A stretch of DNA of 64,000 nt from Bradyrhizobium guangzhouense (GTDB lineage: Bacteria; Pseudomonadota; Alphaproteobacteria; Rhizobiales; Xanthobacteraceae), in contig NZ_CP030053.1 of the NCBI RefSeq assembly GCF_004114955.1, positions 4,774,001-4,838,000 on the forward strand, written 5' to 3'. Below the pieces are notes generated by a model. The model was not told where the DNA came from, did not search any database, and saw only the letters and a program-made list of their open reading frames with translations. A program made the translations under genes and the position numbers. Of this stretch, positions 1 to 64,000 are shown piece after piece. Positions within the stretch are counted from its first letter, which is position 1, and each line of letters opens with the position of its first letter.

Positions 1-1
1 G

Positions 2-661
2 TCGCTCGCCATCACCGAGCACTGGAACTACGAAGACAAGGGCAAGGACTTCTTCGGCGGCTATTCCTACATGAGCCAGGGACCGTTGCCGCAGCTCTGG
101 GCGAACACGCTTTTCAGCGCTCGCGGCCTATGGGGCGAGAGCCTGGTCGAGGCCATGAAGGACTACAATCACGTCATCGGTCTCAAGATCGTCGGCGAGA
201 TGCTGCCTCAGGAATCCAACCGGGTGACCCTGGCCGAAGAGGTCGATCAATACGGTCTGCGCATTCCCCGCGTCACTTATTCCTGGTGCGACAACGACAA
301 GCGTCTGATTGATCACTCCCTCAATTTCATGGGCCGCGCACTGGAGGCGGTGGACGCACGCGACATCTGGACCCAGGACGACGATACCTGCCACCTCAAC
401 GGCACCGCGCGCATGGGGAGCGATGCCCGAACCAGCGTCGTCGATGCGGACTGTCGCAGCTGGGACATTCCGAACTTGTGGATCTGCGACGGGTCGGTCT
501 TTCCGACGGTCGGAGGCGCCAATCCGTCGCTGACGATCCAGGCCATCGCCTGCAGGACCGCGGACCGCATTCGCGTTCTGGCGCAACGGGGCGAGCTCAA
601 CGCCGCCGTGGGTCGACGGTCCCCACTCCATCAGCGTTCAACCGAGGTACACAGATCATGA
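2..661 (+). CDS. GMC-family FAD-dependent oxidoreductase, C-terminal part
   Basis: The window opens inside this gene; the frame is open from base 2 to the TGA at 659-661, giving 219 visible residues. They form the C-terminal part of a glucose-methanol-choline flavoprotein. The segment HLNGTARMG supplies the family's active-site His, GGANPSLTIQA supplies the partner Asn, and DGSVFPT is the usual FAD-contacting strand. The N-terminal Rossmann fold lies outside the window. The stop overlaps the next start as ATGA, so the two are probably co-translated. Relatives oxidise sugars, polyols, gluconate or alcohols; the substrate here cannot be read from the fragment. Confidence 0.85.
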   Translation, partial: SLAITEHWNYEDKGKDFFGGYSYMSQGPLPQLWANTLFSARGLWGESLVEAMKDYNHVIGLKIVGEMLPQESNRVTLAEEVDQYGLRIPRVTYSWCDNDKRLIDHSLNFMGRALEAVDARDIWTQDDDTCHLNGTARMGSDARTSVVDADCRSWDIPNLWICDGSVFPTVGGANPSLTIQAIACRTADRIRVLAQRGELNAAVGRRSPLHQRSTEVHRS

Positions 662-1713
662 GCATGGTGCCGGTGCCGCTTCATTCAGGCCGGGTCGTCG
701 TCATCACGGGAGCTTCAGCGGGCGTGGGACGGGCCATCGCGCATCGCTTCGCCCGCGCCGGCTGGCGCGTCGGCCTGATTGCGCGTGATGCCGAGGCGCT
801 CGAGGAAACCCGGCGCGAGGTCGAGGAGATGGGCGGGACGGCGCTGCCCATGCCATCCGACGTCGCCGATGCGGACGCCATGGCCGCTGCGGCGGACCAC
901 GTCGTCCGGACGTTCGGAACGATCGACGTCTGGATCAATGATGCCATGGTCACGGTGTTCTCGCCGGTGTGGAAGATGACCGCCGAGGAGTTTCGCCGCG
1001 TCACCGAGGTGACCTATCTCGGCTTCGTGCACGGCACGATGGCAGCGCTGCGTCACATGCGGCCGGCCGATCGCGGGCATATCATCCAGATCGGGTCCGC
1101 GCTGGCCTATCGCGGCATCCCGCTGCAATCGGCCTATTGCGGCGCCAAGCATGCCATCCGCGGCTTCACCGATTCGCTGCGGACCGAGTTGATCCACGAT
1201 CGCAGCCGCATCCAGCTCACCATGATGGAGCTGCCTGCGGTCAACACGCCGCAATTTGATTGGGCGCGAACTCACATGCCGCGAGAACCTCGTCCGGTCG
1301 CGCCGGTGGTGCAGCCGGAAGTCATCGCTAACGCGGTTTATCAGGCTGTCCTCCATCCCGGTCGCGAATACTGGATCGGGCTCAGCACGCTCGAGGTCAT
1401 CCTGGCCAATGCCGTGCTTCCGGCGTGGCTCGACCGCTATCTTGCGAGGGCTGCGTTTTCCGCGCAGGAGACGGTCAAGCCCGTGGGACCCCAACGCGCC
1501 GACAATCTGATGCATTCGGTTCGGTCCTTGCACCGCACGCGCGGGCGCTTCGGCGCGGAGGCGGACGATCGCGCGATCGTCGTCGACGGACCCATGGCGC
1601 GAGTCGCGCCGCTGGCTGTCGGCGCTCTCGCGGCGTTCGCAGCCGGCATGCTGCTCGGCACGCGGACAGGCCGCCCTGGGCGACATCAACTCGGAGGACG
1701 AGGGATGGACTGA
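658..1713 (+). CDS. SDR family oxidoreductase with C-terminal membrane segment
   Basis: This is a classical short-chain dehydrogenase/reductase of 351 residues. The NAD(P)-binding motif TGASAGVGRA lies near residue 17 and the catalytic YxxxK appears as YCGAKHA near residue 160, with the preceding catalytic Ser in IGSALAYRG. The usual NNAG is replaced by NDAM. About 100 residues beyond a typical 250-residue SDR remain, ending in a hydrophobic stretch (PLAVGALAAFAAGMLLG) that looks like one membrane helix. The start at 658 was chosen because it gives an ATGA overlap with the GMC gene. Substrate unknown; pairing with a GMC enzyme suggests successive alcohol/aldehyde redox steps. Confidence 0.85.
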   Translation: MSMVPVPLHSGRVVVITGASAGVGRAIAHRFARAGWRVGLIARDAEALEETRREVEEMGGTALPMPSDVADADAMAAAADHVVRTFGTIDVWINDAMVTVFSPVWKMTAEEFRRVTEVTYLGFVHGTMAALRHMRPADRGHIIQIGSALAYRGIPLQSAYCGAKHAIRGFTDSLRTELIHDRSRIQLTMMELPAVNTPQFDWARTHMPREPRPVAPVVQPEVIANAVYQAVLHPGREYWIGLSTLEVILANAVLPAWLDRYLARAAFSAQETVKPVGPQRADNLMHSVRSLHRTRGRFGAEADDRAIVVDGPMARVAPLAVGALAAFAAGMLLGTRTGRPGRHQLGGRGMD

Positions 1714-1878
1714 AGCAACCCGCCCCCTGGTCGCCATGATCGCAATGATGGCATTATGCCGATGTTTTGCCCGACGGCACAAGCAATTTCTTAAAATCCG
1801 AACTTTCATCAAACCTTTCAAGCCCCTCTCTACTGTGTATGGGGTTGTTTTCGGATTTGTTCTGCCGAGGCCAAAACG

Positions 1879-1909
1879 AAAGGCCTCCTCCCGACGGGAA
1901 GAGGCCTTT
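1879..1909 (-). terminator. Rho-independent terminator of the amidase/ABC operon
   Basis: A perfect 9-bp stem (AAAGGCCTC at 1879-1887 with GAGGCCTTT at 1901-1909) and a 13-nt spacer lie 37 nt beyond the stop of the binding-protein gene. On the minus strand the stem is followed by TTTCGTTTTGG. Its position fits the end of the minus-strand operon running from 8856. Confidence 0.7.
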
Positions 1910-1946
1910 GCAGAAGCGACAGTGTCGACCGACGAGGCGATCCCGC

Positions 1947-3440
1947 TTACTCCCAGGACCAGGCCGAGAAGTCGTTCTCGAACTGCGGGACTTCCTTCCA
2001 CACGCCCTTCAGCTTCTTGTTGATGACCGTCGGCCATTGCGGCTGGAACAGGAAGCCGGCCACCGCATCGGTCGCCAGCATCTTCTGGGCGTCGCCGAGC
2101 AGCTTGGCGCGGCCGGCCTCGTCAGGCGTCGACACGATCTGCTTGTAGAGCGCGTTGAACGCCTCGCTGTTATAGCCGAGATAGAAGTCGGGCTCGGTCA
2201 GCTTGACGAGATCGAACGGCTCGACATGCGAGACGATGGTGAGGTCGTAATTGTGCGGCCCGTTCGGCGCGAACACCTGCGACAGCCACTGCGCCCACTC
2301 GACGTTTTCGATCTTGGCGTTGATGCCGACCTTGGCGAGCTGGGCTGCGAGGATCTCGCCGCCCTGCCGCGCGTAAGGCGGCGGCGGCAGCTTCAGGCTG
2401 AGCTCGAGCGGCGTGGTGACACCGGCCTCGGCCAGAAGCTTCTTCGCCTTCTCGGGGTCGTAGGGATTGATGCCTGTGGTGTCGACATAGCCGAGCGAGC
2501 CGGGCGTGTAGAAGCTGCCGATCGGCGTGCCGAAACCTTCGGCAGCACCGTCAATCATCGCCTTGCGGTCGATGGCGGCGAGGATGGCGCGGCGCACCCT
2601 GACATCGTCGAGCGGCTTCTTCTTTTCGTTGATGGCCACGATGGTCTTGGCCTTCGAACCGCCGATCAGCACGGTAAAGCGCGGGTCGGCCTTGAACTGG
2701 GCAACGACGCGGGTCGCGATGCGCGGGAATGCGTCGACGTCACCCGAGAGCAGCGCCGCAGCCTGCGCGGCGGGATCGGAGATGAAGCGGATCGTCACCT
2801 TCGAGAGCTTGATCGCGGAGGCGTTGCGGTAGTCGGCCCACTTGTTCAGCGTGAGCGAGGAGCCCTTGGCCCAGGCGCCGAGCTGATAGGGGCCGGTGCC
2901 GACCGGCTGGGTGACATTGGTCGCCGCGCTCTTCGGCTCGACGATCGAGGCGCTCGCCTGTCCCAGCAGGAACGGCAGGTTGGGCTCTGAATTTTTCATC
3001 GTGAGCGCGATCGTGTTCGCGTCTGGCGCATCGATCTTCTCGATCGCCTGGAACAGGCTCTTGTCCTTGTTGGTGCTGTTCGCGGCCGCGTTGCGCTCGA
3101 ACGAGAATTTGACCGCCGCGGAATCGAACGCCTCGCCGTTCTGGAATTTGACGCCCTTGCGCAGCTTGAACGTATAGGTCTTCAGATCGGGCGATGCGGT
3201 CCAGCTCTCGGCCAGCAGCGGCGAGACCGAGCCGTCCTCGTTGATCTTGGTCAGGGTCTCGTAGATGTTGTAGAGCGTGACCTCGGCGATCGCGGCGGCG
3301 GCCGCGTTGGTGGGATCGAGCCCCGGCGGCTCCAGCGTCATGCCCATGACGACGCTGTCCTTCTTGCCCTGCGCCAGCACCGGCAGCGGCGCCGCGGCCA
3401 ATGCGGCGGCAAAAGCGACGATCGTTAGCTTCTTCAACAT
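1947..3440 (-). CDS. ABC transporter substrate-binding protein, dipeptide/oligopeptide family
   Basis: Periplasmic solute-binding protein of the SBP_bac_5 (DppA/OppA) family, 497 residues. It has a clear signal peptide (MLKKLTIVAFAAALAAAPLPVLA, cleavage near residue 23) and the family-typical segments LAESWTASPDLKTYTFKLRKGVKF and DVRVRRAILAAIDRKAM. ATG at 3440 is preferred over an in-frame TTG two codons upstream because GGGAG precedes it at good spacing. It is the last gene of the operon, 57 nt after the DppF-like ATPase, and is followed by a terminator. Ligand unknown; the amidase at the head of the operon suggests a peptide-like or amide compound. Confidence 0.92.
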   Translation of the reverse strand: MLKKLTIVAFAAALAAAPLPVLAQGKKDSVVMGMTLEPPGLDPTNAAAAAIAEVTLYNIYETLTKINEDGSVSPLLAESWTASPDLKTYTFKLRKGVKFQNGEAFDSAAVKFSFERNAAANSTNKDKSLFQAIEKIDAPDANTIALTMKNSEPNLPFLLGQASASIVEPKSAATNVTQPVGTGPYQLGAWAKGSSLTLNKWADYRNASAIKLSKVTIRFISDPAAQAAALLSGDVDAFPRIATRVVAQFKADPRFTVLIGGSKAKTIVAINEKKKPLDDVRVRRAILAAIDRKAMIDGAAEGFGTPIGSFYTPGSLGYVDTTGINPYDPEKAKKLLAEAGVTTPLELSLKLPPPPYARQGGEILAAQLAKVGINAKIENVEWAQWLSQVFAPNGPHNYDLTIVSHVEPFDLVKLTEPDFYLGYNSEAFNALYKQIVSTPDEAGRAKLLGDAQKMLATDAVAGFLFQPQWPTVINKKLKGVWKEVPQFENDFSAWSWE

Positions 3441-3497
3441 GCCCAACTCCCGGCCTTCTCTTGTCTTGTTGAGACTACGCCAATCCTGTAGCCGACA

Positions 3498-4498
<1,001 letters not shown>

Positions 4499-4502
<4 letters not shown>

Positions 4503-5512
4503 GCGGAGAGCGCCCCGACAGTCGCGGCCATGGAAACATCGGTCCTGATGCAGCGCACAACATGACCAGGACCGACCTCGACCATCGGCGGCAGCGCCGC
4601 GCGGCACCGATCGATCACCAGCGGACAACGATCACCGAAGGCGCAGCCAACAGGCAGATCGGCCAGCTCCGGCACCGTGCCCGAGATCGTCGTCAGCTGC
4701 GTCCCCTTGCGCGCGCCGAGCTTGGGGCGGGCGCGGAACAGGCCCTGCGTATAGGGATGTCCCATCCGGCGGAATACCTCGTCGGTCGGCCCGCTCTCGA
4801 CGACCGTGCCACCATACATCACCATCATGCGTTGCACGTTCTCCGCGATGACGCCGAGATCGTGCGAGATCAGGATCATCGACATGCCCCGCTCCTCGAC
4901 GAGATCGGCGATGAGATCGAGGATCTGGCCCTGGATGGTGACGTCGAGGGCGGTGGTCGGCTCGTCCGCGATCAACAGATCGGGCTCGCACGCCAGCGCC
5001 ATGGCGATGGTGACACGCTGGCGCTGGCCGCCGGAGAACTGATGCGGATAGGCATCGATGCGCTTGGCGGGATCGGGTAGCCCGACGCGGTCGAGCAACG
5101 CGATCGCTTCTTTCCGCGCCTGCGCGGCGGAATATTTCTTGTGACGCCGCAAGGGCTCCGCGACCTGATGACCAATCGTGTGCATCGGGTTGAGCGCCGT
5201 CATCGGCTCCTGGAAGATCATGCTGATGCGGTTGCCGCGCAGTTTGCAATAATCCGCATCCGGCAGCCGCGCGAGCTCGTGACCATCAAGCTTGATGCTG
5301 CCGGTAACGACGGCACTCTCAGGCAGCAGCCCCATCAGCGAAAGCGCAGTCACCGACTTGCCGCAGCCGGATTCACCGACCAGCCCGAGCGTCTCGCCGC
5401 GCTTCAGGGTAAAACTGACACCGCGAACGGCCTGCGCCGGGCCGCGGCTGGTGTTGAGGCGGACGCCGAGATTGTCGACCTCGATCAATGTTGCGGGATC
5501 CGCCATCGTCAT
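4499..5512 (-). CDS. ABC transporter ATP-binding protein, DppD/OppD type
   Basis: Second ATPase of the same importer, 337 residues. Walker A is GESGCGKS near residue 46, the signature [15 protein letters not shown] and Walker B LLIADEPTTALD are all present, and the C-terminal Cys-rich extension (CAFGDRCPLVIDRC) is the one found in oligopeptide ABC ATPases. It overlaps the genes on both sides by four bases (ATGA), which indicates tight translational coupling along the operon. Confidence 0.92.
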
Positions 5513-6402
5513 CGCTCCCGCGCCAGCCGGGGATCGAGCAGATCGCGCAATCCGTCACCGAGCAGATTGAGGCCGAGCACGGCGACCGCGATCGCCGCGC
5601 CCGGATAGACCGCGAGCATGGGCGACTGGAACAGCATGGTCTGCGCATCATTCAGCATGCGACCCCAGGACGGCTGCGGCGGCTGCGTGCCGAGGCCGAG
5701 ATAAGACAGCGCGGCTTCGGCGAGGATCGCCAGCGCAAACTGGATCGTCGCCTGCACGATCAGGATCGACAGAATGTTCGGCAAGACATGTTCGATGGTG
5801 ATGCGGAAGGCGCCCTTCCCCGAGGCGCGCGCCGCCAGCACGAATTCGCGCGCCCAGATCGCATTCGCCGAGCCGCGCGTCAGCCGGGTCAAGGTCGGAA
5901 TCTGGAAGATACCGATCGCTATGATCGAGGTCACCATGCCCGGCCCCGCGACCGCGGCGAGCATGATGGCCGAGAGCACGGCCGGAAAGGCGAAGGTGAA
6001 ATCGGAGAAGCGCATGATGATCTCTTCGGTCCAGCCGCGCTTGGCCGAGGCGATCAGGCCGAGGCAGACGCCGAAGGAAAGACCGATGCTGACCGCGATG
6101 ATGCCGACCAGGATGGTCGAGCGGGCGCCTGCGAGCAGCAGCGAGACGATGTCGCGACCGAAGGAATCAGTGCCGAGCCAGTGCGCCGCCGACGGCGGCC
6201 GGAGCTTCGCGGCAATATCGATCTCATAGGGAGACCAGGGCGTCCACACCAGCGAAAGCAGTGCCGAGGCGACCACCAGCAGGCTGAGCGCACCGCCCAG
6301 CACGAAGCTGTGATGGCGCAGCGCACGGCTCCAGAAGGTGCGGGCCGGCACGGGGCGCGCTGCAACCGGCGCGTCAAGCGGAGTGGAAAGCTGCGCGCTC
6401 AC
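5509..6402 (-). CDS. ABC transporter permease, DppC type
   Basis: Inner-membrane permease of the dipeptide-type importer, 297 residues. The N-terminus matches the OppC pattern and the core contains HWLGTDSFGRDI, diagnostic of DppC-like permeases. The EAA loop reads EFVLAARASGKGAFRITIEHVLPN. The frame is open further upstream but that sequence is the antisense shadow of the other permease; the GTG at 6402 overlaps the upstream stop as GTGA and is taken as the start. It should form the translocation pore with the DppB-like subunit. Confidence 0.9.
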   Translation of the reverse strand: MSAQLSTPLDAPVAARPVPARTFWSRALRHHSFVLGGALSLLVVASALLSLVWTPWSPYEIDIAAKLRPPSAAHWLGTDSFGRDIVSLLLAGARSTILVGIIAVSIGLSFGVCLGLIASAKRGWTEEIIMRFSDFTFAFPAVLSAIMLAAVAGPGMVTSIIAIGIFQIPTLTRLTRGSANAIWAREFVLAARASGKGAFRITIEHVLPNILSILIVQATIQFALAILAEAALSYLGLGTQPPQPSWGRMLNDAQTMLFQSPMLAVYPGAAIAVAVLGLNLLGDGLRDLLDPRLARER

Positions 6403-7349
6403 AGGTCGTGCACCTTGATGCGGGGATCGATGAAGGCATAGAGCACGTCGACGACGAAATTGACGATGACCACCATCGCCGCGAGCAGCATCACGCAATT
6501 GCGAACCACGATCAGGTCGCGGTTCGCAATCGACTGGAAGATCAAGCGGCCGAGGCCCGGCAGGTAGAACACATTCTCGATCACGATGGTGCCGGCGAGC
6601 AGGTTGGCGAATTGCAGGCCCATCACCGTCATCACCGGGATCATGGCGTTGCGTAGCACGTGGCTCCACAGCACCTCGCGCTTGCCGAGCCCTTTCGCAC
6701 GCGCGGTGCGAACGAAATCTTCGCGCAGCACTTCGAGCACGGCCGAACGGGTGACGCGGGCCAGGATCGCGGCCTGCACCACGGCCAGCGAGATCGATGG
6801 CAGCAGTAGCGATTTGACCCCAGGCCAGATCCCGTCGTCCCAGCCGGCGAAGCCGCCCGCGGAGAGCCATTGCAGCCGCACCGCGAACAGCAGCACCAGA
6901 AGGATCGCAAACCAGAAATTCGGCAGCGCGATGCCGATCTGGGTCAGCGACATCACGCCGACATCGCCGAGCTTGTTGTGGTTGGCAGCGGTGTAGACGC
7001 CGGCCGAGAGCGCCAGAACCACCGTGATCAGCATCGACATGATCGCGAGCGGAATGGTCAGCACCATCCGTTCTGCGATCAGACTGGCGACCGGCGTGCC
7101 GTAGACATAGGAGTTGCCGAGGTCGCCGACGAGGAGCCCCTGGATCCAGTGCAGGTAGCGAACCGCCAGCGGCTGATCGAGCCCGAGCTTGACGGTCAGC
7201 GCGCGCACCGCGTCGGCCGAGGCGTCAGCACCCATCAGCATCTGCGCGGCATTGCCCGGCAGCGCATCCAGCACCAGGAAAATGATCACGGATGCGCCGA
7301 CCAGCGTCGCCAGCAATGTCAGGACACGTCGGAGGACAAATACGCTCAT
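6399..7349 (-). CDS. ABC transporter permease, DppB type
   Basis: Inner-membrane permease, 316 residues. It begins MSVFVLRRVLTLLATLVGASVIIFLVL, the typical DppB/OppB first helix, and has the EAA loop DFVRTARAKGLGKREVLWSHVLRNAMIPV. The conserved ENVFYLPGLGRLIFQSIANRD motif of this subfamily is present. It lies 85 nt after the amidase stop and overlaps the DppC-like gene by four bases. Confidence 0.92.
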   Translation of the reverse strand: MSVFVLRRVLTLLATLVGASVIIFLVLDALPGNAAQMLMGADASADAVRALTVKLGLDQPLAVRYLHWIQGLLVGDLGNSYVYGTPVASLIAERMVLTIPLAIMSMLITVVLALSAGVYTAANHNKLGDVGVMSLTQIGIALPNFWFAILLVLLFAVRLQWLSAGGFAGWDDGIWPGVKSLLLPSISLAVVQAAILARVTRSAVLEVLREDFVRTARAKGLGKREVLWSHVLRNAMIPVMTVMGLQFANLLAGTIVIENVFYLPGLGRLIFQSIANRDLIVVRNCVMLLAAMVVIVNFVVDVLYAFIDPRIKVHDL

Positions 7350-7434
7350 GCGCGGTCGGGCTCAGGCCTCATCAGCGGCACGATCAACATGTCCGGACGC
7401 CGGACGCAAGCCTTTTGCTGGCCTGGCCAAGCCG

Positions 7435-8856
7435 TCATTCCGGCCGGCGGGCGAGAAGGTCGTGCGAAGCCTCGAACAGCGCGCTCACCCGCAGCAATTC
7501 CGCATCGGCCCGGAAGCGGCCGACAAGCTGGAGCCCGATCGGCAGGCCGTCGCGGCCGAAGCCGCAGGGCAGACTGATCGCGGGGTGACCGGTCATGTTG
7601 AACGGCATGGTCCAGGGGAACCAATGCGGCCGGACGCTATCAAACTGCACGCCGTCGATCTCGATCGTGCCGAACAGGTCCTGGTCGATCGGCAGCGCAG
7701 TGCGGGTGATGGTCGGCATCGCCAGCAAATGCCCGCGCGCAAGCAGGGATTGCACGCGGCGGAACAACGCCGTGCGCGCGAACATTGCCTCCTGATAGTC
7801 AACGCCGCTGACGTTGGTTGCCAATGTCACCTGCTTGATGAACGCCTCGCTGAGCACCTCGCCGTGCTCGGCGACGAGCTTCGCGAATCGCGAACGCCAG
7901 ACCGTGTGGTTGATGGCGCGCCAGATCGGCTCGACGTCATACCCCTCGCCGGAGAACTCTTCGAGCTCGGCACCGAGGCCCGCGAGACGGCCGAGGCTCG
8001 CCTTGAACGCAGTGGCGACGTCTGTCGACACCGGGCGTCCAGGCGGCGAGGAGCAGAACAGGATTTTTTGTCCCCGCAGATCGCCACGCGGGGCGGCGGC
8101 GCCGATGAAATCGGGCACGGGCACGCCGATCGACCAGGGATCACAAGCGTCTTCGCCTGATATCGCCTGCATCATCAGCGCGGTGTCGGCGACGGTGCGC
8201 GTGGTCGGCGTGACATAGGTCTGGTTGCCGAATGCGTCGAGCGCCTGGCTGTGCGCGATCACCCCGTTGCTCTGCTTCAGGCCAACGACGCCGTTGCACG
8301 CCGCGGGAATGCGCGTCGAGCCGCCGCCATCGGTTGCGATCGCCAAAGGCCCTATGCCGCTCGCCACAGCCACGGCGGCACCGCCGCTGGAGCCGCCTGA
8401 TGAGCGCTCCGCGCTCCAGGCATTGCGGGTGCGGCCGAACAGGGGAGAATCGGTCAGGCACTTGCTGCCGAACTCCGGCGTCGTGGTCTTGCCAATCAGG
8501 ATCGCGCCTTCGCTGCGCAACTTTGCGACCGCAACTGCATCCTCCGTGGGCACGTTGTCTTTATAGGAAACGGCGCCGAAGGTGGTCTTCACGCCCTTGG
8601 TGTTGACGATGTCCTTGACGGTGACGGGGAGGCCGTGCAGCAGGCCTAGCGGCTCTCCTGCCATCACCTTGCGCTCGGCCTCGCGTGCCGCTTCCATCGC
8701 CTGGTCGCCACAGAGCGTGATGAAGCAGTTTAGCCTGGGCTGGAGCGCCTCGGCGCGCGCGAGCACGGCGCTGGCGATTTCGACGGGGGAAATCTGCTTG
8801 TTGGCAATCAGCGGACGCAATTCGGTTGCGGACAGCAGGCAGGGATCGCCGTTCAT
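7435..8856 (-). CDS. Amidase (amidase signature family)
   Basis: Amidase-signature Ser-cisSer-Lys hydrolase, 473 residues. The Gly/Ser-rich signature reads SSGGSSGGAAVAVASGIGPLAIATDGGG, with the nucleophilic Ser in the following GGGSTRIPA, and the catalytic Lys in VTVKDIVNTKG. ATG at 8856 was chosen because the fold begins right after it (LSATELRPLIANKQISPVEI); the upstream extension of the frame is antisense to the LysR gene. It heads the dipeptide-type ABC operon and is divergent from that LysR gene. It probably hydrolyses the imported amide, but the substrate is not determinable. Confidence 0.9.
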   Translation of the reverse strand: MNGDPCLLSATELRPLIANKQISPVEIASAVLARAEALQPRLNCFITLCGDQAMEAAREAERKVMAGEPLGLLHGLPVTVKDIVNTKGVKTTFGAVSYKDNVPTEDAVAVAKLRSEGAILIGKTTTPEFGSKCLTDSPLFGRTRNAWSAERSSGGSSGGAAVAVASGIGPLAIATDGGGSTRIPAACNGVVGLKQSNGVIAHSQALDAFGNQTYVTPTTRTVADTALMMQAISGEDACDPWSIGVPVPDFIGAAAPRGDLRGQKILFCSSPPGRPVSTDVATAFKASLGRLAGLGAELEEFSGEGYDVEPIWRAINHTVWRSRFAKLVAEHGEVLSEAFIKQVTLATNVSGVDYQEAMFARTALFRRVQSLLARGHLLAMPTITRTALPIDQDLFGTIEIDGVQFDSVRPHWFPWTMPFNMTGHPAISLPCGFGRDGLPIGLQLVGRFRADAELLRVSALFEASHDLLARRPE

Positions 8857-8938
8857 CGTCAGTTCTTGCTCCGAAGCGGGCCGCCGTTGGCCCAATGCAT
8901 TGACATTGAGAATGACAGTTTTGTTAACTCTGCGTCCA

Positions 8939-8976
8939 ATACGATTTTTGTAGTCAACCCATACGATTTCGGTATG
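8939..8976. promoter_or_regulatory. Tandem LysR-type operator between amidase and LysR genes
   Basis: Two LysR-type T-N11-A boxes occur in the 117-bp divergent intergenic region. The first is ATAC-N7-GTAG at 8939-8953 and the second is the near-perfect dyad CATAC-N7-GTATG at 8960-8976. Their ATAC halves are 22 bp apart, about two helical turns. The second box touches the start codon of the regulator, which fits autoregulation. Confidence 0.6.
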
Positions 8977-9867
8977 CCTATGGATCTCCGCCGTCTTCGC
9001 TATTTCGTCGCCGTGGCAGAGGCGCGCAGCGTCGGCAAGGCCGCCGAACAGTTGCGGATGGCACAGCCGCCGCTCTCGGTCCAGATCCGCAAGCTCGAAG
9101 CCGAGATCGGCGCGCCGCTGTTTCGCCGCGGCACGCACGGCATGGACCTGACGGAGGCGGGCCAGGCTCTGCTGGCGCGCGCCGGCGAGGCGTTGGCGCT
9201 GGCCGCTGACGGCATCGAAGCCGCGCGCGCGGTCACGGCCGGCAGACGCGGGCGGCTCTCGGTCGGCTACATGTTCGTGCTCGCAAACGCGGTGCTACCG
9301 CGGCTGATTCCGGAACTGCGGCGATCCATTCCCGGCGTCGATCTCGACTTCGTCGACCTCAGCGCATCGACGCGCGAAGCGCGGCTGCTCGACCGCAGCG
9401 TCACGGTGGCGCTATGCATGCCGGCGATCCACCATCCTGAAATCCAGGTGGCGCGGATCGGTGCGCAGCGCTTCATGCTGGCGATGCCGAACCGCTCGCC
9501 GCTGGCGCGTCTCGGCGCCGTGCCGATGGCGCGCTTGCAGGGTCGACCGCTGATCGCGCTGCCGCCGCCCGAGCGGGACCCCGCCTCCTCCGCAGTCGCA
9601 GCCCTGCTCAGACGGCATCAGATCGTGATGCCGATCGCAAGCCGCGTGGAAACCGTGCATTCGGCGATGAGCCTCGTCCTCGCTGGTGAGGGTCTTGCGA
9701 TCCTGCCGGACTGCGCCAAGCTCGGCGCGCCGCGCGGCATCGTGTTCCGGCCGCTGCGGGATGTCGACGATTCCATCGATATCGCAGTGTGTTGGCGCCG
9801 AGATTCGCAGAGTCCGCTCATCCCCAGATTTATGAAATGCGCCGAAAAAATCGTCGCGCGGCTGTAA
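8974..9867 (+). CDS. LysR family transcriptional regulator
   Basis: LysR-type regulator of 297 residues. The N-terminal winged helix-turn-helix reads MDLRRLRYFVAVAEARSVGKAAEQLRMAQPPLSVQIRKLEAEIGAPLFRR, followed by a substrate-binding domain with RLSVGYMF. ATG at 8974 is used; ATG at 8980 is an equally good alternative. It is divergent from the amidase/ABC operon and separated from it by two LysR-type boxes, so it very likely controls that operon in response to a substrate or product. Its stop lies 6 bp from the convergent PfkB kinase stop. Confidence 0.9.
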   Translation: MPMDLRRLRYFVAVAEARSVGKAAEQLRMAQPPLSVQIRKLEAEIGAPLFRRGTHGMDLTEAGQALLARAGEALALAADGIEAARAVTAGRRGRLSVGYMFVLANAVLPRLIPELRRSIPGVDLDFVDLSASTREARLLDRSVTVALCMPAIHHPEIQVARIGAQRFMLAMPNRSPLARLGAVPMARLQGRPLIALPPPERDPASSAVAALLRRHQIVMPIASRVETVHSAMSLVLAGEGLAILPDCAKLGAPRGIVFRPLRDVDDSIDIAVCWRRDSQSPLIPRFMKCAEKIVARL

Positions 9868-9873
9868 CGCGGA

Positions 9874-10809
9874 TTACCAGCTCCAGCTGATCTCATGGCT
9901 CCAGGGCGGATCGGCGCCTGGCCGCGTGCAGGTCAGACCGGCGCAATTGGCGGCAAAAGACAACGCGCGGCGGAGTTCGTCGGCGCTGATGTCTTCGAGC
10001 AGCTGCCTGGCGAGACGGCCTTGCTTGTGCAGGGCGAACAGCAATGCGGCCTGAAAGCTGTCACCGGCGCCGATGGTATCGGAAACAGCGACCTTCGGCG
10101 CCTCGACCTCGATCTGGCCCGCCTCCGCATGCCAGGCGATGGCCCCGTTGTTGCCGCGAGTGATGACGACAAGGCTCGGGCCCAGCCCAAGCATTGTGGC
10201 CGCGCGCTGCTGATACGGCTCCTCGCCGAAGAGATATTCGAAGTCGACGTCAGACATTTTGATGAGATCGGCGCTGCCTGCGAACTCCGCCATGCGGGCG
10301 AGATAGGCGGGCTTATCCTTGACCAGATTGGGTCGGCAGTTCGGATCGAAGGAGATCGTCGACGTCGCCCTCGCGTCTGCAATTAGAGCTTTGGTCTCGG
10401 CAGCACCCTGATCGTTGACCAGCGTGGTCGAGCCGACATGAACAGCTTCGACCTTATCGAAAGGGATGGTACCTCGACGAAACGTCCAATTCCGCGTCGC
10501 GGTATCGGCGTCATAGAAGGCATAATGCGACTCGCCCACGACAATGCGGACAAACGCGAGTGTAGTCTGGTGATCGCTGCGCGTGGCGAAACCAAGCTCG
10601 ACATTCGACGTGGCGGCGTGGTCGGCGATCATGCGCCCGAACATGTCGTTCGAGATGCCGCCGACAAAACCGGTGGGGGCACCGAGCCGTGCAATTCCAA
10701 TCGCGACGTTGAGGCAGGAGCCGCCGACCGCCGGCATCACCGCTTCGCGGCCGTCGGCGTTTTTCGTGGGCACGAAATCGATCAGTGCATCGCCGCAGGA
10801 AATCAGCAT
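9874..10809 (-). CDS. PfkB-family carbohydrate kinase (fructokinase-like)
   Basis: Ribokinase/PfkB-family sugar kinase of 311 residues. It has the N-terminal Gly-rich signature GGSCLNVAIGIARLG and the C-terminal anion-hole/catalytic motif DTIGAGDSFQAALL containing the catalytic Asp. ATG at 10809 (MLISCGDALIDF) is preferred; an in-frame TTG three codons earlier is the alternative. As the last gene of the polyol operon it plausibly phosphorylates a ketose such as fructose made by the dehydrogenase. Specificity is inferred from context only. Confidence 0.88.
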   Translation of the reverse strand: MLISCGDALIDFVPTKNADGREAVMPAVGGSCLNVAIGIARLGAPTGFVGGISNDMFGRMIADHAATSNVELGFATRSDHQTTLAFVRIVVGESHYAFYDADTATRNWTFRRGTIPFDKVEAVHVGSTTLVNDQGAAETKALIADARATSTISFDPNCRPNLVKDKPAYLARMAEFAGSADLIKMSDVDFEYLFGEEPYQQRAATMLGLGPSLVVITRGNNGAIAWHAEAGQIEVEAPKVAVSDTIGAGDSFQAALLFALHKQGRLARQLLEDISADELRRALSFAANCAGLTCTRPGADPPWSHEISWSW

Positions 10810-10827
10810 GTCTCTCAACGCGTCCTT

Positions 10828-12474
10828 CTAGCTTTTGGGGATGTCACGCATCGCCGTCCGGCTGGCGCGATCGACCTCGCGCAGCAGCTTGTACACCTCC
10901 CGCTTCTTCTTGTGAAATACCGCCATGTCGGGCGCAGTCGGTTCGCTCTTGCGTCCGAGCGCGGACATTTTTGCCATGGTTTCGCCGATCGAGGCATAGG
11001 CGCCGCCGGCGACTGCGCCGAGCATCGCGGCGCCCAGCAGTACCGGCTCCCTGGTCTGAGGCAGCGCGACGATGAGGCCAGTGGTGTCAGCCATGATTTG
11101 CCGCACCAAGGGGCTGCGGCTGGCGCCGCCGCCCATGATCATGATGCCGGTATGAACGCCATGCGCGGCAAAGGCTTCGATCACCTCGGCGAGCCCATAA
11201 GCGAGTCCGCACAGGCCTGCGACGAACAATCGCTCCATCGAACCGACATCGGTGTCGAGATCGAGGCCCGCGATCACAGCGCGCGTATCGGGGTCCGCGT
11301 AAGGCGAGCGGTTGCCGATGAATTCGGGGAGCACATGAACATCGCGGGCCAGCAGCGCCGCGCGGCTCACATCGCCGGCGCGCGCGATGATGCGGCGCTC
11401 GAGGAATTCGATGAGGTCAACCCCCTCGCTCTTCGCTGCCGCGCTCGCCTCGGCGTGGCCCGGATGCGACTTGAGAAGGTGGTCGATTGCAGCTCCGGCT
11501 GCAGATTGACCGCCCTCGTTGAGCCAAAAGTCCGGCACCATGCCGGAATAATAGGGACCCCAGACGCCCGGCACGAAGCACGGATCCTTCGTCGTCGCCA
11601 TGATGCAGGCCGACGTTCCCATGATGTAGGCCAAGCGATCGGTGACGTCAGTCGTTCCGCCCGATCCGTCGCGTCCCCCAATCGCACCGATCCCGCCGGC
11701 ATGGGCGTCGATCAGCGAGGCGCCGACCGGAATGCCAGACGCCAAGCCCAGATCGGCGGCAGCCGCTCGGGTGAGGCCAGCGCCGAGCCGCGTGCCGGGG
11801 GCGACGATTTCGGTGCCGATGCGCGCGTATTTTTCGCTCACGAAGTCGGAGAGGCCGATACGCTTGAAGAACGGCGCGCTCCAGCCGCCGCCATCGTGGG
11901 CGAGGTAGTTCCATTTGCAGGTGACAGTGCAGGTCGAGCGCTGGAGCGATCCGGTCGCGCGCCAGGTCAGATAGTCCGCCAGATCGAAGAAATGCCCGGC
12001 GGCATCGAAGCTCGCGCGCAGATGACGCTTGAGCCACAACAATTTCGGCATCTCCATCTCAGGCGAGATCGAGCCACCCACATAGCGCAGCACATCGTCC
12101 GCGGTCTCATTGATCAGCCGCGCTTCGGCGATGGCGCGATGGTCCATCCAGACGATGACGTTGCGCTGCCTGTCGCCGGAGGCGCTCACCGTGACCGGCT
12201 CGCCCTCGCGATCGAGCACCACCAGGGAACAGGTTGCATCGAAACCGATGCCGCCGACGCTGTCAGGTGCAATGGCTGCTTCCGCCATCGCCGCCCGCAC
12301 CGACTTGACACAGGCCTCCCAGATGTCCTGAGAGGACTGCTCGACGATGTCGCCGGCCTCATGCCAGATCCGAATCGGATGTTTGGCGGTCGCAAGCAGC
12401 GTTCCCGCCTCGTCAAACACCCCTGCCCGCGTGCTCGTGGTTCCTACATCGACGCCGATATACGCTCGCGGCAT
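10828..12474 (-). CDS. FGGY-family pentulose kinase (ribulokinase-like)
   Basis: FGGY carbohydrate kinase of 548 residues, the length typical of the FGGY pentulose-kinase group. The N-terminal ATPase-fold phosphate-1 motif is YIGVDVGTTSTRAGVFD, and the C-terminal adenosine motif is IMIMGGGASRSPLVRQIMAD. ATG at 12474 has GGGAG five bases upstream and is chosen over a GTG two codons earlier. With the adjacent polyol dehydrogenase it could convert a pentitol to a pentulose 5-phosphate (for example D-ribulose 5-phosphate). The exact sugar is not proven. Confidence 0.88.
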   Translation of the reverse strand: MPRAYIGVDVGTTSTRAGVFDEAGTLLATAKHPIRIWHEAGDIVEQSSQDIWEACVKSVRAAMAEAAIAPDSVGGIGFDATCSLVVLDREGEPVTVSASGDRQRNVIVWMDHRAIAEARLINETADDVLRYVGGSISPEMEMPKLLWLKRHLRASFDAAGHFFDLADYLTWRATGSLQRSTCTVTCKWNYLAHDGGGWSAPFFKRIGLSDFVSEKYARIGTEIVAPGTRLGAGLTRAAAADLGLASGIPVGASLIDAHAGGIGAIGGRDGSGGTTDVTDRLAYIMGTSACIMATTKDPCFVPGVWGPYYSGMVPDFWLNEGGQSAAGAAIDHLLKSHPGHAEASAAAKSEGVDLIEFLERRIIARAGDVSRAALLARDVHVLPEFIGNRSPYADPDTRAVIAGLDLDTDVGSMERLFVAGLCGLAYGLAEVIEAFAAHGVHTGIMIMGGGASRSPLVRQIMADTTGLIVALPQTREPVLLGAAMLGAVAGGAYASIGETMAKMSALGRKSEPTAPDMAVFHKKKREVYKLLREVDRASRTAMRDIPKS

Positions 12475-12513
12475 TGTCACTCCCGGTCGCTTCCGTCAGT
12501 TTTGACGGCAAGC

Positions 12514-13287
12514 CTACCAGCAAGTGTAGCCGCCATCCACCAGCACGATGCTGCCGGTCATCAGGCTCGCGGCCTCGGATGCCAGAAACAGGACGACCGA
12601 GGCGATTTCCTCGACCTGTCCCATCCGCGCCATCGGGGTTCCACCGATCCAGGCGTCGTACATTTTCGGGGTGCTTTTCACGAAGGCGTTGAGTGGCGTA
12701 TCAATGTAAGTTGGCGCCACCGCGTTGACACGGATGCCGCGCGCGCCCCATTCGGCGGCCAGCGACTTGGTCAAATGGTGCACGCCGGCCTTGGAGGCAT
12801 TGTAAAAGCATTGTTCCTGCGGCTTGTTGACGATGAAGCCGGACATCGAGCCGACATTGACGATGGCGCCGCTCTTGGCCTTGAGCATGTGCTTGCCGAA
12901 TTCGCGGCAGCACCAGAAGGTGCCGTTGAGATTGACGTCGATGACGTTGAGCCAATGCTCGTCCGTCACCGTCTCGGCCGGCGTCTCGCTGCGGGCAATG
13001 CCCGCATTGTTGACGAGGATGTCGACCTTGCCGTGGCGGGCGACGAGGTCGTTGGCGACCTCCGCAACCCGCTTGGTATCGGTGACGTCCATGATCGCGG
13101 TCTCGATGTCATAACCCTTCGCCTTCAAGCTGGCCTTGGCGTCGCCGGCGACCTTGCTGTCGCGGTCACCGATGATCACCTTTGCGCCGGCCTCGGCCAG
13201 CGCCTCCGCACAGGCGAGCCCAATGCCCTGCCCGCCTCCGGTGATGAACGCGGTCTTGCCGCTCAGCTTGAATTTTTCCAGGTACAT
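12514..13287 (-). CDS. SDR-family polyol (sorbitol/arabinitol-type) dehydrogenase
   Basis: Classical SDR of 257 residues. Cofactor motif TGGGQGIGLA near residue 17, acidic residue in VIIGDRDSK suggesting NAD, NNAG at about residue 93, and the catalytic tetrad SMSGFIVN...YNASKAG. It ends with LVDGGYTCW. It lies between the pentulose kinase and the ATPase of a sorbitol/mannitol-type transporter, so a polyol 2- or 4-dehydrogenase role is likely. The precise polyol is uncertain. Confidence 0.88.
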   Translation of the reverse strand: MYLEKFKLSGKTAFITGGGQGIGLACAEALAEAGAKVIIGDRDSKVAGDAKASLKAKGYDIETAIMDVTDTKRVAEVANDLVARHGKVDILVNNAGIARSETPAETVTDEHWLNVIDVNLNGTFWCCREFGKHMLKAKSGAIVNVGSMSGFIVNKPQEQCFYNASKAGVHHLTKSLAAEWGARGIRVNAVAPTYIDTPLNAFVKSTPKMYDAWIGGTPMARMGQVEEIASVVLFLASEAASLMTGSIVLVDGGYTCW

Positions 13288-13307
13288 GGTCGTATTCCCG
13301 TTTCTTG

Positions 13308-14315
13308 TCAGTTCCTGATCGCATTGCCGCTTGCGTCGAAGCGGTGAATGCGCGCGGGGTCCGGCACCAGCGACACGCGGTCGCCGGCATGCAGGCTCAA
13401 TTCGCCGATGTAGCGCGCTGTCAGCATGCCGAGCGGCCCAGCGTCGACATAAAGAAAGGTGTCGCTGCCGAGGTGCTCGGCGACCGCGATCGTGCCCTGC
13501 CAGCCGCCACCACCGTCGCGCTCGATCTTGAGATGCTCCGGCCTTACGCCGATCGTGGCCGCACCCTGCTGCGCCGCGCTGTTGCCGGTGACGAAATTCA
13601 TCTTGGGCGAGCCGATGAAGCCGGCCACAAAGAGATTGGCGGGCCGCTCGTAGAGCTCCAGCGGAGAGCCGTATTGCTCGATCTTGCCGGCGTTGAGAAC
13701 GACAATCTTGTCGGCCATCGTCATCGCTTCGACCTGGTCGTGCGTGACGTAGATCGCCGTGGTGCCGAGCTGCTTCTGGAGCCTCGTCACCTCGATGCGC
13801 ATCTGCACGCGCAGTGCGGCGTCGAGATTGGAAAGCGGCTCGTCGAACAGGAACCCCTTGGGCTCGCGGACGATGGCGCGTCCGATCGCGACGCGCTGGC
13901 GCTGGCCGCCTGAAAGCTCGCGCGGCTTGCGGTCGAGATAAGGCGTCAGGTTCAGCGTCGCGGCGGCTGCCTCGACCTTGCGGTTGATCTCGTCCTTAGG
14001 CAAGCCTGCCATCTTCAGGCCGAAGCCGATATTGCCGCGCACGCTCATGTGCGGGTAGAGCGCGTAGGACTGGAAGACCATCGACAGGCCGCGCTTGGCC
14101 GGCGGCGTGTCGACGACGTTCTTGCCGTCGATCAGGATGCTGCCGCCGGTGACGTCCTCGAGGCCTGCGATCAGGCGCAGTAGCGTGGTCTTGCCGCAGC
14201 CGGAAGGACCGACGAAGACGACGAAGGAGCCGTCGGCAATGTCGAGATCGGCACCTTTGATGATATGCACGGGGCCGAAGGATTTCTGCACGCCCTGAAG
14301 TGTGATCTGACCCAT
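13308..14315 (-). CDS. ABC transporter ATP-binding protein, polyol/UgpC (SmoK-like) type
   Basis: MalK/UgpC-family ATPase of 335 residues. Walker [10 protein letters not shown] near residue 37, signature [16 protein letters not shown], Walker [14 protein letters not shown], and a C-terminal TOBE/regulatory domain with [13 protein letters not shown]. It is 20 nt upstream of the polyol dehydrogenase and downstream of two CUT1-type permeases, the arrangement of Rhodobacter smoEFGK and related mannitol/sorbitol importers. Confidence 0.92.
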
Positions 14316-14330
14316 GATCCAGCAGCCCCT

Positions 14331-15161
14331 TTATTTCACCGCGCCGAAGGTGAGCCCGCGCACGAGCTGCTTCTGGCTGAACCAACCGAGGACGAGAATG
14401 GGCGCGATCGCCAGCGTCGAGGCCGCCGACAGCTTGGCCCAGAACAGTCCTTCCGGACTTGAATAGGAGGCAATGAACACCGTCAGCGGCGCCGCCGCCG
14501 AAGTGGATAGGTTCAGCGTCCAGAACGCCTCGTTCCAGGCCAGGATCAGATTAAGCAGCATCGTCGAGGCAAGCCCGGGGATCGCCATCGGCGTCAGCAC
14601 ATAGATGAGCTTGCGGCCAATCGTAGCGCCGTCCATGCGCGCGGCTTCGAGAATGTCGCGCGGGATCTCCTTGAAATAGGTGAACAGCATCCAGATCACG
14701 ATCGGCAAATTGCCGAGGCAGAGGATGAAGATGAGGCCGATGCGGGAATCGAGCAAACCAAAGGTCTTGTAGATCAGGTAGATCGGCACCAGCACGCCGA
14801 CCGGCGGCATCATCTTGGTCGACAGCATCCAGAGCAGGATGTCCTTGGTGCGTTTGGTCGGCGAGAATGCCATCGACCAGGCTGCGGGGACTGCGATCAG
14901 GAGCGCAATCAGCGTCGAGCCGCCGGCGATGATGATCGAGTTCATCGCATGGTGAAGATAATCGCTACGCTCCTGCACGGTCGCATAGTTTTCCGTGGTC
15001 CAGTGGAAGAACAAGAAAGACGGCGGGATCGCGAAGGCTTCCAGCTCGGTCTTGAAGCTCGCCAGCACCATCCACAAGATCGGAAAGAAGATCAGAAAGC
15101 CGAAGAACCACGCTCCGATCGTCGAGACCACCACCCGCTGCGTTGTTGACTTGCGCGCCAT
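14331..15161 (-). CDS. ABC sugar/polyol transporter permease (SmoG/MalG type)
   Basis: CUT1-family inner-membrane permease of 276 residues, the MalG-like partner. The hydrophobic N-terminal helix GAWFFGFLIFFPILWMVLASF and the EAA loop ILEAARMDGATIGRKLIYVLTPMAIPG are clear. It starts 4 nt after the other permease stops, in the same operon. The protein should form the membrane pore with the MalF-like subunit. Confidence 0.92.
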   Translation of the reverse strand: MARKSTTQRVVVSTIGAWFFGFLIFFPILWMVLASFKTELEAFAIPPSFLFFHWTTENYATVQERSDYLHHAMNSIIIAGGSTLIALLIAVPAAWSMAFSPTKRTKDILLWMLSTKMMPPVGVLVPIYLIYKTFGLLDSRIGLIFILCLGNLPIVIWMLFTYFKEIPRDILEAARMDGATIGRKLIYVLTPMAIPGLASTMLLNLILAWNEAFWTLNLSTSAAAPLTVFIASYSSPEGLFWAKLSAASTLAIAPILVLGWFSQKQLVRGLTFGAVK

Positions 15162-15165
15162 GATT

Positions 15166-16038
15166 TCAGGCTTCCAGGTTGCGGCCGACGATGCGGACCA
15201 GGAAGAAGGCGACGATATTGGCGATGACCACCGCGACGAGGCCGCCTGCCGAGGCGCTGCCGACGTCGAACTGGATCAGCGCCTGCGAATAGATCAGGAA
15301 GGCGATATTGGTGGTCTGCAGGCCTGGTCCGCCGCCGGTAGTGACGAAGATTTCGGCAAACACCGTCAGCAGGAAGATGGTCTCGATCAGGATCACTACG
15401 GTGATCGGGCGGGCCAGATGCGGCAGCGTGATGTAGATGAAGGTCGAGATGGCGCTGGCACCATCCATCTCGGCCGCTTCCTTCTGCTCTTCGTCGAGCG
15501 ATTGCAGCGCCGTCAGCAGGATCAGCGTCGCAAACGGCAGCCATTGCCAAGCCACGATCAGGATCACGGAGAACAGCGGCACGTCGTTGAACCAGTCGAC
15601 CGGCGTCAGCCCAACCAGCTTGGCCAGCCAGGCGAACAGGCCGGAGACCGGATGCATCAGCAGATTCTTCCAGACCAGCGCACTCACCGTCGGCATCACG
15701 AAGAACGGCGCGATCACCATCAGACGCACGAAGTTGCGGCCGACCACGGGCTGGTCGAGCAGTAGCGCCAGGGGAATCCCCAGCACGATCGTCAGGGCCA
15801 GCACCGAGCCGACCAGCACAAGGGTGTTCTCGAGCGAGGCGAGAAAGGCCGGATCGGTGAGGAAGTAGCGAAAGTTTTCAAGCCCGACGAACGCTTCGGA
15901 ACCTGGATCGAGCAGGCTGTAATGCAGCGTCGAGAAATAGATCGTCAGCGCGAGCGGAACGATCATCCAGATGAACAGCAGTCCGACGGCCGGGGTCAGG
16001 AGCGACCGCGCAAGAAACTGCGTCTGCCGGGTTGCCAT
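15166..16038 (-). CDS. ABC sugar/polyol transporter permease (SmoF/MalF type)
   Basis: CUT1-family permease of 290 residues. Its first helix is SLLTPAVGLLFIWMIVPLALTIYFS and its EAA loop reads EAAEMDGASAISTFIYITLPHLARPI. The frame stays open upstream, but ATG at 16038 is preceded by GGGAG and begins at the conserved first helix. It is separated from the binding-protein gene by 148 bp that contain a strong hairpin. Confidence 0.9.
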   Translation of the reverse strand: MATRQTQFLARSLLTPAVGLLFIWMIVPLALTIYFSTLHYSLLDPGSEAFVGLENFRYFLTDPAFLASLENTLVLVGSVLALTIVLGIPLALLLDQPVVGRNFVRLMVIAPFFVMPTVSALVWKNLLMHPVSGLFAWLAKLVGLTPVDWFNDVPLFSVILIVAWQWLPFATLILLTALQSLDEEQKEAAEMDGASAISTFIYITLPHLARPITVVILIETIFLLTVFAEIFVTTGGGPGLQTTNIAFLIYSQALIQFDVGSASAGGLVAVVIANIVAFFLVRIVGRNLEA

Positions 16039-16135
16039 CCTCGGGATCTCCCTCAGGGCGTTTTCGAGCGAAGTGGAGACCGGTTCGCGGAAGGAAAACG
16101 CGTCAAAATAAGCCTCGGGACGAAGGCGGCCATCC

Positions 16136-16169
16136 ATCGCGCAAGGAGTGGATGGCCGCGAGTTTGAGC
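16136..16169 (-). other. Intercistronic hairpin after the polyol-binding-protein gene
   Basis: A perfect 11-bp stem (GCGGCCATCCA at 16136-16146 with TGGATGGCCGC at 16159-16169) and a 12-nt loop start 17 nt beyond the stop of the binding-protein gene. No T-run follows, so it is more likely an mRNA-stabilising or attenuating structure than a full terminator. Confidence 0.6.
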
Positions 16170-16186
16170 TCAGGGAGAGCTCGGGT

Positions 16187-17497
16187 TTACTTGATGTAGC
16201 CGGCGCGCTTCATCTCGCGCTCGGTGGCAGATTGCGCCGCAGCCAGCGCCGCATCGACCGTCATCGATCCCGCAAGCGCGGCCGAGAACTGTTGCCCGAC
16301 TTGCGTGCCGATGCCCTGGAATTCGGGGATCGCGGCATATTGCACGCCGACATAGGGCACCGGCTTCACGGTCGGCTTGTTCGGGTCGGCTGCGTCGATC
16401 GAGGCGAGCGTCATCTTGGCGAAGGGCGCCGCCTTCAGGTACTCAGGATTCGCATAGAGCGAGGTGCGCGTACCCGGCGGCACGTTGGCCCAACCCTCCT
16501 TCGAGGCCACGAGCTTGGTGTAGTCCTTGCTCGTTGCCCAGGCGATGAACTTCTCGGCAGCGTCGGCCTTCTTGGAGCCTGCGGGAATCGCGAGACTCCA
16601 GGCCCACAGCCAGTTGGCATTCTTGCCGAGCCCGGTGTTGGGCGCGAGCGCAAAGCCGACCTTGTCCGCAACCTTCGAGTCCTTCGGGTTGGTGACGAAA
16701 GACGCCGCGACCGTCGCGTCGATCCACATCGCGCACTTGCCGGCGTTGAACAGCGCCAGATTCTCATTGAAGCCGTTCGAGCTCGCGCCGGGAGGGCCGG
16801 CGTCCTTCATCAGATTGACGTAGGTCGTGAGCGTGGTCTTCCATTCCGGCGTGTTGAACTGCGGCTCCCACTTCTCGTCGAACCAGCGCGCGCCGTATGA
16901 ATTGGCCATCGCCGAGAGGAACGCCATGTTTTCGCCCCAGCCGGCCTTGCCGCGCAGGCAGATGCCGTAGACGCCACCGTTCTTGTCGGTGAGCTTCTTG
17001 GCGGCGTCGATGACGAAATCCCAGGTCGGTTTTTCCGGCATCTTCAGGCCGGCCTTGTCGAACAGATCGGTGCGGTACATCACCATCGAACTCTCGCCGT
17101 AGAATGGCGCGGCATAGAGCTTGCCGTCGACCGAGACCGCGTCCCTGATCTTCGGCAGGAGATCGGCAACGTCGTAGTCGGCGCCGAGATTGGCGAGCGG
17201 CACCAGCCAGCCCTTCTTGGCCCAGATCGGCACCTCGTAGGTGCCGATGGTCAGAACGTCGAACTGGCCGCCCTTGGTGGCGATGTCGGTCGTGACGCGC
17301 TGGCGCAGCACGTTCTCCTCGAGCGTCACCCATTTCACTGAAATGTCCGGGTTCGCCTTGGTGAATTCGCTGGTCAGCCCCTGCATGCGGATCATGTCGC
17401 CATTGTTGACTGTGGCGATCGTCAGGGTCGTTTCGGCCATCGCGGGGACGGCAAGCAGTACGGACGCGCCGCAGACGGCGCCCAGAAATCGTTTCAC
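16187..17497 (-). CDS. ABC polyol transporter substrate-binding protein (SmoE-like)
   Basis: Extracellular solute-binding protein family 1 member of 436 residues. GTG at 17497 is chosen because GGAGG lies seven bases upstream and it opens directly on a signal peptide (cleavage near residue 21, VPAMA). The mature protein resembles the sorbitol/mannitol-binding SmoE group, with TTDIATKGGQFDVLTIGTYE and KLYAAPFYGESSMVMYRTDL. It is the first gene of the polyol operon, and a 25-bp near-palindrome 29 bp upstream is the probable operator. Confidence 0.92.
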   Translation of the reverse strand: MKRFLGAVCGASVLLAVPAMAETTLTIATVNNGDMIRMQGLTSEFTKANPDISVKWVTLEENVLRQRVTTDIATKGGQFDVLTIGTYEVPIWAKKGWLVPLANLGADYDVADLLPKIRDAVSVDGKLYAAPFYGESSMVMYRTDLFDKAGLKMPEKPTWDFVIDAAKKLTDKNGGVYGICLRGKAGWGENMAFLSAMANSYGARWFDEKWEPQFNTPEWKTTLTTYVNLMKDAGPPGASSNGFNENLALFNAGKCAMWIDATVAASFVTNPKDSKVADKVGFALAPNTGLGKNANWLWAWSLAIPAGSKKADAAEKFIAWATSKDYTKLVASKEGWANVPPGTRTSLYANPEYLKAAPFAKMTLASIDAADPNKPTVKPVPYVGVQYAAIPEFQGIGTQVGQQFSAALAGSMTVDAALAAAQSATEREMKRAGYIK

Positions 17498-17525
17498 GGT
17501 GTCCTCCCTCAACTCGCGTTTTGAG

Positions 17526-17550
17526 CATATGCCCACGCGTTGGGCGTATG
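17526..17550. promoter_or_regulatory. Candidate SorC-family operator upstream of the polyol operon
   Basis: CATATGCCCA at 17526-17535 and TGGGCGTATG at 17541-17550 form 10-bp arms with one mismatch around a 5-bp spacer. The site lies 28 bp upstream of the binding-protein start. A related sequence precedes the HAD-SorC operon at 19408, followed by the same TTCGGCT heptamer. Confidence 0.6.
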
Positions 17551-17642
17551 TTCGGCTGAGGTGCCGCGCTTGTCAAGCAGGCGCGCGGCCGTTTCGGCAA
17601 CTTATGAGTGCTGCGGTGCGGGACGGAGCCGCCCCAACCCCG

Positions 17643-17751
17643 CTGTCATGCCCCGCGAAAGCGGGGCATCCAGTACTCCGTGTCGTTTATTGCTTTGCCT
17701 CAAGCTTGGCCGCGGCGTACTGGATCGCCCGCTTGCGCGGGCGATGACAGC
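17643..17751. repeat. Palindromic intergenic repeat element
   Basis: The 109-bp element has inverted ends (CTGTCAT...CCAGTAC and GTACTGG...ATGACAG) and two internal GC-rich hairpins, one with GCCCCGC/GCGGGGC and one with GCCCGC/GCGGGC arms. Its layout matches small palindromic repeats that I recognise from Bradyrhizobium and Rhodopseudomonas intergenic regions. It sits between the SorC gene stop and the polyol operon promoter. Confidence 0.65.
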
Positions 17752-17774
17752 AGTGCGAGGGGTGGGAGCAATCC

Positions 17775-18725
17775 CTACCGCTCCAGGATCGCCCTTGCGG
17801 TGGCCTCGTCCGTGATCAGGCCGTTGATCAGGCGCCCGTTGAGCGCCGCTGCGATCGCGGACACTTTGGCCGCACCGACTGCAGCGCCGATGGTCGTGGT
17901 CTTCGCCGGTACCTCCGGCGGAATGCTGGTGAGGCGCCTGTTGGTGCCGGCCTTGAGCAGACGGCCCTTGGAATCATAGGCCCAGCCGGTGATCTCGCCG
18001 ATCGCGCCCTGCCGCATCATCTCGAACAATTCATCACGCGTGACGAAGCCATCGACATGGACCTGGGCCCTCTGGTCCATCTGGCCAATGCCGACGAGCC
18101 GCAGATCCGCTTTGGCCGCGACCGCCTTGACCTTCGCGATCGGCTCGATGCGAACCATCTTGTTGCGCTCGTCCTCCGACGACATCAGGAACGGCAGCGG
18201 CATCGGATAGTGCCGCGCGCCGGTGCGGTCGGCGAGCCGGCCGACGGTGTCGTAGAAGCTTGCCGAGCCGTCCGCGGAGATGTTGCCGACCAGCGAGACG
18301 ATCTGGTGGTTGGGCCGGTCGATCGGAGTGACGCGCTCGACCGCGGCGCGCACGGCCCGCCCCGTGCCGAGCGCGACGATCACGGGCGTCTCCGAGCGCA
18401 GCGTCGCATCGAGCAGATTGGCGCAACGCTCGGCAATCCCGGCGGTGGACTGCGGCGCGGCCGGATCGGCGGGCACGACCTCGCAATGACCGAGATCAAA
18501 GCGCTCCTTCAGGCGCGCCGCGAGCTCCATGCAAGCTGCGATCGGATGCTCGAGCCGGAACGTGATCAGCCGCTCGGCGAGGCACAGCGACACCAGTCGC
18601 TGCGCCGAGGCGCGGGACAGCTGCAGCATCTTTGCGATCTCGTCCTGGGTATGGCCGGCAATGAAATAGAGCCAGCCGGCGCGCGCGGCGTCGTCGAGTC
18701 GGGACTTTTCGTTCTCGGCGGCCAT
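17775..18725 (-). CDS. SorC-family sugar-binding transcriptional regulator
   Basis: SorC/DeoR-type regulator of 316 residues. The N-terminal HTH reads TQDEIAKMLQLSRASAQRLVSLCLAE and the rest is a sugar-phosphate-binding domain with ETPVIVALGTGRAVRAAVERV. It starts 6 bp after the HAD phosphatase gene, forming a two-gene operon divergent in function from, but adjacent to, the polyol operon. Related near-palindromes lie upstream of both operons, suggesting that it regulates both, with a sugar phosphate as the likely effector. Confidence 0.9.
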   Translation of the reverse strand: MAAENEKSRLDDAARAGWLYFIAGHTQDEIAKMLQLSRASAQRLVSLCLAERLITFRLEHPIAACMELAARLKERFDLGHCEVVPADPAAPQSTAGIAERCANLLDATLRSETPVIVALGTGRAVRAAVERVTPIDRPNHQIVSLVGNISADGSASFYDTVGRLADRTGARHYPMPLPFLMSSEDERNKMVRIEPIAKVKAVAAKADLRLVGIGQMDQRAQVHVDGFVTRDELFEMMRQGAIGEITGWAYDSKGRLLKAGTNRRLTSIPPEVPAKTTTIGAAVGAAKVSAIAAALNGRLINGLITDEATARAILER

Positions 18726-18731
18726 GCGGCC

Positions 18732-19394
18732 TCACGCTCCCCAGAAATCGCTCATCTGCGCGAAGACCCGATCGGCCCCGGCGGCGGACAATATAGCGCG
18801 GCCGGCGCGGCTTCGATAATGGCCACCGCCGACAAATCCCCAGACCATCATCCCGGCCGCCTTGGCGGCCTGGACGCCGCTGACGCTGTCCTCGATCACC
18901 AGTGTGCGAGAAGGGCTGGCCCGCATTTTCGTGGCGGCGTGAAGAAAGAGATCCGGAGCCGGCTTGCCGTGCCTGACCATCTGCGCCGTGTAAAGGCGGT
19001 CGCCGAAATGCGGCGCAAGACCGGTGACCTCCAGCGACAGCGAGACACGGTCGAGGTCGCTCGACGATGCGACGCAGTATGGCACCTGCAATTCCGACAA
19101 CATGGTGCCGACGCCCGGGATCGGCTGGAGTGCCCCTGCAAACGTCTCGAGCACGCGCGCCTTCAGTCGGGGGAGGAATTCGCCAGGCAGAATCTGGCCG
19201 AGTTCGCGGTAGTGCTGCTCGATCGCCTTCGTGCTGCGTCCGAGAAAGAGCTCGAGCGCCTGCTCGACACTGAGTTGGAGGCCGAACTGCGCCAGCACCT
19301 CGGACAGGCAGCGGCAGCTGAGCAACTCGCTGTCGACGAGCACGCCGTCGCAATCGAAGATGATCAGATCGGGTTTTGGCCGGTCCAGGTCCAT
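18732..19394 (-). CDS. HAD-family phosphatase (beta-phosphoglucomutase-like)
   Basis: Haloacid-dehalogenase hydrolase of 220 residues. Motif I is IIFDCDGVLVDSE with the nucleophilic Asp, motif II is VASSSDLDR, and motif III/IV appears as KPAPDLFLHAA...VIEDSVSGVQAAKAAGM. The small helical cap after motif I places it in the phosphoglucomutase-like subgroup. It is co-transcribed with the SorC regulator and probably dephosphorylates a sugar phosphate from polyol metabolism. Confidence 0.9.
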   Translation of the reverse strand: MDLDRPKPDLIIFDCDGVLVDSELLSCRCLSEVLAQFGLQLSVEQALELFLGRSTKAIEQHYRELGQILPGEFLPRLKARVLETFAGALQPIPGVGTMLSELQVPYCVASSSDLDRVSLSLEVTGLAPHFGDRLYTAQMVRHGKPAPDLFLHAATKMRASPSRTLVIEDSVSGVQAAKAAGMMVWGFVGGGHYRSRAGRAILSAAGADRVFAQMSDFWGA

Positions 19395-19407
19395 CGCGGC
19401 ATTCGAT

Positions 19408-19439
19408 CATATACCCAGTCGATGAGCAATAGTTCGGCT
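19408..19439. promoter_or_regulatory. Second candidate SorC-family operator, upstream of HAD-SorC operon
   Basis: CATATACCCA at 19408-19417 matches the left arm of the 17526 site in 9 of 10 bases, with the same 5-bp spacer, a degenerate right arm, and then the same TTCGGCT heptamer at 19433-19439. Overall 23 of 32 aligned bases agree. It lies 13 bp upstream of the HAD start. Confidence 0.5.
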
Positions 19440-19557
19440 CTCGGCAGACCATCGCAGGCAACCCGCGGCAGAACGAGCGCGGCGCGGCCCTCATTGCCAT
19501 TTTGAGGCGGCTACAGGTGACAATCAGGAATTGGCGCCTGATGGCGCGGTCACGCCG

Positions 19558-19677
19558 TCAAAACAGGACAAAGGCGCCGATCAGCAAACCCGCCGCGAAG
19601 GACATAAGTCCCAGGGTGCAGACGGAAACGATGCGCACGAGGATGCGGAGTCGCACCTCATACTCGTCGTCCGTCAT
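19558..19677 (-). CDS. Possible small single-pass membrane protein
   Basis: A 39-codon reading frame starts MTDDEYEVRLRILVRIV and continues into one hydrophobic helix (TLGLMSFAAGLLIGAFVLF). An acidic N-terminus followed by a single helix is a common pattern for real small membrane proteins. No strong ribosome-binding site precedes the ATG, and the frame stays open further upstream with unconvincing sequence. I do not recognise a family. Confidence 0.35.
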   Translation of the reverse strand: MTDDEYEVRLRILVRIVSVCTLGLMSFAAGLLIGAFVLF

Positions 19678-19765
19678 CTCATGGATATGAGCCGCCACTG
19701 GTGCTGCCCTGCCCGTGCGCTGTTCGGCACCTTTGGATCTATAGCCCAAATCATGGTCAAGGCGA

Positions 19766-19795
19766 GGCATCGGCCTCGGTCGTGAGGCCGATGCC
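19766..19795 (-). terminator. Strong hairpin downstream of gguB, probable terminator
   Basis: A perfect 12-bp stem (GGCATCGGCCTC at 19766-19777 with GAGGCCGATGCC at 19784-19795) and a 6-nt loop lie 77 bp beyond the permease stop. The following minus-strand sequence is not T-rich, so termination is plausible but not certain. Confidence 0.5.
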
Positions 19796-19872
19796 GATGC
19801 CGTGATCGCAATTGAGGAAAATTGTACCGTATGGGGACGGTGCCGGAGCCCCGCCCCGCGGGTGACTTATTC

Positions 19873-21063
19873 CTATCGCCGCTGGTTATAGACGTCGATG
19901 CACACCGCACCGAGCAGCACCAGGCCCTTGATGACCTGTTGGTAGTCGATGCCGATGCCGAGGATGGACATGCCGTTGTTCATTACGCCCATGATCATGG
20001 CGCCGACCACGGCACCGCCGACGCGGCCAACGCCGCCATAGGCCGAAGCGCCACCGATGAAGCACGCGGCGATGACGTCGAGCTCGAAGCCGAGGCCGGC
20101 TTTCGGAGTCGCGGTGTTGAGGCGCGCGGCGAAGACGAGACCGGCGAGCGCGGCGAGCGCACCCATGTTGACGAAGGTGAAGAACGTCAGCCGCTCGGTC
20201 TTGATGCCCGACAGGCCTGCCGCCTTGGCGTTGCCGCCGACGGCATAGATCTGGCGGCCAATCACGGTGCGACGGGTCACGAAACCATAGAGCGCGATCA
20301 GGACGCTCATGATCACGAGCACGTTGGGCAGGCCGCGATAAGTCGCGATCAAATATGTGAAGTACAGCACGGCGCAGGCCAGCACGACGCTCTTGCCGAG
20401 GAAGAATGCGTAGGGCTCAACCTCGATGCCGTGCGACACCTCACGCGCGCGGCTCTTGGCGCTGGCATAGACCAGGCCGAGTGCGAGCACCGCACCAATC
20501 AGCATGGAGGTGGGATGCAGCGTGCCGGCCTCAGGCAACAGCTCCGGAATGAAGCCCGACGACAGCTTTTGGAAGGTCGACGGGAACGGCCCGAGCGACT
20601 GCCCCTGCAACACGGCAAGCGCAAGGCCCTTGAACACCAGCATGCCCGCCAGGGTCACGATGAAGGACGGAATCTTGAAATAGGCGACCCAATAACCCTG
20701 GGCCGCGCCGATAGCCGCCCCGACCGCGAGACAGATAAGGAAGGCGAGCGTGTAGTCGACCTTGTATGTCACCATCAGAACGGCGGCGACCGCACCGACG
20801 AAGCCCGCGACCGATCCGACCGACAGGTCGATATGGCCGGTGACGATCACCAGCAGCATGCCCAATGCCATGATGACGATGTAGCTGTTCTGAAGCACCA
20901 GGTTCGTCAGATTCAACGGCTGCAACAGCGTGCCGCTGGTCATGACCTGGAAGAACAGCATGATCGCAATCAGCGACATCAGCATGCCGTAGTTGCGCAA
21001 ATTGTTCTTGATGAAGCTGCCGTGCCGGCGCTCCTCGGGCAGCGACACCGTCTTGTCGGTCAT
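19873..21063 (-). CDS. gguB: Multiple-monosaccharide ABC transporter permease GguB
   Basis: Inner-membrane permease of the RbsC/XylH/MglC family, 396 residues, the length typical of GguB. The segment VTGHIDLSVGSVAGFVGAVAAVL is the family's diagnostic loop, and VGGNAKAAGLSGI and IGGASAYGGVGRVGGAVVGA match the later conserved regions. It overlaps the ATPase gene by ATGA and is the last gene of the chvE-gguA-gguB set. It should work with GguA and ChvE to import L-arabinose, D-galactose and related monosaccharides. Confidence 0.93.
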   Translation of the reverse strand: MTDKTVSLPEERRHGSFIKNNLRNYGMLMSLIAIMLFFQVMTSGTLLQPLNLTNLVLQNSYIVIMALGMLLVIVTGHIDLSVGSVAGFVGAVAAVLMVTYKVDYTLAFLICLAVGAAIGAAQGYWVAYFKIPSFIVTLAGMLVFKGLALAVLQGQSLGPFPSTFQKLSSGFIPELLPEAGTLHPTSMLIGAVLALGLVYASAKSRAREVSHGIEVEPYAFFLGKSVVLACAVLYFTYLIATYRGLPNVLVIMSVLIALYGFVTRRTVIGRQIYAVGGNAKAAGLSGIKTERLTFFTFVNMGALAALAGLVFAARLNTATPKAGLGFELDVIAACFIGGASAYGGVGRVGGAVVGAMIMGVMNNGMSILGIGIDYQQVIKGLVLLGAVCIDVYNQRR

Positions 21064-22652
21064 GGCTGCGATCCTCCCATCTCCGCGGCCTTGGCCGCGC
21101 CGTTTCCGTTGCTTCGTTCGTTGCGCATGATAGCGCGCATGATGTTTTCTTGTGTCGCCTCAGCGCCCGGGAACTCGCCGACGAAGGCGCCGTCGTTCAT
21201 GACGCAGATGCGGTCGCAGATGCCGAGCAGTTCGGGCATCTCCGAAGAGATTACCACGACGCCGCGGCCAGCCTCCGCCAGTTCGTTGATAATACAGTAA
21301 ATCTCGTATTTGGCACCGACGTCTATGCCCCTCGTCGGCTCATCCAGGATCAGTACCTTGGGGTCGGTCATCAGCCATTTCGACAATACGACCTTCTGCT
21401 GGTTCCCGCCGGAAAGCTGGCCGGTCTCCTGATAGACGTCGGAACAGCGGATCCGCATCCGGTTGCGGTAGTCGCTGGCGATTTTCAGCTCGGCGATGTC
21501 GTCGATCACCCGCCCCGGCGCGACCTGATCGAGGCTTGCCAGGGTAATGTTCTTGCGGACGTCGTCGGCCAGGATCAGGCCGAGCTGCTTGCGGTCCTCC
21601 GTGACATAGGCAAGGCCGGCGTCGATAGCGGCGGCGACGTTCGGCAGCACGATCTCGTGACCCTCGAGGGCGATGCGACCGGTGATATTGGCCCCCCAGG
21701 AGCGGCCGAACAGGCTCATGGCGAATTCGGTGCGACCGGCCCCCATCAGCCCGGCGATACCGACGACCTCGCCGCGCTTGACGCCGAAATTGACGTTCTT
21801 GATTACCTGCCGCTCAGGATGAATCGGGTGGTAGACCGACCAGTTCGAAACCTCGAGCACGGGCTCGCCGATCTTGGCGCTGCGCTCGGGAAAACGATGG
21901 GCGAGATCGCGGTTGACCATGCTGCGGATGATACGGTCTTCCTGGATCGGCTCGGCGCGGCAGTCGATACCGTCCACGGTGCGTCCGTCGCGCAGCACGG
22001 TGATGTGGTCGGCGACGCGGGCGACCTCATTGAGCTTGTGCGAGATCAGGATCGAGCCGATGCCTTGCTCGCGGAACTTCATCAGGCGTTCGAGCAATGC
22101 TGCGCTATCGGCCTCGTTCAGGCTCGCAGTCGGCTCGTCCAGGATCAGCATCCTGACGCGCTTGGAGAGCGCCTTGGCAATCTCGACCAGCTGCTGCTTG
22201 CCGACGCCCAGATCGGTGATCAGCGTATCTGGCGATTCCTTCAGGCCGACCTGCGCAAGCAGCTCGCGCGTGCGGCGGTACACCGCGTCGCGATCGATCA
22301 CGCCGAATTTTGACGGGGGATGCGAGAGAAAAATATTCTCCGCGATCGACATCAGCGGAATCAGCGCCAATTCCTGATGGATGATGATGATGCCGAGCGC
22401 CTCGGAATCGTTGATGTCGCGGAACCGGCGTTCCTCACCCTCGAAAACAATGGTGCCTTCGTAGCTGCCCGCCGGATAGACCCCGCTGAGCACCTTCATC
22501 AAAGTTGATTTGCCGGCGCCATTCTCGCCGACGAGGGCGTGGATCTGCCCGGCCTCGACCGAGAAATTGACGTCACGCAACGCCTGCACACCGGCAAAGC
22601 TCTTGCTGACGTTGCGCATCTCCAGCATGGCGGTCATCGCGTTGCGTCCCAT
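21060..22652 (-). CDS. gguA: Multiple-monosaccharide ABC transporter ATPase GguA
   Basis: Tandem-domain sugar ABC ATPase of 530 residues. Domain 1 has Walker A GENGAGKST and Walker B MLILDEPTASL; domain 2 has the degenerate P-loop region GLMGAGRTE and the signature LSGGNQQKVVLSKWL followed by VLILDEPTRGIDVGAK. ATG at 22652 is used because GAGGGA lies about nine bases upstream; an ATG at 22637 is possible. The ribosome-binding site is part of the hairpin at 22662-22687, so translation may be tuned. Confidence 0.92.
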   Translation of the reverse strand: MGRNAMTAMLEMRNVSKSFAGVQALRDVNFSVEAGQIHALVGENGAGKSTLMKVLSGVYPAGSYEGTIVFEGEERRFRDINDSEALGIIIIHQELALIPLMSIAENIFLSHPPSKFGVIDRDAVYRRTRELLAQVGLKESPDTLITDLGVGKQQLVEIAKALSKRVRMLILDEPTASLNEADSAALLERLMKFREQGIGSILISHKLNEVARVADHITVLRDGRTVDGIDCRAEPIQEDRIIRSMVNRDLAHRFPERSAKIGEPVLEVSNWSVYHPIHPERQVIKNVNFGVKRGEVVGIAGLMGAGRTEFAMSLFGRSWGANITGRIALEGHEIVLPNVAAAIDAGLAYVTEDRKQLGLILADDVRKNITLASLDQVAPGRVIDDIAELKIASDYRNRMRIRCSDVYQETGQLSGGNQQKVVLSKWLMTDPKVLILDEPTRGIDVGAKYEIYCIINELAEAGRGVVVISSEMPELLGICDRICVMNDGAFVGEFPGAEATQENIMRAIMRNERSNGNGAAKAAEMGGSQP

Positions 22653-22661
22653 CCGTTACGT

Positions 22662-22687
22662 CCCTCTCCCCGCGAACGGGGAGAGGG
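22662..22687 (-). other. Intercistronic hairpin between chvE and gguA
   Basis: A perfect 11-bp stem, CCCTCTCCCCG at 22662-22672 and CGGGGAGAGGG at 22677-22687, with a CGAA loop. On the transcript its 3' arm contains the GAGGG that would pair with the ribosome for gguA. It may lower ATPase expression relative to the binding protein, or stabilise the chvE message. Confidence 0.65.
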
Positions 22688-22700
22688 AAACTTGAGTGTC

Positions 22701-23774
22701 TTACTGGAACTGCGACTTCTTGTAGTAGCCGCTGTCAATCAGGGTCTTCTCCCAATTGTCCTTATACACCACAACCGGCTTCAGCAGATAGGAGGGCACA
22801 GTCTTGGCACCGTTCTCGTAGGTCTTAGTGTCGTTGACCGTGACCTGCTTGCCGGCGAGCGCGGCGTCGACCATGTCGGCGGTCACCTTAGCGAGATCGC
22901 GGGTGTCCTTGAAGATGGTCGAGTACTGGTCGCCCCGCAGCATCGCCTTGATCGACGGAACTTCGGCGTCCTGTCCCGAGATGATCGGCATTGGCTGGTC
23001 GGCACTGCCATAGCCTACGCCCTTCAGCGAGGAGATGATGCCGATCGAAATGCCGTCATAGGGCGACAGCACGGCATTGACCTTCTTGTTGCCGTAGTAG
23101 GCGCTGAGCAGATTGTCCATGCGGGCCTGCGCAGTGGCGCCGTCCCAGCGCAGAGTCGCAACCTTGTCCATGCCCATCTGGCCGGAGGCGACGACGAGCT
23201 TGCCGCTGTCGATATACGGCTTCAGCACGCTCATCGCACCGTTGTAGAAGAAAAAGGCGTTGTTGTCATCGGGCGAGCCGCCGAACAGCTCGATGTTGAA
23301 CGGACCCTTGCCTTCCTTCAGGCCGAGGCCCTTCTCGATCGATTGCGCCTGGAGCACGCCGACCTGGAAATTGTCGAAGGTCGCGTAATAGTCGACATTC
23401 GGCGTGCCGCGGATCAGGCGGTCATAGGCGATGACCGTGATGCCCTTGGCCTTGGCCTGCTTGAGCACGTCCGACAGCGTGGTGCCGTCGATCGCGGCGA
23501 TCACCAGCGCCTTGGCGCCCTTGGTCACCATGTTCTCAACCTGCGAGAGCTGGTTCGGAATGTCGTCCTCGGCATATTGCAGGTCGGTGTTGTAGCCGCG
23601 TTCCTTCAGCACCTTCACCATGTTGTCGCCGTCTGCGATCCAGCGCGCGGAGGATTTCGTCGGCATGGCGATGCCGACGGTTGCCTTGTCCTGCGCGGAG
23701 GCTGTGAGACCTGTAACCATCGTTGCGGCGCCAGCCAGCGCCATCGCCAGAAATGTCGTCTTCAATTTCAACAT
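22701..23774 (-). CDS. chvE: Multiple-monosaccharide-binding periplasmic protein ChvE
   Basis: Periplasmic sugar-binding protein of 357 residues with a signal peptide (cleavage near residue 27, LTASA). It matches the ChvE group: [40 protein letters not shown] and [18 protein letters not shown]. ChvE proteins bind L-arabinose, D-galactose, glucose and other aldoses, and in Agrobacterium also feed the virulence sensor VirA. GGGAG precedes the ATG. It follows the SMP-30 lactonase by 74 bp, linking import and oxidation of the same sugars. Confidence 0.93.
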
Positions 23775-23848
23775 GCTTCACTCCCTTTGGGTGTCAGATT
23801 GCTTGTTAGTGTCGTCCAGTACATGGGTAAAGGTCGGTTTCGGATCTC

Positions 23849-24730
23849 CTATGCGAGCTTGACATCGGGCTCCGCGCGACCGCGCGCGGATGCTTGTAAC
23901 ACAAAAGTGCAGCCGGCCTGTGGGTCGGCCGCGCGCGCCTCTGCGTCCATGTCCTGCCAGGCAGAAGTGACGAGCAGGCGCGACAGATCCGCGCCGACGA
24001 ATGCAGGACAACTCGCCTGCTTTGCCGGCACATGCAGCGAGCGCAGGCGCTCGCCTTGCGGAGAATAGACATCGACGCGGCTGGCCCCCCAGCAGGCATT
24101 CCAGATCTGCCCGTCGGCATCGCACACCGAACCGTCAAGCCCGCCGACGCCGGTGTGGCGCAGCAACACCTCGGGCTCTCCGCGCGGCAGGCCGGTGTCG
24201 GGATTGAGCGGTACAGCATAGAGCACGGCGCGCGCGGTGTCGGTGAAATATCCTTTGGCGCCATCCGGCGAGAAACAGATCGAGTTTGGAATGCTGATCC
24301 CCGGAAACAGCGTCGAGATCTTGCCGCGGTGGAGCGCGTAGATCGCCCCCAGACCTCGTTCGGCCGTTCGTCCCATCGTCCCGATCCAGAACGTGCCGGA
24401 TTGATGCACACGGCAATCATTGGAGCGTGTCGCGGGATTGTCCGCTTCGAGCGGGCAGAACAACGTCATTGCGCCATCGGCGAGTGTGCGGATGTAGCAA
24501 CCATCCTCCGCGACAACGAGCTGGCGCTCGGCATCGATCCGCCCCAGCGCACTCGCCATCCGGCCGAGCGCGTGGATTCGGATCGCGCCGCCGCCGAGGT
24601 GCGCCTCGAAGAGTTTGCCCTCGCGAATGTCGAACCACCAGGCGGTGTCGGTGGCCACGTCATAGGTCGGGCCTTCACCGAGATGACATTGCTCAGCGCA
24701 CAGAACGGTCGTCGGCACCTCTTCCATCAT
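23849..24730 (-). CDS. SMP-30/gluconolaconase-family sugar lactonase
   Basis: Six-bladed SMP-30/gluconolactonase/LRE-family hydrolase of 293 residues. Metal-ligand segments are visible as HLGEGPTYD (Glu), GTMGR, ISIPNSICFSPDG (Asn) and GGLDGSVCDADG (Asp). ATG at 24730 overlaps the aldose-epimerase stop and begins right at the fold; upstream in-frame sequence is shadow. Next to a sugar 1-dehydrogenase and mutarotase, it should open the L-arabinono- or D-galactono-lactone to the aldonic acid. Confidence 0.9.
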   Translation of the reverse strand: MMEEVPTTVLCAEQCHLGEGPTYDVATDTAWWFDIREGKLFEAHLGGGAIRIHALGRMASALGRIDAERQLVVAEDGCYIRTLADGAMTLFCPLEADNPATRSNDCRVHQSGTFWIGTMGRTAERGLGAIYALHRGKISTLFPGISIPNSICFSPDGAKGYFTDTARAVLYAVPLNPDTGLPRGEPEVLLRHTGVGGLDGSVCDADGQIWNACWGASRVDVYSPQGERLRSLHVPAKQASCPAFVGADLSRLLVTSAWQDMDAEARAADPQAGCTFVLQASARGRAEPDVKLA

Positions 24731-25803
24731 GGCGCCCTCACCGCGAAGCGATAGACGGTGTGATGTCGATAGACGCCGCCGGGGTCGAGGCGCGGGCTCG
24801 GAAAATCCGGCCGGTTCGGCGAGTCGGGCCACACATGCGGCTCCAGGCACAGCGCGTCCGATTGCCGGATCAGCCTGCCGCCCTTGCCCGAGATCGTGCC
24901 GTCGAGATAGTTGCCGGAATAGACTTGCAGGCCGGGCTGGTCGGTGAACAGTTCCATGATCCGTCCTGAAAGCGGGGCTTCCAGGCGGGCCGCAAGCGCG
25001 AGCTTGCCGTCGCGCGCGAGGCAATAAGTGTGATCGTAGCCCCTCCCGTTCTGCAATTGCAGATCGCCCTCGCGAATGTGTGCGCCGACGGCGTGAGCCT
25101 CGCGGAAGTCAAATGGCGTACCGGCTACGCTGCGCGGCGGCTCCGGCAGCGGGATAGCGCTGGGATCGATAGCGAGGAAGTGGTCGGCCTTGACCGTCAG
25201 CCTGTGATCCAGAGTGGACGCGCCCGAGGTCGCGCCTTCCAGATTGAAGAAGCTGTGATTGGTGAGGTTCACGATGGTCGACCGGTCGGTCCGCGCCTCC
25301 ATGATCAGCGACAGCTCGGATGGGCCTGTGACACGATAGGTCAGGCGCACATCGAGCTTTCCTGGGTAATTCTCCTCGCCATGCGGGCTCGTATAGGTCA
25401 GCGTGACCGCGGGGCTGGCGCCGTCGTCGATCTCGGCAATATCCCAGAGCTTTCGATCGAAGCCGTCGACGCCGCCATGCAGCGCGTTGGGGCCGTTGTT
25501 AACGGCAAGCTGGAAGGTCTCGCCGTCCAGCGAAAACCGGCCGTTGGCGATGCGATTGGCGTAGCGGCCGACGGTGGCGCCAAAGAACTTCCGTTCAGCA
25601 AGATAACCGGCAAAGGTATCATGGCCGAGCACGACGTCGTCGGTGCCGCCTTTGGCGTCCGGTGCGATCAGCGCCTGGATCACGGCGCCATGGGTGATGA
25701 TGCGGGCCTCAAACCCGCCCGCCCCGCGCAGCACGATGCGCTCGACACTGCGTCCATCGGGCAGCGTTCCGAACACATCCTTCGCTATTTTCGCACCAGC
25801 CAT
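24727..25803 (-). CDS. galM: Aldose 1-epimerase (galactose mutarotase)
   Basis: Aldose epimerase of 358 residues. RYANRIANGRFSLDG, NGPNALHGGVDGFDRKLW with a catalytic His, and NLTNHSFFNLEG with the second His are all family signatures, and the base Glu lies in the C-terminal LEPHVWPDSPNRPDFPS region. It interconverts alpha and beta aldoses, supplying the anomer used by the neighbouring dehydrogenase. It is two bases downstream of that gene and overlaps the lactonase gene. Confidence 0.93.
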   Translation of the reverse strand: MAGAKIAKDVFGTLPDGRSVERIVLRGAGGFEARIITHGAVIQALIAPDAKGGTDDVVLGHDTFAGYLAERKFFGATVGRYANRIANGRFSLDGETFQLAVNNGPNALHGGVDGFDRKLWDIAEIDDGASPAVTLTYTSPHGEENYPGKLDVRLTYRVTGPSELSLIMEARTDRSTIVNLTNHSFFNLEGATSGASTLDHRLTVKADHFLAIDPSAIPLPEPPRSVAGTPFDFREAHAVGAHIREGDLQLQNGRGYDHTYCLARDGKLALAARLEAPLSGRIMELFTDQPGLQVYSGNYLDGTISGKGGRLIRQSDALCLEPHVWPDSPNRPDFPSPRLDPGGVYRHHTVYRFAVRAP

Positions 25804-25805
25804 GT

Positions 25806-26732
25806 CTAGTCCACAAACGGTTCGACGATACTACGCTTGCCGAGCAGGAAGGAGTCGGCGACGAGGCGAAGCGGTGCCAGGTCGACATCGCTCGCGCCTG
25901 ATGCCGCGAGCTTGACGAAGTGACGATAAAGTTCTCGATATTCCTCATCGGGCGCGTCGGCAACAACCTTGCCGTCCACCGCCATGATCCTTCCACCGCG
26001 GGACAATGTCATCTGGCCCTGATCGGTTTCCGCGAAGATATCCCAGCTCTGCGGTCCGGTCTGACGAAAGTCGAACTCGGCCGTGACAGGCAAGCCGCTG
26101 ATGTCGGTCAGCGTCAGGTTGGCGGCAATCGGCGACTGGCAATTGGCCGGAAACGCAAGCTCGGCCGCGGTGACGAACACCGGTTTTGGCAGGATGCGGG
26201 TGAGGATCGAGAGCGCATTGATGCCGGGGTCGAACACGCCGAGCCCGCCCGGCTCCCAGATCCAGGTCTGGCCGGGGTGCCAGACGCGGACGTCCTCCTT
26301 CCAATTGATATGAACGGACTTGATCCGGCGCGTCGCCAGCCATTCGCGGGCCGGCTCGACCGCCGGGGCGTGGCGCGAATGCCAGGTCGCAAACAAGGTC
26401 CGCTTTGCCTCGGCCGCCATTGCGACCAACGGATCGAGCTCTGCAACACCGATGCCGGGCGGCTTCTCCAGCATGACATGCTTGCCTGCGGCCAGCGCTG
26501 CGGCAGCCTGGGCACGGCGCACCTGCGGCGGTGTGCAGAGCGACACCGCATCGATCTCCGGACCCTTCTCCAGCAGTTCCTCGATGGTGGCAAAATGCGG
26601 CAAGCCGGGCAGCGACGCGTTACGACTGGCAACGGCGGCAAGCACGGCGCCCGGCGTCGCGGCGATCGCGCCGACATGCTGGTCGCGCGCGATCTTGCCG
26701 AAGCCGACGATGGCAATACGAAGAGCTGTCAC
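25806..26732 (-). CDS. L-arabinose/D-galactose 1-dehydrogenase (Gfo/Idh/MocA family)
   Basis: Gfo/Idh/MocA oxidoreductase of 308 residues. The N-terminal Rossmann motif is IAIVGFGKIARDQH and the catalytic-Lys motif is VMLEKPPGIG. Long stretches such as WHSRHAPAVEPAREWLATRRIKSVHINWKEDVRVWHPGQ and IWEPGGLGVFDPGINALS closely resemble, from memory, the Azospirillum L-arabinose 1-dehydrogenase, which also accepts D-galactose. It oxidises the aldose to the lactone. It begins with GTG in a GTGA overlap with the GntR gene. Confidence 0.88.
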   Translation of the reverse strand: MTALRIAIVGFGKIARDQHVGAIAATPGAVLAAVASRNASLPGLPHFATIEELLEKGPEIDAVSLCTPPQVRRAQAAAALAAGKHVMLEKPPGIGVAELDPLVAMAAEAKRTLFATWHSRHAPAVEPAREWLATRRIKSVHINWKEDVRVWHPGQTWIWEPGGLGVFDPGINALSILTRILPKPVFVTAAELAFPANCQSPIAANLTLTDISGLPVTAEFDFRQTGPQSWDIFAETDQGQMTLSRGGRIMAVDGKVVADAPDEEYRELYRHFVKLAASGASDVDLAPLRLVADSFLLGKRSIVEPFVD

Positions 26733-27496
26733 GATTGTTCTCCAGATGCTGCAGGCGCGGCCGGTGCCGTCTCGGCCGCCGCGCTCTTATGCCGGCGCAT
26801 GCCATTGTGAATGACGAAGGCCATGGACTCGGCCGCCGCGTCGGCATCACCTTCTGCGATCGAATCGACGATCTTCTGGTGCCAGAGCAAGGTAATCTCG
26901 CGGTCTTCCGACCCGGCAGGTGCGCTGAGCATGAAGGCCGTCCGCAGAGCAGCCTCGATCACGTGACCGATGGAGCGCATGAACGGATTGCCGGATGCGC
27001 GCGCCACCGCCAGGTGCAACGCGAGGTCGGCTTCGGCAAAGTCGACGGACTCGGACGTCTCCTGCCGCATGCGGTCCATGCTGCGCTGAAGCTCGGCGAT
27101 GTCTTCCTCCGAACGGCGCCTGGCCGCGAGTGCCGCCGCGCGCGGCTCCACCGCAAGACGTATCTCCGCAAGGTCGTTGAGGAAGCGCCTGTCGATGCCG
27201 GCGTCGAGATGCCAGGCCAGCACATCGGCGTCGAACATGTTCCAGGCGGCGCGCCCGCGCACGACGGTGCCAACCCGCGCCTTGGTGGTGAGCAGGCCCT
27301 TTGCGACCAGCGTCTTCACGCTCTCGCGCAACACCGGCCGCGACACGCCGAACATTGCCGTCAGCTCGGCATCGCCCGGTAGCCGCACCCCTTCCGCATA
27401 CCGGCCAGCGATGATGTCGACGCCGATCGAGCGGGACACTTCCGCATGGTTGGAATGGGCCCGTCGTGTCGGGATGACGACGATGCGCGAGGTCAT
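26729..27496 (-). CDS. GntR/FadR-family transcriptional regulator
   Basis: GntR regulator of the FCD subgroup, 255 residues. The winged HTH reads GVRLPGDAELTAMFGVSRPVLRESVKTLVAKGLLTTKARVGT and the C-terminal FCD domain has metal-ligand-like residues in EADLALHLAVARASGN and LWHQKIVDSI. ATG at 27496 gives an ATGA overlap with yjfF. It sits between the ytf transporter genes and the sugar dehydrogenase, so it likely controls them; a 21-bp palindrome upstream of ytfQ is the best candidate site. Confidence 0.9.
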   Translation of the reverse strand: MTSRIVVIPTRRAHSNHAEVSRSIGVDIIAGRYAEGVRLPGDAELTAMFGVSRPVLRESVKTLVAKGLLTTKARVGTVVRGRAAWNMFDADVLAWHLDAGIDRRFLNDLAEIRLAVEPRAAALAARRRSEEDIAELQRSMDRMRQETSESVDFAEADLALHLAVARASGNPFMRSIGHVIEAALRTAFMLSAPAGSEDREITLLWHQKIVDSIAEGDADAAAESMAFVIHNGMRRHKSAAAETAPAAPAASGEQS

Positions 27497-28473
27497 GAGG
27501 TTGCTCCCGCGCGCTTCGCTGCCGGCCGGCGCGCCAGCGCGACCAGACCCTGTTGAAGTGCGATGAAGGCGAACAGCAAGGTGCCGGTCGCGATCTTGGT
27601 CCACCAGCTCGACAGCGTACCGTCGAAATTGATGTAGGTCTGGATCATGCCCTGGATCAGCACGCCGAGGAAGGTGCCGATCACCGAGCCCTGCCCGCCC
27701 GTGAGCAGCGTGCCGCCGATCACCACGGCGGCGATGCTGTCGAGCTCCACGCCGACAGCGGAAAGCGAATAGCCGGCGCTGGTGTAGAACGAGAACACGA
27801 TGCCGGCAGTCCCTGCGAGCAGGCTCGACAGCATGTAGATCTTTATCGTCATCTTGCCGACCTCAACGCCCATCAGGCTGGCGGTCGCCCGGCCGCCCCC
27901 GAGCGCATAGACATTGGCACCGAACCGGGTGAGACGCAGCAACAGGATGCCGCCGATCAGGATCACGAGCATGATGATCGCAATCGCGCTCAGCCGCCCG
28001 CCCCCGGGCATCCGAAACGCAAAGTCGGACACGGTCGAATAGACAGGCGCGTTGATCGGCACCGAATCAGTCGAGAGCAGGAAGCTCGCGCCGCGCGCCA
28101 GGAACATGCCGGCCAGCGTCACGATAAAGGGCGGCAGGTCGAATACGTGGATGACCGCGCCAATCGCCGCACCGAAGGCCGCCGAGAGCACGAGGATGGC
28201 GACGAAGGCGACTAGCGGCGGCACGCCCCAGCGTTCGATCGCCAGCGCGACGAACACAGTGGTGAAGCCTATCACCGAGCCGACCGAGAGATCGATCCCG
28301 CCGGAGATAATGACGAAGGTCATCCCGGTCGCGACGATGCCGAGGAAGGCATTATCGGTGAGGAGATTACCGACCACGCGGGTGGAGGCAATGTTGGGAA
28401 ACTGCACCGCGCAGAGCGCGAAGCCCACGACGAGCACAATGGCCGTGATCAGGACGGGCGGGAGGCCTTTCAT
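27493..28473 (-). CDS. yjfF: Sugar ABC transporter permease YjfF-like
   Basis: RbsC-family inner-membrane permease of 326 residues. It has IISGGIDLSVGSVIGFTTVFVAL and FIVTLAGMFLARG. ATG at 28473 overlaps the preceding permease by ATGA; the frame remains open for another 360 codons upstream, but that sequence is the out-of-frame shadow of ytfT. It is the second permease of the YtfQRT-YjfF importer, which in E. coli carries galactofuranose. Confidence 0.9.
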   Translation of the reverse strand: MKGLPPVLITAIVLVVGFALCAVQFPNIASTRVVGNLLTDNAFLGIVATGMTFVIISGGIDLSVGSVIGFTTVFVALAIERWGVPPLVAFVAILVLSAAFGAAIGAVIHVFDLPPFIVTLAGMFLARGASFLLSTDSVPINAPVYSTVSDFAFRMPGGGRLSAIAIIMLVILIGGILLLRLTRFGANVYALGGGRATASLMGVEVGKMTIKIYMLSSLLAGTAGIVFSFYTSAGYSLSAVGVELDSIAAVVIGGTLLTGGQGSVIGTFLGVLIQGMIQTYINFDGTLSSWWTKIATGTLLFAFIALQQGLVALARRPAAKRAGATS

Positions 28474-29462
28474 GGTTTCGTCCTCCGCAGCCGCGCCATG
28501 ATGCCGGCGAAGCCGGACAGCTTTGGCGATTGCAGCAGCAGTACCGCGAGCACCACCACGGCCTTGACCAATAAATTGAACTCCGGCGGATAGCCCGACA
28601 GCAAGATGCCGGTGTTCATGGTCTGGATGATCAGCGCACCCAACACGGCAAGAACGAGGCTGAAGCGGCCGCCGAACAGCGAGGTGCCGCCGATCACGAC
28701 CGCAAGAATAGCATCGAGCTCGAGCCAGAGGCCGGCATTGTTGGCATCCGCCCCCATGATGTCGGCCGCGGCGATCACGCCGGCGAGCGCGGCGCAGACA
28801 CCGCACCAAACATAGACCGCCAAAATCATCGCGCGGGTGCCGACGCCGGCAAGCTCGCTCGCGCGCGCGTTGCCGCCGGTCGCTTCGATCAGCAGTCCGA
28901 GCGCCGAGCCGCGGACCACCGCGCCGGTGAGGATCAGCATGCCGAGCGCAATCGCAATCGGGACCGGGACACCGAGAATGGCGCCGTTGCCGAGCCAGAC
29001 CAGGTCCGGCGAGGTAAAGGTCACGATGCGGCCCTCGGTGATGAGCTGGGCAATGCCGCGCCCAGCCACCATCAGGATCAGCGTCGCCACGATCGGCTGC
29101 ATGCCGAGCACGGCGACAAGAAAACCATTCCACAATCCGCAGAGGAGGCCGGCGCCGAGCGCGGCCGCCAGCACCACCGGCAGGCTGTGACTGTCGGCGA
29201 GACTCGCGGCGATCGCGCCGCAGATTGCCATGACCGCACCGACGGAGAGATCGATTCCGCGCGTTGCGATCACGAGGACCATACCGAGCGAGAGCAACGC
29301 CACCGGCGTACCGCGATTGAGCACATCGATCAGGCTGCCGAACAGGCGACCGTCCTGAAGACGGAGGTCGAAGAATTGCGGCGACACCACGCGGTCGACG
29401 GCGAGGATGACGATCAGCGCGAGGATCTGGGCCAGGCCGCGCCGCGGCAACAGCATCGTCAT
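28470..29462 (-). CDS. ytfT: Sugar ABC transporter permease YtfT-like
   Basis: RbsC-family permease of 330 residues. The diagnostic loop is VIATRGIDLSVGAVMAICGAIAA and conserved later segments are ATGGNARASELAGVGTRAMI and IGGTSLFGGRFSL. It overlaps ytfR upstream and yjfF downstream by four bases each. Two distinct permease genes, rather than one, are the hallmark of the YtfQRT-YjfF transporter. Confidence 0.9.
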   Translation of the reverse strand: MTMLLPRRGLAQILALIVILAVDRVVSPQFFDLRLQDGRLFGSLIDVLNRGTPVALLSLGMVLVIATRGIDLSVGAVMAICGAIAASLADSHSLPVVLAAALGAGLLCGLWNGFLVAVLGMQPIVATLILMVAGRGIAQLITEGRIVTFTSPDLVWLGNGAILGVPVPIAIALGMLILTGAVVRGSALGLLIEATGGNARASELAGVGTRAMILAVYVWCGVCAALAGVIAAADIMGADANNAGLWLELDAILAVVIGGTSLFGGRFSLVLAVLGALIIQTMNTGILLSGYPPEFNLLVKAVVVLAVLLLQSPKLSGFAGIMARLRRTKP

Positions 29463-31000
29463 ACCCGGGCCTCATGCATCGCTGCGCCATCGGCGGCGAT
29501 GGCCGCGAGAATATTGGTGACGTCGATGGCCTCGCCCGCGAGCTCCTCGACATGCGCGCGGTCGCGCAGCACGACCACGCGATCGGAATAGGTCACGATC
29601 TCGTCGAGCTCGGAGGAGATCACCAGCAACGCCAGCCCGTCGTCGCAGAGCTCGCGGATCAAGCGAATGATCTCGGCATGTGCGCCGACATCGATGCCGC
29701 GCGTAGGTTCGTCCAGCACGAGAAGTCTCGGCGAAGTCGCGAGCCAGCGGGCCAGCAGCGCCTTTTGCTGATTGCCGCCGGAGAGCAGACCCACCGGGCG
29801 CTCGGGATCGGGCGGGCGGATGTCGAGCATCTTGACGTAGCGGCCTGCAATCTCGTCCTGCTCGCGGCGCGACAGCGGCCGATGCAGGCCGCGCTTGGCC
29901 TGCAGCGCGAGCACGATGTTTTCGCGCACGGTGAGCTCGGCGACGATGCCGTCGGTCTTGCGCTCCTCAGGGCAATAACCGAAGCCGTGGCGCACGCCGT
30001 CGCGCGGCGACTGCAGCCGTACGGGGGCGCCCTCCACCTTGGCCTGCCCGCCATCGGGGCGCTCGGCGCCGAACACCAGCCGCGCCGTCTCGGTGCGGCC
30101 CGAGCCGAGCAGCCCGGCTAGGCCGACGACCTCGCCGTGGCGCAGCTCGAGATTGAACGGCGCGACATAGCCGGTCTTGCCGTAATTCTCGAAACTCGCA
30201 CAGACCTCGCGCGGTGGACGGTCGCTCGCCGCCGCCCGCGCGCTGGTGGTTTCGGCGAGCTCGCGCCCCAGCATCATCCGGATCAGCTCGAGCCGCGTCA
30301 GCGAGGCCGTCTCGCGCTCGCCGACCAGGCGACCGTTGCGCAGCACCGTGATCCGATCGGAGATCTCGTAGACCTGATCTAGGAAATGGCTGACAAAGAC
30401 AATGCCGATGCCACGCTTGGCCAGCTGGCGCATGATGCCGAAGAGGATCTCGACTTCGTGACGGTCGAGGCTCGCGGTCGGCTCATCCAGAATCAGCACG
30501 CGTGCGGATAGATCGACGGCACGCGCGATCGCGGTGACATGCTGGATGGCGATCGAATAATTGCCGAGCGGCGCGGCGACATCGATGTCGAGGCCGAACT
30601 CGGTCAGCAGCGCTTTGGCGCGGCGGCGCATCTCGCCTTCGCGCACGATGCCGAAGCGCATCGGCTGGCGGTCAAGAAACAGATTTTGTGCCACCGACAG
30701 GTTCGGCAGCAGATTGACTTCCTGGTAGACGGTGGCAATGCCGGCCTCGAGCGCCGCCTTGGCCGAACGCGGCGCGACCTCGTCGCCGCCCAGCCTGACA
30801 ACCCCGGCATCGCGCGGGAAAACGCCGGTGACGACCTTGATTAAGGTGGATTTGCCGGCGCCGTTCTCACCGAGCAGCGCATGGATCTCGCCGGCGCGAA
30901 GCGTGAAGTCGACGTCCTGCAACGCGCGCACCGCACCAAAGCTCTTGCTGATCCCGCGCACCTCCAGGAGGGGCGGAGCAGGATCAAGGCTATTCTCCAT
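29459..31000 (-). CDS. ytfR: Sugar ABC transporter ATPase YtfR-like
   Basis: Tandem ABC ATPase of 513 residues. Domain 1 has Walker A GENGAGKST and Walker B VLILDEPTASLD. Domain 2 has GLLGSGRTETARLVFG, signature LSGGNQQKALLARWL and LLVLDEPTRGIDVGAH. It starts 117 bp downstream of ytfQ, a gap that contains a strong hairpin. Confidence 0.92.
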   Translation of the reverse strand: MENSLDPAPPLLEVRGISKSFGAVRALQDVDFTLRAGEIHALLGENGAGKSTLIKVVTGVFPRDAGVVRLGGDEVAPRSAKAALEAGIATVYQEVNLLPNLSVAQNLFLDRQPMRFGIVREGEMRRRAKALLTEFGLDIDVAAPLGNYSIAIQHVTAIARAVDLSARVLILDEPTASLDRHEVEILFGIMRQLAKRGIGIVFVSHFLDQVYEISDRITVLRNGRLVGERETASLTRLELIRMMLGRELAETTSARAAASDRPPREVCASFENYGKTGYVAPFNLELRHGEVVGLAGLLGSGRTETARLVFGAERPDGGQAKVEGAPVRLQSPRDGVRHGFGYCPEERKTDGIVAELTVRENIVLALQAKRGLHRPLSRREQDEIAGRYVKMLDIRPPDPERPVGLLSGGNQQKALLARWLATSPRLLVLDEPTRGIDVGAHAEIIRLIRELCDDGLALLVISSELDEIVTYSDRVVVLRDRAHVEELAGEAIDVTNILAAIAADGAAMHEARV

Positions 31001-31078
31001 AACGACGTCACTCCCACCGGCGCCCGCTTATGCTGCGGACGCCCAGCCTATTCGTTCGCGCGACGGTTGCGAAGGGGG

Positions 31079-31107
31079 TTGCCGGACCACAACGCGTGGT
31101 CCGGCAA
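31079..31107 (-). other. Intercistronic hairpin between ytfQ and ytfR
   Basis: A perfect 12-bp stem (TTGCCGGACCAC at 31079-31090, GTGGTCCGGCAA at 31096-31107) with a 5-nt loop lies 10 bp beyond the ytfQ stop. There is no following T-run. The position after a binding-protein gene suggests mRNA stabilisation or partial termination. Confidence 0.65.
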
Positions 31108-31117
31108 GACGCCCGCC

Positions 31118-32083
31118 TCAGTAACCGAGACCCTTCTTGCTATCGTATTCCTTCTGGGGATTGTCGGCGGCGGTAAGCAGCCTGGATTCGGTCTGGATCC
31201 ACTTCGGCGGAACCGTGCCCTTCTCCTTGAAGGCCGCGACGGCGTCGAAGGCCGGGCCGGCCATGTTCGGCGTCAACTCGACGGTGGCATTGGCCTCACC
31301 GGCAACCATCGCCTTGAAGATGTCTGGCACTGCGTCGATCGACACCGTGAGGATGTCCTTGCCCGGCTTGAGGCCGGCTTCCTTCATGGCCTGAATCGCG
31401 CCGACCATCATGTCGTCGTTGTGGGCGTAGACCGCGCAGATGTTCTTGCCACCGCCTTCGGCCTTGATGAAGCTCTCCATGACTTCCTTGCCCTTGGCGC
31501 GGGTGAAGTCACCGGTCTGGCTGCGCACAATCTTCAGATTGGCGTGCTTGGCGATCGCGGTGTCAAAGCCCTTCTTGCGGTTGGCGGCGACGCTGGCGCC
31601 GACCGTGCCCTGCAATTCGACGATGTTACAGGCCTTGTCGCCGACAGTCTTGGCCAGCCAGTTGCCGGCCACTTCGCCTTCGTGGACGCTGTCCGAGGTG
31701 ACGGCGGTCAGATAGAGGTCCTTGCCCGAGGGATCGATGTCGCGGTCGAGCAGCACGACCGGAATCTTGGCTTCCTTGGCTTCCTTCAGCACCGCATCCC
31801 AGCCGGTCGAGACGACGGGGGCGAGGAAGATCGCATCGACGTTCTGCGCGATGAAGGAGCGGATCGCCTTGATCTGGTTTTCCTGCTTCTGCTGCGCGTC
31901 GGCAATCTTGAGATTGACCTTGCGCTTGGTGGCCTCCTGCTTGGAGACCGAGGTCTCAGCTGCGCGCCAGCCGGATTCAGATCCGATCTGAGAGAAGCCG
32001 ACGGTGAGCTCTGCGGCATTGGCCGGCAGCGCAAGCAACAACGCGGCAGTAGCGCTGGCAGCAAAAAGGGCTTTGAGGGTCAT
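31118..32083 (-). CDS. ytfQ: Sugar-binding periplasmic protein YtfQ-like
   Basis: Periplasmic binding protein of 321 residues, signal peptide cleaved near residue 24 (LPANA). It is strikingly like E. coli YtfQ: VGFSQIGSESGWRAAET, KIADAQQKQENQIKAIRSFIAQ, ELQGTVGASVAANRKKGFDTAI and SGDFTRAKGKEVMESFIKA-type segments. YtfQ binds galactofuranose and galactopyranose; relatives bind arabinose. ATG at 32083 opens the signal peptide and is preferred over a TTG six codons earlier. Confidence 0.93.
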   Translation of the reverse strand: MTLKALFAASATAALLLALPANAAELTVGFSQIGSESGWRAAETSVSKQEATKRKVNLKIADAQQKQENQIKAIRSFIAQNVDAIFLAPVVSTGWDAVLKEAKEAKIPVVLLDRDIDPSGKDLYLTAVTSDSVHEGEVAGNWLAKTVGDKACNIVELQGTVGASVAANRKKGFDTAIAKHANLKIVRSQTGDFTRAKGKEVMESFIKAEGGGKNICAVYAHNDDMMVGAIQAMKEAGLKPGKDILTVSIDAVPDIFKAMVAGEANATVELTPNMAGPAFDAVAAFKEKGTVPPKWIQTESRLLTAADNPQKEYDSKKGLGY

Positions 32084-32394
32084 GAGGCGTGTGTCTCCCA
32101 AGTGTTATCCGGGGCGTCCACGGTATCATGACACCCTCAGGCCGACCTTCAGGGCGGCGAGAGGGACTATTTCACGGAAGCTCGCGTCCGTATAGTCATA
32201 TTATTTGACTATTTAGGCTAATGATGTGGACGCGTGCGATCTACACTCCCTGCGTTATCACCTGATTATATGCCATTTAAGGATGTCCCCATTTTTGTGA
32301 AAGTACGTCGCGGCCGCGCTCGTCCGGGACATGACGTTCTCAGGGAAATTCGCCTGTGCGATCCGCTGCGACAGGCGGCAGACAAGCGAAAAGG
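32084..32394. other. Gene-free promoter region of the ytf operon
   Basis: This 311-bp stretch holds no convincing gene. It includes an AT-rich segment around 32190-32225 with a 21-bp palindrome (annotated separately), so it is the likely promoter of the ytfQ operon. The remainder shows nothing distinctive. Confidence 0.6.
32192..32212. promoter_or_regulatory. Candidate GntR operator upstream of ytfQ
   Basis: ATAGTCA at 32192-32198 and TGACTAT at 32206-32212 are perfect 7-bp inverted arms around an AT-only 7-bp spacer, 108 bp upstream of the ytfQ start. The dyad architecture suits the GntR-family regulator encoded in the same operon. Confidence 0.5.
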
Positions 32395-33567
32395 CTAGAT
32401 CAGCCTACGCTGCGCGAGGTTCTTCATCAGCGCGCCGATGCCGAAAGTCCAGGGCTCGCATTCGTCGCTGGTTCGCATGCGATTGACGAGCTTGCCGAGC
32501 TGAGGGGCGGAAATGGTGACGATGTCGTCGCGCTTGTGGGTGAACCCCTGCCCAGGCGCATCACGATCCTTGACCGGCGCGAACATCGTGCCGAGGAACA
32601 GCACGAAACCATCGGGATATTGATGCACCTTACCGATGGTCTGCGCGACGAGATCGGTCGGGTCGCGGCTGATCTTGCTGATCGAGGAATGGCCGTTGAG
32701 GACAAAGCCGTCAGCCCCCATCACGTTCAGGCTGATGTCGAGCTTGCGCGCGTCGTCGAGCGTGAAGGTGTCGTCGAACAGGCGCAGCAGCGGACCGATC
32801 GAGCAGGACGCATTGTTGTCCTTGGCCTTCGATAGCAGCAGCGCCGAGCGGCCCTCGAAATCGCGCAAATTCACATCATTGCCGAGCGCACCGCCGACGA
32901 TCTTGCCGTGACTGGAGACGAACAGCACGAGCTCCGGCTCCGGATTGTTCCAGGTCGACTTCGGATGCAGCCCGGCGTCCATACCGGTGCCGACCGATGA
33001 CATGGTCGGCGCCTTGGTGAAGACCTCGGCATCGGGGCCGATGCCGACTTCAAGATATTGGCTCCAGGCGTTCTGATCGATCAGCACCTGCTTCAGATGC
33101 ATCGCCTGGTCTGAACCCGGCTTGAGCTTGGACAGATCGTCGCCAATCAGCCGCGTCACTTCCTTGCGAATGGCTTCGGCCGAGGCCGGGTTGCCCTTGG
33201 CGCGCTCCTCGATGACGCGTTCCAGCATCGAGATCGCGAAAGTGACACCCGCGGCTTTCAGGGTCTGAAGATCCACGGGCGCGAGCAGCCAGGGCTTCTT
33301 CGGATCGCGCCCATCAGGCGCCGTGTTGCCGACGATGGCTTCGAGATCACCGATGCGCTCGCCCTTGGTCGTGCCAAGTGCCTTGGCCGGACTGTCCTCC
33401 TCGCAGAGGGCGCTGACGGTCGGAAACTTGGCGGTGACGTCGAAGACGCCGTCTGCGCGCACCGCGACCACGGCCGGACCGTTCGCCTGCGGCAGCCAGA
33501 CGCGGCCGACCAGCGTTCCCTTCGTTCCATCCTCGGGGAGAAGGTCTCTAACCGTCAAATTCGTCAT
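32395..33567 (-). CDS. 2-keto-3-deoxy-pentonate dehydratase-like protein (FAH family)
   Basis: Fumarylacetoacetate-hydrolase-fold protein of 390 residues. Segments such as LLAPVDLQTLKAAGVTFAISMLERVIEERAKG, WNNPEPELVLFVSSHGKIVGGALGNDVNLRDFEGRSALLLSKAKDNNASC and GKVHQYPDGFVLFLGTMFAP resemble, from memory, the Caulobacter XylX 2-keto-3-deoxy-D-xylonate dehydratase (EC 4.2.1.141). That enzyme converts a 2-keto-3-deoxypentonate to 2-oxoglutarate semialdehyde. ATG at 33567 is chosen; the upstream frame is shadow. The neighbouring sugar genes support an oxidative pentose role. Confidence 0.82.
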   Translation of the reverse strand: MTNLTVRDLLPEDGTKGTLVGRVWLPQANGPAVVAVRADGVFDVTAKFPTVSALCEEDSPAKALGTTKGERIGDLEAIVGNTAPDGRDPKKPWLLAPVDLQTLKAAGVTFAISMLERVIEERAKGNPASAEAIRKEVTRLIGDDLSKLKPGSDQAMHLKQVLIDQNAWSQYLEVGIGPDAEVFTKAPTMSSVGTGMDAGLHPKSTWNNPEPELVLFVSSHGKIVGGALGNDVNLRDFEGRSALLLSKAKDNNASCSIGPLLRLFDDTFTLDDARKLDISLNVMGADGFVLNGHSSISKISRDPTDLVAQTIGKVHQYPDGFVLFLGTMFAPVKDRDAPGQGFTHKRDDIVTISAPQLGKLVNRMRTSDECEPWTFGIGALMKNLAQRRLI

Positions 33568-33703
33568 GGCCGGCGTCCTCGCTGTTTTTCGGATCGGCCC
33601 CTCTCGCAAGCGGCCGACGCCATTGGCGAAGACAAATAAACGTCTGGCAGGGGAAGTCCATAGCGACTGATGCGCGCCGCTATGCCGCTGCCCGCGCCTT
33701 TTA

Positions 33704-34681
33704 CTATGCGCCTGCGCGCGCCTTGCGGGCAGCGATCTGCTGCAGCGCCCAGCGTGCGTTCTTGCGGACATCGGGATCAGCATCGTCGGCGATGACGGCC
33801 AAAAAGGCCTCACCGTCGGGATGGGCGATCTCGCCGAGCGCGGCGGCCGCCTCTTTCCGCAAATTCGCCTGGTCATGATTGACGCAATTGCCGATCGGAC
33901 GCACCGCGCGCTCGATCTTCATCCTACCGAGGCTGCGGATCGCCTTCAGCCGCACCTGCCAGAATTCGTCGCCGAGCGCACCAACGAGCTGGTCGGCCGC
34001 GATTGATCCGTTGACATTGAGTCCGAGCGTCTCCGCGGCCATCTCGCGAACCATCCAGTCAGCGTCCCTCAATGCGCGCGTGATCGTCTCGGCCGCCGGC
34101 TTCATCTGCGAGAACGCCAGCGCACTGACGGCTGCACGCCGGACATGCGCATCGGGATCGTTGATCAGCGCAGTCAGCGCGGGGATGGATTCTTCCAGCT
34201 TGAGGAATCCGATCACGCCGATCGCCTGCACGCGCACGGCCGCATCGGAATCCTGCAGCGCTTCGAGCGCCGGCTTGAGCGTAGCCTTGCAGCGCAATTC
34301 CTTGAGCGCACGCAACGCGCCCATCCGGACGAAGGCGTGCGCATGCTTGACCAGCGGCAGGATGACATCGGCGCAGGCGGGATCCTTGAATTCGGCCATG
34401 CTGTCGGCCGCGGCGGCGGCAACGATCCGTTCAGGATCAACCAGCAGCTTCACCAGCGCACTCGCCGCTTCAGGTCCGTCGAACTCGCCGAGCGCCATCG
34501 CCACCTGCTGGCGCACGCCGGCGTCGGGATCGGCGACCATGTTGGCGAGATGCGCAACCGCTGCGGGATCACCGGAATGGCCGAGCGCGATGATCGCGAC
34601 GCGGCGCTCGGCGGGATCTGCGGCCTGGAGTCGCTCGTCGGCATCTTCGAGATCGTCGTAGGATTCGAACGGGCTCGACAT
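33704..34681 (-). CDS. HEAT-repeat protein
   Basis: All-helical HEAT-repeat protein of 325 residues built of about eight repeats, each near 31 residues, with the recurring pattern DPDAxVRxxAxxALGxxxxxxA (for example DPDAGVRQQVAMALGEF and DPDAHVRRAAVSALAFS). No enzymatic domain or signal peptide is visible. ATG at 34681 is two bases from the stop of the ferredoxin gene, so the two are one transcript. HEAT proteins of this size act as docking or assembly scaffolds; in this cluster it may hold the ferredoxin and flavoprotein together. That role is inference. Confidence 0.88.
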   Translation of the reverse strand: MSSPFESYDDLEDADERLQAADPAERRVAIIALGHSGDPAAVAHLANMVADPDAGVRQQVAMALGEFDGPEAASALVKLLVDPERIVAAAAADSMAEFKDPACADVILPLVKHAHAFVRMGALRALKELRCKATLKPALEALQDSDAAVRVQAIGVIGFLKLEESIPALTALINDPDAHVRRAAVSALAFSQMKPAAETITRALRDADWMVREMAAETLGLNVNGSIAADQLVGALGDEFWQVRLKAIRSLGRMKIERAVRPIGNCVNHDQANLRKEAAAALGEIAHPDGEAFLAVIADDADPDVRKNARWALQQIAARKARAGA

Positions 34682-34683
34682 GG

Positions 34684-34917
34684 TCACCTCAAGAGGTAGG
34701 GAATGTTGACGGTGACCGCTCCAGTCGGGCAATCGGCCTCGCAGGGCATGCAGTACCAGCACTCGTCATAGGCCATATAGGCCTTGCCGGTCATGTCACT
34801 GATGCGCAGCACGTCGAGCGGGCAGACGTCGACGCAAACGGTGCAGCCCTTGTCGGCGATGCATTTGGCGTCGTCGACGACCACCGGAACCGATGTCTGA
34901 TAGGACGCGAGAGGCAT
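34684..34917 (-). CDS. Ferredoxin, two [4Fe-4S] clusters
   Basis: Small ferredoxin of 77 residues. The first cluster motif is CIADKGCTVCVDVCP (C-x5-C-x2-C-x3-CP) and the second is CWYCMPCEADCP (C-x2-C-x2-C-x3-CP), so eight Cys ligands are present. It resembles the AprB-like electron-transfer partners of flavoprotein reductases. It lies 31 nt after the AprA/FrdA-like flavoprotein gene and presumably shuttles electrons between it and the ferredoxin-NADP reductase of the cluster. Confidence 0.92.
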   Translation of the reverse strand: MPLASYQTSVPVVVDDAKCIADKGCTVCVDVCPLDVLRISDMTGKAYMAYDECWYCMPCEADCPTGAVTVNIPYLLR

Positions 34918-34948
34918 GTGATGTCTCCTGTTGCTCTGTTGCGGTGGA

Positions 34949-36691
34949 TCAGGCAGTGGCGCGGATGCGTTGCTTGTCGTAGAGATCCTTCTCGTCGTCG
35001 GCGATCGGCACGACGTAAGGCTCGACGGCGCGCTTCTCGCTGGTCATCTTGCCGTTCTGTTTGCTCAGCAGCGTGTGGCAGAACCAGTTCTCGTTGTCCT
35101 TCTCCGGGAAATCCGTGCGCCAGTGGTAGAGGCCCCAGCGGCTCTCCTCGCGATAGAGCGAGGCATGCACGGCCATGTCGGCGCAATCCATGATCGACTG
35201 CACTTCGAGCGCGCGCAGCAGCTCGTGAGCGTTGCGCGCGATCATGCGCTCCTGCATGTCTTCCCGCGTCTCGGCGAGACGGCGCATGCCGAGCTCGTAT
35301 TTGCGCGTGACCTTCGGCGGCTGGAGATAATCATTCACCAGGCGACGGGTCTTGTACTCGACCTGGTTCGGCGGAATGCCGTCCTCGCGCTTGGTCGGCG
35401 CCAGCACGCGGTCGCGTTCTTTCGCAACATCCGCCGCGTCGAACTCCGCAAAATCGTGGCTGTCGGCAAACTCCATCGCGTCGATGCCGGCGACCGAACC
35501 GTTGGTGAAGGCGCCGAGCATGTAATTGTGCGGCACGCTCGCCATGTCGCCGGCGGCATAGAGGCCCGGCACGGTGGTGCGGGCATTATCGTCCACGAAC
35601 ACGCCGGAGGCGCTATGGCCGGAGCAGAAGCCGATCTCGGAGATGTGCATCTCGATCGAGTCGTTGCGATAGTCGACTCCACGTCCCTGCTGAAACAAGC
35701 CGCGCGTTGGACGCTCGACCTTGTGCAGCGTGGATTCGATCTCGGAGATGGTGTCGGGGTGAAGATGCTTGAGCTGGAGGAACACAGGCCCCTTGCCGGA
35801 CAAGAGCTCGTTGTAGAACTCGAGCATCATCTGGCCGGACCAGTAGTCGCATTCGATGAAGCGCGATCCCTCGTTGTTCGCCGTGAAGGCGCCGAAGGGG
35901 CCGGCGACATAGGCGCAAGCCGGACCGTTATAGTCCTTGATCAGCGGATTGATCTGGTAGCATTCGAGGTTCGCGAGCGCCGCGCCGGCGTGATAGGCCA
36001 TGGAATAGCCGTCACCGGAATTGGCGGCGTTCTCGTAGGTGCCGAACATGTAGCCGGAGGTCGGCAGTCCAAGGCGACCGGCGGCCCCCATGCAGAGGAT
36101 CACGGCCTTGGCCTTGATGACGAGGATCTCGGCGGTGCGGGTGTTGACGGAGATCGCACCCGCGATCCGGCCGTCGCTAGACTTCAAGAGCCGCGTCGCC
36201 ATGTAGCGGTTTGAGATCAGGATGCGGGCGCGGCGGAGCTGACGGTAGAGCGCCTTCTTCACGGTCTCGCCGTTCGGCATCGGCAGAACGTAGGTGCCGA
36301 TGTGATGCACTTTCTTGACGGCGTAGTCGCCGTTCTCGTTCTTCAGGAAGCGGATGCCGAAACTGTCGAGCTCTTCGATGATCTTGTAGCAGTTTTGCGC
36401 GTATTTATAGACCGCCTTCTGGTCGACGATGCCGTCATTGGCAATCGTGATTTCCTTGGTGTACTGCTCCGGCGTCGCGTAGCCGGGGATGACGGCATTG
36501 TTCAAGCCGTCCATGCCCATCGAGATCGCGCCGGAGCGCTTGACGTTGGCCTTTTCGAGCAGGACGACGTTCGCCTTCGGGTTCTTCAGCTTCGCCTTCA
36601 GCGCCGCCATCGGGCCGGCCGTGCCGCCGCCAATGACGAGCACGTCGCAGGAAACCTCCGAAAGTCCGTCGACGATCTGATCTAGTGCCAT
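34949..36691 (-). CDS. AprA/fumarate-reductase-like FAD flavoprotein
   Basis: Flavoprotein of the fumarate reductase/succinate dehydrogenase/adenylylsulfate reductase alpha family, 580 residues. The FAD motif is DVLVIGGGTAGPMAALKA near residue 16, followed by VLLEKANVKRSGAISMGMDGLNN, which is AprA-like, and VPGLYAAGDMASVPHNYMLGAFTNGSVAG near the end of the FAD domain. ATG at 36691 was chosen from the onset of the family fold. It is followed by a ferredoxin as AprA is by AprB, but no sulfate adenylyltransferase is nearby, so true APS reductase function is doubtful. Substrate unknown. Confidence 0.87.
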   Translation of the reverse strand: MALDQIVDGLSEVSCDVLVIGGGTAGPMAALKAKLKNPKANVVLLEKANVKRSGAISMGMDGLNNAVIPGYATPEQYTKEITIANDGIVDQKAVYKYAQNCYKIIEELDSFGIRFLKNENGDYAVKKVHHIGTYVLPMPNGETVKKALYRQLRRARILISNRYMATRLLKSSDGRIAGAISVNTRTAEILVIKAKAVILCMGAAGRLGLPTSGYMFGTYENAANSGDGYSMAYHAGAALANLECYQINPLIKDYNGPACAYVAGPFGAFTANNEGSRFIECDYWSGQMMLEFYNELLSGKGPVFLQLKHLHPDTISEIESTLHKVERPTRGLFQQGRGVDYRNDSIEMHISEIGFCSGHSASGVFVDDNARTTVPGLYAAGDMASVPHNYMLGAFTNGSVAGIDAMEFADSHDFAEFDAADVAKERDRVLAPTKREDGIPPNQVEYKTRRLVNDYLQPPKVTRKYELGMRRLAETREDMQERMIARNAHELLRALEVQSIMDCADMAVHASLYREESRWGLYHWRTDFPEKDNENWFCHTLLSKQNGKMTSEKRAVEPYVVPIADDEKDLYDKQRIRATA

Positions 36692-36753
36692 CTCTTGCTC
36701 CTGGTTCGCCGGTGTCCGGCGCCTTTGCATCAGATTTGTTCAGGTGGTTGTCC

Positions 36754-36776
36754 GGCGATAGCAATTAGTTGTCGCC
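36754..36776. promoter_or_regulatory. Cluster motif site A (CAATTAGTTG) upstream of the flavoprotein
   Basis: The decamer CAATTAGTTG at 36762-36771 lies inside an imperfect 23-bp dyad with GGCGA/TCGCC ends. It is about 70 bp upstream of the flavoprotein start and belongs to a set of four related sites in this cluster. Confidence 0.55.
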
Positions 36777-36792
36777 TGAGGCCGATTTGGCC

Positions 36793-37566
36793 TCAGCGCT
36801 CGACAAAGGCTTTCTCGATCACGAAATGGCCGGGCTGGCTGTGATTGCCCTCGACGAAGCCGCGCGCGGTAAACATCGCGGGGAGTTCCTCAAGCATCGC
36901 CGGGCTGCCGCACAGCATGATGCGGTCGGTCTCGATATCAAGGCCGGATTGTCCGATATCGTCGAACAGCTGATTGGAGGCGATCAGGTCGGTGATGCGG
37001 CCGCGATTCCGGAACGGCTCGCGGGTCACGGTCGGATAGTAGACCAGCTTGTCACCGATCAGCGGCCCGAAGAATTCGTGATTGCGCAGGCCGTCGACGA
37101 GATGTTCACCATAGGCCAGTTCTGAGACTTGGCGGCAGCCGTGGGCGAGCACGATGGTCTCGTAGTTCTCGTAGACATCAGGGTCCTTGATCAGGCTCGC
37201 GAAGGGCGCAAGCCCCGTGCCGGTCGAGAGCAGCAGCAGGCGCTTGCCCGGGATGAGATTGCCGGTGATCAGCGTGCCCGTCGCCTTGCGGCCGACCAGG
37301 ATGATGTCGCCTTCCCGGATCTTCTGGAGGCGCGAGGTCAGCGGGCCGTCCTGCACCTTGATCGAGAAGAATTCGAGTGCTTCCTCATGATTGGCACTGG
37401 CCATGCTGTAGGCGCGCATCAACGGCTTGCCGTTGACCTCGAGCCCGATCATCGCGAACTGCCCGTTCTGGAATCGGAAGCCGGGATCACGCGTCGCGGT
37501 GAAGCTGAACAGCGAGTCGGTCCAGTGTCTGACCGACAAGACCGTTTCCTTTTGAAATGCGCTCAT
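36793..37566 (-). CDS. fpr: Ferredoxin-NADP reductase
   Basis: Plant-type FNR-fold flavoenzyme of the bacterial Fpr type, 257 residues. FAD contact motif MRAYSMAS (RxYS), NADP-binding STGTGLAPFASLI, MLCGSPAM, and a C-terminal AFVER are visible. It transfers electrons between NADPH and ferredoxin. It precedes the flavoprotein-ferredoxin-HEAT genes in the same direction with a 101-bp gap that contains site A. It is divergent from the DUF971 gene and carries site B about 77 bp upstream. Confidence 0.93.
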   Translation of the reverse strand: MSAFQKETVLSVRHWTDSLFSFTATRDPGFRFQNGQFAMIGLEVNGKPLMRAYSMASANHEEALEFFSIKVQDGPLTSRLQKIREGDIILVGRKATGTLITGNLIPGKRLLLLSTGTGLAPFASLIKDPDVYENYETIVLAHGCRQVSELAYGEHLVDGLRNHEFFGPLIGDKLVYYPTVTREPFRNRGRITDLIASNQLFDDIGQSGLDIETDRIMLCGSPAMLEELPAMFTARGFVEGNHSQPGHFVIEKAFVER

Positions 37567-37643
37567 AGTCTCTCCTCAGTCCTCGTTGAGCACAACGTTT
37601 CGGAGAGAGCAGAGTCCGGCAATTCGTAAGTGACATTCCCGGT

Positions 37644-37653
37644 CGATTAGTTT
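37644..37653. promoter_or_regulatory. Cluster motif site B (CGATTAGTTT) upstream of fpr
   Basis: CGATTAGTTT lies 77 bp upstream of the fpr start, in the same relative orientation and at nearly the same distance as sites A and D have to their genes. On the fpr coding strand it shares the ten bases ACTAATCGAC with site D. Confidence 0.5.
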
Positions 37654-37692
37654 CACATTTCGCCAACGCTGATCGAAGACGCGTCACCCCGG

Positions 37693-37702
37693 CAATTAGT
37701 TG
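37693..37702. promoter_or_regulatory. Cluster motif site C (CAATTAGTTG) upstream of the DUF971 gene
   Basis: CAATTAGTTG is identical to site A and extends to the dyad GCAA-N4-TTGC. It lies 48 bp upstream of the DUF971 start, in the divergent promoter region that it shares with site B. Confidence 0.5.
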
Positions 37703-37750
37703 CTATCCGCGCGGGCGAGCGTCGACGTAGAGAGCATCAGGAGGTTCGTC

Positions 37751-38053
37751 ATGACCATGACCCTGGTGGCCCCAACCGTCGCCGACTACGAAGCAAGCGC
37801 CGATCTCGCAGCGCTGCTCGTCCGGACGGCCGAGGGCGACGCGCTTTGCGTGCCTGCCGAAAAGCTCCGCCTCTCCTGCAAATGCGCCCACTGCACCCGC
37901 GCCCGCTTTGACGGTCGCTTCCCGGACGCGTTTCCGGGGATCGCGATCACCGAGATCGGCAATCTCGGTTATGGGCTGAACATCTCGTTTTCGGATGGGC
38001 ACAACAGGGGGATTTACCCAAAACCCTATCTCCTGAGCCTGGCCGGACGGTAA
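37751..38053 (+). CDS. DUF971 (GBBH-like N-terminal domain) protein
   Basis: Small stand-alone DUF971 protein of 100 residues. The motif CKCAHCTRARFDGRF carries three Cys, and the C-terminal GLNISFSDGHNRGIYPKPYLLSL is the domain's hallmark (F-DGH-GIY-YL). AGGAGG seven bases upstream fixes the start at 37751. DUF971 also occurs at the N-terminus of gamma-butyrobetaine hydroxylase and fused to ApbC/HCF101-type Fe-S carriers, so a role in Fe-S assembly for the adjacent ferredoxin system is possible but unproven. It is divergent from fpr. Confidence 0.85.
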   Translation: MTMTLVAPTVADYEASADLAALLVRTAEGDALCVPAEKLRLSCKCAHCTRARFDGRFPDAFPGIAITEIGNLGYGLNISFSDGHNRGIYPKPYLLSLAGR

Positions 38054-38125
38054 GCGCCCGTTTGCCCCCATCTGGCACGGACATTGCTCCTCTTTAGAAC
38101 GGTTTGAACGTTCCGGAGGCAGTTA

Positions 38126-38899
38126 ATGTTGCAAGCGGCAAGTGCAGTGCGCGGGACCGTCCCCCCGGCAGTCCGGCCTGCGGGCAGTTCCTCGCTGCTG
38201 CTGACCGAGAACCAGCAATGGATCGGCGGCCCGCCGCCACTGATGGACAAGCTCTCGCCGCGCGAGCGCGAGCTGGTGTTGAAGCAGGGCCGGCGAAAGG
38301 TGCTCAACCGCGGGCAGACGCTGTTCAGCCAAGGCGGCAAACATGATGGAATCTGGCTGATCGAAAGCGGCCGAATCCGCGTCTTCTACACCTCGCCGCT
38401 GGGCCGCGAGATCACACTGGCCTACTGGCATGTCGGCAATTTCGTCGGCGGCCCCGAAGTGTTCGAAGGCACCGTGCATCAATGGTCCGGCGTCGCATCC
38501 AGCAATTGCAGCGTCGTGCACCTGCCCGGAAAGGAACTGCGATCCCTTGCCGCAGAGATCCCGAGCCTCGCGATCGGTCTGATCGAGGGCCTCACCTTCA
38601 AAGGCAAATGCTATTCGGCGTTGGCCCAAATGCTGGGAACGCGCTCGATCACGCAGCGCCTTGCACATCTGCTCTTGCATCTCGTCGATCTCTACGGCGT
38701 CGAGGATGCCGATGGCCGGGTGATCGCGGCGGCGTTCACCCATGCCGACATCGCCCACATGGTCGGCGCGACCAGGCAATGGGTCACGATCAGCCTGAAG
38801 CGGATGCAGGAGAAGGGAATCGTCCTGACCAAGCGCTCGCAGATCGTGGTCTGCCGGACCGACGTACTGGAGGAGATGCGCGGCCACGCATCCGACTGA
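38126..38899 (+). CDS. CRP/FNR-family transcriptional regulator
   Basis: CRP/FNR-type regulator of 257 residues. A cyclic-nucleotide-binding-like domain covers about residues 50-165 (LFSQGGKHDGIWLIESGRIRVFYTSPLGREITLAYWHVGNFVGG) and a winged HTH follows (FTHADIAHMVGATRQWVTISLKRMQEKGIV). There is no N-terminal Cys cluster, so it is not an oxygen-sensing Fnr of the classical kind. GGAGG precedes the ATG. Being embedded between the reductase and importer genes, it is the prime candidate for recognising the four CRATTAGTTK sites. Confidence 0.9.
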   Translation: MLQAASAVRGTVPPAVRPAGSSSLLLTENQQWIGGPPPLMDKLSPRERELVLKQGRRKVLNRGQTLFSQGGKHDGIWLIESGRIRVFYTSPLGREITLAYWHVGNFVGGPEVFEGTVHQWSGVASSNCSVVHLPGKELRSLAAEIPSLAIGLIEGLTFKGKCYSALAQMLGTRSITQRLAHLLLHLVDLYGVEDADGRVIAAAFTHADIAHMVGATRQWVTISLKRMQEKGIVLTKRSQIVVCRTDVLEEMRGHASD

Positions 38900-38984
38900 G
38901 CGAATTTGCTGCCAGGGCCGATGCACAGGCAAGCGGCTTTATAGTGCAGGACTGCCCAAGGAGTATGCAATCAGCTTTTCCCGG

Positions 38985-38994
38985 CAACTAATCG
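38985..38994. promoter_or_regulatory. Cluster motif site D (CAACTAATCG) upstream of the NosL-fused binding protein
   Basis: CAACTAATCG is the reverse complement of CGATTAGTTG. It lies about 86 bp upstream of the binding-protein start (74 bp if the earlier ATG is used), matching the spacing of sites A and B. Confidence 0.55.
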
Positions 38995-39080
38995 ACTACC
39001 GCGGTCATTCCGGATTTGCCCTGTCCACGCCCTCACCCAATCATGGCAACCGCAGCACATCCAACCGAATGAGGATGAGA

Positions 39081-40502
39081 ATGGTCCGCCATCTTCCCAC
39101 GCTCTCGATCGCGATGTCGGTGACGTCGCTGGCGCTATTCCTCGCGCAGCCGGCCTCGGCAGAAACCGTCACGCTCGGCATAGGAACGCAGGACACCACG
39201 ACCAACACGGTGACCGCTGGAACTGTGGTGCGGCAGCTCCATCTTCTCGAAAAGTACCTGCCGACGTCAGGCAAATACGCAAACATCAAATTCGAGATCG
39301 AGTGGCAAAACTTCACCTCGGGCCCACCCGTCACCAATGCGATGATGGCGAACAAGCTGCAGATCGGCATGATGGGCGACTATCCGCTGATCGTGAACGG
39401 CTTCACCTTCGACAGTAATCCGGAGAGCAAGAGCCGCCTGATTGCAGTTGCCGCCTACAGCCTCGCCGGCTCCGGTAACGGCATCGTCGTCCACAAGGAC
39501 TCGCCCTATTACGATCTCGCCGACCTCAAGGGCAAGCTCGTGAGCGTGCCGTTCGGCTCCGCCGCACACGGCATGGTGCTCAAGGCGATGCAGGACCGCG
39601 GTTACCCTGACGACTTCTTCCAACTCGTCAGCCAAAGCCCGGAGGTCGGCTCGACCAATCTTCAGGAAAAGAAGATCGACGCCCACGCGGACTTTGTCCC
39701 CTTCGCCGAGCTCCTGCCGTTCCGCGGCTTTGCGCGAAAGATCTTCGACGGCGTCGAGACCAATCTGCCGACCTTCCACGGCGTCGTGGTGCGCACCGAC
39801 TTCGCCGAGAAGTACCCCGAGGTCGTGGTCGCCTACGAAAAGGCCCTGATCGCCGCCAATGCGTGGCTCCGCGCCGATCCGAAACTGGCCGCCGAAAAGA
39901 TCCAGGAATGGACCGGCATCAACAAGGAGGTCGTCTACATCTTCCTCGGCCCCGGCGGAAACATGACCACCGATCCGACCATCAAGCCAACGCTCATCGA
40001 CGCAGCCGCGGCTGACGTCAAAGTGCTCCAGAAGCTCGGCCGCATGAAGGAGTTCGATCCGAAGAAGTGGGTCGACGACAGCTACATCCGCAAAGCCTAC
40101 GCCGAGATGAAGCTCGACTATGATACCCAGCTTGCGAGCACCAAGAACTACGAAATCACAGGCGAAGACGCCTTCTGCAAGAAGCCGATCACCGATCCGC
40201 GCAAGGCCGGCGAGGTCTGGGTGGATGAGGCAGGCATCATGCCGTTCTCGTCCGCCGCCTGCACGCTCGGGGCCTATGCCGACTTCAAGGCCAAGGGCAA
40301 GAAGATCAACGTCGCTTACGTCTTCGACACCACACGCGGCATCAAGCTGTTCGCCGACCAGGCCTTCTTTGCGGTGGGCAATGGCGACGTCGCACCGTTC
40401 CTGCTCAAGAAGGACGCGGAGGCCTATGCCGCCAAGATCAGCGGCAAGGTGCTCGGCTTCGACGACGCGGTGAAGGCGGCCGTCAGCGGAGGCAAGACGT
40501 GA
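39081..40502 (+). CDS. ABC transporter substrate-binding protein with C-terminal NosL-like domain
   Basis: Periplasmic binding protein of 473 residues, unusually long for its family. A signal peptide is cleaved near residue 27 (AQPASA). Residues to about 340 match SsuA/TauA/NMT1-type binding proteins (MMANKLQIGMMGDYPLIVNG, DLADLKGKLVSVPFGSAAHGMVLKAM). From about residue 360 a separate domain resembles NosL copper chaperones: WVDEAGIMPFSSAAC, then FAVGNGDVAPFLLKKDAEAYAAKISGKVLGFDD. The canonical NosL CGM is not present, though Cys and Met residues are. ATG at 39081 has GAGGA at ideal spacing; ATGs at 39069 and 39075 are alternatives. It heads an importer operon. Confidence 0.85.
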   Translation: MVRHLPTLSIAMSVTSLALFLAQPASAETVTLGIGTQDTTTNTVTAGTVVRQLHLLEKYLPTSGKYANIKFEIEWQNFTSGPPVTNAMMANKLQIGMMGDYPLIVNGFTFDSNPESKSRLIAVAAYSLAGSGNGIVVHKDSPYYDLADLKGKLVSVPFGSAAHGMVLKAMQDRGYPDDFFQLVSQSPEVGSTNLQEKKIDAHADFVPFAELLPFRGFARKIFDGVETNLPTFHGVVVRTDFAEKYPEVVVAYEKALIAANAWLRADPKLAAEKIQEWTGINKEVVYIFLGPGGNMTTDPTIKPTLIDAAAADVKVLQKLGRMKEFDPKKWVDDSYIRKAYAEMKLDYDTQLASTKNYEITGEDAFCKKPITDPRKAGEVWVDEAGIMPFSSAACTLGAYADFKAKGKKINVAYVFDTTRGIKLFADQAFFAVGNGDVAPFLLKKDAEAYAAKISGKVLGFDDAVKAAVSGGKT

Positions 40503-41410
40503 GCAGTCCCGCCCTCGTCAGACATCCCGAGGACAGCATGCCGGCAACAGCCATCGCCAAGGCGGGCCCCGCGCCCGCCGTCACCCCCCCGGTCACACCG
40601 CCTTCTTTCGGCACGCTTGCGCTGCGCTGGTACCGGCTGAACCAGGGCCGGCTGCGCGCAACTGCGATCGGCATCATGTCGCTGCTCGCCTTCCTGCTGG
40701 TCTGGCACCTGCTCACGACCTATCGCGTCGTGTTCTTCGTGCGCTTCATCAACGTGCCAACGCCGCTTGAGGTCTATGCGAGCTTCGCCAAGGCGATCCA
40801 CGACCCCAAGTTCCTGATGCACATCGCGCTGAGCTGCCGGCGCATCTTCATCGGCTTCTCGCTCGCCGCCCTTGTCGGCGTGCCGCTTGGCTTGATCATG
40901 GGCCGCTTCAAGCTGGTGCACGAGATCATCTTCCCCGTGGCGGAAGTGCTGCGGCCGATCCCGGCGATCGCCTGGGTACCGATGGCGATCATGCTGTGGC
41001 CGACCAACGAGCAGAGCATCGTCTTCATCACTTTCCTCGGCTCGTTCTTCCCGATCCTGGTCAACACGCTGCACGGCATGTCGCTGGTCGATCCCGTGCT
41101 GGTGCGCGCCGCGCAATGTCTCGGCGCGCGCGAGCGCTCGATCTTCCGCGAGGTGTATTTTCCGGCCTCGCTGCCGCACATCTTCACCGGCCTTACCGTC
41201 GGAATGGGCGTGGCCTGGGTGTCGCTGATCGCGGCCGAGATGATCTCGGGCCAGTACGGCATCGGCTATTTCACCTGGGAGGCCTATTCGCTGGTCCAGT
41301 ACGCCGATATCGCCCTCGGCATGATCGCGATCGGTGTGCTTGGCCTCGGCTCGAGCCTGCTGATCCGGGGCGCGGGACACCTGGTGATGCCGTGGAGATC
41401 GACGAGATGA
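40499..41410 (+). CDS. ABC transporter permease, sulfonate/nitrate/taurine type
   Basis: SsuC/TauC-like inner-membrane permease of 303 residues. After a Pro/Ala-rich N-terminus, LIMGRFKLVHEIIFPVAEVLRPIPAIAWVPMAIMLWP and the EAA loop VRAAQCLGARERSIFREVYFPASLPHIFTGL are diagnostic. It starts with GTG in a GTGA overlap with the binding-protein stop, so the fused binding protein and permease are translationally coupled. Confidence 0.92.
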   Translation: MSSPALVRHPEDSMPATAIAKAGPAPAVTPPVTPPSFGTLALRWYRLNQGRLRATAIGIMSLLAFLLVWHLLTTYRVVFFVRFINVPTPLEVYASFAKAIHDPKFLMHIALSCRRIFIGFSLAALVGVPLGLIMGRFKLVHEIIFPVAEVLRPIPAIAWVPMAIMLWPTNEQSIVFITFLGSFFPILVNTLHGMSLVDPVLVRAAQCLGARERSIFREVYFPASLPHIFTGLTVGMGVAWVSLIAAEMISGQYGIGYFTWEAYSLVQYADIALGMIAIGVLGLGSSLLIRGAGHLVMPWRSTR

Positions 41411-42279
41411 GCGAGATGCTTGCGAGCGAACCGAAGGGCCATATCGAGGTCAAAAACTTCTCCCTCAGCTACGACAGCATTGAGGGGCCTGTGCAGGCCG
41501 TCACGGACACGCAAATCCATGTGAAGCCCGGCGAATTCGTCTCGATTGTCGGCCCCTCCGGCTGCGGAAAATCGACGCTGCTCAATGCCGTCGCGGGCTT
41601 CCTCAAGCCGACCACGGGCATCGTCACCGTCGACGGAGAGCGTGTGAACGGCCCCAGCGCCGAACGTGGCATGGTGTTCCAGCAATACTCGCTGTTTCCC
41701 TGGAAGACGGTGCGGGAGAACGTCGAGTTCGGGTTGAAGATGCGCGGCATGGCGCGCTCGCAGCGCGAACGCGCGGCGCGCACGCTGCTAGGGCTTGCTG
41801 GCCTGGAGGCCTTTGAAAAGCATTATCCGGAGAAACTCTCCGGCGGCATGAAGCAGCGCGTCGGCATCGTCCGCGCGCTGGCGACGGGCCCGAAGGTGCT
41901 GCTACTGGACGAGCCGTTCGGGGCGCTCGACGCGCAGACGCGCGTCATCATGCAGCAGATCCTCACAAATATGTGGCAGCGCCTGAAGATCTCGGTGCTG
42001 TTCGTCACCCACGACATCGATGAGGCGATCTTTCTCTCCGACCGCGTCTACTGCATGACCGCCCGTCCCGGCTCGATCAAGGCGGAGATTCCAATTCCCT
42101 TGGAGCGGCCGCGGCAGCAATCGATGATGATGTCGTCGGAATTCCTGGCGCTGCGCCGCGGGCTGATGTCGCTGATCCGCGAAGAGAGCCTCAAAGCGAT
42201 GGGCGGCGAGATCAACGACATGGGCATGCAGGGGCTCAACATCGAACTGCACGGCCATTCGCTGGCGGACGTGATCTGA
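41407..42279 (+). CDS. ABC transporter ATP-binding protein, sulfonate/nitrate/taurine type
   Basis: SsuB/TauB-like ATPase of 290 residues. Walker A GPSGCGKST, Q-loop MVFQQYSLFPWKTV, signature LSGGMKQRVGIVRAL, Walker B VLLLDEPFGALDAQT and the switch His in VTHDIDEAI are all present. ATG at 41407 overlaps the permease stop by ATGA. It completes the three-gene importer and is followed by hairpins shared with the convergent yeiH gene. Confidence 0.92.
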   Translation: MSEMLASEPKGHIEVKNFSLSYDSIEGPVQAVTDTQIHVKPGEFVSIVGPSGCGKSTLLNAVAGFLKPTTGIVTVDGERVNGPSAERGMVFQQYSLFPWKTVRENVEFGLKMRGMARSQRERAARTLLGLAGLEAFEKHYPEKLSGGMKQRVGIVRALATGPKVLLLDEPFGALDAQTRVIMQQILTNMWQRLKISVLFVTHDIDEAIFLSDRVYCMTARPGSIKAEIPIPLERPRQQSMMMSSEFLALRRGLMSLIREESLKAMGGEINDMGMQGLNIELHGHSLADVI

Positions 42280-42337
42280 TTTAGCGGCGATGTCGGTTTC
42301 GTCGGGTCGGCAAAGCGAAAGCGTACCCACCCTTTTT

Positions 42338-42366
42338 CGCCTCACGCGGAACTGGTGGGTGAGGCG
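42338..42366. terminator. Hairpin between convergent importer and yeiH genes
   Basis: CGCCTCAC at 42338-42345 pairs with GTGAGGCG at 42359-42366. An overlapping alternative stem uses ACCCACC at 42325-42331 and GGTGGGT at 42354-42360. T-rich or A-rich tracts flank it on both sides, so it could terminate transcription from either direction. Confidence 0.5.
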
Positions 42367-42406
42367 CTTTCGCGCCTTTGCTTAATCTACGGCACCTTCG
42401 CGTCCC

Positions 42407-43465
42407 TCACTTGAACCAGTGCACCAGCGCGATGCTGATCCCCAGCAGCAGCATCAGCGACAGTGTCACCGCGGCCGTCACCCGGCCACCGACATTGGCG
42501 AGCACCTTCACGTCGACGCCGAGGCCCAGCGCTGCCATCGACACCACCGTCAGGAAGGTTGTGATCTTCGTCACCGGCCCGACCACCGTGGCCGGCACGA
42601 TCTCGAGGGAACGCAACGTCGCGAGCGCGAGGAAGCCGAGGATGAACCAGGGGACCAGGCGGAAGAACCCGACATTGGTCTTCTTGGCGCCGGTCTGCCA
42701 GCGCGAGGCGACCAGCGAGAGACCGACGACGACAGGGCCGAGCATCAGCACGCGCATCAGCTTGACCAGCGTGCCGATCTGCGTGGAAATCAGCCCCGCC
42801 GGCACCGTCGCCGCGAGCACTTGGGGCACGGCATAGACGGTTAGTCCTGCGAGAATGCCGTACTGCGTGGCGGTGAGCTGCAACAGCGGGATCAGCAGCG
42901 GCAGGCCCAGCACCATCATCACGCCGAGAATGGCGGTGAATGAGATCGAGGATGCAATCTCCTCGCTGTTAGCGCCGATGATCGGCGCCACCGCCGCGAT
43001 CGCGGAGTTGCCGCAGATGGAATTGCCGCAGGCAATCAGGATCGACAGCCGCGTCGACAGCCCGAGCATGCGGCCCAGACCAAAGGAGACGCAGAGCGCT
43101 ATCACCACGACTGCGGCGATCGAAACGAGCAGCGCGATGCCGGAGGCCGCGATGGCGGCAAAGCTGATCGAGGCGCCGAGCAGCATGACCGCGACCTCCA
43201 GGAGCTGCTTGGCGCTAAAAGCGATGCCGGCCTGCCAGCGCGGCGCCGGCTTCCAGAAGCTGCGCAGGGCCATCCCCAGCAGGATGGCCATCACCAGCGC
43301 CTCGATATAGGGGTGCTCGAACACGCCAAGCTCGGCCCGCTCCAGCAGCGCCGAGACGCCCGCCACGGCGATGCACAGGAGAATGCCGGGAATCAGCGCG
43401 ACGATGCGGCTAAAGGCAGTGGTCGGCTTGGCGGCGGCCGGGCTGGATGCTTGATTCTGCGACAC
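42407..43465 (-). CDS. yeiH: YeiH-family putative sulfate/sulfite exporter
   Basis: Integral membrane protein of 352 residues with about ten hydrophobic helices, member of the YeiH (UPF0324) family. The motif IACGNSICGNSAIAAVAPIIGA is diagnostic. Family members are annotated as putative sulfate exporters and are found in sulfonate catabolic clusters, where they may discharge sulfite or sulfate. It starts with GTG at 43465, preceded by GGGAGA, and is convergent with the importer. Its presence supports an organosulfur role for the cluster but YeiH also occurs alone elsewhere. Confidence 0.9.
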   Translation of the reverse strand: MSQNQASSPAAAKPTTAFSRIVALIPGILLCIAVAGVSALLERAELGVFEHPYIEALVMAILLGMALRSFWKPAPRWQAGIAFSAKQLLEVAVMLLGASISFAAIAASGIALLVSIAAVVVIALCVSFGLGRMLGLSTRLSILIACGNSICGNSAIAAVAPIIGANSEEIASSISFTAILGVMMVLGLPLLIPLLQLTATQYGILAGLTVYAVPQVLAATVPAGLISTQIGTLVKLMRVLMLGPVVVGLSLVASRWQTGAKKTNVGFFRLVPWFILGFLALATLRSLEIVPATVVGPVTKITTFLTVVSMAALGLGVDVKVLANVGGRVTAAVTLSLMLLLGISIALVHWFK

Positions 43466-43595
43466 AAATCTCTCCCAGAGGAGAAGGATTTATACGCACG
43501 ACGCTCGCGTTGGGGAATAAGTTTTCAGCATATCAGGGCCGAGGGAAGTTTGATCCTCGGCGTGGAATAATTCGGCTCAGAGCAGCAGGTCGGTC

Positions 43596-43814
43596 TCAGA
43601 AGAGCAGGTTCTTGGCGAGCGAAGCCACGTGGCTGAAGCTGTCATAGACGCCCGGCTCGAAGAACGCGGCTCGCGCGAGCACGATGCCCGCGACCAGCGT
43701 CCAGAACACGCCCGTGCCGGCCCGCAGCAGCAGTTTTGACGCGCGGGACTGCGGCTGGCTGTCCGTTGCGGACACCAGCGGCTCGCCGAAGGGCTCAAAT
43801 CCAGTGCGTTCCAT
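43596..43814 (-). CDS. Hypothetical small membrane protein
   Basis: A 72-codon frame begins MERTGFEPFGEPLVSATDSQ, has a basic stretch (SRASKLLLRAG) and then one hydrophobic helix (VFWTLVAGIVLARAAFF). The topology looks real but I recognise no family. ATG at 43814 is the most plausible start. It lies upstream of yeiH in the same direction, 130 bp away, and may or may not share its transcript. Confidence 0.5.
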   Translation of the reverse strand: MERTGFEPFGEPLVSATDSQPQSRASKLLLRAGTGVFWTLVAGIVLARAAFFEPGVYDSFSHVASLAKNLLF

Positions 43815-44075
43815 GGCTGTCAATCCATCAATTTCTGAATGGAATGTCGTCGTTTCGGCCCAAAACGGCAATGGAAGCGATTGGCGTTTTTGTCCCCTCG
43901 GGAGGAAACTCCTTCTGCCGGCCCCGCCTGGGGCAATAGTTTTCTTCTTCCACCCTATTTGGGCACCTGAGGGCCGGCCCGGAGACCCGTCCCGCATGGA
44001 CGATTCCATCCTTGTCGACTAGCCTGCCGTCGCCCGCAGGTTCGTAACCGGATCGCAGGAGATCAAAAGAAGACG

Positions 44076-45986
44076 ATGAACATCGAATCTCCCCGCAAGC
44101 CGCTCGACCTCATCTCGGCCATTGCGGAAGCCGACATCCGCTGTCTCCTGATGGTGCTGGTGCACATGACCGGCGACGAACGCTGGCTTGAGCCACCCTA
44201 TCTGCCCAAACGCGACATCCGCTTGATTCCCGATCCCGAGGCCGGCGTGCCCCGCGAGATCCAGGACGAGATCCGCGCGGCCGTCGTCAGGCTCTTCGCC
44301 GACGGCACGCCAACGCCCGTCATCACCGATCCCGGCGAAAAGCTGCTGCTTAGAATGATGCGGGCCTGCCTCGGCGAGAACGTCGCATCGGAATATGCGC
44401 CGCTGATGCGCGAGGAGATGGGCTTTGTGTCGCGCGAGGCACGATGGACCAAGCGTCCATCGCAAGAGAAGCTCGCCGCGCAGCACGTGCTGATCGTCGG
44501 CGCCGGGGTCTGCGCCATCGCGCTTGCCGTCGCGCTCGGCCATCTCCGCATCCCCTACACCATCGTCGAGAAGAACGCCGAGCTCGGTGGCACCTGGTGG
44601 ATCAATCGCTATCCCGGCTGCGGCGTCGACACGCCCAACCACTCCTATTCCTACTCGTTCGGCTTGGGCAACGCCTGGACGCGCTATTTCTGCCAGCGCG
44701 AGGAGCTGCTCGGCTATCTGCTCAAGGTCGCGGACGAATACGGCATCCGCAAGCATCTGCGCGTCAACACTGAGCTGACGGCGTCGCGCTGGGACGAGGG
44801 CAAGCGACGCTGGATCTCGACGCTGAAGACGAGCAACGGCGAAGAGACCTTTGAGTCGACCGCACTGGTCTCGGCCATCGGCCAGCTCAACGATCCCTCC
44901 CGCGCGCAATTCAAGGGCGAGGAGAGCTTCAAGGGAACGATCCTGCATTCGGCGCTATGGTCCGATGACATCAGCCTCGACGGCAAGCACGTTGCTGTAA
45001 TCGGCACAGGCGCGACCTCGATGCAGCTGGTGCCGACGATCGCCGGCCGCGTCGCCTCGGTCACGGTCTACCAGCGCAGCGCGCAATGGGCGCGGCCGGT
45101 GAAAGGCTATGCCGATCCGATCACCGAAGGCGCGCGCTGGCTGCTCGCACATCTGCCATTCTATGTGCAATGGTATCGCTTCAACATGTTCTGGCGCTAC
45201 GGTGACGGCCTGTTGCCGTTCCTGCGCAAGGACCCGGCCTGGCCACATCCGGAGCGCGCCGTGAACAAGGGCAACGACCGGCATCGCCAGGAGCTGACCG
45301 ACTTCATCCTGACAGAGCTGAAGGATCGCCCCGACCTGATCGAAAAATGCGTGCCGACCTATCCGCCCTATGGCAAGCGCATCCTGCTCGACAACAACTG
45401 GTTCAAGACATTGAAGCTAGATAATGTCGAGCTCGTCACCGACACGATCGACCATTTCGATGAAAGCGGCATCATCGCGGCCGACGGCAAGCACCGCCCC
45501 GCCGACATCATCGTGGTCGCCACGGGCTTCAAGGTCACGGAGATGGCCGCCCGCCTCAACATCAGCGGCCGCGATGGCAAGACGCTGCGCGAAGCCTGGG
45601 CCAACGACAATCCGACCGCATTCCTCGGCCTCACGGTGTCCGATTTTCCAAACTTTTTCTGCATGCTCGGCCCGAACTCGGGCCCCGCCCATGGCGGCAG
45701 CGTCATCTTCCAGTCGGAATGCCAGAGCCGCTACATCTCGACCTGCCTCGTCGAAATGATCGAGAACGACCTCGCCGCCATCGATGTCCGCCGCGAGGTA
45801 CTCGATGACTATGTCAGCAAGGTCGACGCCGAGCACGAGGCGATGATCTGGACCCATCCGGGAATGAGCACTTACTATCGCAACGCAAACGGCCGCGTGT
45901 TTTCGGCGATGCCGTGGCGCTTCGTGGACTATTGGCGCATGACGCACGATCCCGACATGCGGCAGTACAGGCTGACGAAGGCGTAG
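44076..45986 (+). CDS. FAD-dependent Baeyer-Villiger-type monooxygenase
   Basis: Class B flavin monooxygenase of 636 residues. An N-terminal extension of about 130 residues precedes the FAD motif GAGVCAIALAVALG, a feature of the 4-hydroxyacetophenone monooxygenase group. GGTWWINRYPGCGVD is typical of Baeyer-Villiger enzymes, the second Rossmann motif is VIGTGATSMQLVPTI, and the fingerprint FxGxxxHxxxW reads FKGTILHSALWS, with Ser where Pro or Asp is usual. It would insert oxygen next to a ketone using NADPH. It is divergent from yeiH; substrate and regulation are unknown. Confidence 0.88.
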   Translation: MNIESPRKPLDLISAIAEADIRCLLMVLVHMTGDERWLEPPYLPKRDIRLIPDPEAGVPREIQDEIRAAVVRLFADGTPTPVITDPGEKLLLRMMRACLGENVASEYAPLMREEMGFVSREARWTKRPSQEKLAAQHVLIVGAGVCAIALAVALGHLRIPYTIVEKNAELGGTWWINRYPGCGVDTPNHSYSYSFGLGNAWTRYFCQREELLGYLLKVADEYGIRKHLRVNTELTASRWDEGKRRWISTLKTSNGEETFESTALVSAIGQLNDPSRAQFKGEESFKGTILHSALWSDDISLDGKHVAVIGTGATSMQLVPTIAGRVASVTVYQRSAQWARPVKGYADPITEGARWLLAHLPFYVQWYRFNMFWRYGDGLLPFLRKDPAWPHPERAVNKGNDRHRQELTDFILTELKDRPDLIEKCVPTYPPYGKRILLDNNWFKTLKLDNVELVTDTIDHFDESGIIAADGKHRPADIIVVATGFKVTEMAARLNISGRDGKTLREAWANDNPTAFLGLTVSDFPNFFCMLGPNSGPAHGGSVIFQSECQSRYISTCLVEMIENDLAAIDVRREVLDDYVSKVDAEHEAMIWTHPGMSTYYRNANGRVFSAMPWRFVDYWRMTHDPDMRQYRLTKA

Positions 45987-45996
45987 GTCCGCGGCT

Positions 45997-47112
45997 CTAG
46001 GCCGCGAGCCCGCTTCCAACAGGCGCAAATTCCAGCCCGAGGCTCTCCGCAACCGCCTTGTTGGTGATACGGCCGCGATGCACGTTCAGCCCGTTGCGCA
46101 AGTGCGGATTTTCGAGCACCGCGGCAAAACCCTTGTTCGCGAGCATCAGACCGAAGGGGAGGGTCGCATTGTTCAGCGCCTGGCTCGACGTCACCGGAAC
46201 CGCGCCCGGCATGTTGGCGACGCAATAGTGCACGACGCCGTCGACTTCGTAGGTCGGCTCCGCGTGCGTCGTGGCATGCGAGGTCTCGAAACAGCCCCCC
46301 TGGTCGATCGCGACGTCGACCAGCACCGCCCCCGGCCGCATCGATTTCAGCATCGCGCGCGTCACGAGCTTCGGCGCGCTCGCACCTGGCACCAGCACTG
46401 CGCCGATCACGACATCGGCGCTGAACACTTCCTCCTCGACGGACTCGATCGTCGAGAAGCGCGTGCGCACACGTCCGGCGAAGAGGTCGTCGAGCTCGCG
46501 CAAGCGCGGAATCCAGCGGTCGATCACGGTGACTTCGGCGCCGAGACCTGCAGCCATGCGCGCGGCTTGCGTTCCCACCACGCCGCCGCCCAGCACGACC
46601 ACGCGCGCCGGCTGCACACCGGGCACGCCGCCGAGGAGTAGGCCGCGACCGCCGGCCGATCGCTTGAGCGCGGCGCCGGCGGCCTCGATCGCGAGGCGGC
46701 CGGCGACTTCGCTCATCGGCGCGAGCAGGGGGAGGTGACCGGCCGCGTCGGTGACGGTTTCATAGGCAATCGCAGTGCAGCCGGCGGCGAGCAAGCCCTT
46801 GGCCTGTTCCGGATCCGGCGCAAGATGGAGATAAGTGAACAGGATCTGGCCTTCGCGAAGCTGGGCCCATTCGCTCCTCTGCGGCTCCTTCACTTTCACG
46901 ATCATCTCGGACTTGGCGAAGATGTCGCTTGCGCTCGCCGCAATCGAGGCCCCTGCCCGCTGGTACGCCTCATCGGACGCACCGATGCCGCCGCCGGCGC
47001 CGGTTTCGACCGTCACCTGGTGCCCAGCCGCGACATATTCGCGGACGGCGCCCGGGGTGAGCCCAACGCGATATTCCTGCACCTTGATCTCCCTGGGCAC
47101 ACCGACACGCAT
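45997..47112 (-). CDS. ald: Alanine dehydrogenase
   Basis: NAD-dependent L-alanine dehydrogenase of 371 residues, the normal length. The N-terminal MRVGVPREIKVQEYRVGLTPGAV, the catalytic-Lys region VKVKEPQRSEW, ILFTYLHLAPD with the catalytic His, and NAD motif VLGGGVVGTQAARMA are present. It reversibly deaminates alanine to pyruvate and ammonia. It is divergent from an Lrp-type gene, a common arrangement in which Lrp activates ald in response to alanine. It is convergent with the monooxygenase gene. Confidence 0.95.
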   Translation of the reverse strand: MRVGVPREIKVQEYRVGLTPGAVREYVAAGHQVTVETGAGGGIGASDEAYQRAGASIAASASDIFAKSEMIVKVKEPQRSEWAQLREGQILFTYLHLAPDPEQAKGLLAAGCTAIAYETVTDAAGHLPLLAPMSEVAGRLAIEAAGAALKRSAGGRGLLLGGVPGVQPARVVVLGGGVVGTQAARMAAGLGAEVTVIDRWIPRLRELDDLFAGRVRTRFSTIESVEEEVFSADVVIGAVLVPGASAPKLVTRAMLKSMRPGAVLVDVAIDQGGCFETSHATTHAEPTYEVDGVVHYCVANMPGAVPVTSSQALNNATLPFGLMLANKGFAAVLENPHLRNGLNVHRGRITNKAVAESLGLEFAPVGSGLAA

Positions 47113-47170
47113 TTTGCTGGTCTCCTTTTGATTCCTGCTAAGATCGTAGCGACCTGGCCGGTTTGGTTTC

Positions 47171-47728
47171 GTGCAAATATCCGCTAGCTTTGACCTTCCC
47201 GCGCCGGTTTCGGTCGCGGAAGTGCCCTTTCACGCTGGAAACGAAACCTTGGCCCTCGACCGCAAAGATCTCGCGATTCTCGCGGAACTCACCACCAACG
47301 CACGCGCCAGCCATACCGAGCTCGCCAACACGGTCGGCCTGTCAAGCACAGCGCTGGCGCGGCGGCAGAAGGCGCTGGAGGATGACGGCTACATCCAGGC
47401 CTACCAGGCCGCGCTCGACCTCACCCAGTTCGGCCTCACCACCACGGTGCTGGTGCGCATCGCGCTGGAGAGCCAGAGCGACGAGGCGCTGAAGGCCTTC
47501 GAGGCGGAGGTCGTGAAGTGCCCTTCCGTCGTGCGTTGCTTCCTGATGTCGGGCACCGACGATTACATCCTGATCGTGCTCGCCCGCGACATCCAGGATT
47601 TCGAGCGCATCCACCGTACCGAGCTTTCGCGCCTGCCGCGCGTCGCGCGGGTGCAATCAAGCTTCGCCCTGCGTGAGGTCGTCAACCGCGCGGTGCCGAC
47701 CGTCGTGTTCGGCGAGACGAAGCGCTAG
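47171..47728 (+). CDS. Lrp/AsnC-family transcriptional regulator
   Basis: Lrp/AsnC regulator of 185 residues. The HTH reads LDRKDLAILAELTTNARASHTELANTVGLSSTALARRQKALEDDGYI and the RAM ligand-binding domain follows, with VVRCFLMSGTDDYILIVLARDIQDFERI. GTG at 47171 is the first in-frame start; the N-terminal 27 residues before the HTH are atypical, so a later start is possible. Divergent from ald across 58 bp, it likely regulates ald and itself. Confidence 0.9.
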   Translation: MQISASFDLPAPVSVAEVPFHAGNETLALDRKDLAILAELTTNARASHTELANTVGLSSTALARRQKALEDDGYIQAYQAALDLTQFGLTTTVLVRIALESQSDEALKAFEAEVVKCPSVVRCFLMSGTDDYILIVLARDIQDFERIHRTELSRLPRVARVQSSFALREVVNRAVPTVVFGETKR

Positions 47729-47774
47729 AGCCCTTCCTGCGCTCGATTGCCGCCTCCTGTCATAGAACTGTCAT

Positions 47775-47810
47775 CGAATGTGCAGAGACGTGTCTGTCTC
47801 TGCACATTCG
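47775..47810. promoter_or_regulatory. Perfect 15-bp inverted repeat in front of the decarboxylase gene
   Basis: CGAATGTGCAGAGAC at 47775-47789 and its exact complement at 47796-47810 flank a 6-nt spacer, ending nine bases before the ATG. In RNA it would form a 15-bp hairpin abutting the GGGA ribosome-binding sequence at 47810-47813. It could be a protein operator or a translational control element. There is no T-run, so it is not a terminator. Confidence 0.6.
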
Positions 47811-47819
47811 GGACATGCC

Positions 47820-50186
47820 ATGGACTATTTCAAGCGCTTCAACTTCCTGTTCGCCGCACCTGTGTTCGATGCCGACGACCTGGAAGGTCTCCGCTTCAAC
47901 CAGATCATTGAGGAGATCCAGCGCTCCGGCTTCGAGGTGGTCCGGGCCCGCAAGCTGGAAGACGCCGAGATCGCGGTGCAAACCGATGCCGCGATCGGCT
48001 GCATGGTGGTGGATTGGGGCAAGAAGGGTCTTGAGGGCAAGACCTCGGCGCTGATCAATCTGATGCGGCGCCGGGGTCTCGATTTCCCGATCATCCTGCT
48101 GATCCGGCGCAAGCGTTTCGAGGATTTGCCAGTCGAGGTGCTCGATTTCATCGACGGCTATGTCTTCCTGTCTGAGGAAACGCCAACCTTCATCGCCAAG
48201 AATCTGATCAGCCGCCTCAAGCAATATGCCGAAACGCTGAAGACGCCGTTCTTCGGGGCGTTGGTCGACTACGCCGAGGAAGGCAACCAGCTCTGGACCT
48301 GCCCGGGTCACAATGGCGGCGTGTTTTACAACCGCAGCCCGATCGGCCGGGTCTTCGTCGAGCATCTCGGCGAATCCGTGTTCCGCGACGACCTCGACAA
48401 TTCCGTGCTCGACCTCGGCGACCTCCTCACCCATGAAGGCCCGGCGCTGAAGGCACAGAAGGAGGCCGCGCAGATCTTCGGCGCGGAAAAGACCTATTTC
48501 GTGCTCAACGGCACCTCGACCTCGAACAAGGTCGCGCTCGGCGCGCTCGTCACCGACGGCGATCTCGTGCTGTTCGACCGCAACAACCACAAGGCCGCCC
48601 ATCACGGCGCGCTGATGATCGGCGGCGGCATCCCCGTGTATGTTCCCACCACCCGCAACGCCTGGGGCCTGATCGGCCCGATGCGCTGGGACATGCTCGA
48701 CGAGAAGGCCCTGCGTGAGACCATCCGCAATCATCCCCTGGTCATGGACAAGGAGGCCTGGCGCAAGGAGCGGCCGTTCCGCGTCGCCGTGGTCGAGCAA
48801 TGCACCTATGACGGCACGATCCACAATGCCGAGATGATGATGAAGCGCATCGGCCATCTCTGCGAGTACATCCTGTTCGACGAGGCCTGGGCCGGCTTCA
48901 TGAAATTCCACCCGCTCTATGCCGGCCGCTTCGCCATGGGCCTTGCCAACCTTCCGCCGGAGGCGCCGGGCATCATCGCGACTCAATCGACCCATAAGCA
49001 GCTCGCGAGCTTCTCGCAGGCCTCCCAGATCCATATCAAGGACCGTCACATTCGCGGCCAGAAGCGGCGCGTCGAGCATCGCCGCTTCAACGAAAGTTTC
49101 ATGCAGCACGCCTCGACCTCGCCGTTCTATCCGCTGTTCGCGTCGCTGGACGTCGGCGCGCAGATGATGAAAGGCCGCTCCGGCGAAGTGCTGTGGGACG
49201 ACACGATCCGCCTCGGCATCGAGCTACGCAAGAAAATCCGGGCGATGCGCCGCGAGTTCGAGGAGAAGGAGCAGAACCCGGACCGGCGCTGGTTCTTCGA
49301 ACCGTTCGTGCCCGATCGCGTCGCCATCCCCGATGTGAGCCGCCCTGGCGCTGCGCACAACGTCGCCTGGGAGACCCTGTCGACCGACGAGCTCGCCACC
49401 AATCCCGCGCTCTGGCAGCTCGGCCCCGACAGCACCTGGCACGGCTTCCCCGGCATGACCGAGGGCTTCGCCATGACCGATCCGAACAAGCTGACACTGC
49501 TCACCCCCGGCTTCGACCGCGCCACCGGCGCCTATTCCGAGCACGGCATCCCCGCCCCGGTCGTCGCGCAGTACTTGCGCGAAAACCGCATCGTCCCCGA
49601 GAAGAACGACCTCAACTCGCTGCTCTTCCTGCTGACCCCCGGCGTCGAGGCGAGCAAGGCAGGCACCTTGATCTCCGGTCTCGTCGCCTTCAAGAAGCTG
49701 CATGACGACAATGCGTTGCTGGCCGATGCGATCCCGGAATTCTACCAGCGGCGGCAGGCGCGCTATGCCGGCGTGCGGTTGCGCGACCTCTGCGGCGAGA
49801 TGCACCGATTCTTTCGCGCGGCCGATGTCAGCGCTCTCCAGGCGCGGCAGTTCATGCCCGAGCACATGCCTGAGATCGCGATGTCGCCGCGCGATGCCGC
49901 GCGCTTCCTGTTCAAGAACGACGTCGACTATCTGCCGATCGAGGCGATCGCCGGCCGCATCGCCACCACGCCTTTCGTGGTCTATCCGCCCGGCATCGCC
50001 ACCATCGTGCCGGGCGAGCGGCTGACGGAGAGAGCCAAGCCCATGATCGATTATCTCAAGATGTTCGAGACCTGTTTCAACACGTTTCCAGGCTTCGATG
50101 TGGAAATCCAGGGTGTCTACAAGGAGATCGATGCGAAGGGCCGCATCGGGCTCTATACCTACGTCGTAGCCGAGCAGAGCCGATGA
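47820..50186 (+). CDS. Orn/Lys/Arg decarboxylase, arginine-decarboxylase-like
   Basis: Large fold-I PLP decarboxylase of 788 residues, the size of the AdiA/CadA/SpeF group. An N-terminal wing domain (about residues 1-130) precedes the PLP core. The Schiff-base Lys is in ATQSTHKQLASFSQ at residue 393, the cofactor region reads VVEQCTYDGTIHNA and FDEAWAGFMKF, and the C-terminal domain has DYLKMFETCFNTFPGFDVEIQGVY. ATG at 47820 begins at the conserved MDYFKRFNFLF. Substrate is arginine, lysine or ornithine; acid resistance or polyamine synthesis are the likely roles. It is coupled by ATGA to a GNAT gene. Confidence 0.92.
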   Translation: MDYFKRFNFLFAAPVFDADDLEGLRFNQIIEEIQRSGFEVVRARKLEDAEIAVQTDAAIGCMVVDWGKKGLEGKTSALINLMRRRGLDFPIILLIRRKRFEDLPVEVLDFIDGYVFLSEETPTFIAKNLISRLKQYAETLKTPFFGALVDYAEEGNQLWTCPGHNGGVFYNRSPIGRVFVEHLGESVFRDDLDNSVLDLGDLLTHEGPALKAQKEAAQIFGAEKTYFVLNGTSTSNKVALGALVTDGDLVLFDRNNHKAAHHGALMIGGGIPVYVPTTRNAWGLIGPMRWDMLDEKALRETIRNHPLVMDKEAWRKERPFRVAVVEQCTYDGTIHNAEMMMKRIGHLCEYILFDEAWAGFMKFHPLYAGRFAMGLANLPPEAPGIIATQSTHKQLASFSQASQIHIKDRHIRGQKRRVEHRRFNESFMQHASTSPFYPLFASLDVGAQMMKGRSGEVLWDDTIRLGIELRKKIRAMRREFEEKEQNPDRRWFFEPFVPDRVAIPDVSRPGAAHNVAWETLSTDELATNPALWQLGPDSTWHGFPGMTEGFAMTDPNKLTLLTPGFDRATGAYSEHGIPAPVVAQYLRENRIVPEKNDLNSLLFLLTPGVEASKAGTLISGLVAFKKLHDDNALLADAIPEFYQRRQARYAGVRLRDLCGEMHRFFRAADVSALQARQFMPEHMPEIAMSPRDAARFLFKNDVDYLPIEAIAGRIATTPFVVYPPGIATIVPGERLTERAKPMIDYLKMFETCFNTFPGFDVEIQGVYKEIDAKGRIGLYTYVVAEQSR

Positions 50187-50761
50187 ACGAAACAGCGATT
50201 GCACGCACCGATGACGAGCCGGTCCTGATCCGGCCGTCACGCGAGGGCGATGTCGAGGCGATGCTGGCGATCTATCGCCATCACGTTCGCAATGGCGTGC
50301 CCCGCGACGTCGAGGGAACCGGCGCGCCGGAGCCCGACGATCTTCGCGACCGGCGCAAGAATCTGAAGCAGACCCGCCTGCCGCATCTGGTCGCGACCTG
50401 GCGCGGCGAGGTGGTCGGCTATGCCTATGCGGTGCTGTTCCGCAAGCGCCCGGCCTATCGCTACACGGCCAAGCACTCGATCTACGTCCATCACGAGCAT
50501 CTCGGCCGCGGCGTTGGGCGGCTTTTGCTCGGGGCCATGATCGATGCATGTGCTGCCGCAGGCTTCCGCCAGTTGATCGGCTATATCGATGCCGACAACG
50601 GGCCTTCGCTGGCACTGCATGAAAGGTTCGGTTTCGCGCGCGCTGGCCTGCTCAGCGGCGTCGCCTATCGCCACGGCCACTGGTCCGACACCGTCATGGT
50701 GCAACGTTCGCTCGGTGCGGGGACGACGGCCCCGCCGCCCGTCACAGCGCCGGGCCGCTAG
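50183..50761 (+). CDS. GNAT acetyltransferase, phosphinothricin-acetyltransferase-like
   Basis: GNAT N-acetyltransferase of 192 residues. VLIRPSREGDVEAMLAIYRHHVRNGV matches the N-terminus of the Pat/Bar-like group, and the acetyl-CoA loop reads IYVHHEHLGRGVGRLLLGAMIDAC. GYIDADNGPSLALHERFGFARAGLLSGVAYRHGHW is the conserved C-terminal part. The ATG overlaps the decarboxylase stop, so the enzyme may acetylate the amine or amino acid handled by its partner. The true acceptor is unknown. Confidence 0.9.
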   Translation: MNETAIARTDDEPVLIRPSREGDVEAMLAIYRHHVRNGVPRDVEGTGAPEPDDLRDRRKNLKQTRLPHLVATWRGEVVGYAYAVLFRKRPAYRYTAKHSIYVHHEHLGRGVGRLLLGAMIDACAAAGFRQLIGYIDADNGPSLALHERFGFARAGLLSGVAYRHGHWSDTVMVQRSLGAGTTAPPPVTAPGR

Positions 50762-50764
50762 GCC

Positions 50765-50977
50765 TCACGACGGGAAGTCAGACGGCCTGACCTGGATGCG
50801 ATCGGCATGAAGCGACCAGTGATGCAACGCCTGGTCCTTGCAGAATTTTGCCTTCGCCCGCTCCGTGGCCTCGTTCTCGTCGATAGCATCGATCTCGAGC
50901 GTACCTTGACAAACTTCGCTCTGCCGGCCGCACTCCCCGAGCACGTCCTTCATGAACCTGACGACATAAGTTGACAT
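50765..50977 (-). CDS. Hypothetical small conserved-looking protein
   Basis: A 70-residue soluble protein beginning MSTYVVRFMKDVLGECGRQSEVCQGTLEIDAIDENEATERAKAKF. AGGAGG lies immediately upstream of the ATG at good spacing, which supports a real gene. The pattern of an aromatic-rich strand, then an acidic helix ending in AKAKFC, recalls small rhizobial proteins of unknown function. It is convergent with the GNAT gene, three bases apart. Confidence 0.7.
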   Translation of the reverse strand: MSTYVVRFMKDVLGECGRQSEVCQGTLEIDAIDENEATERAKAKFCKDQALHHWSLHADRIQVRPSDFPS

Positions 50978-51146
50978 GGGACCTCCTGCTGCCCCGGCGG
51001 CACTCTAATCCCATTTAGGCCGGTAGGGGGAGGAAGATTTTGAGGTGAATCAAGGCGAAGCGCCGATTCGCGCCGCCGAGGCGTCCGTCGATACCGTCCG
51101 TCAGCCATCAAGTCGTGATGTCGAGCAGGGACTTTTCCGTCTCGGA

Positions 51147-51557
51147 TTAGGCCTGAATGACCTTGGCATTGGCCATGAAGCTGTATTTTGCGGTCGCCAG
51201 CTGGACGAATTGGTCAGCGAGATCGACATTCGGCGCAGCGACCAGGCCATCCTGGTTTGCGAAGGGAGCGCTCGGGTCGGATTGCGCGGTATAGCTCGGC
51301 GACACCGTCGACAGGGTCGCAACCGTACCGCCCGGCGCCGAGCCGCTCGATTGCGAGACCTGATCGACTCGTAGCGGCACATAGGCCGCAGGATAAGTCG
51401 AACTCGTGCTCGAGCTGCCGCCGCTACCCGATGTGCTCGATCCGCTTGATGTGGGCAGCGGCCCGGTCGTTCGAACATTGGCGATGTTGCTGGCGGCCGC
51501 GTTCGCCCGCAAACTCGCGGCAGAAAGTCCTGAGGTCGCTATCGAGAAGATGCTCAT
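51147..51557 (-). CDS. Orphan flagellar rod FlgC-like protein
   Basis: A 136-residue protein whose N-terminus MSIFSIATSGLSAASLRANAAASNIANVRTTG matches the helical N-domain of flagellar rod/hook proteins, and whose end ANVDLADQFVQLATAKYSFMANAKVIQA-type helix matches the FlgC C-terminus. Between them is a low-complexity Ser/Gly-rich stretch (about residues 36-52). No other flagellar genes are in the window. It may be a rod-like paralogue or a degenerate copy. Confidence 0.75.
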   Translation of the reverse strand: MSIFSIATSGLSAASLRANAAASNIANVRTTGPLPTSSGSSTSGSGGSSSTSSTYPAAYVPLRVDQVSQSSGSAPGGTVATLSTVSPSYTAQSDPSAPFANQDGLVAAPNVDLADQFVQLATAKYSFMANAKVIQA

Positions 51558-51664
51558 GGATTCTGATCTACAGGACAAGTCATACGCGATCACTGACGCA
51601 ATCAGTAAAATGCGGCGCGTTCTGTTTTCATCCGCATAACCAGCACGCAGAGCGTTGCACGGCC

Positions 51665-52714
51665 CTACCCCGGCGTCACACCAAAGGCCTGCCTGAAGCG
51701 CTCGGCATAGACGGGCCAGACCTCCGGATTGATGATGCGTGGCGGCCGCTTGCCGTCGAGCGTCTCCAGCACCTGCTCGGCCGCGATGCGGCCCATGTTC
51801 TGGCGCGCTTCGATCGTCACACCCGCGGTGTGCGGGCTTGCCAGCACGTTGTCGAACTGCAGCAGCGGATGCTCCGGCGGCGGCGGCTCCTTTGACCAAA
51901 CGTCGAGGCCGGCACCGGCAATGCGCTTGTCGCGGAGCGCCTGAAGCAGCGCATCCTCGTCGTGGATGAAGCCCCGCGCGGTCGTGATGAAATAGGCGTG
52001 CGTCTGCATCAGGCCGAATTCGCGCGCGCTGATCATGTTGCGGCTGCCCTTGTTGAGCGGGCAGGAGATCGAGACGAAATCGGCGCGGCGCAGCAGCTCG
52101 TCGAGCTCGACCTTCTCGCCGCCTCGCTCGGCCATCACCTCTTTCGAGAGATAGGGATCGTAAGCCAGCACCTTCATGCCGAGCAGGCCATTGCAGAGCG
52201 CCGCGATGCGGCGGCCGACATTGCCGAGACCGATGATGCCGACGGTCTTGTGCTCGACCTCGTTGCCCACGAGCTCGTTACGATTGACATTGGCCTCGCG
52301 GCGCAAGCGGCGATCGGACTGGATGATGCGCTTGGACAGGGTCAGCATCATGGCCAGCGCGTGCTCGGCCACCGAATGCGCGTTGCCGCCGGACTGGTTG
52401 ACGACCAGCACACCTGCATCCGTACAGGCCTCGACATCGACGGGGTCGAAACCCGCGCCGTTGCTGGAGACCAGGAGCAGGTTCGGGGTGCGCTTCAGGA
52501 AGGCGGCGTCGACATGGAAATGCGGGGCCAGTTCGTCGCGTGCGGCACCGATCTGATAAACATGCGCCGCGCCCAGGATCGGGGCGTAAAAATCCTCGGG
52601 GCTCTCATTTTCGATGCGGTCGAGCCGGACGTCAGACCGCGCCTTCAGGACGTCGATATAAATGGGGTTTGCCAGGTATTTGACGTAGAAGACGCGCTTG
52701 TTGTTGACCGACAT
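51665..52714 (-). CDS. D-isomer-specific 2-hydroxyacid dehydrogenase
   Basis: NAD-dependent D-2-hydroxyacid dehydrogenase of 349 residues. The cofactor motif is TVGIIGLGNVGRRIAALCNGL with the acidic residue in AYDPYL. Catalytic Arg lies in ITTARGFIHDEDAL, Glu in GLDVWSKEPPP and His in VLASPHTAGVT. It is divergent from the two-subunit ThDP decarboxylase 240 bp away. Relatives include phosphoglycerate and (S)-sulfolactate dehydrogenases; a hydroxyacid-to-2-oxoacid step feeding the decarboxylase is plausible but inferred. Confidence 0.9.
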   Translation of the reverse strand: MSVNNKRVFYVKYLANPIYIDVLKARSDVRLDRIENESPEDFYAPILGAAHVYQIGAARDELAPHFHVDAAFLKRTPNLLLVSSNGAGFDPVDVEACTDAGVLVVNQSGGNAHSVAEHALAMMLTLSKRIIQSDRRLRREANVNRNELVGNEVEHKTVGIIGLGNVGRRIAALCNGLLGMKVLAYDPYLSKEVMAERGGEKVELDELLRRADFVSISCPLNKGSRNMISAREFGLMQTHAYFITTARGFIHDEDALLQALRDKRIAGAGLDVWSKEPPPPEHPLLQFDNVLASPHTAGVTIEARQNMGRIAAEQVLETLDGKRPPRIINPEVWPVYAERFRQAFGVTPG

Positions 52715-52954
52715 CAGGACCCTTCCGGCTCTCTCACGGAGGTTCGCAAGGTCAGCGCCATGCGCGTCCCTCTCCCGGCGTTCCTCCTGTTCCTCATTAT
52801 CCCACCTATGGCATGGCGGTGCCGACCACGGCAGCCCCTCTGGCGCAGATCACGGTGTCGGCCCGGACATGTTGACAATCCCGGCCGCTCCGTCAAGTTC
52901 GGCCAACGCCGCGACGGCCAAAGAAGAAGCATGCGCGGCGCAAGGGAGAACGCA

Positions 52955-53512
52955 ATGGCTGACGCGGAGCAGCATGGTTCGAAGCAGGCATCCGGCGACA
53001 AGAGCTGGCATGGCATCGTCCTGCAAACCCTGAAGCGGAACGAGATCAGCCTGATCCCCTATGTGCCCGACCGGGTGCTGACGCCGCTGATCAAGAACCT
53101 CCACGCCGATCCGTTCTTCACCACCTTTGCCACCGCCCGCGAGGAAGAGGCCGTCGGTATCGTCTCGGGTGCCTGGATGGGCGGGCGGCGCGGCGCGGTA
53201 CTGATGCAAACCTCGGGCTTTGCAACACTGGCCAATACCCTCGCTTCGCTCGCGGTGCCCTACCAGATCCCGCTGATCATGTTCGTCTCCGAACGCGGCA
53301 CGCTTGGCGAATTCAACTATGGACAGTCGCTGGTCTGCCGCACCATGCGCCCGGTGCTGGATGCGCTGGCGCTGGAGCACCACACCATTACCAGGCTCGA
53401 CGAGCTCGAATTCATCGCCGACCGTTCGATCAAGCAGGCCGTCACCACACAGGCACCGGTGGCGCTGATCCTCAACCCGCTGCTCACGGGCGGCAAGGTC
53501 TTCGACAAGTGA
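52955..53512 (+). CDS. ThDP-dependent 2-oxoacid decarboxylase, alpha (PYR-domain) subunit
   Basis: A 185-residue protein consisting only of a ThDP pyrimidine-binding domain. TAREEEAVGIVSGAWMGGRRGAVLMQTSGFATLANTLASLAVPYQIPLIMFVSERG contains the conserved activating Glu and the following helix. Its small size and pairing with a separate PP domain match sulfopyruvate decarboxylase ComD and phosphonopyruvate decarboxylases. ATG at 52955 has GGGAG seven bases upstream. Confidence 0.85.
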   Translation: MADAEQHGSKQASGDKSWHGIVLQTLKRNEISLIPYVPDRVLTPLIKNLHADPFFTTFATAREEEAVGIVSGAWMGGRRGAVLMQTSGFATLANTLASLAVPYQIPLIMFVSERGTLGEFNYGQSLVCRTMRPVLDALALEHHTITRLDELEFIADRSIKQAVTTQAPVALILNPLLTGGKVFDK

Positions 53513-53520
53513 GGTCAATC

Positions 53521-54117
53521 ATGAACACTGGCAATACCAAGGTCATGAACCGCTTCGATGTGACGTCGCGCTTGATTGCAAAGCTCGAGCACGAGGAAGC
53601 GGTGATCGGCGGGATCGGCAATACCAATTTCGACCTCTGGGCCGCCGGCCACCGCCCGCAGAACTTTTACATGCTAGGCAGCATGGGCCTCGCCTTCCCG
53701 ATCGCACTCGGGGTGGCGCTGGCGCAGCCCGATCGACGCGTCTTCGCGCTGGAAGGCGACGGCTCGCTGCTGATGCAGCTCGGCGCGCTCTCGACGATCG
53801 CGGCCTTGAAGCCGAAGAATCTTATCATGATCGTCATGGACAACGGCATCTACCAGATCACCGGTGCGCAGCCGACGCCCGCAGCTGGTGTCGCCGATCT
53901 GGTCGCGATCGCGCTGGGCTCGGGACTCGCCAACAGTTCCTGGGCCGCGGACGAAGAGGATTTCGAACGACTGGTCGACCAGGCCATGTCGGCTGAGGCT
54001 CCGAGCCTGATCGCGCTGCGCATCGACGATAAACCCGGCGTCGGCACTACCCGCCGGGATCCCGTGCAGATCCGGGAGCGCTTCATGCACGGCCTCGGCG
54101 TGCGCGAGCCGCTTTAA
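53521..54117 (+). CDS. ThDP-dependent 2-oxoacid decarboxylase, beta (PP-domain) subunit
   Basis: A 198-residue ThDP diphosphate-binding domain. MGLAFPIALGVALAQPDRRVFALEGDGSLLMQLGALSTIAALKPKNLIMIVMDNGIYQITG carries the GDGS...N cofactor motif and the family's MGLA-PIALG approach. It corresponds to ComE-type subunits. It begins 8 bp after the alpha subunit; a GTG at 53509 overlapping the stop is the alternative start. Together the subunits decarboxylate a 2-oxoacid such as sulfopyruvate or phosphonopyruvate. Confidence 0.85.
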   Translation: MNTGNTKVMNRFDVTSRLIAKLEHEEAVIGGIGNTNFDLWAAGHRPQNFYMLGSMGLAFPIALGVALAQPDRRVFALEGDGSLLMQLGALSTIAALKPKNLIMIVMDNGIYQITGAQPTPAAGVADLVAIALGSGLANSSWAADEEDFERLVDQAMSAEAPSLIALRIDDKPGVGTTRRDPVQIRERFMHGLGVREPL

Positions 54118-54194
54118 CATTTCGTCATTAACTACACGGCGATCTGATCCGCATCCCGAGACAGGCCTCTGCCGATCCGTGCTAAGCGGTGCGG

Positions 54195-54557
54195 ATGCCC
54201 ATTCTTGTTCGCGCCTTTGCCTGGCTACTCGCCGCCGCCGTAACCTTTGCAACGCTCGGGCCTCCGAGCCTGCGTCCCCATTCCGACCTCGGCCAGGACG
54301 GCGAGCATGCGCTGGCCTTCATCCTGGTCGGGCTGGCCTTCGGGCTCGCCTACCGGCAGCGCCGCCTGTCGGTGGCGGCCGTCGCGGTCGTGCTGATTGG
54401 CCTGCTCGAACTGATGCAGCTCTGGGCACCCGGACGCCATGCGCGGCTGGAGGATTTTCTCGTTGATGCCGGCACTGCCTGTATCGGCTTCGCGGTGGCG
54501 GCCGCCATCGATTGGGTCATGACGCGGTTTCGGGCAGGCTCGGCCCTGACAAGCTGA
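54195..54557 (+). CDS. VanZ-like small membrane protein
   Basis: Membrane protein of 120 residues with about three to four hydrophobic helices. The VanZ-family pattern is visible: DLGQDGEHALAFILVGLAFGLAYR and LIGLLELMQLWAPGRHARLEDFLVDAGTACIGFAVA (E-Q-P-R-EDFL-D-G). ATG at 54195 is preferred to GTG at 54189. VanZ homologues outside enterococci have no settled function. A strong terminator follows. Confidence 0.85.
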   Translation: MPILVRAFAWLLAAAVTFATLGPPSLRPHSDLGQDGEHALAFILVGLAFGLAYRQRRLSVAAVAVVLIGLLELMQLWAPGRHARLEDFLVDAGTACIGFAVAAAIDWVMTRFRAGSALTS

Positions 54558-54592
54558 GGCCCCGCGGAGCGAAGCTCCGCAGGGCCTTTTTT
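54558..54592 (+). terminator. Rho-independent terminator after the VanZ-like gene
   Basis: GGCCCCGCGGAGC at 54558-54570 pairs with GCTCCGCAGGGCC at 54574-54586 (one mismatch, GAA loop), followed by six T residues. It starts immediately after the stop codon. Confidence 0.9.
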
Positions 54593-54615
54593 CTTCAAAG
54601 CCGGTATCGCGCCGA

Positions 54616-54999
54616 TCAGTCGATGATCTTGATCACCCGGCGCGTGCGCGGCTCGACGATCACGCGGCGATCATTCACCACGGCATAGCGATACTGGGTG
54701 TAGTTCGGGACCGGACGCAGCACCACGGTCGGAGGCAGCGGCTCGCCAACCACGACGCGCTCCTGCACCACGACAGAATCATCGCGCGGGATGCCGCCGA
54801 GGATCGCATTCGGAATCTCGAGGCCTGCGCCAACCGCCGCACCCACCGTGCCGCCAACCATCGCGCCGATCGGGCCGCCGACTTCGCCGCCCGTGCGCGC
54901 GCCGTTCCTGGCGCCTTCTTCGGTCGTCGACTGAGCAAAGGCTGCACTCGACGCCAGCAGCGACGCAGCAGCCAACGAAATCACAAGACGGGTCTTCAT
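54616..54999 (-). CDS. DUF1236 domain secreted protein
   Basis: Secreted protein of 127 residues. Signal peptide MKTRLVISLAAASLLASSAAFA is cleaved near residue 22. A Gly/Ala-rich stretch (GGPIGAMVGGTVGAAVGAGLE) resembles glycine-zipper segments, and the end YRYAVVNDRRVIVEPRTRRVIKIID is the DUF1236 signature. AAGGAT precedes the ATG at 54999; longer upstream readings lack a signal peptide. DUF1236 proteins are abundant in Bradyrhizobium; function unknown. Confidence 0.88.
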   Translation of the reverse strand: MKTRLVISLAAASLLASSAAFAQSTTEEGARNGARTGGEVGGPIGAMVGGTVGAAVGAGLEIPNAILGGIPRDDSVVVQERVVVGEPLPPTVVLRPVPNYTQYRYAVVNDRRVIVEPRTRRVIKIID

Positions 55000-55112
55000 A
55001 TCCTTAACTCTCCAGTGTTGTTGTGCGCCATCAACCGCGGGGCCGGAGCATTGTTCCGGTTCCTGAGCGATGAAACCCACATCAACATCGGCGACTGTTA
55101 CCGCGTAACAGT

Positions 55113-56000
55113 TCAGGCCGCCGCTATCTCGTGACCCGCCATCAGTTCCAGCGCCCGTACCATGGCCGAATGATCCCAGCCCTTGCCGCCGTGCGCGGCG
55201 CAGGACGAGAACAATTGCTGCGCCACGGCTGTGCTCGGCAGCGACAGGCCGAGAGAGCGCGCGCCTTCGAGCGCGAGGTTGAGATCCTTCTGGTGCAACT
55301 CGATGCGGAAGCCGGGATCGAAATTGCGCTTCACCATGCGCTCGCCGTGCACCTCGAGAATGCGCGACGACGCAAAGCCACCCATCAGCGCCTTGCGCAC
55401 CAGGGCAGGATCGGCGCCGGCCTTGGAGGCGAACAGCAGCGCTTCGCTCACCGCCTCGATCGTCAGCGCGACGATGATCTGGTTGGCGACTTTCGTCGTC
55501 TGGCCGTCGCCGTTGGCGCCGACATGGGTGACGTTCTTGCCCATCTTGTCGAAGATCGGCTTCATGGTGCCAAAGGCGCGTTCGGGCCCGCCGACCATGA
55601 TGGTGAGACTCGCCGCCTTGGCGCCGACCTCCCCGCCCGACACGGGTGCGTCGAGGTAATCCGCACCGAGCGCCTCGATCTTCTTCGCGAATTCCTTCGT
55701 CGCCAGCGGCGAGATCGAACTCATGTCGACGACGATCTGGCCCTTGGAAATGCCGCTCGCGACGCCGTCCTTGCCGAACAGCACCGCCTCTACGTGCGGC
55801 GTATCAGGCACCATGATGATGACGACATCCGCCTCCTCCGCGACCTCCTTGGCCGATTTGCAGGCGACACCTCCGGCCGCGATCAACTCCGGCGCGACCG
55901 GCGCGACGTCGTGCAGGAGCACGCGATGGCCCGCAGCCAGGAGATGGCCGGCCATTGGCCGTCCCATGGTGCCAAGTCCGATGAAGCCGATGTCGATCAT
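55113..56000 (-). CDS. glxR: 2-hydroxy-3-oxopropionate (tartronate semialdehyde) reductase
   Basis: Beta-hydroxyacid dehydrogenase of 295 residues. N-terminal NAD(P) motif IGFIGLGTMGRPMAGHLLAAGH, substrate motif YLDAPVSGGEVGAKAASLTIMVGG, and catalytic Lys in GQTTKVANQIIVALTIEAVSEAL. ATG at 56000 begins at the Rossmann fold. It reduces tartronate semialdehyde to glycerate. Upstream on the same strand, 216 bp away across a repeat region, are hyi and gcl, which make its substrate from glyoxylate. Confidence 0.93.
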   Translation of the reverse strand: MIDIGFIGLGTMGRPMAGHLLAAGHRVLLHDVAPVAPELIAAGGVACKSAKEVAEEADVVIIMVPDTPHVEAVLFGKDGVASGISKGQIVVDMSSISPLATKEFAKKIEALGADYLDAPVSGGEVGAKAASLTIMVGGPERAFGTMKPIFDKMGKNVTHVGANGDGQTTKVANQIIVALTIEAVSEALLFASKAGADPALVRKALMGGFASSRILEVHGERMVKRNFDPGFRIELHQKDLNLALEGARSLGLSLPSTAVAQQLFSSCAAHGGKGWDHSAMVRALELMAGHEIAAA

Positions 56001-56053
56001 GATTAGTCTTCTCTCAGTTGCATACGCAAAAATTCGTCCACACGCTCGGTGCA

Positions 56054-56190
56054 CCTCTCCCGCTTGCGGGAGAGGTCGGCGCACAGCGCCGGGTGAGGGC
56101 TTTCTCCTCTTGGGGATTTTCTCGGTGTACCTCAGCGGTCCCATTGCCGAGATACCCTCTCCCCAACCCTCTCCCGCTTGCGGGAGAGGG
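56054..56190. repeat. Paired REP-like hairpins between glxR and hyi
   Basis: Two copies of the same hairpin lie at 56054-56075 and 56167-56190, each with the core CTCTCCCGCTTGCGGGAGAG. The intervening 90 bp is typical repeat-associated sequence. The unit may separate glxR expression from gcl-hyi or stabilise the upstream message. Confidence 0.7.
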
Positions 56191-56216
56191 AGCGCACCGG
56201 CGGCGTAGCTACGGTC

Positions 56217-57002
56217 TCAGGTCTCAAAGGTCTGCGCGGCGTGCCAGGACAGGCCTTCCAGCGTCGTGGTGCGCGGCTTGTATTCGCAGCCGATCCAGCC
56301 GCGATAGCCGATCGCGTCGAGATGGCGGAACAGGAAGGGATAGTTGATCTCTCCGGTGCCGGGCTCATGCCGGCCGGGATTGTCGGCGAGCTGGATGTGG
56401 GCGATCTGAGGCAGGTATTCCTGCATGGTGCGGGCGAGATCGCCCTCCATGATCTGCATGTGATAGATGTCGTACTGGACGAACAGATTGTTCGACCGCA
56501 CGTCGGAGATCAGCTGGATCGCCTGCTCCGTGCCGTTGAGGAAGAAGCCGGGAATGTCGAGCGTGTTGATCGGCTCGACCAACAGCTTGATGTTCTCGCG
56601 GGCGAGCGTCGAGGCGGCAAAGCGCAGGTTTCCGACCAGCGTCTCCTGCAGTTCGCCTGGATCGGCGTCGACAGGCGCAATGCCGACGAGGCAGTTGAGC
56701 AGCTCGCAATCGAGCGCCTTGGCGTAGTCGATGGCGCGGAATACGCCATCGCGGAATTCGGCGGTGCGATCGGGCATGATCGCGATGCCGCGCTCGCCGG
56801 CGGCCCAATTGCCGGCCGGCAGATTGTGTAGCACCTGGCTCAGTCCGTGGGCATCGAGCTGTTCGCGCAGCTGCGCCTTGTCGAAATCGTAGGGAAAGAG
56901 ATATTCGACCCCGGCAAAGCCAGCCGCCTTCGCCGCGGCAAAGCGGTCGATGAACGGCATCTCGTTGAAGAGCATGGTGAGGTTGGCGGCGAATCTCGGC
57001 AT
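56217..57002 (-). CDS. hyi: Hydroxypyruvate isomerase
   Basis: Xylose-isomerase-like TIM barrel of 261 residues. MPRFAANLTMLFNEMPFIDRFAAAKAAGFAGVEYLFPYDF, VEPINTLDIPGFFLN with a metal-binding Glu, QYDIYHMQIMEGDLARTM and GWIGCEYKPR are characteristic of Hyi. It interconverts hydroxypyruvate and tartronate semialdehyde. It starts 12 bp after the gcl stop, in the same operon. Confidence 0.94.
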   Translation of the reverse strand: MPRFAANLTMLFNEMPFIDRFAAAKAAGFAGVEYLFPYDFDKAQLREQLDAHGLSQVLHNLPAGNWAAGERGIAIMPDRTAEFRDGVFRAIDYAKALDCELLNCLVGIAPVDADPGELQETLVGNLRFAASTLARENIKLLVEPINTLDIPGFFLNGTEQAIQLISDVRSNNLFVQYDIYHMQIMEGDLARTMQEYLPQIAHIQLADNPGRHEPGTGEINYPFLFRHLDAIGYRGWIGCEYKPRTTTLEGLSWHAAQTFET

Positions 57003-57014
57003 GATGCGTTCCCT

Positions 57015-58805
57015 CTATTCCGCCGGTTGCAAAACGCCGGGCCGCGCAGACCCGACCTCGTCGAGCGGCAGATCCAGCACCTCCTCGAACTCGACGATGT
57101 TGTCGATCTCGGTGCCCATCGCGATGTTGGTGACGCGTTCGAGGATGAATTCGACCACGACTGGCACGCGGTGCTGCTTCATCAATTCGCGCGCGGTCGC
57201 GAATGCAGCTTGCGTGTCCTTGGGATCGGTGACGCGGATCGCCTTGCAGCCCAGCCCTTCGGCGACCGCGACATGGTCGACGCCGTAGACGCCGATCTCG
57301 GGCGCGTTGATGTTCTCGAAGGAGAGCTGAACATGATAATCCATCTCGAAGCCGCGCTGGGCCTGGCGGATCAGGCCGAGATAGGAATTGTTCACGACGA
57401 CATGGATGTAGGGCAGATTGAACTGCGCCCCGACCGCAAGCTCCTCGATCAGGAACTGGAAATCGTAGTCGCCTGAGAGCGCGACGATGTCGCGATCCGG
57501 GCACGCCGCACGGACGCCGAGCGCTGCCGGCAGTGTCCAGCCGAGCGGCCCCGCCTGCCCGGCATTGATCCAGTTGCGCGGCTTGTAGACGCCGAGGAAC
57601 TGCGCGCCCGCGATTTGCGACAGGCCGATCACGGTGACATAAGTCGTATCGCGGCCGAACGCCTTGTTCATTTCCTCATAGACGCGTTGCGGTTTGATCG
57701 GGACGTTGTCGAAATGGCTCTTGCGCAGCATGGTCTTCTTGCGATCGCGGCAGGAAGCGGGCCACGCCTGGCGCTCGCGGAGCCTGCCTGACCGGCGCCA
57801 CTCCCTGGCGACGGTGACGAAGAGCTCGAGCGCGGCTTTCGCGTCCGAGACGATGCCGAGATCGGGGTTGAACACGCGCCCGATCTGCGTCGGCTCGATG
57901 TCGACATGCACGAAGGTGCGGCCCTTGGTGTAAGTCTCGACTGACCCGGTATGACGGTTGGCCCAGCGGTTGCCGATGCCGAGCACGAAATCGGATTCCA
58001 GCAGCGTGGCGTTGCCATAGCGGTGGCTGGTCTGGAGCCCGACCATGCCCGCCATCAGCACGTGATCGTCGGGGATTGCGCCCCACCCCATCAGCGTCGG
58101 GACAACAGGGACATTCGCGATCTCGGCGAACTCGACCAGCAGGTCCGAGGCGTCGGCATTGATGACGCCACCGCCCGCCACGATCAGCGGCCGCTCGGCG
58201 GCATTGAGCATCTCCAGCGCCTTCTCGACCTGCTTGCGCGTAGCGGTGGGCTTGTAGACCGGCAGCGGCTCATAGGTCTCGTCGTCGAATTCGATCTCGG
58301 CGAGTTGCACGTCGATCGGCATGTCAATCAGCACCGGCCCGGGCCGGCCCGATCGCATCACATGAAAGGCCTGGCTAAACACGCGCGGCACCAGCGCCGG
58401 CTCGCGCACGGTCACCGCCCATTTGGTCACGGGCTTTGCAATCGATTCGATGTCGACGGCCTGAAAGTCTTCCTTGTAGAGCCGCGCGCGTGGCGCCTGC
58501 CCGGTGATGCAGAGGATCGGAATGGAATCGGCGATCGCCGAATAGAGACCGGTGATCATGTCGGTGCCGGCCGGCCCCGAGGTGCCGATGCAGACGCCGA
58601 TATTGCCGGCCTTGGCCCGCGTATAGCCCTCGGCCATGTGCGAGGCACCCTCGACGTGCCGCGCCAGGATGTGACGGATCGAGCCCCGCTTCTTCAGCGC
58701 CGAGTAAAGCGGATTGATTGCGGCTCCGGGAACACCGAAGGCGGTTGAGATGCCCTCCTTCTCCAGGATTCGCACGGCTGCATCGACGGCTCGCATCTTC
58801 GCCAT
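57015..58805 (-). CDS. gcl: Glyoxylate carboligase
   Basis: ThDP-dependent glyoxylate carboligase of 596 residues. The N-terminus [19 protein letters not shown] and the segment [18 protein letters not shown] match E. coli Gcl; residue 51 is Val where other ThDP enzymes carry the activating Glu, the known Gcl hallmark. The PP-domain motif is [29 protein letters not shown]. It condenses two glyoxylates to tartronate semialdehyde with CO2 release. GAGG precedes the ATG. It heads the gcl-hyi operon. Confidence 0.96.
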
Positions 58806-58957
58806 ATCGGACCTCGCTCAAGTTGCGTCAGCGAGCGAGATCATCGGGCGCGCGGGATGCGATCTCAACGAGATCGATTTTATTTTCCACGATGCGGCAA
58901 CCGCTGGAAAAACGCGGCGGTCTCAATCGGTTAGATCGAGCAATGCGTGAAAGCTGC

Positions 58958-60760
58958 TTACTCGAAAAGCGGCGCCAGCTCCATCTGCGGCACCAGCACG
59001 AGGCCCTTGTCGGTGATGCGAATTTCCGGAATGACCGATAGCGGAATCAAATTGAAGCCCATGTAAGGGATGGTGCAGCCGGCATCAGTCCACTCCTTCT
59101 TCAAGACCTTGACCTCTTCGGCCACCTCAGTGACGCGCTTGTCGGACAAGAGCCCCGCGATCGGAAGCGGTACAAGCGCCCTCACCTGGCCGTCGGCGAC
59201 GACGCAGACGCCGCCCTGCTTTTCCTTGATCGCCGATATCGCCGCCTGCATATCGGCCTCATTGGTTCCGGCGACGATGAGGTTGTGGCTGTCATGGCCG
59301 ACGCTGGAGGCGACCGCGCCGCGCTTCAGGCCGAAATCCTTCAGCAGGCCGTAAGCGACGTTGCCGGCCGATTTGCCGTGGCGCTCGACCACCGTGACGA
59401 AGCACAGGCCGTAGCGCGCGAGCAACGACGGCCAGTCCTTGGCCGGCTCGATCGCGACCTTCTCGTGGATCAGCGTAATGCCGGGCAACGCCGTCTTGAT
59501 GGCGTTGACGGTGCACGCCTTTGCCGGCAGCTCCGGCGTCAGCTTGAGCTTCTCGGGCAGCTTCACGGTCGCGTAGGCCGCCTTCGGATATTGGTAGCGC
59601 TCAGACAACGCCTGATCGAGAAGCGGCGTGATCTTGCGGTTCTCCACCACCAGTTCGCCGCCGTACCAGGTCGATTGCGGCTTGAGATTATCGTCCATCA
59701 GCACCAGATCGGCGCGGCGGCCGCCGCCGAGCCCTCCGATGTCTCCCTCCATGCCGAAGCGGGTGGCGCCGTGCAGCGAACCCATCGACCAGGCCTGCTC
59801 CGGCGACATCCCCGCCTTCGCCGCCTCGCGCACCACCCAGTCGAGGCCGAACAGCAGAAGATCGTCGGCATCGCGGTCGTCGGTGCAGACGGCGGTGCGC
59901 TTGTGCGAAGCCCCCAACTCAGTGATCGTCCGGATCGCCTGCGGCAGCGAATGCCACGGTGTGGTCGGCGGTCCCCCGCGCAAGAACACCCAGACGCCGG
60001 CATCGAGCAGATCGTCGGCGATGTCACGGTCGATCGCTTCGTGCGTATCGGTGACGCCTGAAGCCGCGTAGGCCGCGACGAATTCGCGGCCGTAAACATG
60101 GCCCGACACCGGCCGTCCACGCTTGAGGGCCGCCGCGAGGATTGCATGGCTGCGCTCGTCGCCCATGGTGACAGGCACGAAATCCATCTTCTCGCCGAGC
60201 GCGACTGCTTCAGGCCAGCGATCGAACAGACCGGCAATCTTATCGGGCGTGAGGTCCCCGCCGGCGGTTTCCAGCTCGGCCGAGGTTGCCGGCACCGTGC
60301 TCGGCACGGTCAAAAAGATCGACAGCGGCGCCTGGCGCGCATCCTCCAGCATCGCCTCGACGCCTGCGACGTCCATGACGTTGCCGATCTCGTGGCTATC
60401 GCAGAAGATCGTGGTGGTCCCGTTGAGCAGCGCGGCCTCGGCGTAGGCGCAGGCCGTCACCATCGAAGATTCGATGTGAATATGCGGATCGACCAGCCCT
60501 GGCGCGATGATCCCGCCGCCGACGTCATACAGCGGCACGTCGCTCCACATCTTCTTCGCCGTTCCGCCCGGTTTCACAGCGGCGATGCGACCGCCTGCGA
60601 TCCAGATCTCGCGTCCCGGATGGATCCGCTCGGAATAGGTCGAGAGCATCCGCGCGCCTGAGATGACAAGGTCGGGCGCGAGCCGCGCGGAGGCGACATC
60701 GGCGAGACGGCGTGTCATCGTATGCAGCGGGGCGACGGCAAAACGGGTCAGTTTGGTCAT
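58958..60760 (-). CDS. ade: Adenine deaminase
   Basis: Adenine deaminase of the amidohydrolase superfamily, 600 residues. Metal-ligand motif [30 protein letters not shown], the Glu/His region [25 protein letters not shown] and [10 protein letters not shown] are present, and the C-terminal adenine-deaminase domain includes [27 protein letters not shown] sequence. It hydrolyses adenine to hypoxanthine and ammonia. It is a separate unit from gcl, 152 bp downstream on the same strand orientation. Confidence 0.94.
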
Positions 60761-60845
60761 CGGGACTCTCGCAGGGCGTTACGGTCGGACGATGGTTACG
60801 CCCCGCGCCAAACTGGGCAAGCTCAAATATAACGGCACGCCCTGC

Positions 60846-61646
60846 TTACGCCTTGGGCGGTGAACCGCCTGCCGTCACCGACCTTGCAGGTCGGCGCGAG
60901 TTCCGCCTTCTCGGCGGTGGCGTGGCGGTCGGCTTGACCCGAATCCGCATCGACCGGCCCTTTAACTCGTCAATTTCGAACGAATTCGTCTTTCGCACGA
61001 GATCACTCAGCTTGCGGAAGCCAAAGGTCCTCGGATCGAAATCGGAAGCCAGATTGGCGAGCTGCCGGCCGACTTCCCCGAGCGTCACCCAGCCGTCTTC
61101 GCTTTCCATCTGGGTGATGACCTTCTTGATGATGGGCGTCGCGGCATCCGGCGGCTGAAGCGATGTCGATCTTGACGCGACATCCTGGGTGTTCGCCGGG
61201 ACCGCGAGCAGGTTCTCTGTGTAGACAAATCTTCGGCAGGCCTGCCTGAAGCTTTCCGGTGTCTTGTGTTCGCCGAACCCGAAGACATCGACGCCCTGCT
61301 CCCGGATGCGGGCGGCCAGACGGGTGAAGTCGCTGTCGGACGACACCAGGCAGAAGCCATCGAACCGGCCGCTGTGAAGCAGGTCCATTGCGTCGATGAC
61401 CAAGGTTATGTCGGAGGCGTTCTTTCCCGTCGTATAGGCGAACTGCTGCTGTGGGATGATGGCGTGCTTCGATAGGATGTCAGCCCACCCCCTGGATCGC
61501 GCACTGGAGAAGTCGCCATAGATGCGGCGAACGCTGGCCTCGCCGATCTTGGCAATCTCCTCGAACAGTCCATCGGCGATCTTTGCGGATGCATTGTCGG
61601 CGTCAATCAGAACAGCGAGACGGGGCGAACGGAGCTCGGAAGGCAT
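60846..61646 (-). CDS. NYN-domain protein with C-terminal OST-HTH/LOTUS-like domain
   Basis: Protein of 266 residues. The N-terminal NYN/PIN-like nuclease domain has the acidic triad in LAVLIDADNASAKI, NASDITLVIDAMDLL and CLVSSDSDFTRLAARIREQGVDVFGFG. Residues about 165-240 form an OST-HTH/LOTUS-like winged domain (MESEDGWVTLGEVGRQLANLASDFDPRTFGFRKLSDLVRKTNSFEI), and a basic tail follows. ATG at 61646 has GGGGA upstream; ATG at 61658 is the alternative. An RNA-binding nuclease role is likely; target unknown. Confidence 0.9.
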   Translation of the reverse strand: MPSELRSPRLAVLIDADNASAKIADGLFEEIAKIGEASVRRIYGDFSSARSRGWADILSKHAIIPQQQFAYTTGKNASDITLVIDAMDLLHSGRFDGFCLVSSDSDFTRLAARIREQGVDVFGFGEHKTPESFRQACRRFVYTENLLAVPANTQDVASRSTSLQPPDAATPIIKKVITQMESEDGWVTLGEVGRQLANLASDFDPRTFGFRKLSDLVRKTNSFEIDELKGRSMRIRVKPTATPPPRRRNSRRPARSVTAGGSPPKA

Positions 61647-61754
61647 GACATTCCCCATAAGGACGCGACAACGGGGGATGGATATACCGATGTTGGGGCT
61701 CTTGCCGCCAGACCTGATTTCCTTCAGCGGGTCACGACCGACCGCAAACCCGGC

Positions 61755-62594
61755 TCAGGCCGGTTTCACCGCCGGGGTCATCCCCCCGAGCGCGGCCGTC
61801 AGTTCCGCGGCCACCTCCCGCACCATCCGGCCAACCTCAGGCAATCGCTGGTCGGTGATGCGGCTGGTCAGGCCCGAGACGGAGATCGCGGCGAGCGGCT
61901 CTACCAGCGCGTTGTAGACCACGGCGGCGACGCAGCGCAGGCCCATCTCGGCCTCTTCGTCGTCCACCGCAAAACCTTGCTTGCGGATCGTCGCGAGCTC
62001 CTTGAACAGGTCGCTCGGCCGCACAATGGATTTTTCGGTGAGGCGGGGCATGCCGTGATGGCGGATGACGGCGCCAACGTCCTCGTCGGAATAGGTCGCA
62101 AGCACCGCCTTGCCGACGCCCGACGTGACCATGGGAACGCGACCGCCGACCTTGGTCAGCGAGCGCATGATCTCGCGGCTTTCCATGCGGGTCAGCACGA
62201 TGATGAACTCGTCGTCGACCACGGCAAGGTTGGCGGTCTCGCGGGTCAGATCGCGCAGCTTGCGGAGGTACGGAATCGCCTGCGCGGTGAAATTGCGCCT
62301 CCGCGCGAAGCTAGCACCCACGGTGAAGCTGCGCACACCGACATGCCATTTGGATTCGGCGCGGTCGAACTGAACGAAGCGGCGGCTTTCCAGCGTCGCC
62401 AGCAGGCGGTGCACGGTGGAAGCCGACAGGCCGGTGCGAACGGCGAGGTCGCTGAGGCGATAGCCTTCGTCGTCTTCGGCCAATGTTTCCAGGATCGACA
62501 GTGCACGGTCGACGGACTGCACGCCGCCGTCACGATCGGCGTCTGCTGCCGATCGTGCGTCGAGCGATTTGCGCCGGATCACGTTCTTGCCCAT
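61755..62594 (-). CDS. IclR-family transcriptional regulator
   Basis: IclR regulator of 279 residues. The HTH reads RALSILETLAEDDEGYRLSDLAVRTGLSASTVHRLLATLESRRFV and the effector domain has VPMVTSGVGKAVLATYSDEDV and GLRCVAAVVYNALVEPLAAISVSGL. It lies between the NYN gene and the CoA ligase, all on the minus strand. IclR proteins of this type often control organic-acid catabolism; the adjacent CoA ligase or glyoxylate genes are plausible targets. Confidence 0.92.
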   Translation of the reverse strand: MGKNVIRRKSLDARSAADADRDGGVQSVDRALSILETLAEDDEGYRLSDLAVRTGLSASTVHRLLATLESRRFVQFDRAESKWHVGVRSFTVGASFARRRNFTAQAIPYLRKLRDLTRETANLAVVDDEFIIVLTRMESREIMRSLTKVGGRVPMVTSGVGKAVLATYSDEDVGAVIRHHGMPRLTEKSIVRPSDLFKELATIRKQGFAVDDEEAEMGLRCVAAVVYNALVEPLAAISVSGLTSRITDQRLPEVGRMVREVAAELTAALGGMTPAVKPA

Positions 62595-62618
62595 CGCGAC
62601 CTGCCGCTGTGGCTGGCG

Positions 62619-62693
62619 TCATTCCGGGACGCGCAAGAGCGCGTCCCCGGGATCTCGAAATCCCGGGTTCGACGCTTCGCGGCGCCCCGGGAT
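62619..62693. repeat. REP-like palindromic element
   Basis: Two adjacent hairpins are present: GGGACGCGC/GCGCGTCCC at 62626-62647 and CCCGGGAT/ATCCCGGG at 62646-62667. They are bounded by TCATTCCGGG and GCCCCGGGATCA. This is a recurrent intergenic repeat design I associate with Bradyrhizobium. It separates the CoA ligase gene from iclR. Confidence 0.7.
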
Positions 62694-62710
62694 CACTGGA
62701 GAGACTACGT

Positions 62711-64000
62711 TCAGAGCAGGCCCGCGCCGCGCGCCCACTTGTACTTGGCGCCGAGCACCTCGACCGGAAGTTCGGTCGAGTAAGCATAGGCCGGGATGCC
62801 GTTCTGGTAGAGATATTCGGCGGCTTCCTCGACCTCGACGTCGCCGGCCAGCGAAGCCACGATCGGCTTCACGAAGCCCTTGGCCTCCATCTCCTTCTTC
62901 ACCTCGACCATGTTGCGGGCGAACACCATCGGCGGCGTGACGATGGTGTGCCAGTAGCCGAGGATCAGCGAATGGATGCGCTCATCCGACAGGCCGAGCT
63001 TCACCGTATTGACGTAGGTGATCGGCGGCTCGCCGCCGGTGATATCCACAGGATTTCCGGCCGCGCCGAACGGCGGGATGAACTTGCGGAAGGCCGCATC
63101 GAGATCCGGCGGCATCGACATCAGCGACAGGCCGTTGTCGACGCAGGAGTCCGACAGCAGCACGCCCGAGCCGCCGGCACCGGTGATGATCAGCACGTTC
63201 TCGCCCTTCGGCGTCGGCAGTACCGGCACGCCGCGGGCGAATTCGAGCAGCTGCCGCAGGCTGCGGGCGCGGATCACGCCGGACTGCGCCAGCACGTCCT
63301 CATAGATCTTGTCGTTGCCGGCGAGCGCGCCGGTGTGCGACGAGGCGGCCTTGGCGCCGGCCGAGGTGCGGCCGGCCTTGAGCACGACGACCGGCTTCTT
63401 CTTGGAGACCCGTTTGGCGGCTTCCGCGAAGGCGCGGCCATCCTTGAGGTCCTCGCAGTGCTGCGCGATCAGGTTGGTGTTCGGATCCTGCTCGAAGAAA
63501 GCGAGCAGATCGTCCTCGTCGATGTCGGACTTGTTGCCGAGGCCGACGATCGCGGAGACGCCCATCTTGGCCGAGCGCGAAAAGCCGATGATCGCCATGC
63601 CGATGCCGCCCGACTGGGAGGACAGCGCCGCGTGGCCCTTGACGTCATAGGCCGTGCAGAAGGTCGCACAGAGGTTCGCCGGCGTATAATAGAAGCCGTA
63701 GATGTTCGGCCCCATCAGGCGGATGTCGTACTTCTTGCCGACCTCGACGATCTCCGCTTGCAGCTCCGGCGCGCCGGCCTCAGCGAAGCCGGACGGGATC
63801 AGCACCGCGCCCGGAATCTTCTTCTCACCGCATTCGGTGAGCGCGGCGGCCACGAACTTCGCGGGGATCGCGAACACGGCCGTGTCGATCACGCCGGGCA
63901 CATCCTTCACGCTCTTGTAGGCCTTATAGCCGAGGATCTCGGCCGCCTTCGGATGGATCGGATAGATCTCGCCCTTGTAGCCGCCGTTGATGAGGTTCTT
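62711..64000 (-). CDS. Acyl/acetate-CoA ligase (ADP-forming) family CoA-binding protein, partial
   Basis: The frame enters from the window's right edge and ends at 62711; 429 residues are visible and the N-terminus lies outside. A CoA-binding Rossmann portion (INGGYKGEIYPIHPKAAEILGYKAYKSVKDVPGVIDTAVFAIP) is followed by a succinyl-CoA-ligase-like domain with SSQSGGIGMAIIGFSRS, SHTGALAGNDKIYEDVLAQSG and ITGAGGSGVLLSDSC. It resembles the alpha part of ADP-forming acyl-CoA synthetases. The acid substrate is unknown. Confidence 0.85.
   Translation of the reverse strand, partial: KNLINGGYKGEIYPIHPKAAEILGYKAYKSVKDVPGVIDTAVFAIPAKFVAAALTECGEKKIPGAVLIPSGFAEAGAPELQAEIVEVGKKYDIRLMGPNIYGFYYTPANLCATFCTAYDVKGHAALSSQSGGIGMAIIGFSRSAKMGVSAIVGLGNKSDIDEDDLLAFFEQDPNTNLIAQHCEDLKDGRAFAEAAKRVSKKKPVVVLKAGRTSAGAKAASSHTGALAGNDKIYEDVLAQSGVIRARSLRQLLEFARGVPVLPTPKGENVLIITGAGGSGVLLSDSCVDNGLSLMSMPPDLDAAFRKFIPPFGAAGNPVDITGGEPPITYVNTVKLGLSDERIHSLILGYWHTIVTPPMVFARNMVEVKKEMEAKGFVKPIVASLAGDVEVEEAAEYLYQNGIPAYAYSTELPVEVLGAKYKWARGAGLL

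Follow-up and report, generated by a model that had tools for sequence, protein, structure and literature searches.

Profile scans of the window, the whole 64,000-nucleotide stretch of Bradyrhizobium guangzhouense DNA that was analysed, identified ten genes with intact reading frames at positions 33704–43465. The sequence-only reading had placed nine genes together here; every gene that it named is present and intact, but the count is ten. The genes, and a motif that occurs twice among them, are arranged as follows.

33704–34681, minus strand: HEAT-repeat protein of 325 aa (PF13646, E 1e-66)
34684–34917, minus strand: two-[4Fe-4S] ferredoxin of 77 aa in an AprB-like position (eight Cys read from the sequence; PF12838, E 4e-8)
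34949–36691, minus strand: AprA-like FAD flavoprotein of 580 aa (NF006131, 1061 bits against a cut-off of 587)
36793–37566, minus strand: Fpr-type NAD(P)H-ferredoxin reductase, accessory (PF00175 and PF00970; PRK10926 at 134 bits, below its cut-off of 390)
37642–37652, plus strand: motif GTCGATTAGTT, first copy, between the divergent Fpr/flavoprotein and DUF971/CRP genes
37700–38053, plus strand: DUF971 protein with a GBBH-like N-terminal part and CxCxxC (PF06155, E 2e-11)
38126–38899, plus strand: CRP/FNR-family regulator (PF00027 and PF13545)
38986–38996, minus strand: motif GTCGATTAGTT, second copy, upstream of the importer genes
39069–40502, plus strand: SsuA/TauA-like binding protein with a C-terminal NosL-like domain
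40499–41410, plus strand: ABC permease of the nitrate/sulfonate type (PF00528, E 9e-26)
41419–42279, plus strand: ABC ATPase of the nitrate/sulfonate type (PF00005, E 3e-34; TauB/NtrCD/SaoA-like, these models below cut-off)
42407–43465, minus strand: YeiH-family putative sulfite/sulfate exporter, accessory (PF03601, E 4e-70, 236.7 bits against a cut-off of 24.5)

The ATG of the HEAT gene lies two bases past the ferredoxin stop codon. The DUF971 protein is a probable Fe-S or metal maturation factor, and the YeiH protein falls below the TIGR00698 cut-off (148.7 versus 232.6 bits) although it exceeds that of PF03601. Profile scans found neither SsuD nor TauD within the gene set of the window, in agreement with the earlier reading.

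The sequence-only reading called for a check of conservation, and the genes do co-occur in other genomes. Among 398 genomes of the phylum Pseudomonadota, 21 carried the flavoprotein, and the 20 that encoded the binding protein all belonged to those 21 (Fisher p 8e-33, the genomes not being independent of one another); counted by genus, the two were found in 10 and 9 of 212. Clustering of the genes is thus not a matter of chance, since the binding protein was seen solely in genomes with the flavoprotein. At the limit used, the flavoprotein occurred without the binding protein in one of the 21 genomes and in two of five cyanobacterial genomes.

Across 35 dereplicated loci, the ferredoxin was always present, the HEAT protein stood as a separate gene in 34 and was fused in the remaining one, and the binding protein was found in 33, a count biased upward by the many loci that were fetched with a binding-protein search. 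The fusion joins HEAT repeats to the flavoprotein in L045, the sole actinobacterial flavoprotein locus seen, and corresponds to the HEAT-fused form described by NCBIfam PRK13800. A regulator of the CRP, GntR or LysR type accompanies 30 of the 35 loci, and a DUF971 or Mrp protein often occurs, with an Mrp/NBP35 gene replacing DUF971 in cyanobacterial loci. The gene set extends over Pseudomonadota, Cyanobacteriota, Actinomycetota and Verrucomicrobiota and is common to soil Bradyrhizobium and ocean Prochlorococcus. The conserved core consists of the AprA-like flavoprotein, the two-cluster ferredoxin, the HEAT protein and the SsuABC-like importer with its NosL-like binding protein, and the association of the importer with the flavoprotein/ferredoxin/HEAT module is conserved across phyla. 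Fpr and YeiH had been counted as parts of one system; both lie at this locus, but they are accessories, since only 5 and 6 of the dereplicated loci, respectively, carry them. A close YeiH copy is nearby in 32 of 46 distinct window-type loci.

The 8.1 Mb genome contains exactly two copies of a 13-base motif, one ahead of each half of the cluster. Among distinct window-type loci, 43 of 45 retain the first GTCGATTAGTT copy and 43 of 48 the second, and the importer-upstream copy also stands in L016 and L168. This motif, common to both halves, bears on whether the importer and the flavoprotein merely travel together on sulfur islands or plasmids and have no common substrate. Plasmid-borne copies are indeed common (51 records), gene order varies among the loci tabulated, all of at least 7,000 bases except L092, and further sulfur genes are often close by, all of which would fit such co-travel. 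However, the 20/20 co-occurrence speaks against it, as do instances, G087 among them, in which the importer and the flavoprotein lie apart and both are still present, and together with the shared motif these observations make a coincidental association very unlikely.

The flavoprotein is a member of NF006131 (PRK08275), and most of its close homologs are also 580 residues long. Its best match in the PDB is the PAPS reductase 8a8o (E 3e-63), which bears out the description of the protein as AprA-like. Foldseek likewise ranked PAPS reductase first, a result that is supportive only because the structure model was poor (mean pLDDT 63). AprA models themselves scored below cut-off (TIGR02061, 163 versus 641.75 bits; NF005331, 280 versus 557), whereas two control proteins, L208 and L209, reached 800 on NF005331 and are APS reductases by that score. 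The RSG(A/C) FAD loop, an Asn (N55) and a His (H350) are shared with PAPS reductase and AprA, and R197, H350 and N55 are invariant in the aligned flavoprotein family. Position 241, in contrast, is Leu in 19 of 19 aligned sequences where 8a8o, Archaeoglobus fulgidus AprA, L208 and L209 have Arg; in the A. fulgidus enzyme this is R265, which we take to be an active-site residue. The substrate loop also carries an insertion of about five residues relative to AprA and PAPS reductase. With both the Arg and the loop changed, APS or PAPS is an unlikely substrate.

NF006131 and PRK13800 are labelled fumarate reductase/succinate dehydrogenase flavoprotein, yet the residues of that branch are missing from the protein of the window. 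In an alignment with an L-aspartate oxidase-like protein from the same genome (L201), the one row on which this comparison rests in place of a succinate dehydrogenase row, N239-P240 replaces HP and Leu383 replaces Arg; the HPT motif and this Arg are presumably the catalytic features of the branch. The position of the His that we assume to attach FAD covalently in these enzymes would be Gly45, as judged from the RSGA loop. A fumarate- or succinate-converting enzyme is accordingly unlikely. The active-site comparison that the sequence-only reading had proposed therefore sets the protein apart from both branches, and because of these differences its suggestion of new chemistry may hold, as far as residues can tell.

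The direction of the reaction, on which the sequence-only reading had not decided, was considered in the same light. The flavoprotein could be a dehydrogenase that oxidises an imported organosulfur compound and passes electrons to the ferredoxin, given that succinate dehydrogenase and L-aspartate oxidase belong to the superfamily and that 30 of the 35 loci are without Fpr. Against this, the HPT motif and branch Arg are absent, the closest relatives with a solved structure are reductases that act on an SO3 group, and Fpr and FdxA accompany the flavoprotein in some lineages. We consider oxidation improbable; Fpr, FdxA and the kinship with reductases favour the view that the imported anion would be reduced.

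The binding protein has the fold of SsuA/TauA, and profile matches and fold together uphold the earlier view of an SsuABC-like importer, even though the protein lies below the SsuA/TauA cut-offs (TIGR01728, 121.9 versus 163.5 bits; TIGR01729, 71.7 versus 304 bits). Taken on its own, the window protein shows the NosL-like domain weakly (Pfam E 7e-4, 20.4 bits against a cut-off of 24; E 0.29 for a single-sequence search of the C-terminal 117 residues against the PDB), and NosL is absent from the VIA list for the binding protein, which is filled by the large domain. For the family the domain is supported at the profile level: 12 of 24 members scanned match PF05573 at E ≤ 1e-3 (best E 1.7e-7), and the family profile matches the solved NosL 7og7 (E 6.9e-5). 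This domain is what would suggest import of a metal or a metal-bound ligand, with the redox genes processing a metal centre. However, the Cys of the NosL-like domain of the window protein is kept in only 4 of 12 aligned relatives, which leaves the metal-bound anion of the sequence-only reading without support so far. The recurrent neighbours are, moreover, sulfur genes, and the cyanobacterial LysR-type regulator that carries a copy of the binding-protein domain has no NosL-like part, its matches ending near position 349 of 478. The case for metal-ligand import is weak, and we regard it as highly improbable.

The surroundings of the set point to sulfur. YeiH or TauE lies near the flavoprotein in 8 of the 35 dereplicated loci, in keeping with the earlier suggestion of YeiH as a sulfur exporter partner, and sulfonate genes are near the set in several loci. 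In two loci the importer is found with a sulfatase in place of the flavoprotein; the stretch covered around a third close relative of this sulfatase contains no importer of this kind. Amidases of the allophanate-hydrolase family were nearby in 11 of the 92 loci that had not yet been dereplicated and, under other limits, in 2 of the 35 dereplicated ones, and were given no weight for that reason. In the portions of PMC10413263 and PMC6879467 considered here, acesulfame-degrading strains have an amidase and a TauE-like exporter near an anion importer, and they form sulfamate stoichiometrically as an end product, which they leave unused. This literature is thus an analogy and lends no support to sulfamate as a substrate. 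A NifA-dependent sulfonate transporter of Paraburkholderia phymatum is described in the part of PMC8305402 consulted; no link to it was found, no P. phymatum record being among the best 40 of 51 records.

We propose, at a little under an even chance, that the genes form an organosulfur-scavenging system in which an SO3-bearing anion is imported and sulfite is then released by ferredoxin-driven chemistry. This reading is supported by the sulfite exporters that adjoin some loci and by the replacement of the flavoprotein by a sulfatase in two. Its steps are inferred with falling certainty. First, the SsuA-like binding protein and the ABC importer would carry a small SO3-bearing anion intact into the cytoplasm, where, in cyanobacteria, the LysR-type regulator would sense it. 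Second, reduced two-cluster ferredoxin would donate electrons to the FAD of the AprA-like protein, which the HEAT protein would hold; the ferredoxin would be recharged by Fpr in some lineages and by photosynthesis in cyanobacteria, and DUF971 or Mrp would aid Fe-S assembly. Third, the reduced FAD would attack the sulfur, as proposed for AprA and PAPS reductase, and form an FAD-sulfite adduct, whose breakdown would release sulfite and the desulfonated remainder. Fourth, sulfite would enter assimilation, with any surplus leaving by YeiH or TauE where present. The substrate is most likely a sulfate ester or an N-sulfonate such as sulfamate. Several observations weigh against the proposal: the invariant L241 and enlarged loop, the scarcity of exporters and of Fpr, a sulfatase link of two loci, and the genomes with the flavoprotein alone.

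Alternatively, the imported compound could be a sulfonate whose C–S bond the flavoprotein cleaves reductively, yielding sulfite and a reduced carbon rest. The SsuA/TauA-type importer, the nearby sulfonate genes and the occasional sulfite exporters would suit this, and attack on a different bond is possible because neither the Arg nor the loop of AprA is retained. We know of no C–S cleavage by flavoproteins of the AprA/FrdA superfamily, however, and the sulfatases of the two importer loci act on S–O or S–N bonds; C–S cleavage is on this evidence rather unlikely.

Comparison with known systems places the scavenging proposal in context. Like the gene set here, the PAPS reductase of Methanothermococcus thermolithotrophicus (8a8o; treated in the portion of PMC10322725 used here) and AprAB pair an FAD flavoprotein with a two-[4Fe-4S] ferredoxin-type subunit; unlike them, the window set adds an importer and the HEAT protein. 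SsuABC-SsuD and TauABC-TauD share the importer type and sulfur-gene surroundings, but the window set has no oxygenase, an extra NosL-like domain and a ferredoxin-linked flavoprotein as partner. AtsRBC-AtsA combines sulfate-ester uptake with an arylsulfatase and so resembles the two sulfatase loci, whereas the window set is without a sulfatase. The gene set was undescribed in the open-licence PMC papers searched, and a description elsewhere is possible.

To our knowledge, aerobes gain access to organic sulfur by means of oxygenases or hydrolases. The set may instead represent oxygen-independent reductive sulfur scavenging in aerobes, in which an AprA descendant would use ferredoxin electrons to cleave an imported sulfate ester, N-sulfonate or sulfonate directly to sulfite, with no nucleotide-activated sulfate; we advance this tentatively, at somewhat less than an even chance. 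Because the coupling of the two genes is tight, the question is directly testable by single deletions. The flavoprotein and binding protein are a prospective marker gene pair for metagenomes, and the fumarate reductase/succinate dehydrogenase label of the NF006131-type family would be corrected. If true, the route would bypass the ATP-costly activation of sulfate and would be at work in soil bacteria, root symbionts, methanotrophs and Prochlorococcus, and such a conserved ferredoxin-driven alternative would alter models of organic sulfur turnover.

The ten genes of the set are all intact in the window, within a genome of 8.14 Mb, and the named homologs at 97–99% identity come from Bradyrhizobium. 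They are arranged in two divergent blocks plus YeiH.

33704–43465: whole set, ten genes
Left block, leftward transcription: Fpr, flavoprotein, ferredoxin, HEAT
Start at 36691, leftward: flavoprotein, 580 aa, as in most close homologs
34684–34917, leftward: ferredoxin
Start at 34681, leftward: HEAT gene, two bases past the ferredoxin stop
Right block, rightward transcription: DUF971, CRP-like regulator, binding protein, permease, ATPase
YeiH: oriented toward the end of the right block

An FMO-like flavin monooxygenase (44076–45986) adjoins YeiH outside the conserved set. Genes for alanine dehydrogenase (45997–47112) and a fumarylacetoacetate-hydrolase-like protein (32395–33555) flank the region, and sugar-type ABC transporter genes (a periplasmic binding protein and an ATPase with two ABC domains) lie at 29459–32101.

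Of at least 593 stretches covered by the locus scan, at least 576 passed confirmation, and 80 loci were retained. These were supplemented with plasmid loci and stretches of genomes; the gene table excludes loci below 7,000 bases except L092. At least 120 loci carried the flavoprotein, at least 113 of them distinct by flavoprotein DNA, giving 35 after dereplication at 90%. Among these, the ferredoxin was present in 35 and HEAT in 34, being fused to the flavoprotein in the other (Tsukamurella). The binding protein was found in 33/35, a count biased by the many loci fetched with it. Counts for the remaining genes may be lowered by short stretches: regulator, 30/35; DUF971, 18/35; Mrp, 8/35 (DUF971 and Mrp together, 26/35); Fpr, 5/35; YeiH, 6/35; TauE, 3/35; and YeiH or TauE, 8/35. 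The sequence-only reading had placed these genes, counted as nine, in one system; the core members do recur together, but these counts mark Fpr and YeiH as lineage additions. A close YeiH accompanied 32 of the 46 distinct window-type loci, and 4 others had a distant one. Loci occur in alpha-, beta- and gammaproteobacteria, Cyanobacteriota (including three genomes named Prochlorococcus), Verrucomicrobiota MAGs and Actinomycetota. On a Sinorhizobium chiapasense plasmid (L021), the set lies ~2 kb from nodA with sulfate and sulfonate transporters alongside, and loci from different phyla (L086, L087, L184–L186, L137 and L147) carry a second SsuABC-like importer and allophanate-hydrolase-family amidases beside it.

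Conservation across genomes, on which the proposal depended, was borne out in 398 genomes drawn evenly across the phylum. At a flavoprotein limit of E ≤ 1e-60, the flavoprotein was present in 21 genomes, and the 20 genomes with the binding protein all fell within these 21 (Fisher p = 8e-33, for genomes that are related and hence not independent); by genus, the counts were 10/212 and 9/212. The weakest flavoprotein match listed (5.5e-254) was far from the limit, and in one genome, G087, the two genes were 2.9 Mb apart. Every one of 60 relatives gave some flavoprotein match at E ≤ 0.001; matches of ≥68% identity occurred in 19/36 same-genus genomes, in one of which the match is broken in two and includes a stop; the 24 genomes belonging to other families of the order had none. 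A survey of 146 genomes from the cyanobacterial phylum found the flavoprotein in five (~1100 bits) and the binding protein in three of these five; two further genomes gave ~300-bit matches to proteins that reach 800 bits as APS reductase, where the cut-off is 557. A whole-genome check of ten genomes behind loci, nine without a flavoprotein in the stretch seen and one (L086) with it, found it encoded in 10/10. An Acidithiobacillus plasmid record held a flavoprotein fragment; on the A. caldus plasmid L046, remnants of the set adjoin an ISL3-type element.

Among solved relatives, the flavoprotein scored highest against the Methanothermococcus thermolithotrophicus PAPS reductase alpha subunit (217 bits), followed by AprA (134) and succinate dehydrogenase (94), and Foldseek with a poor model ranked the first two at the top. 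That reductase is described as an alpha2beta2 complex whose ferredoxin-type subunit holds two clusters, and its proposed mechanism is attack of FAD N5 on sulfur (PMC10322725). The flavoprotein family shares with AprA and PAPS reductase the RSG FAD loop, N55, K243-D244 and H350. In the active-site comparison that the sequence-only reading had called for, an Arg found in both AprA and PAPS reductase, and retained in the two APS-reductase-scoring controls, was instead Leu241 in 19/19 aligned family members, and the loop at ~117–126 carried an insertion (KVHH). R197, an invariant Arg of the family, is a candidate substitute. The HPT motif and Arg of the fumarate reductase branch were absent in an alignment with the genome's own L-aspartate oxidase-like protein, so the label of fumarate reductase/succinate dehydrogenase that databases attach to the family probably misleads.

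In cyanobacterial loci, an Mrp/NBP35 protein, with NUBPL and Fe-S assembly domains in Pfam and below-cut-off matches to Fe-S carrier models, occupies the place held elsewhere by DUF971. Plant HCF101 unites DUF971 and Mrp domains in one protein, and together these observations suggest a role for DUF971 and Mrp in Fe-S maturation.

Comparison of window-type loci revealed a block, GTCGATTAGTT, common to both intergenic regions and kept in 43/45 and 43/48 stretches, each counted once, partly because of close kinship. Allowing ≤1 mismatch, the window holds 2 sites against 0.34 expected, a number reached by 4/100 shuffles. The longer form, GTCGATTAGTTKC, has exactly two genome copies, at window positions 37642 and 38984; at ≤1 mismatch it has 7 genome sites against 6 for a reversed control pattern, which leaves the exact form as the only distinctive one. 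In Methylobacterium radiotolerans and another genome of the order (L016, L168), the 11-base form likewise precedes the binding-protein gene. This motif is a predicted operator, probably for the CRP-like protein. In cyanobacteria, the regulator belongs to the LysR type and carries at its C terminus an extra domain homologous to the binding protein (~30–37% identity, E to 4e-61; Pfam); it is present in 3/3 binding-protein genomes of the cyanobacterial survey, one copy with a stop. LysR-type regulators of ~660–680 aa with an added binding-protein-like domain lie at 12349–14385 in L042, where the added domain is related to the binding protein of its own transporter, and at 10022–11998 in L086. Reuse of the periplasmic binder in a cytoplasmic sensor suggests that the ligand reaches the cytoplasm unchanged.

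In L047 (Paraburkholderia) and L044 (Gordonia), the same importer occurs with a sulfatase, a formylglycine maturase and a SulP transporter in the flavoprotein's stead, and no flavoprotein was found in either plasmid record. The two sulfatases are 70% identical; read by eye, they contain a CTPTR motif, and no signal peptide is apparent. On a Mycobacterium plasmid, the sulfatase cluster is present and this importer is missing from the stretch seen. The Gordonia and Mycobacterium clusters (L044, L223) share an odd combination of a gyrB-type topoisomerase gene, two DUF202 genes and a SulP gene.

Because the same importer pairs with either enzyme, we infer a substrate class suiting both, an imported sulfate ester or N-sulfonate, from which hydrolysis by the sulfatase would give sulfate and reduction by the AprA-like enzyme would give sulfite. 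Two observations favour reduction as the direction: some flavoprotein copies have Fpr and FdxA beside them, and the protein is related to reductases. As evidence on the product, a minority of loci contain sulfite exporters; among these, Prochlorococcus L085 and L086 have YeiH immediately after the ATPase, and cyanobacterial L078 and L080 have TauE and then YeiH following Mrp. The set is a real, conserved, multi-phylum system with a probable role in sulfur scavenging. Its general plan, an importer with a desulfurating enzyme, is like that of known systems and not categorically new; its chemistry is plausibly new.
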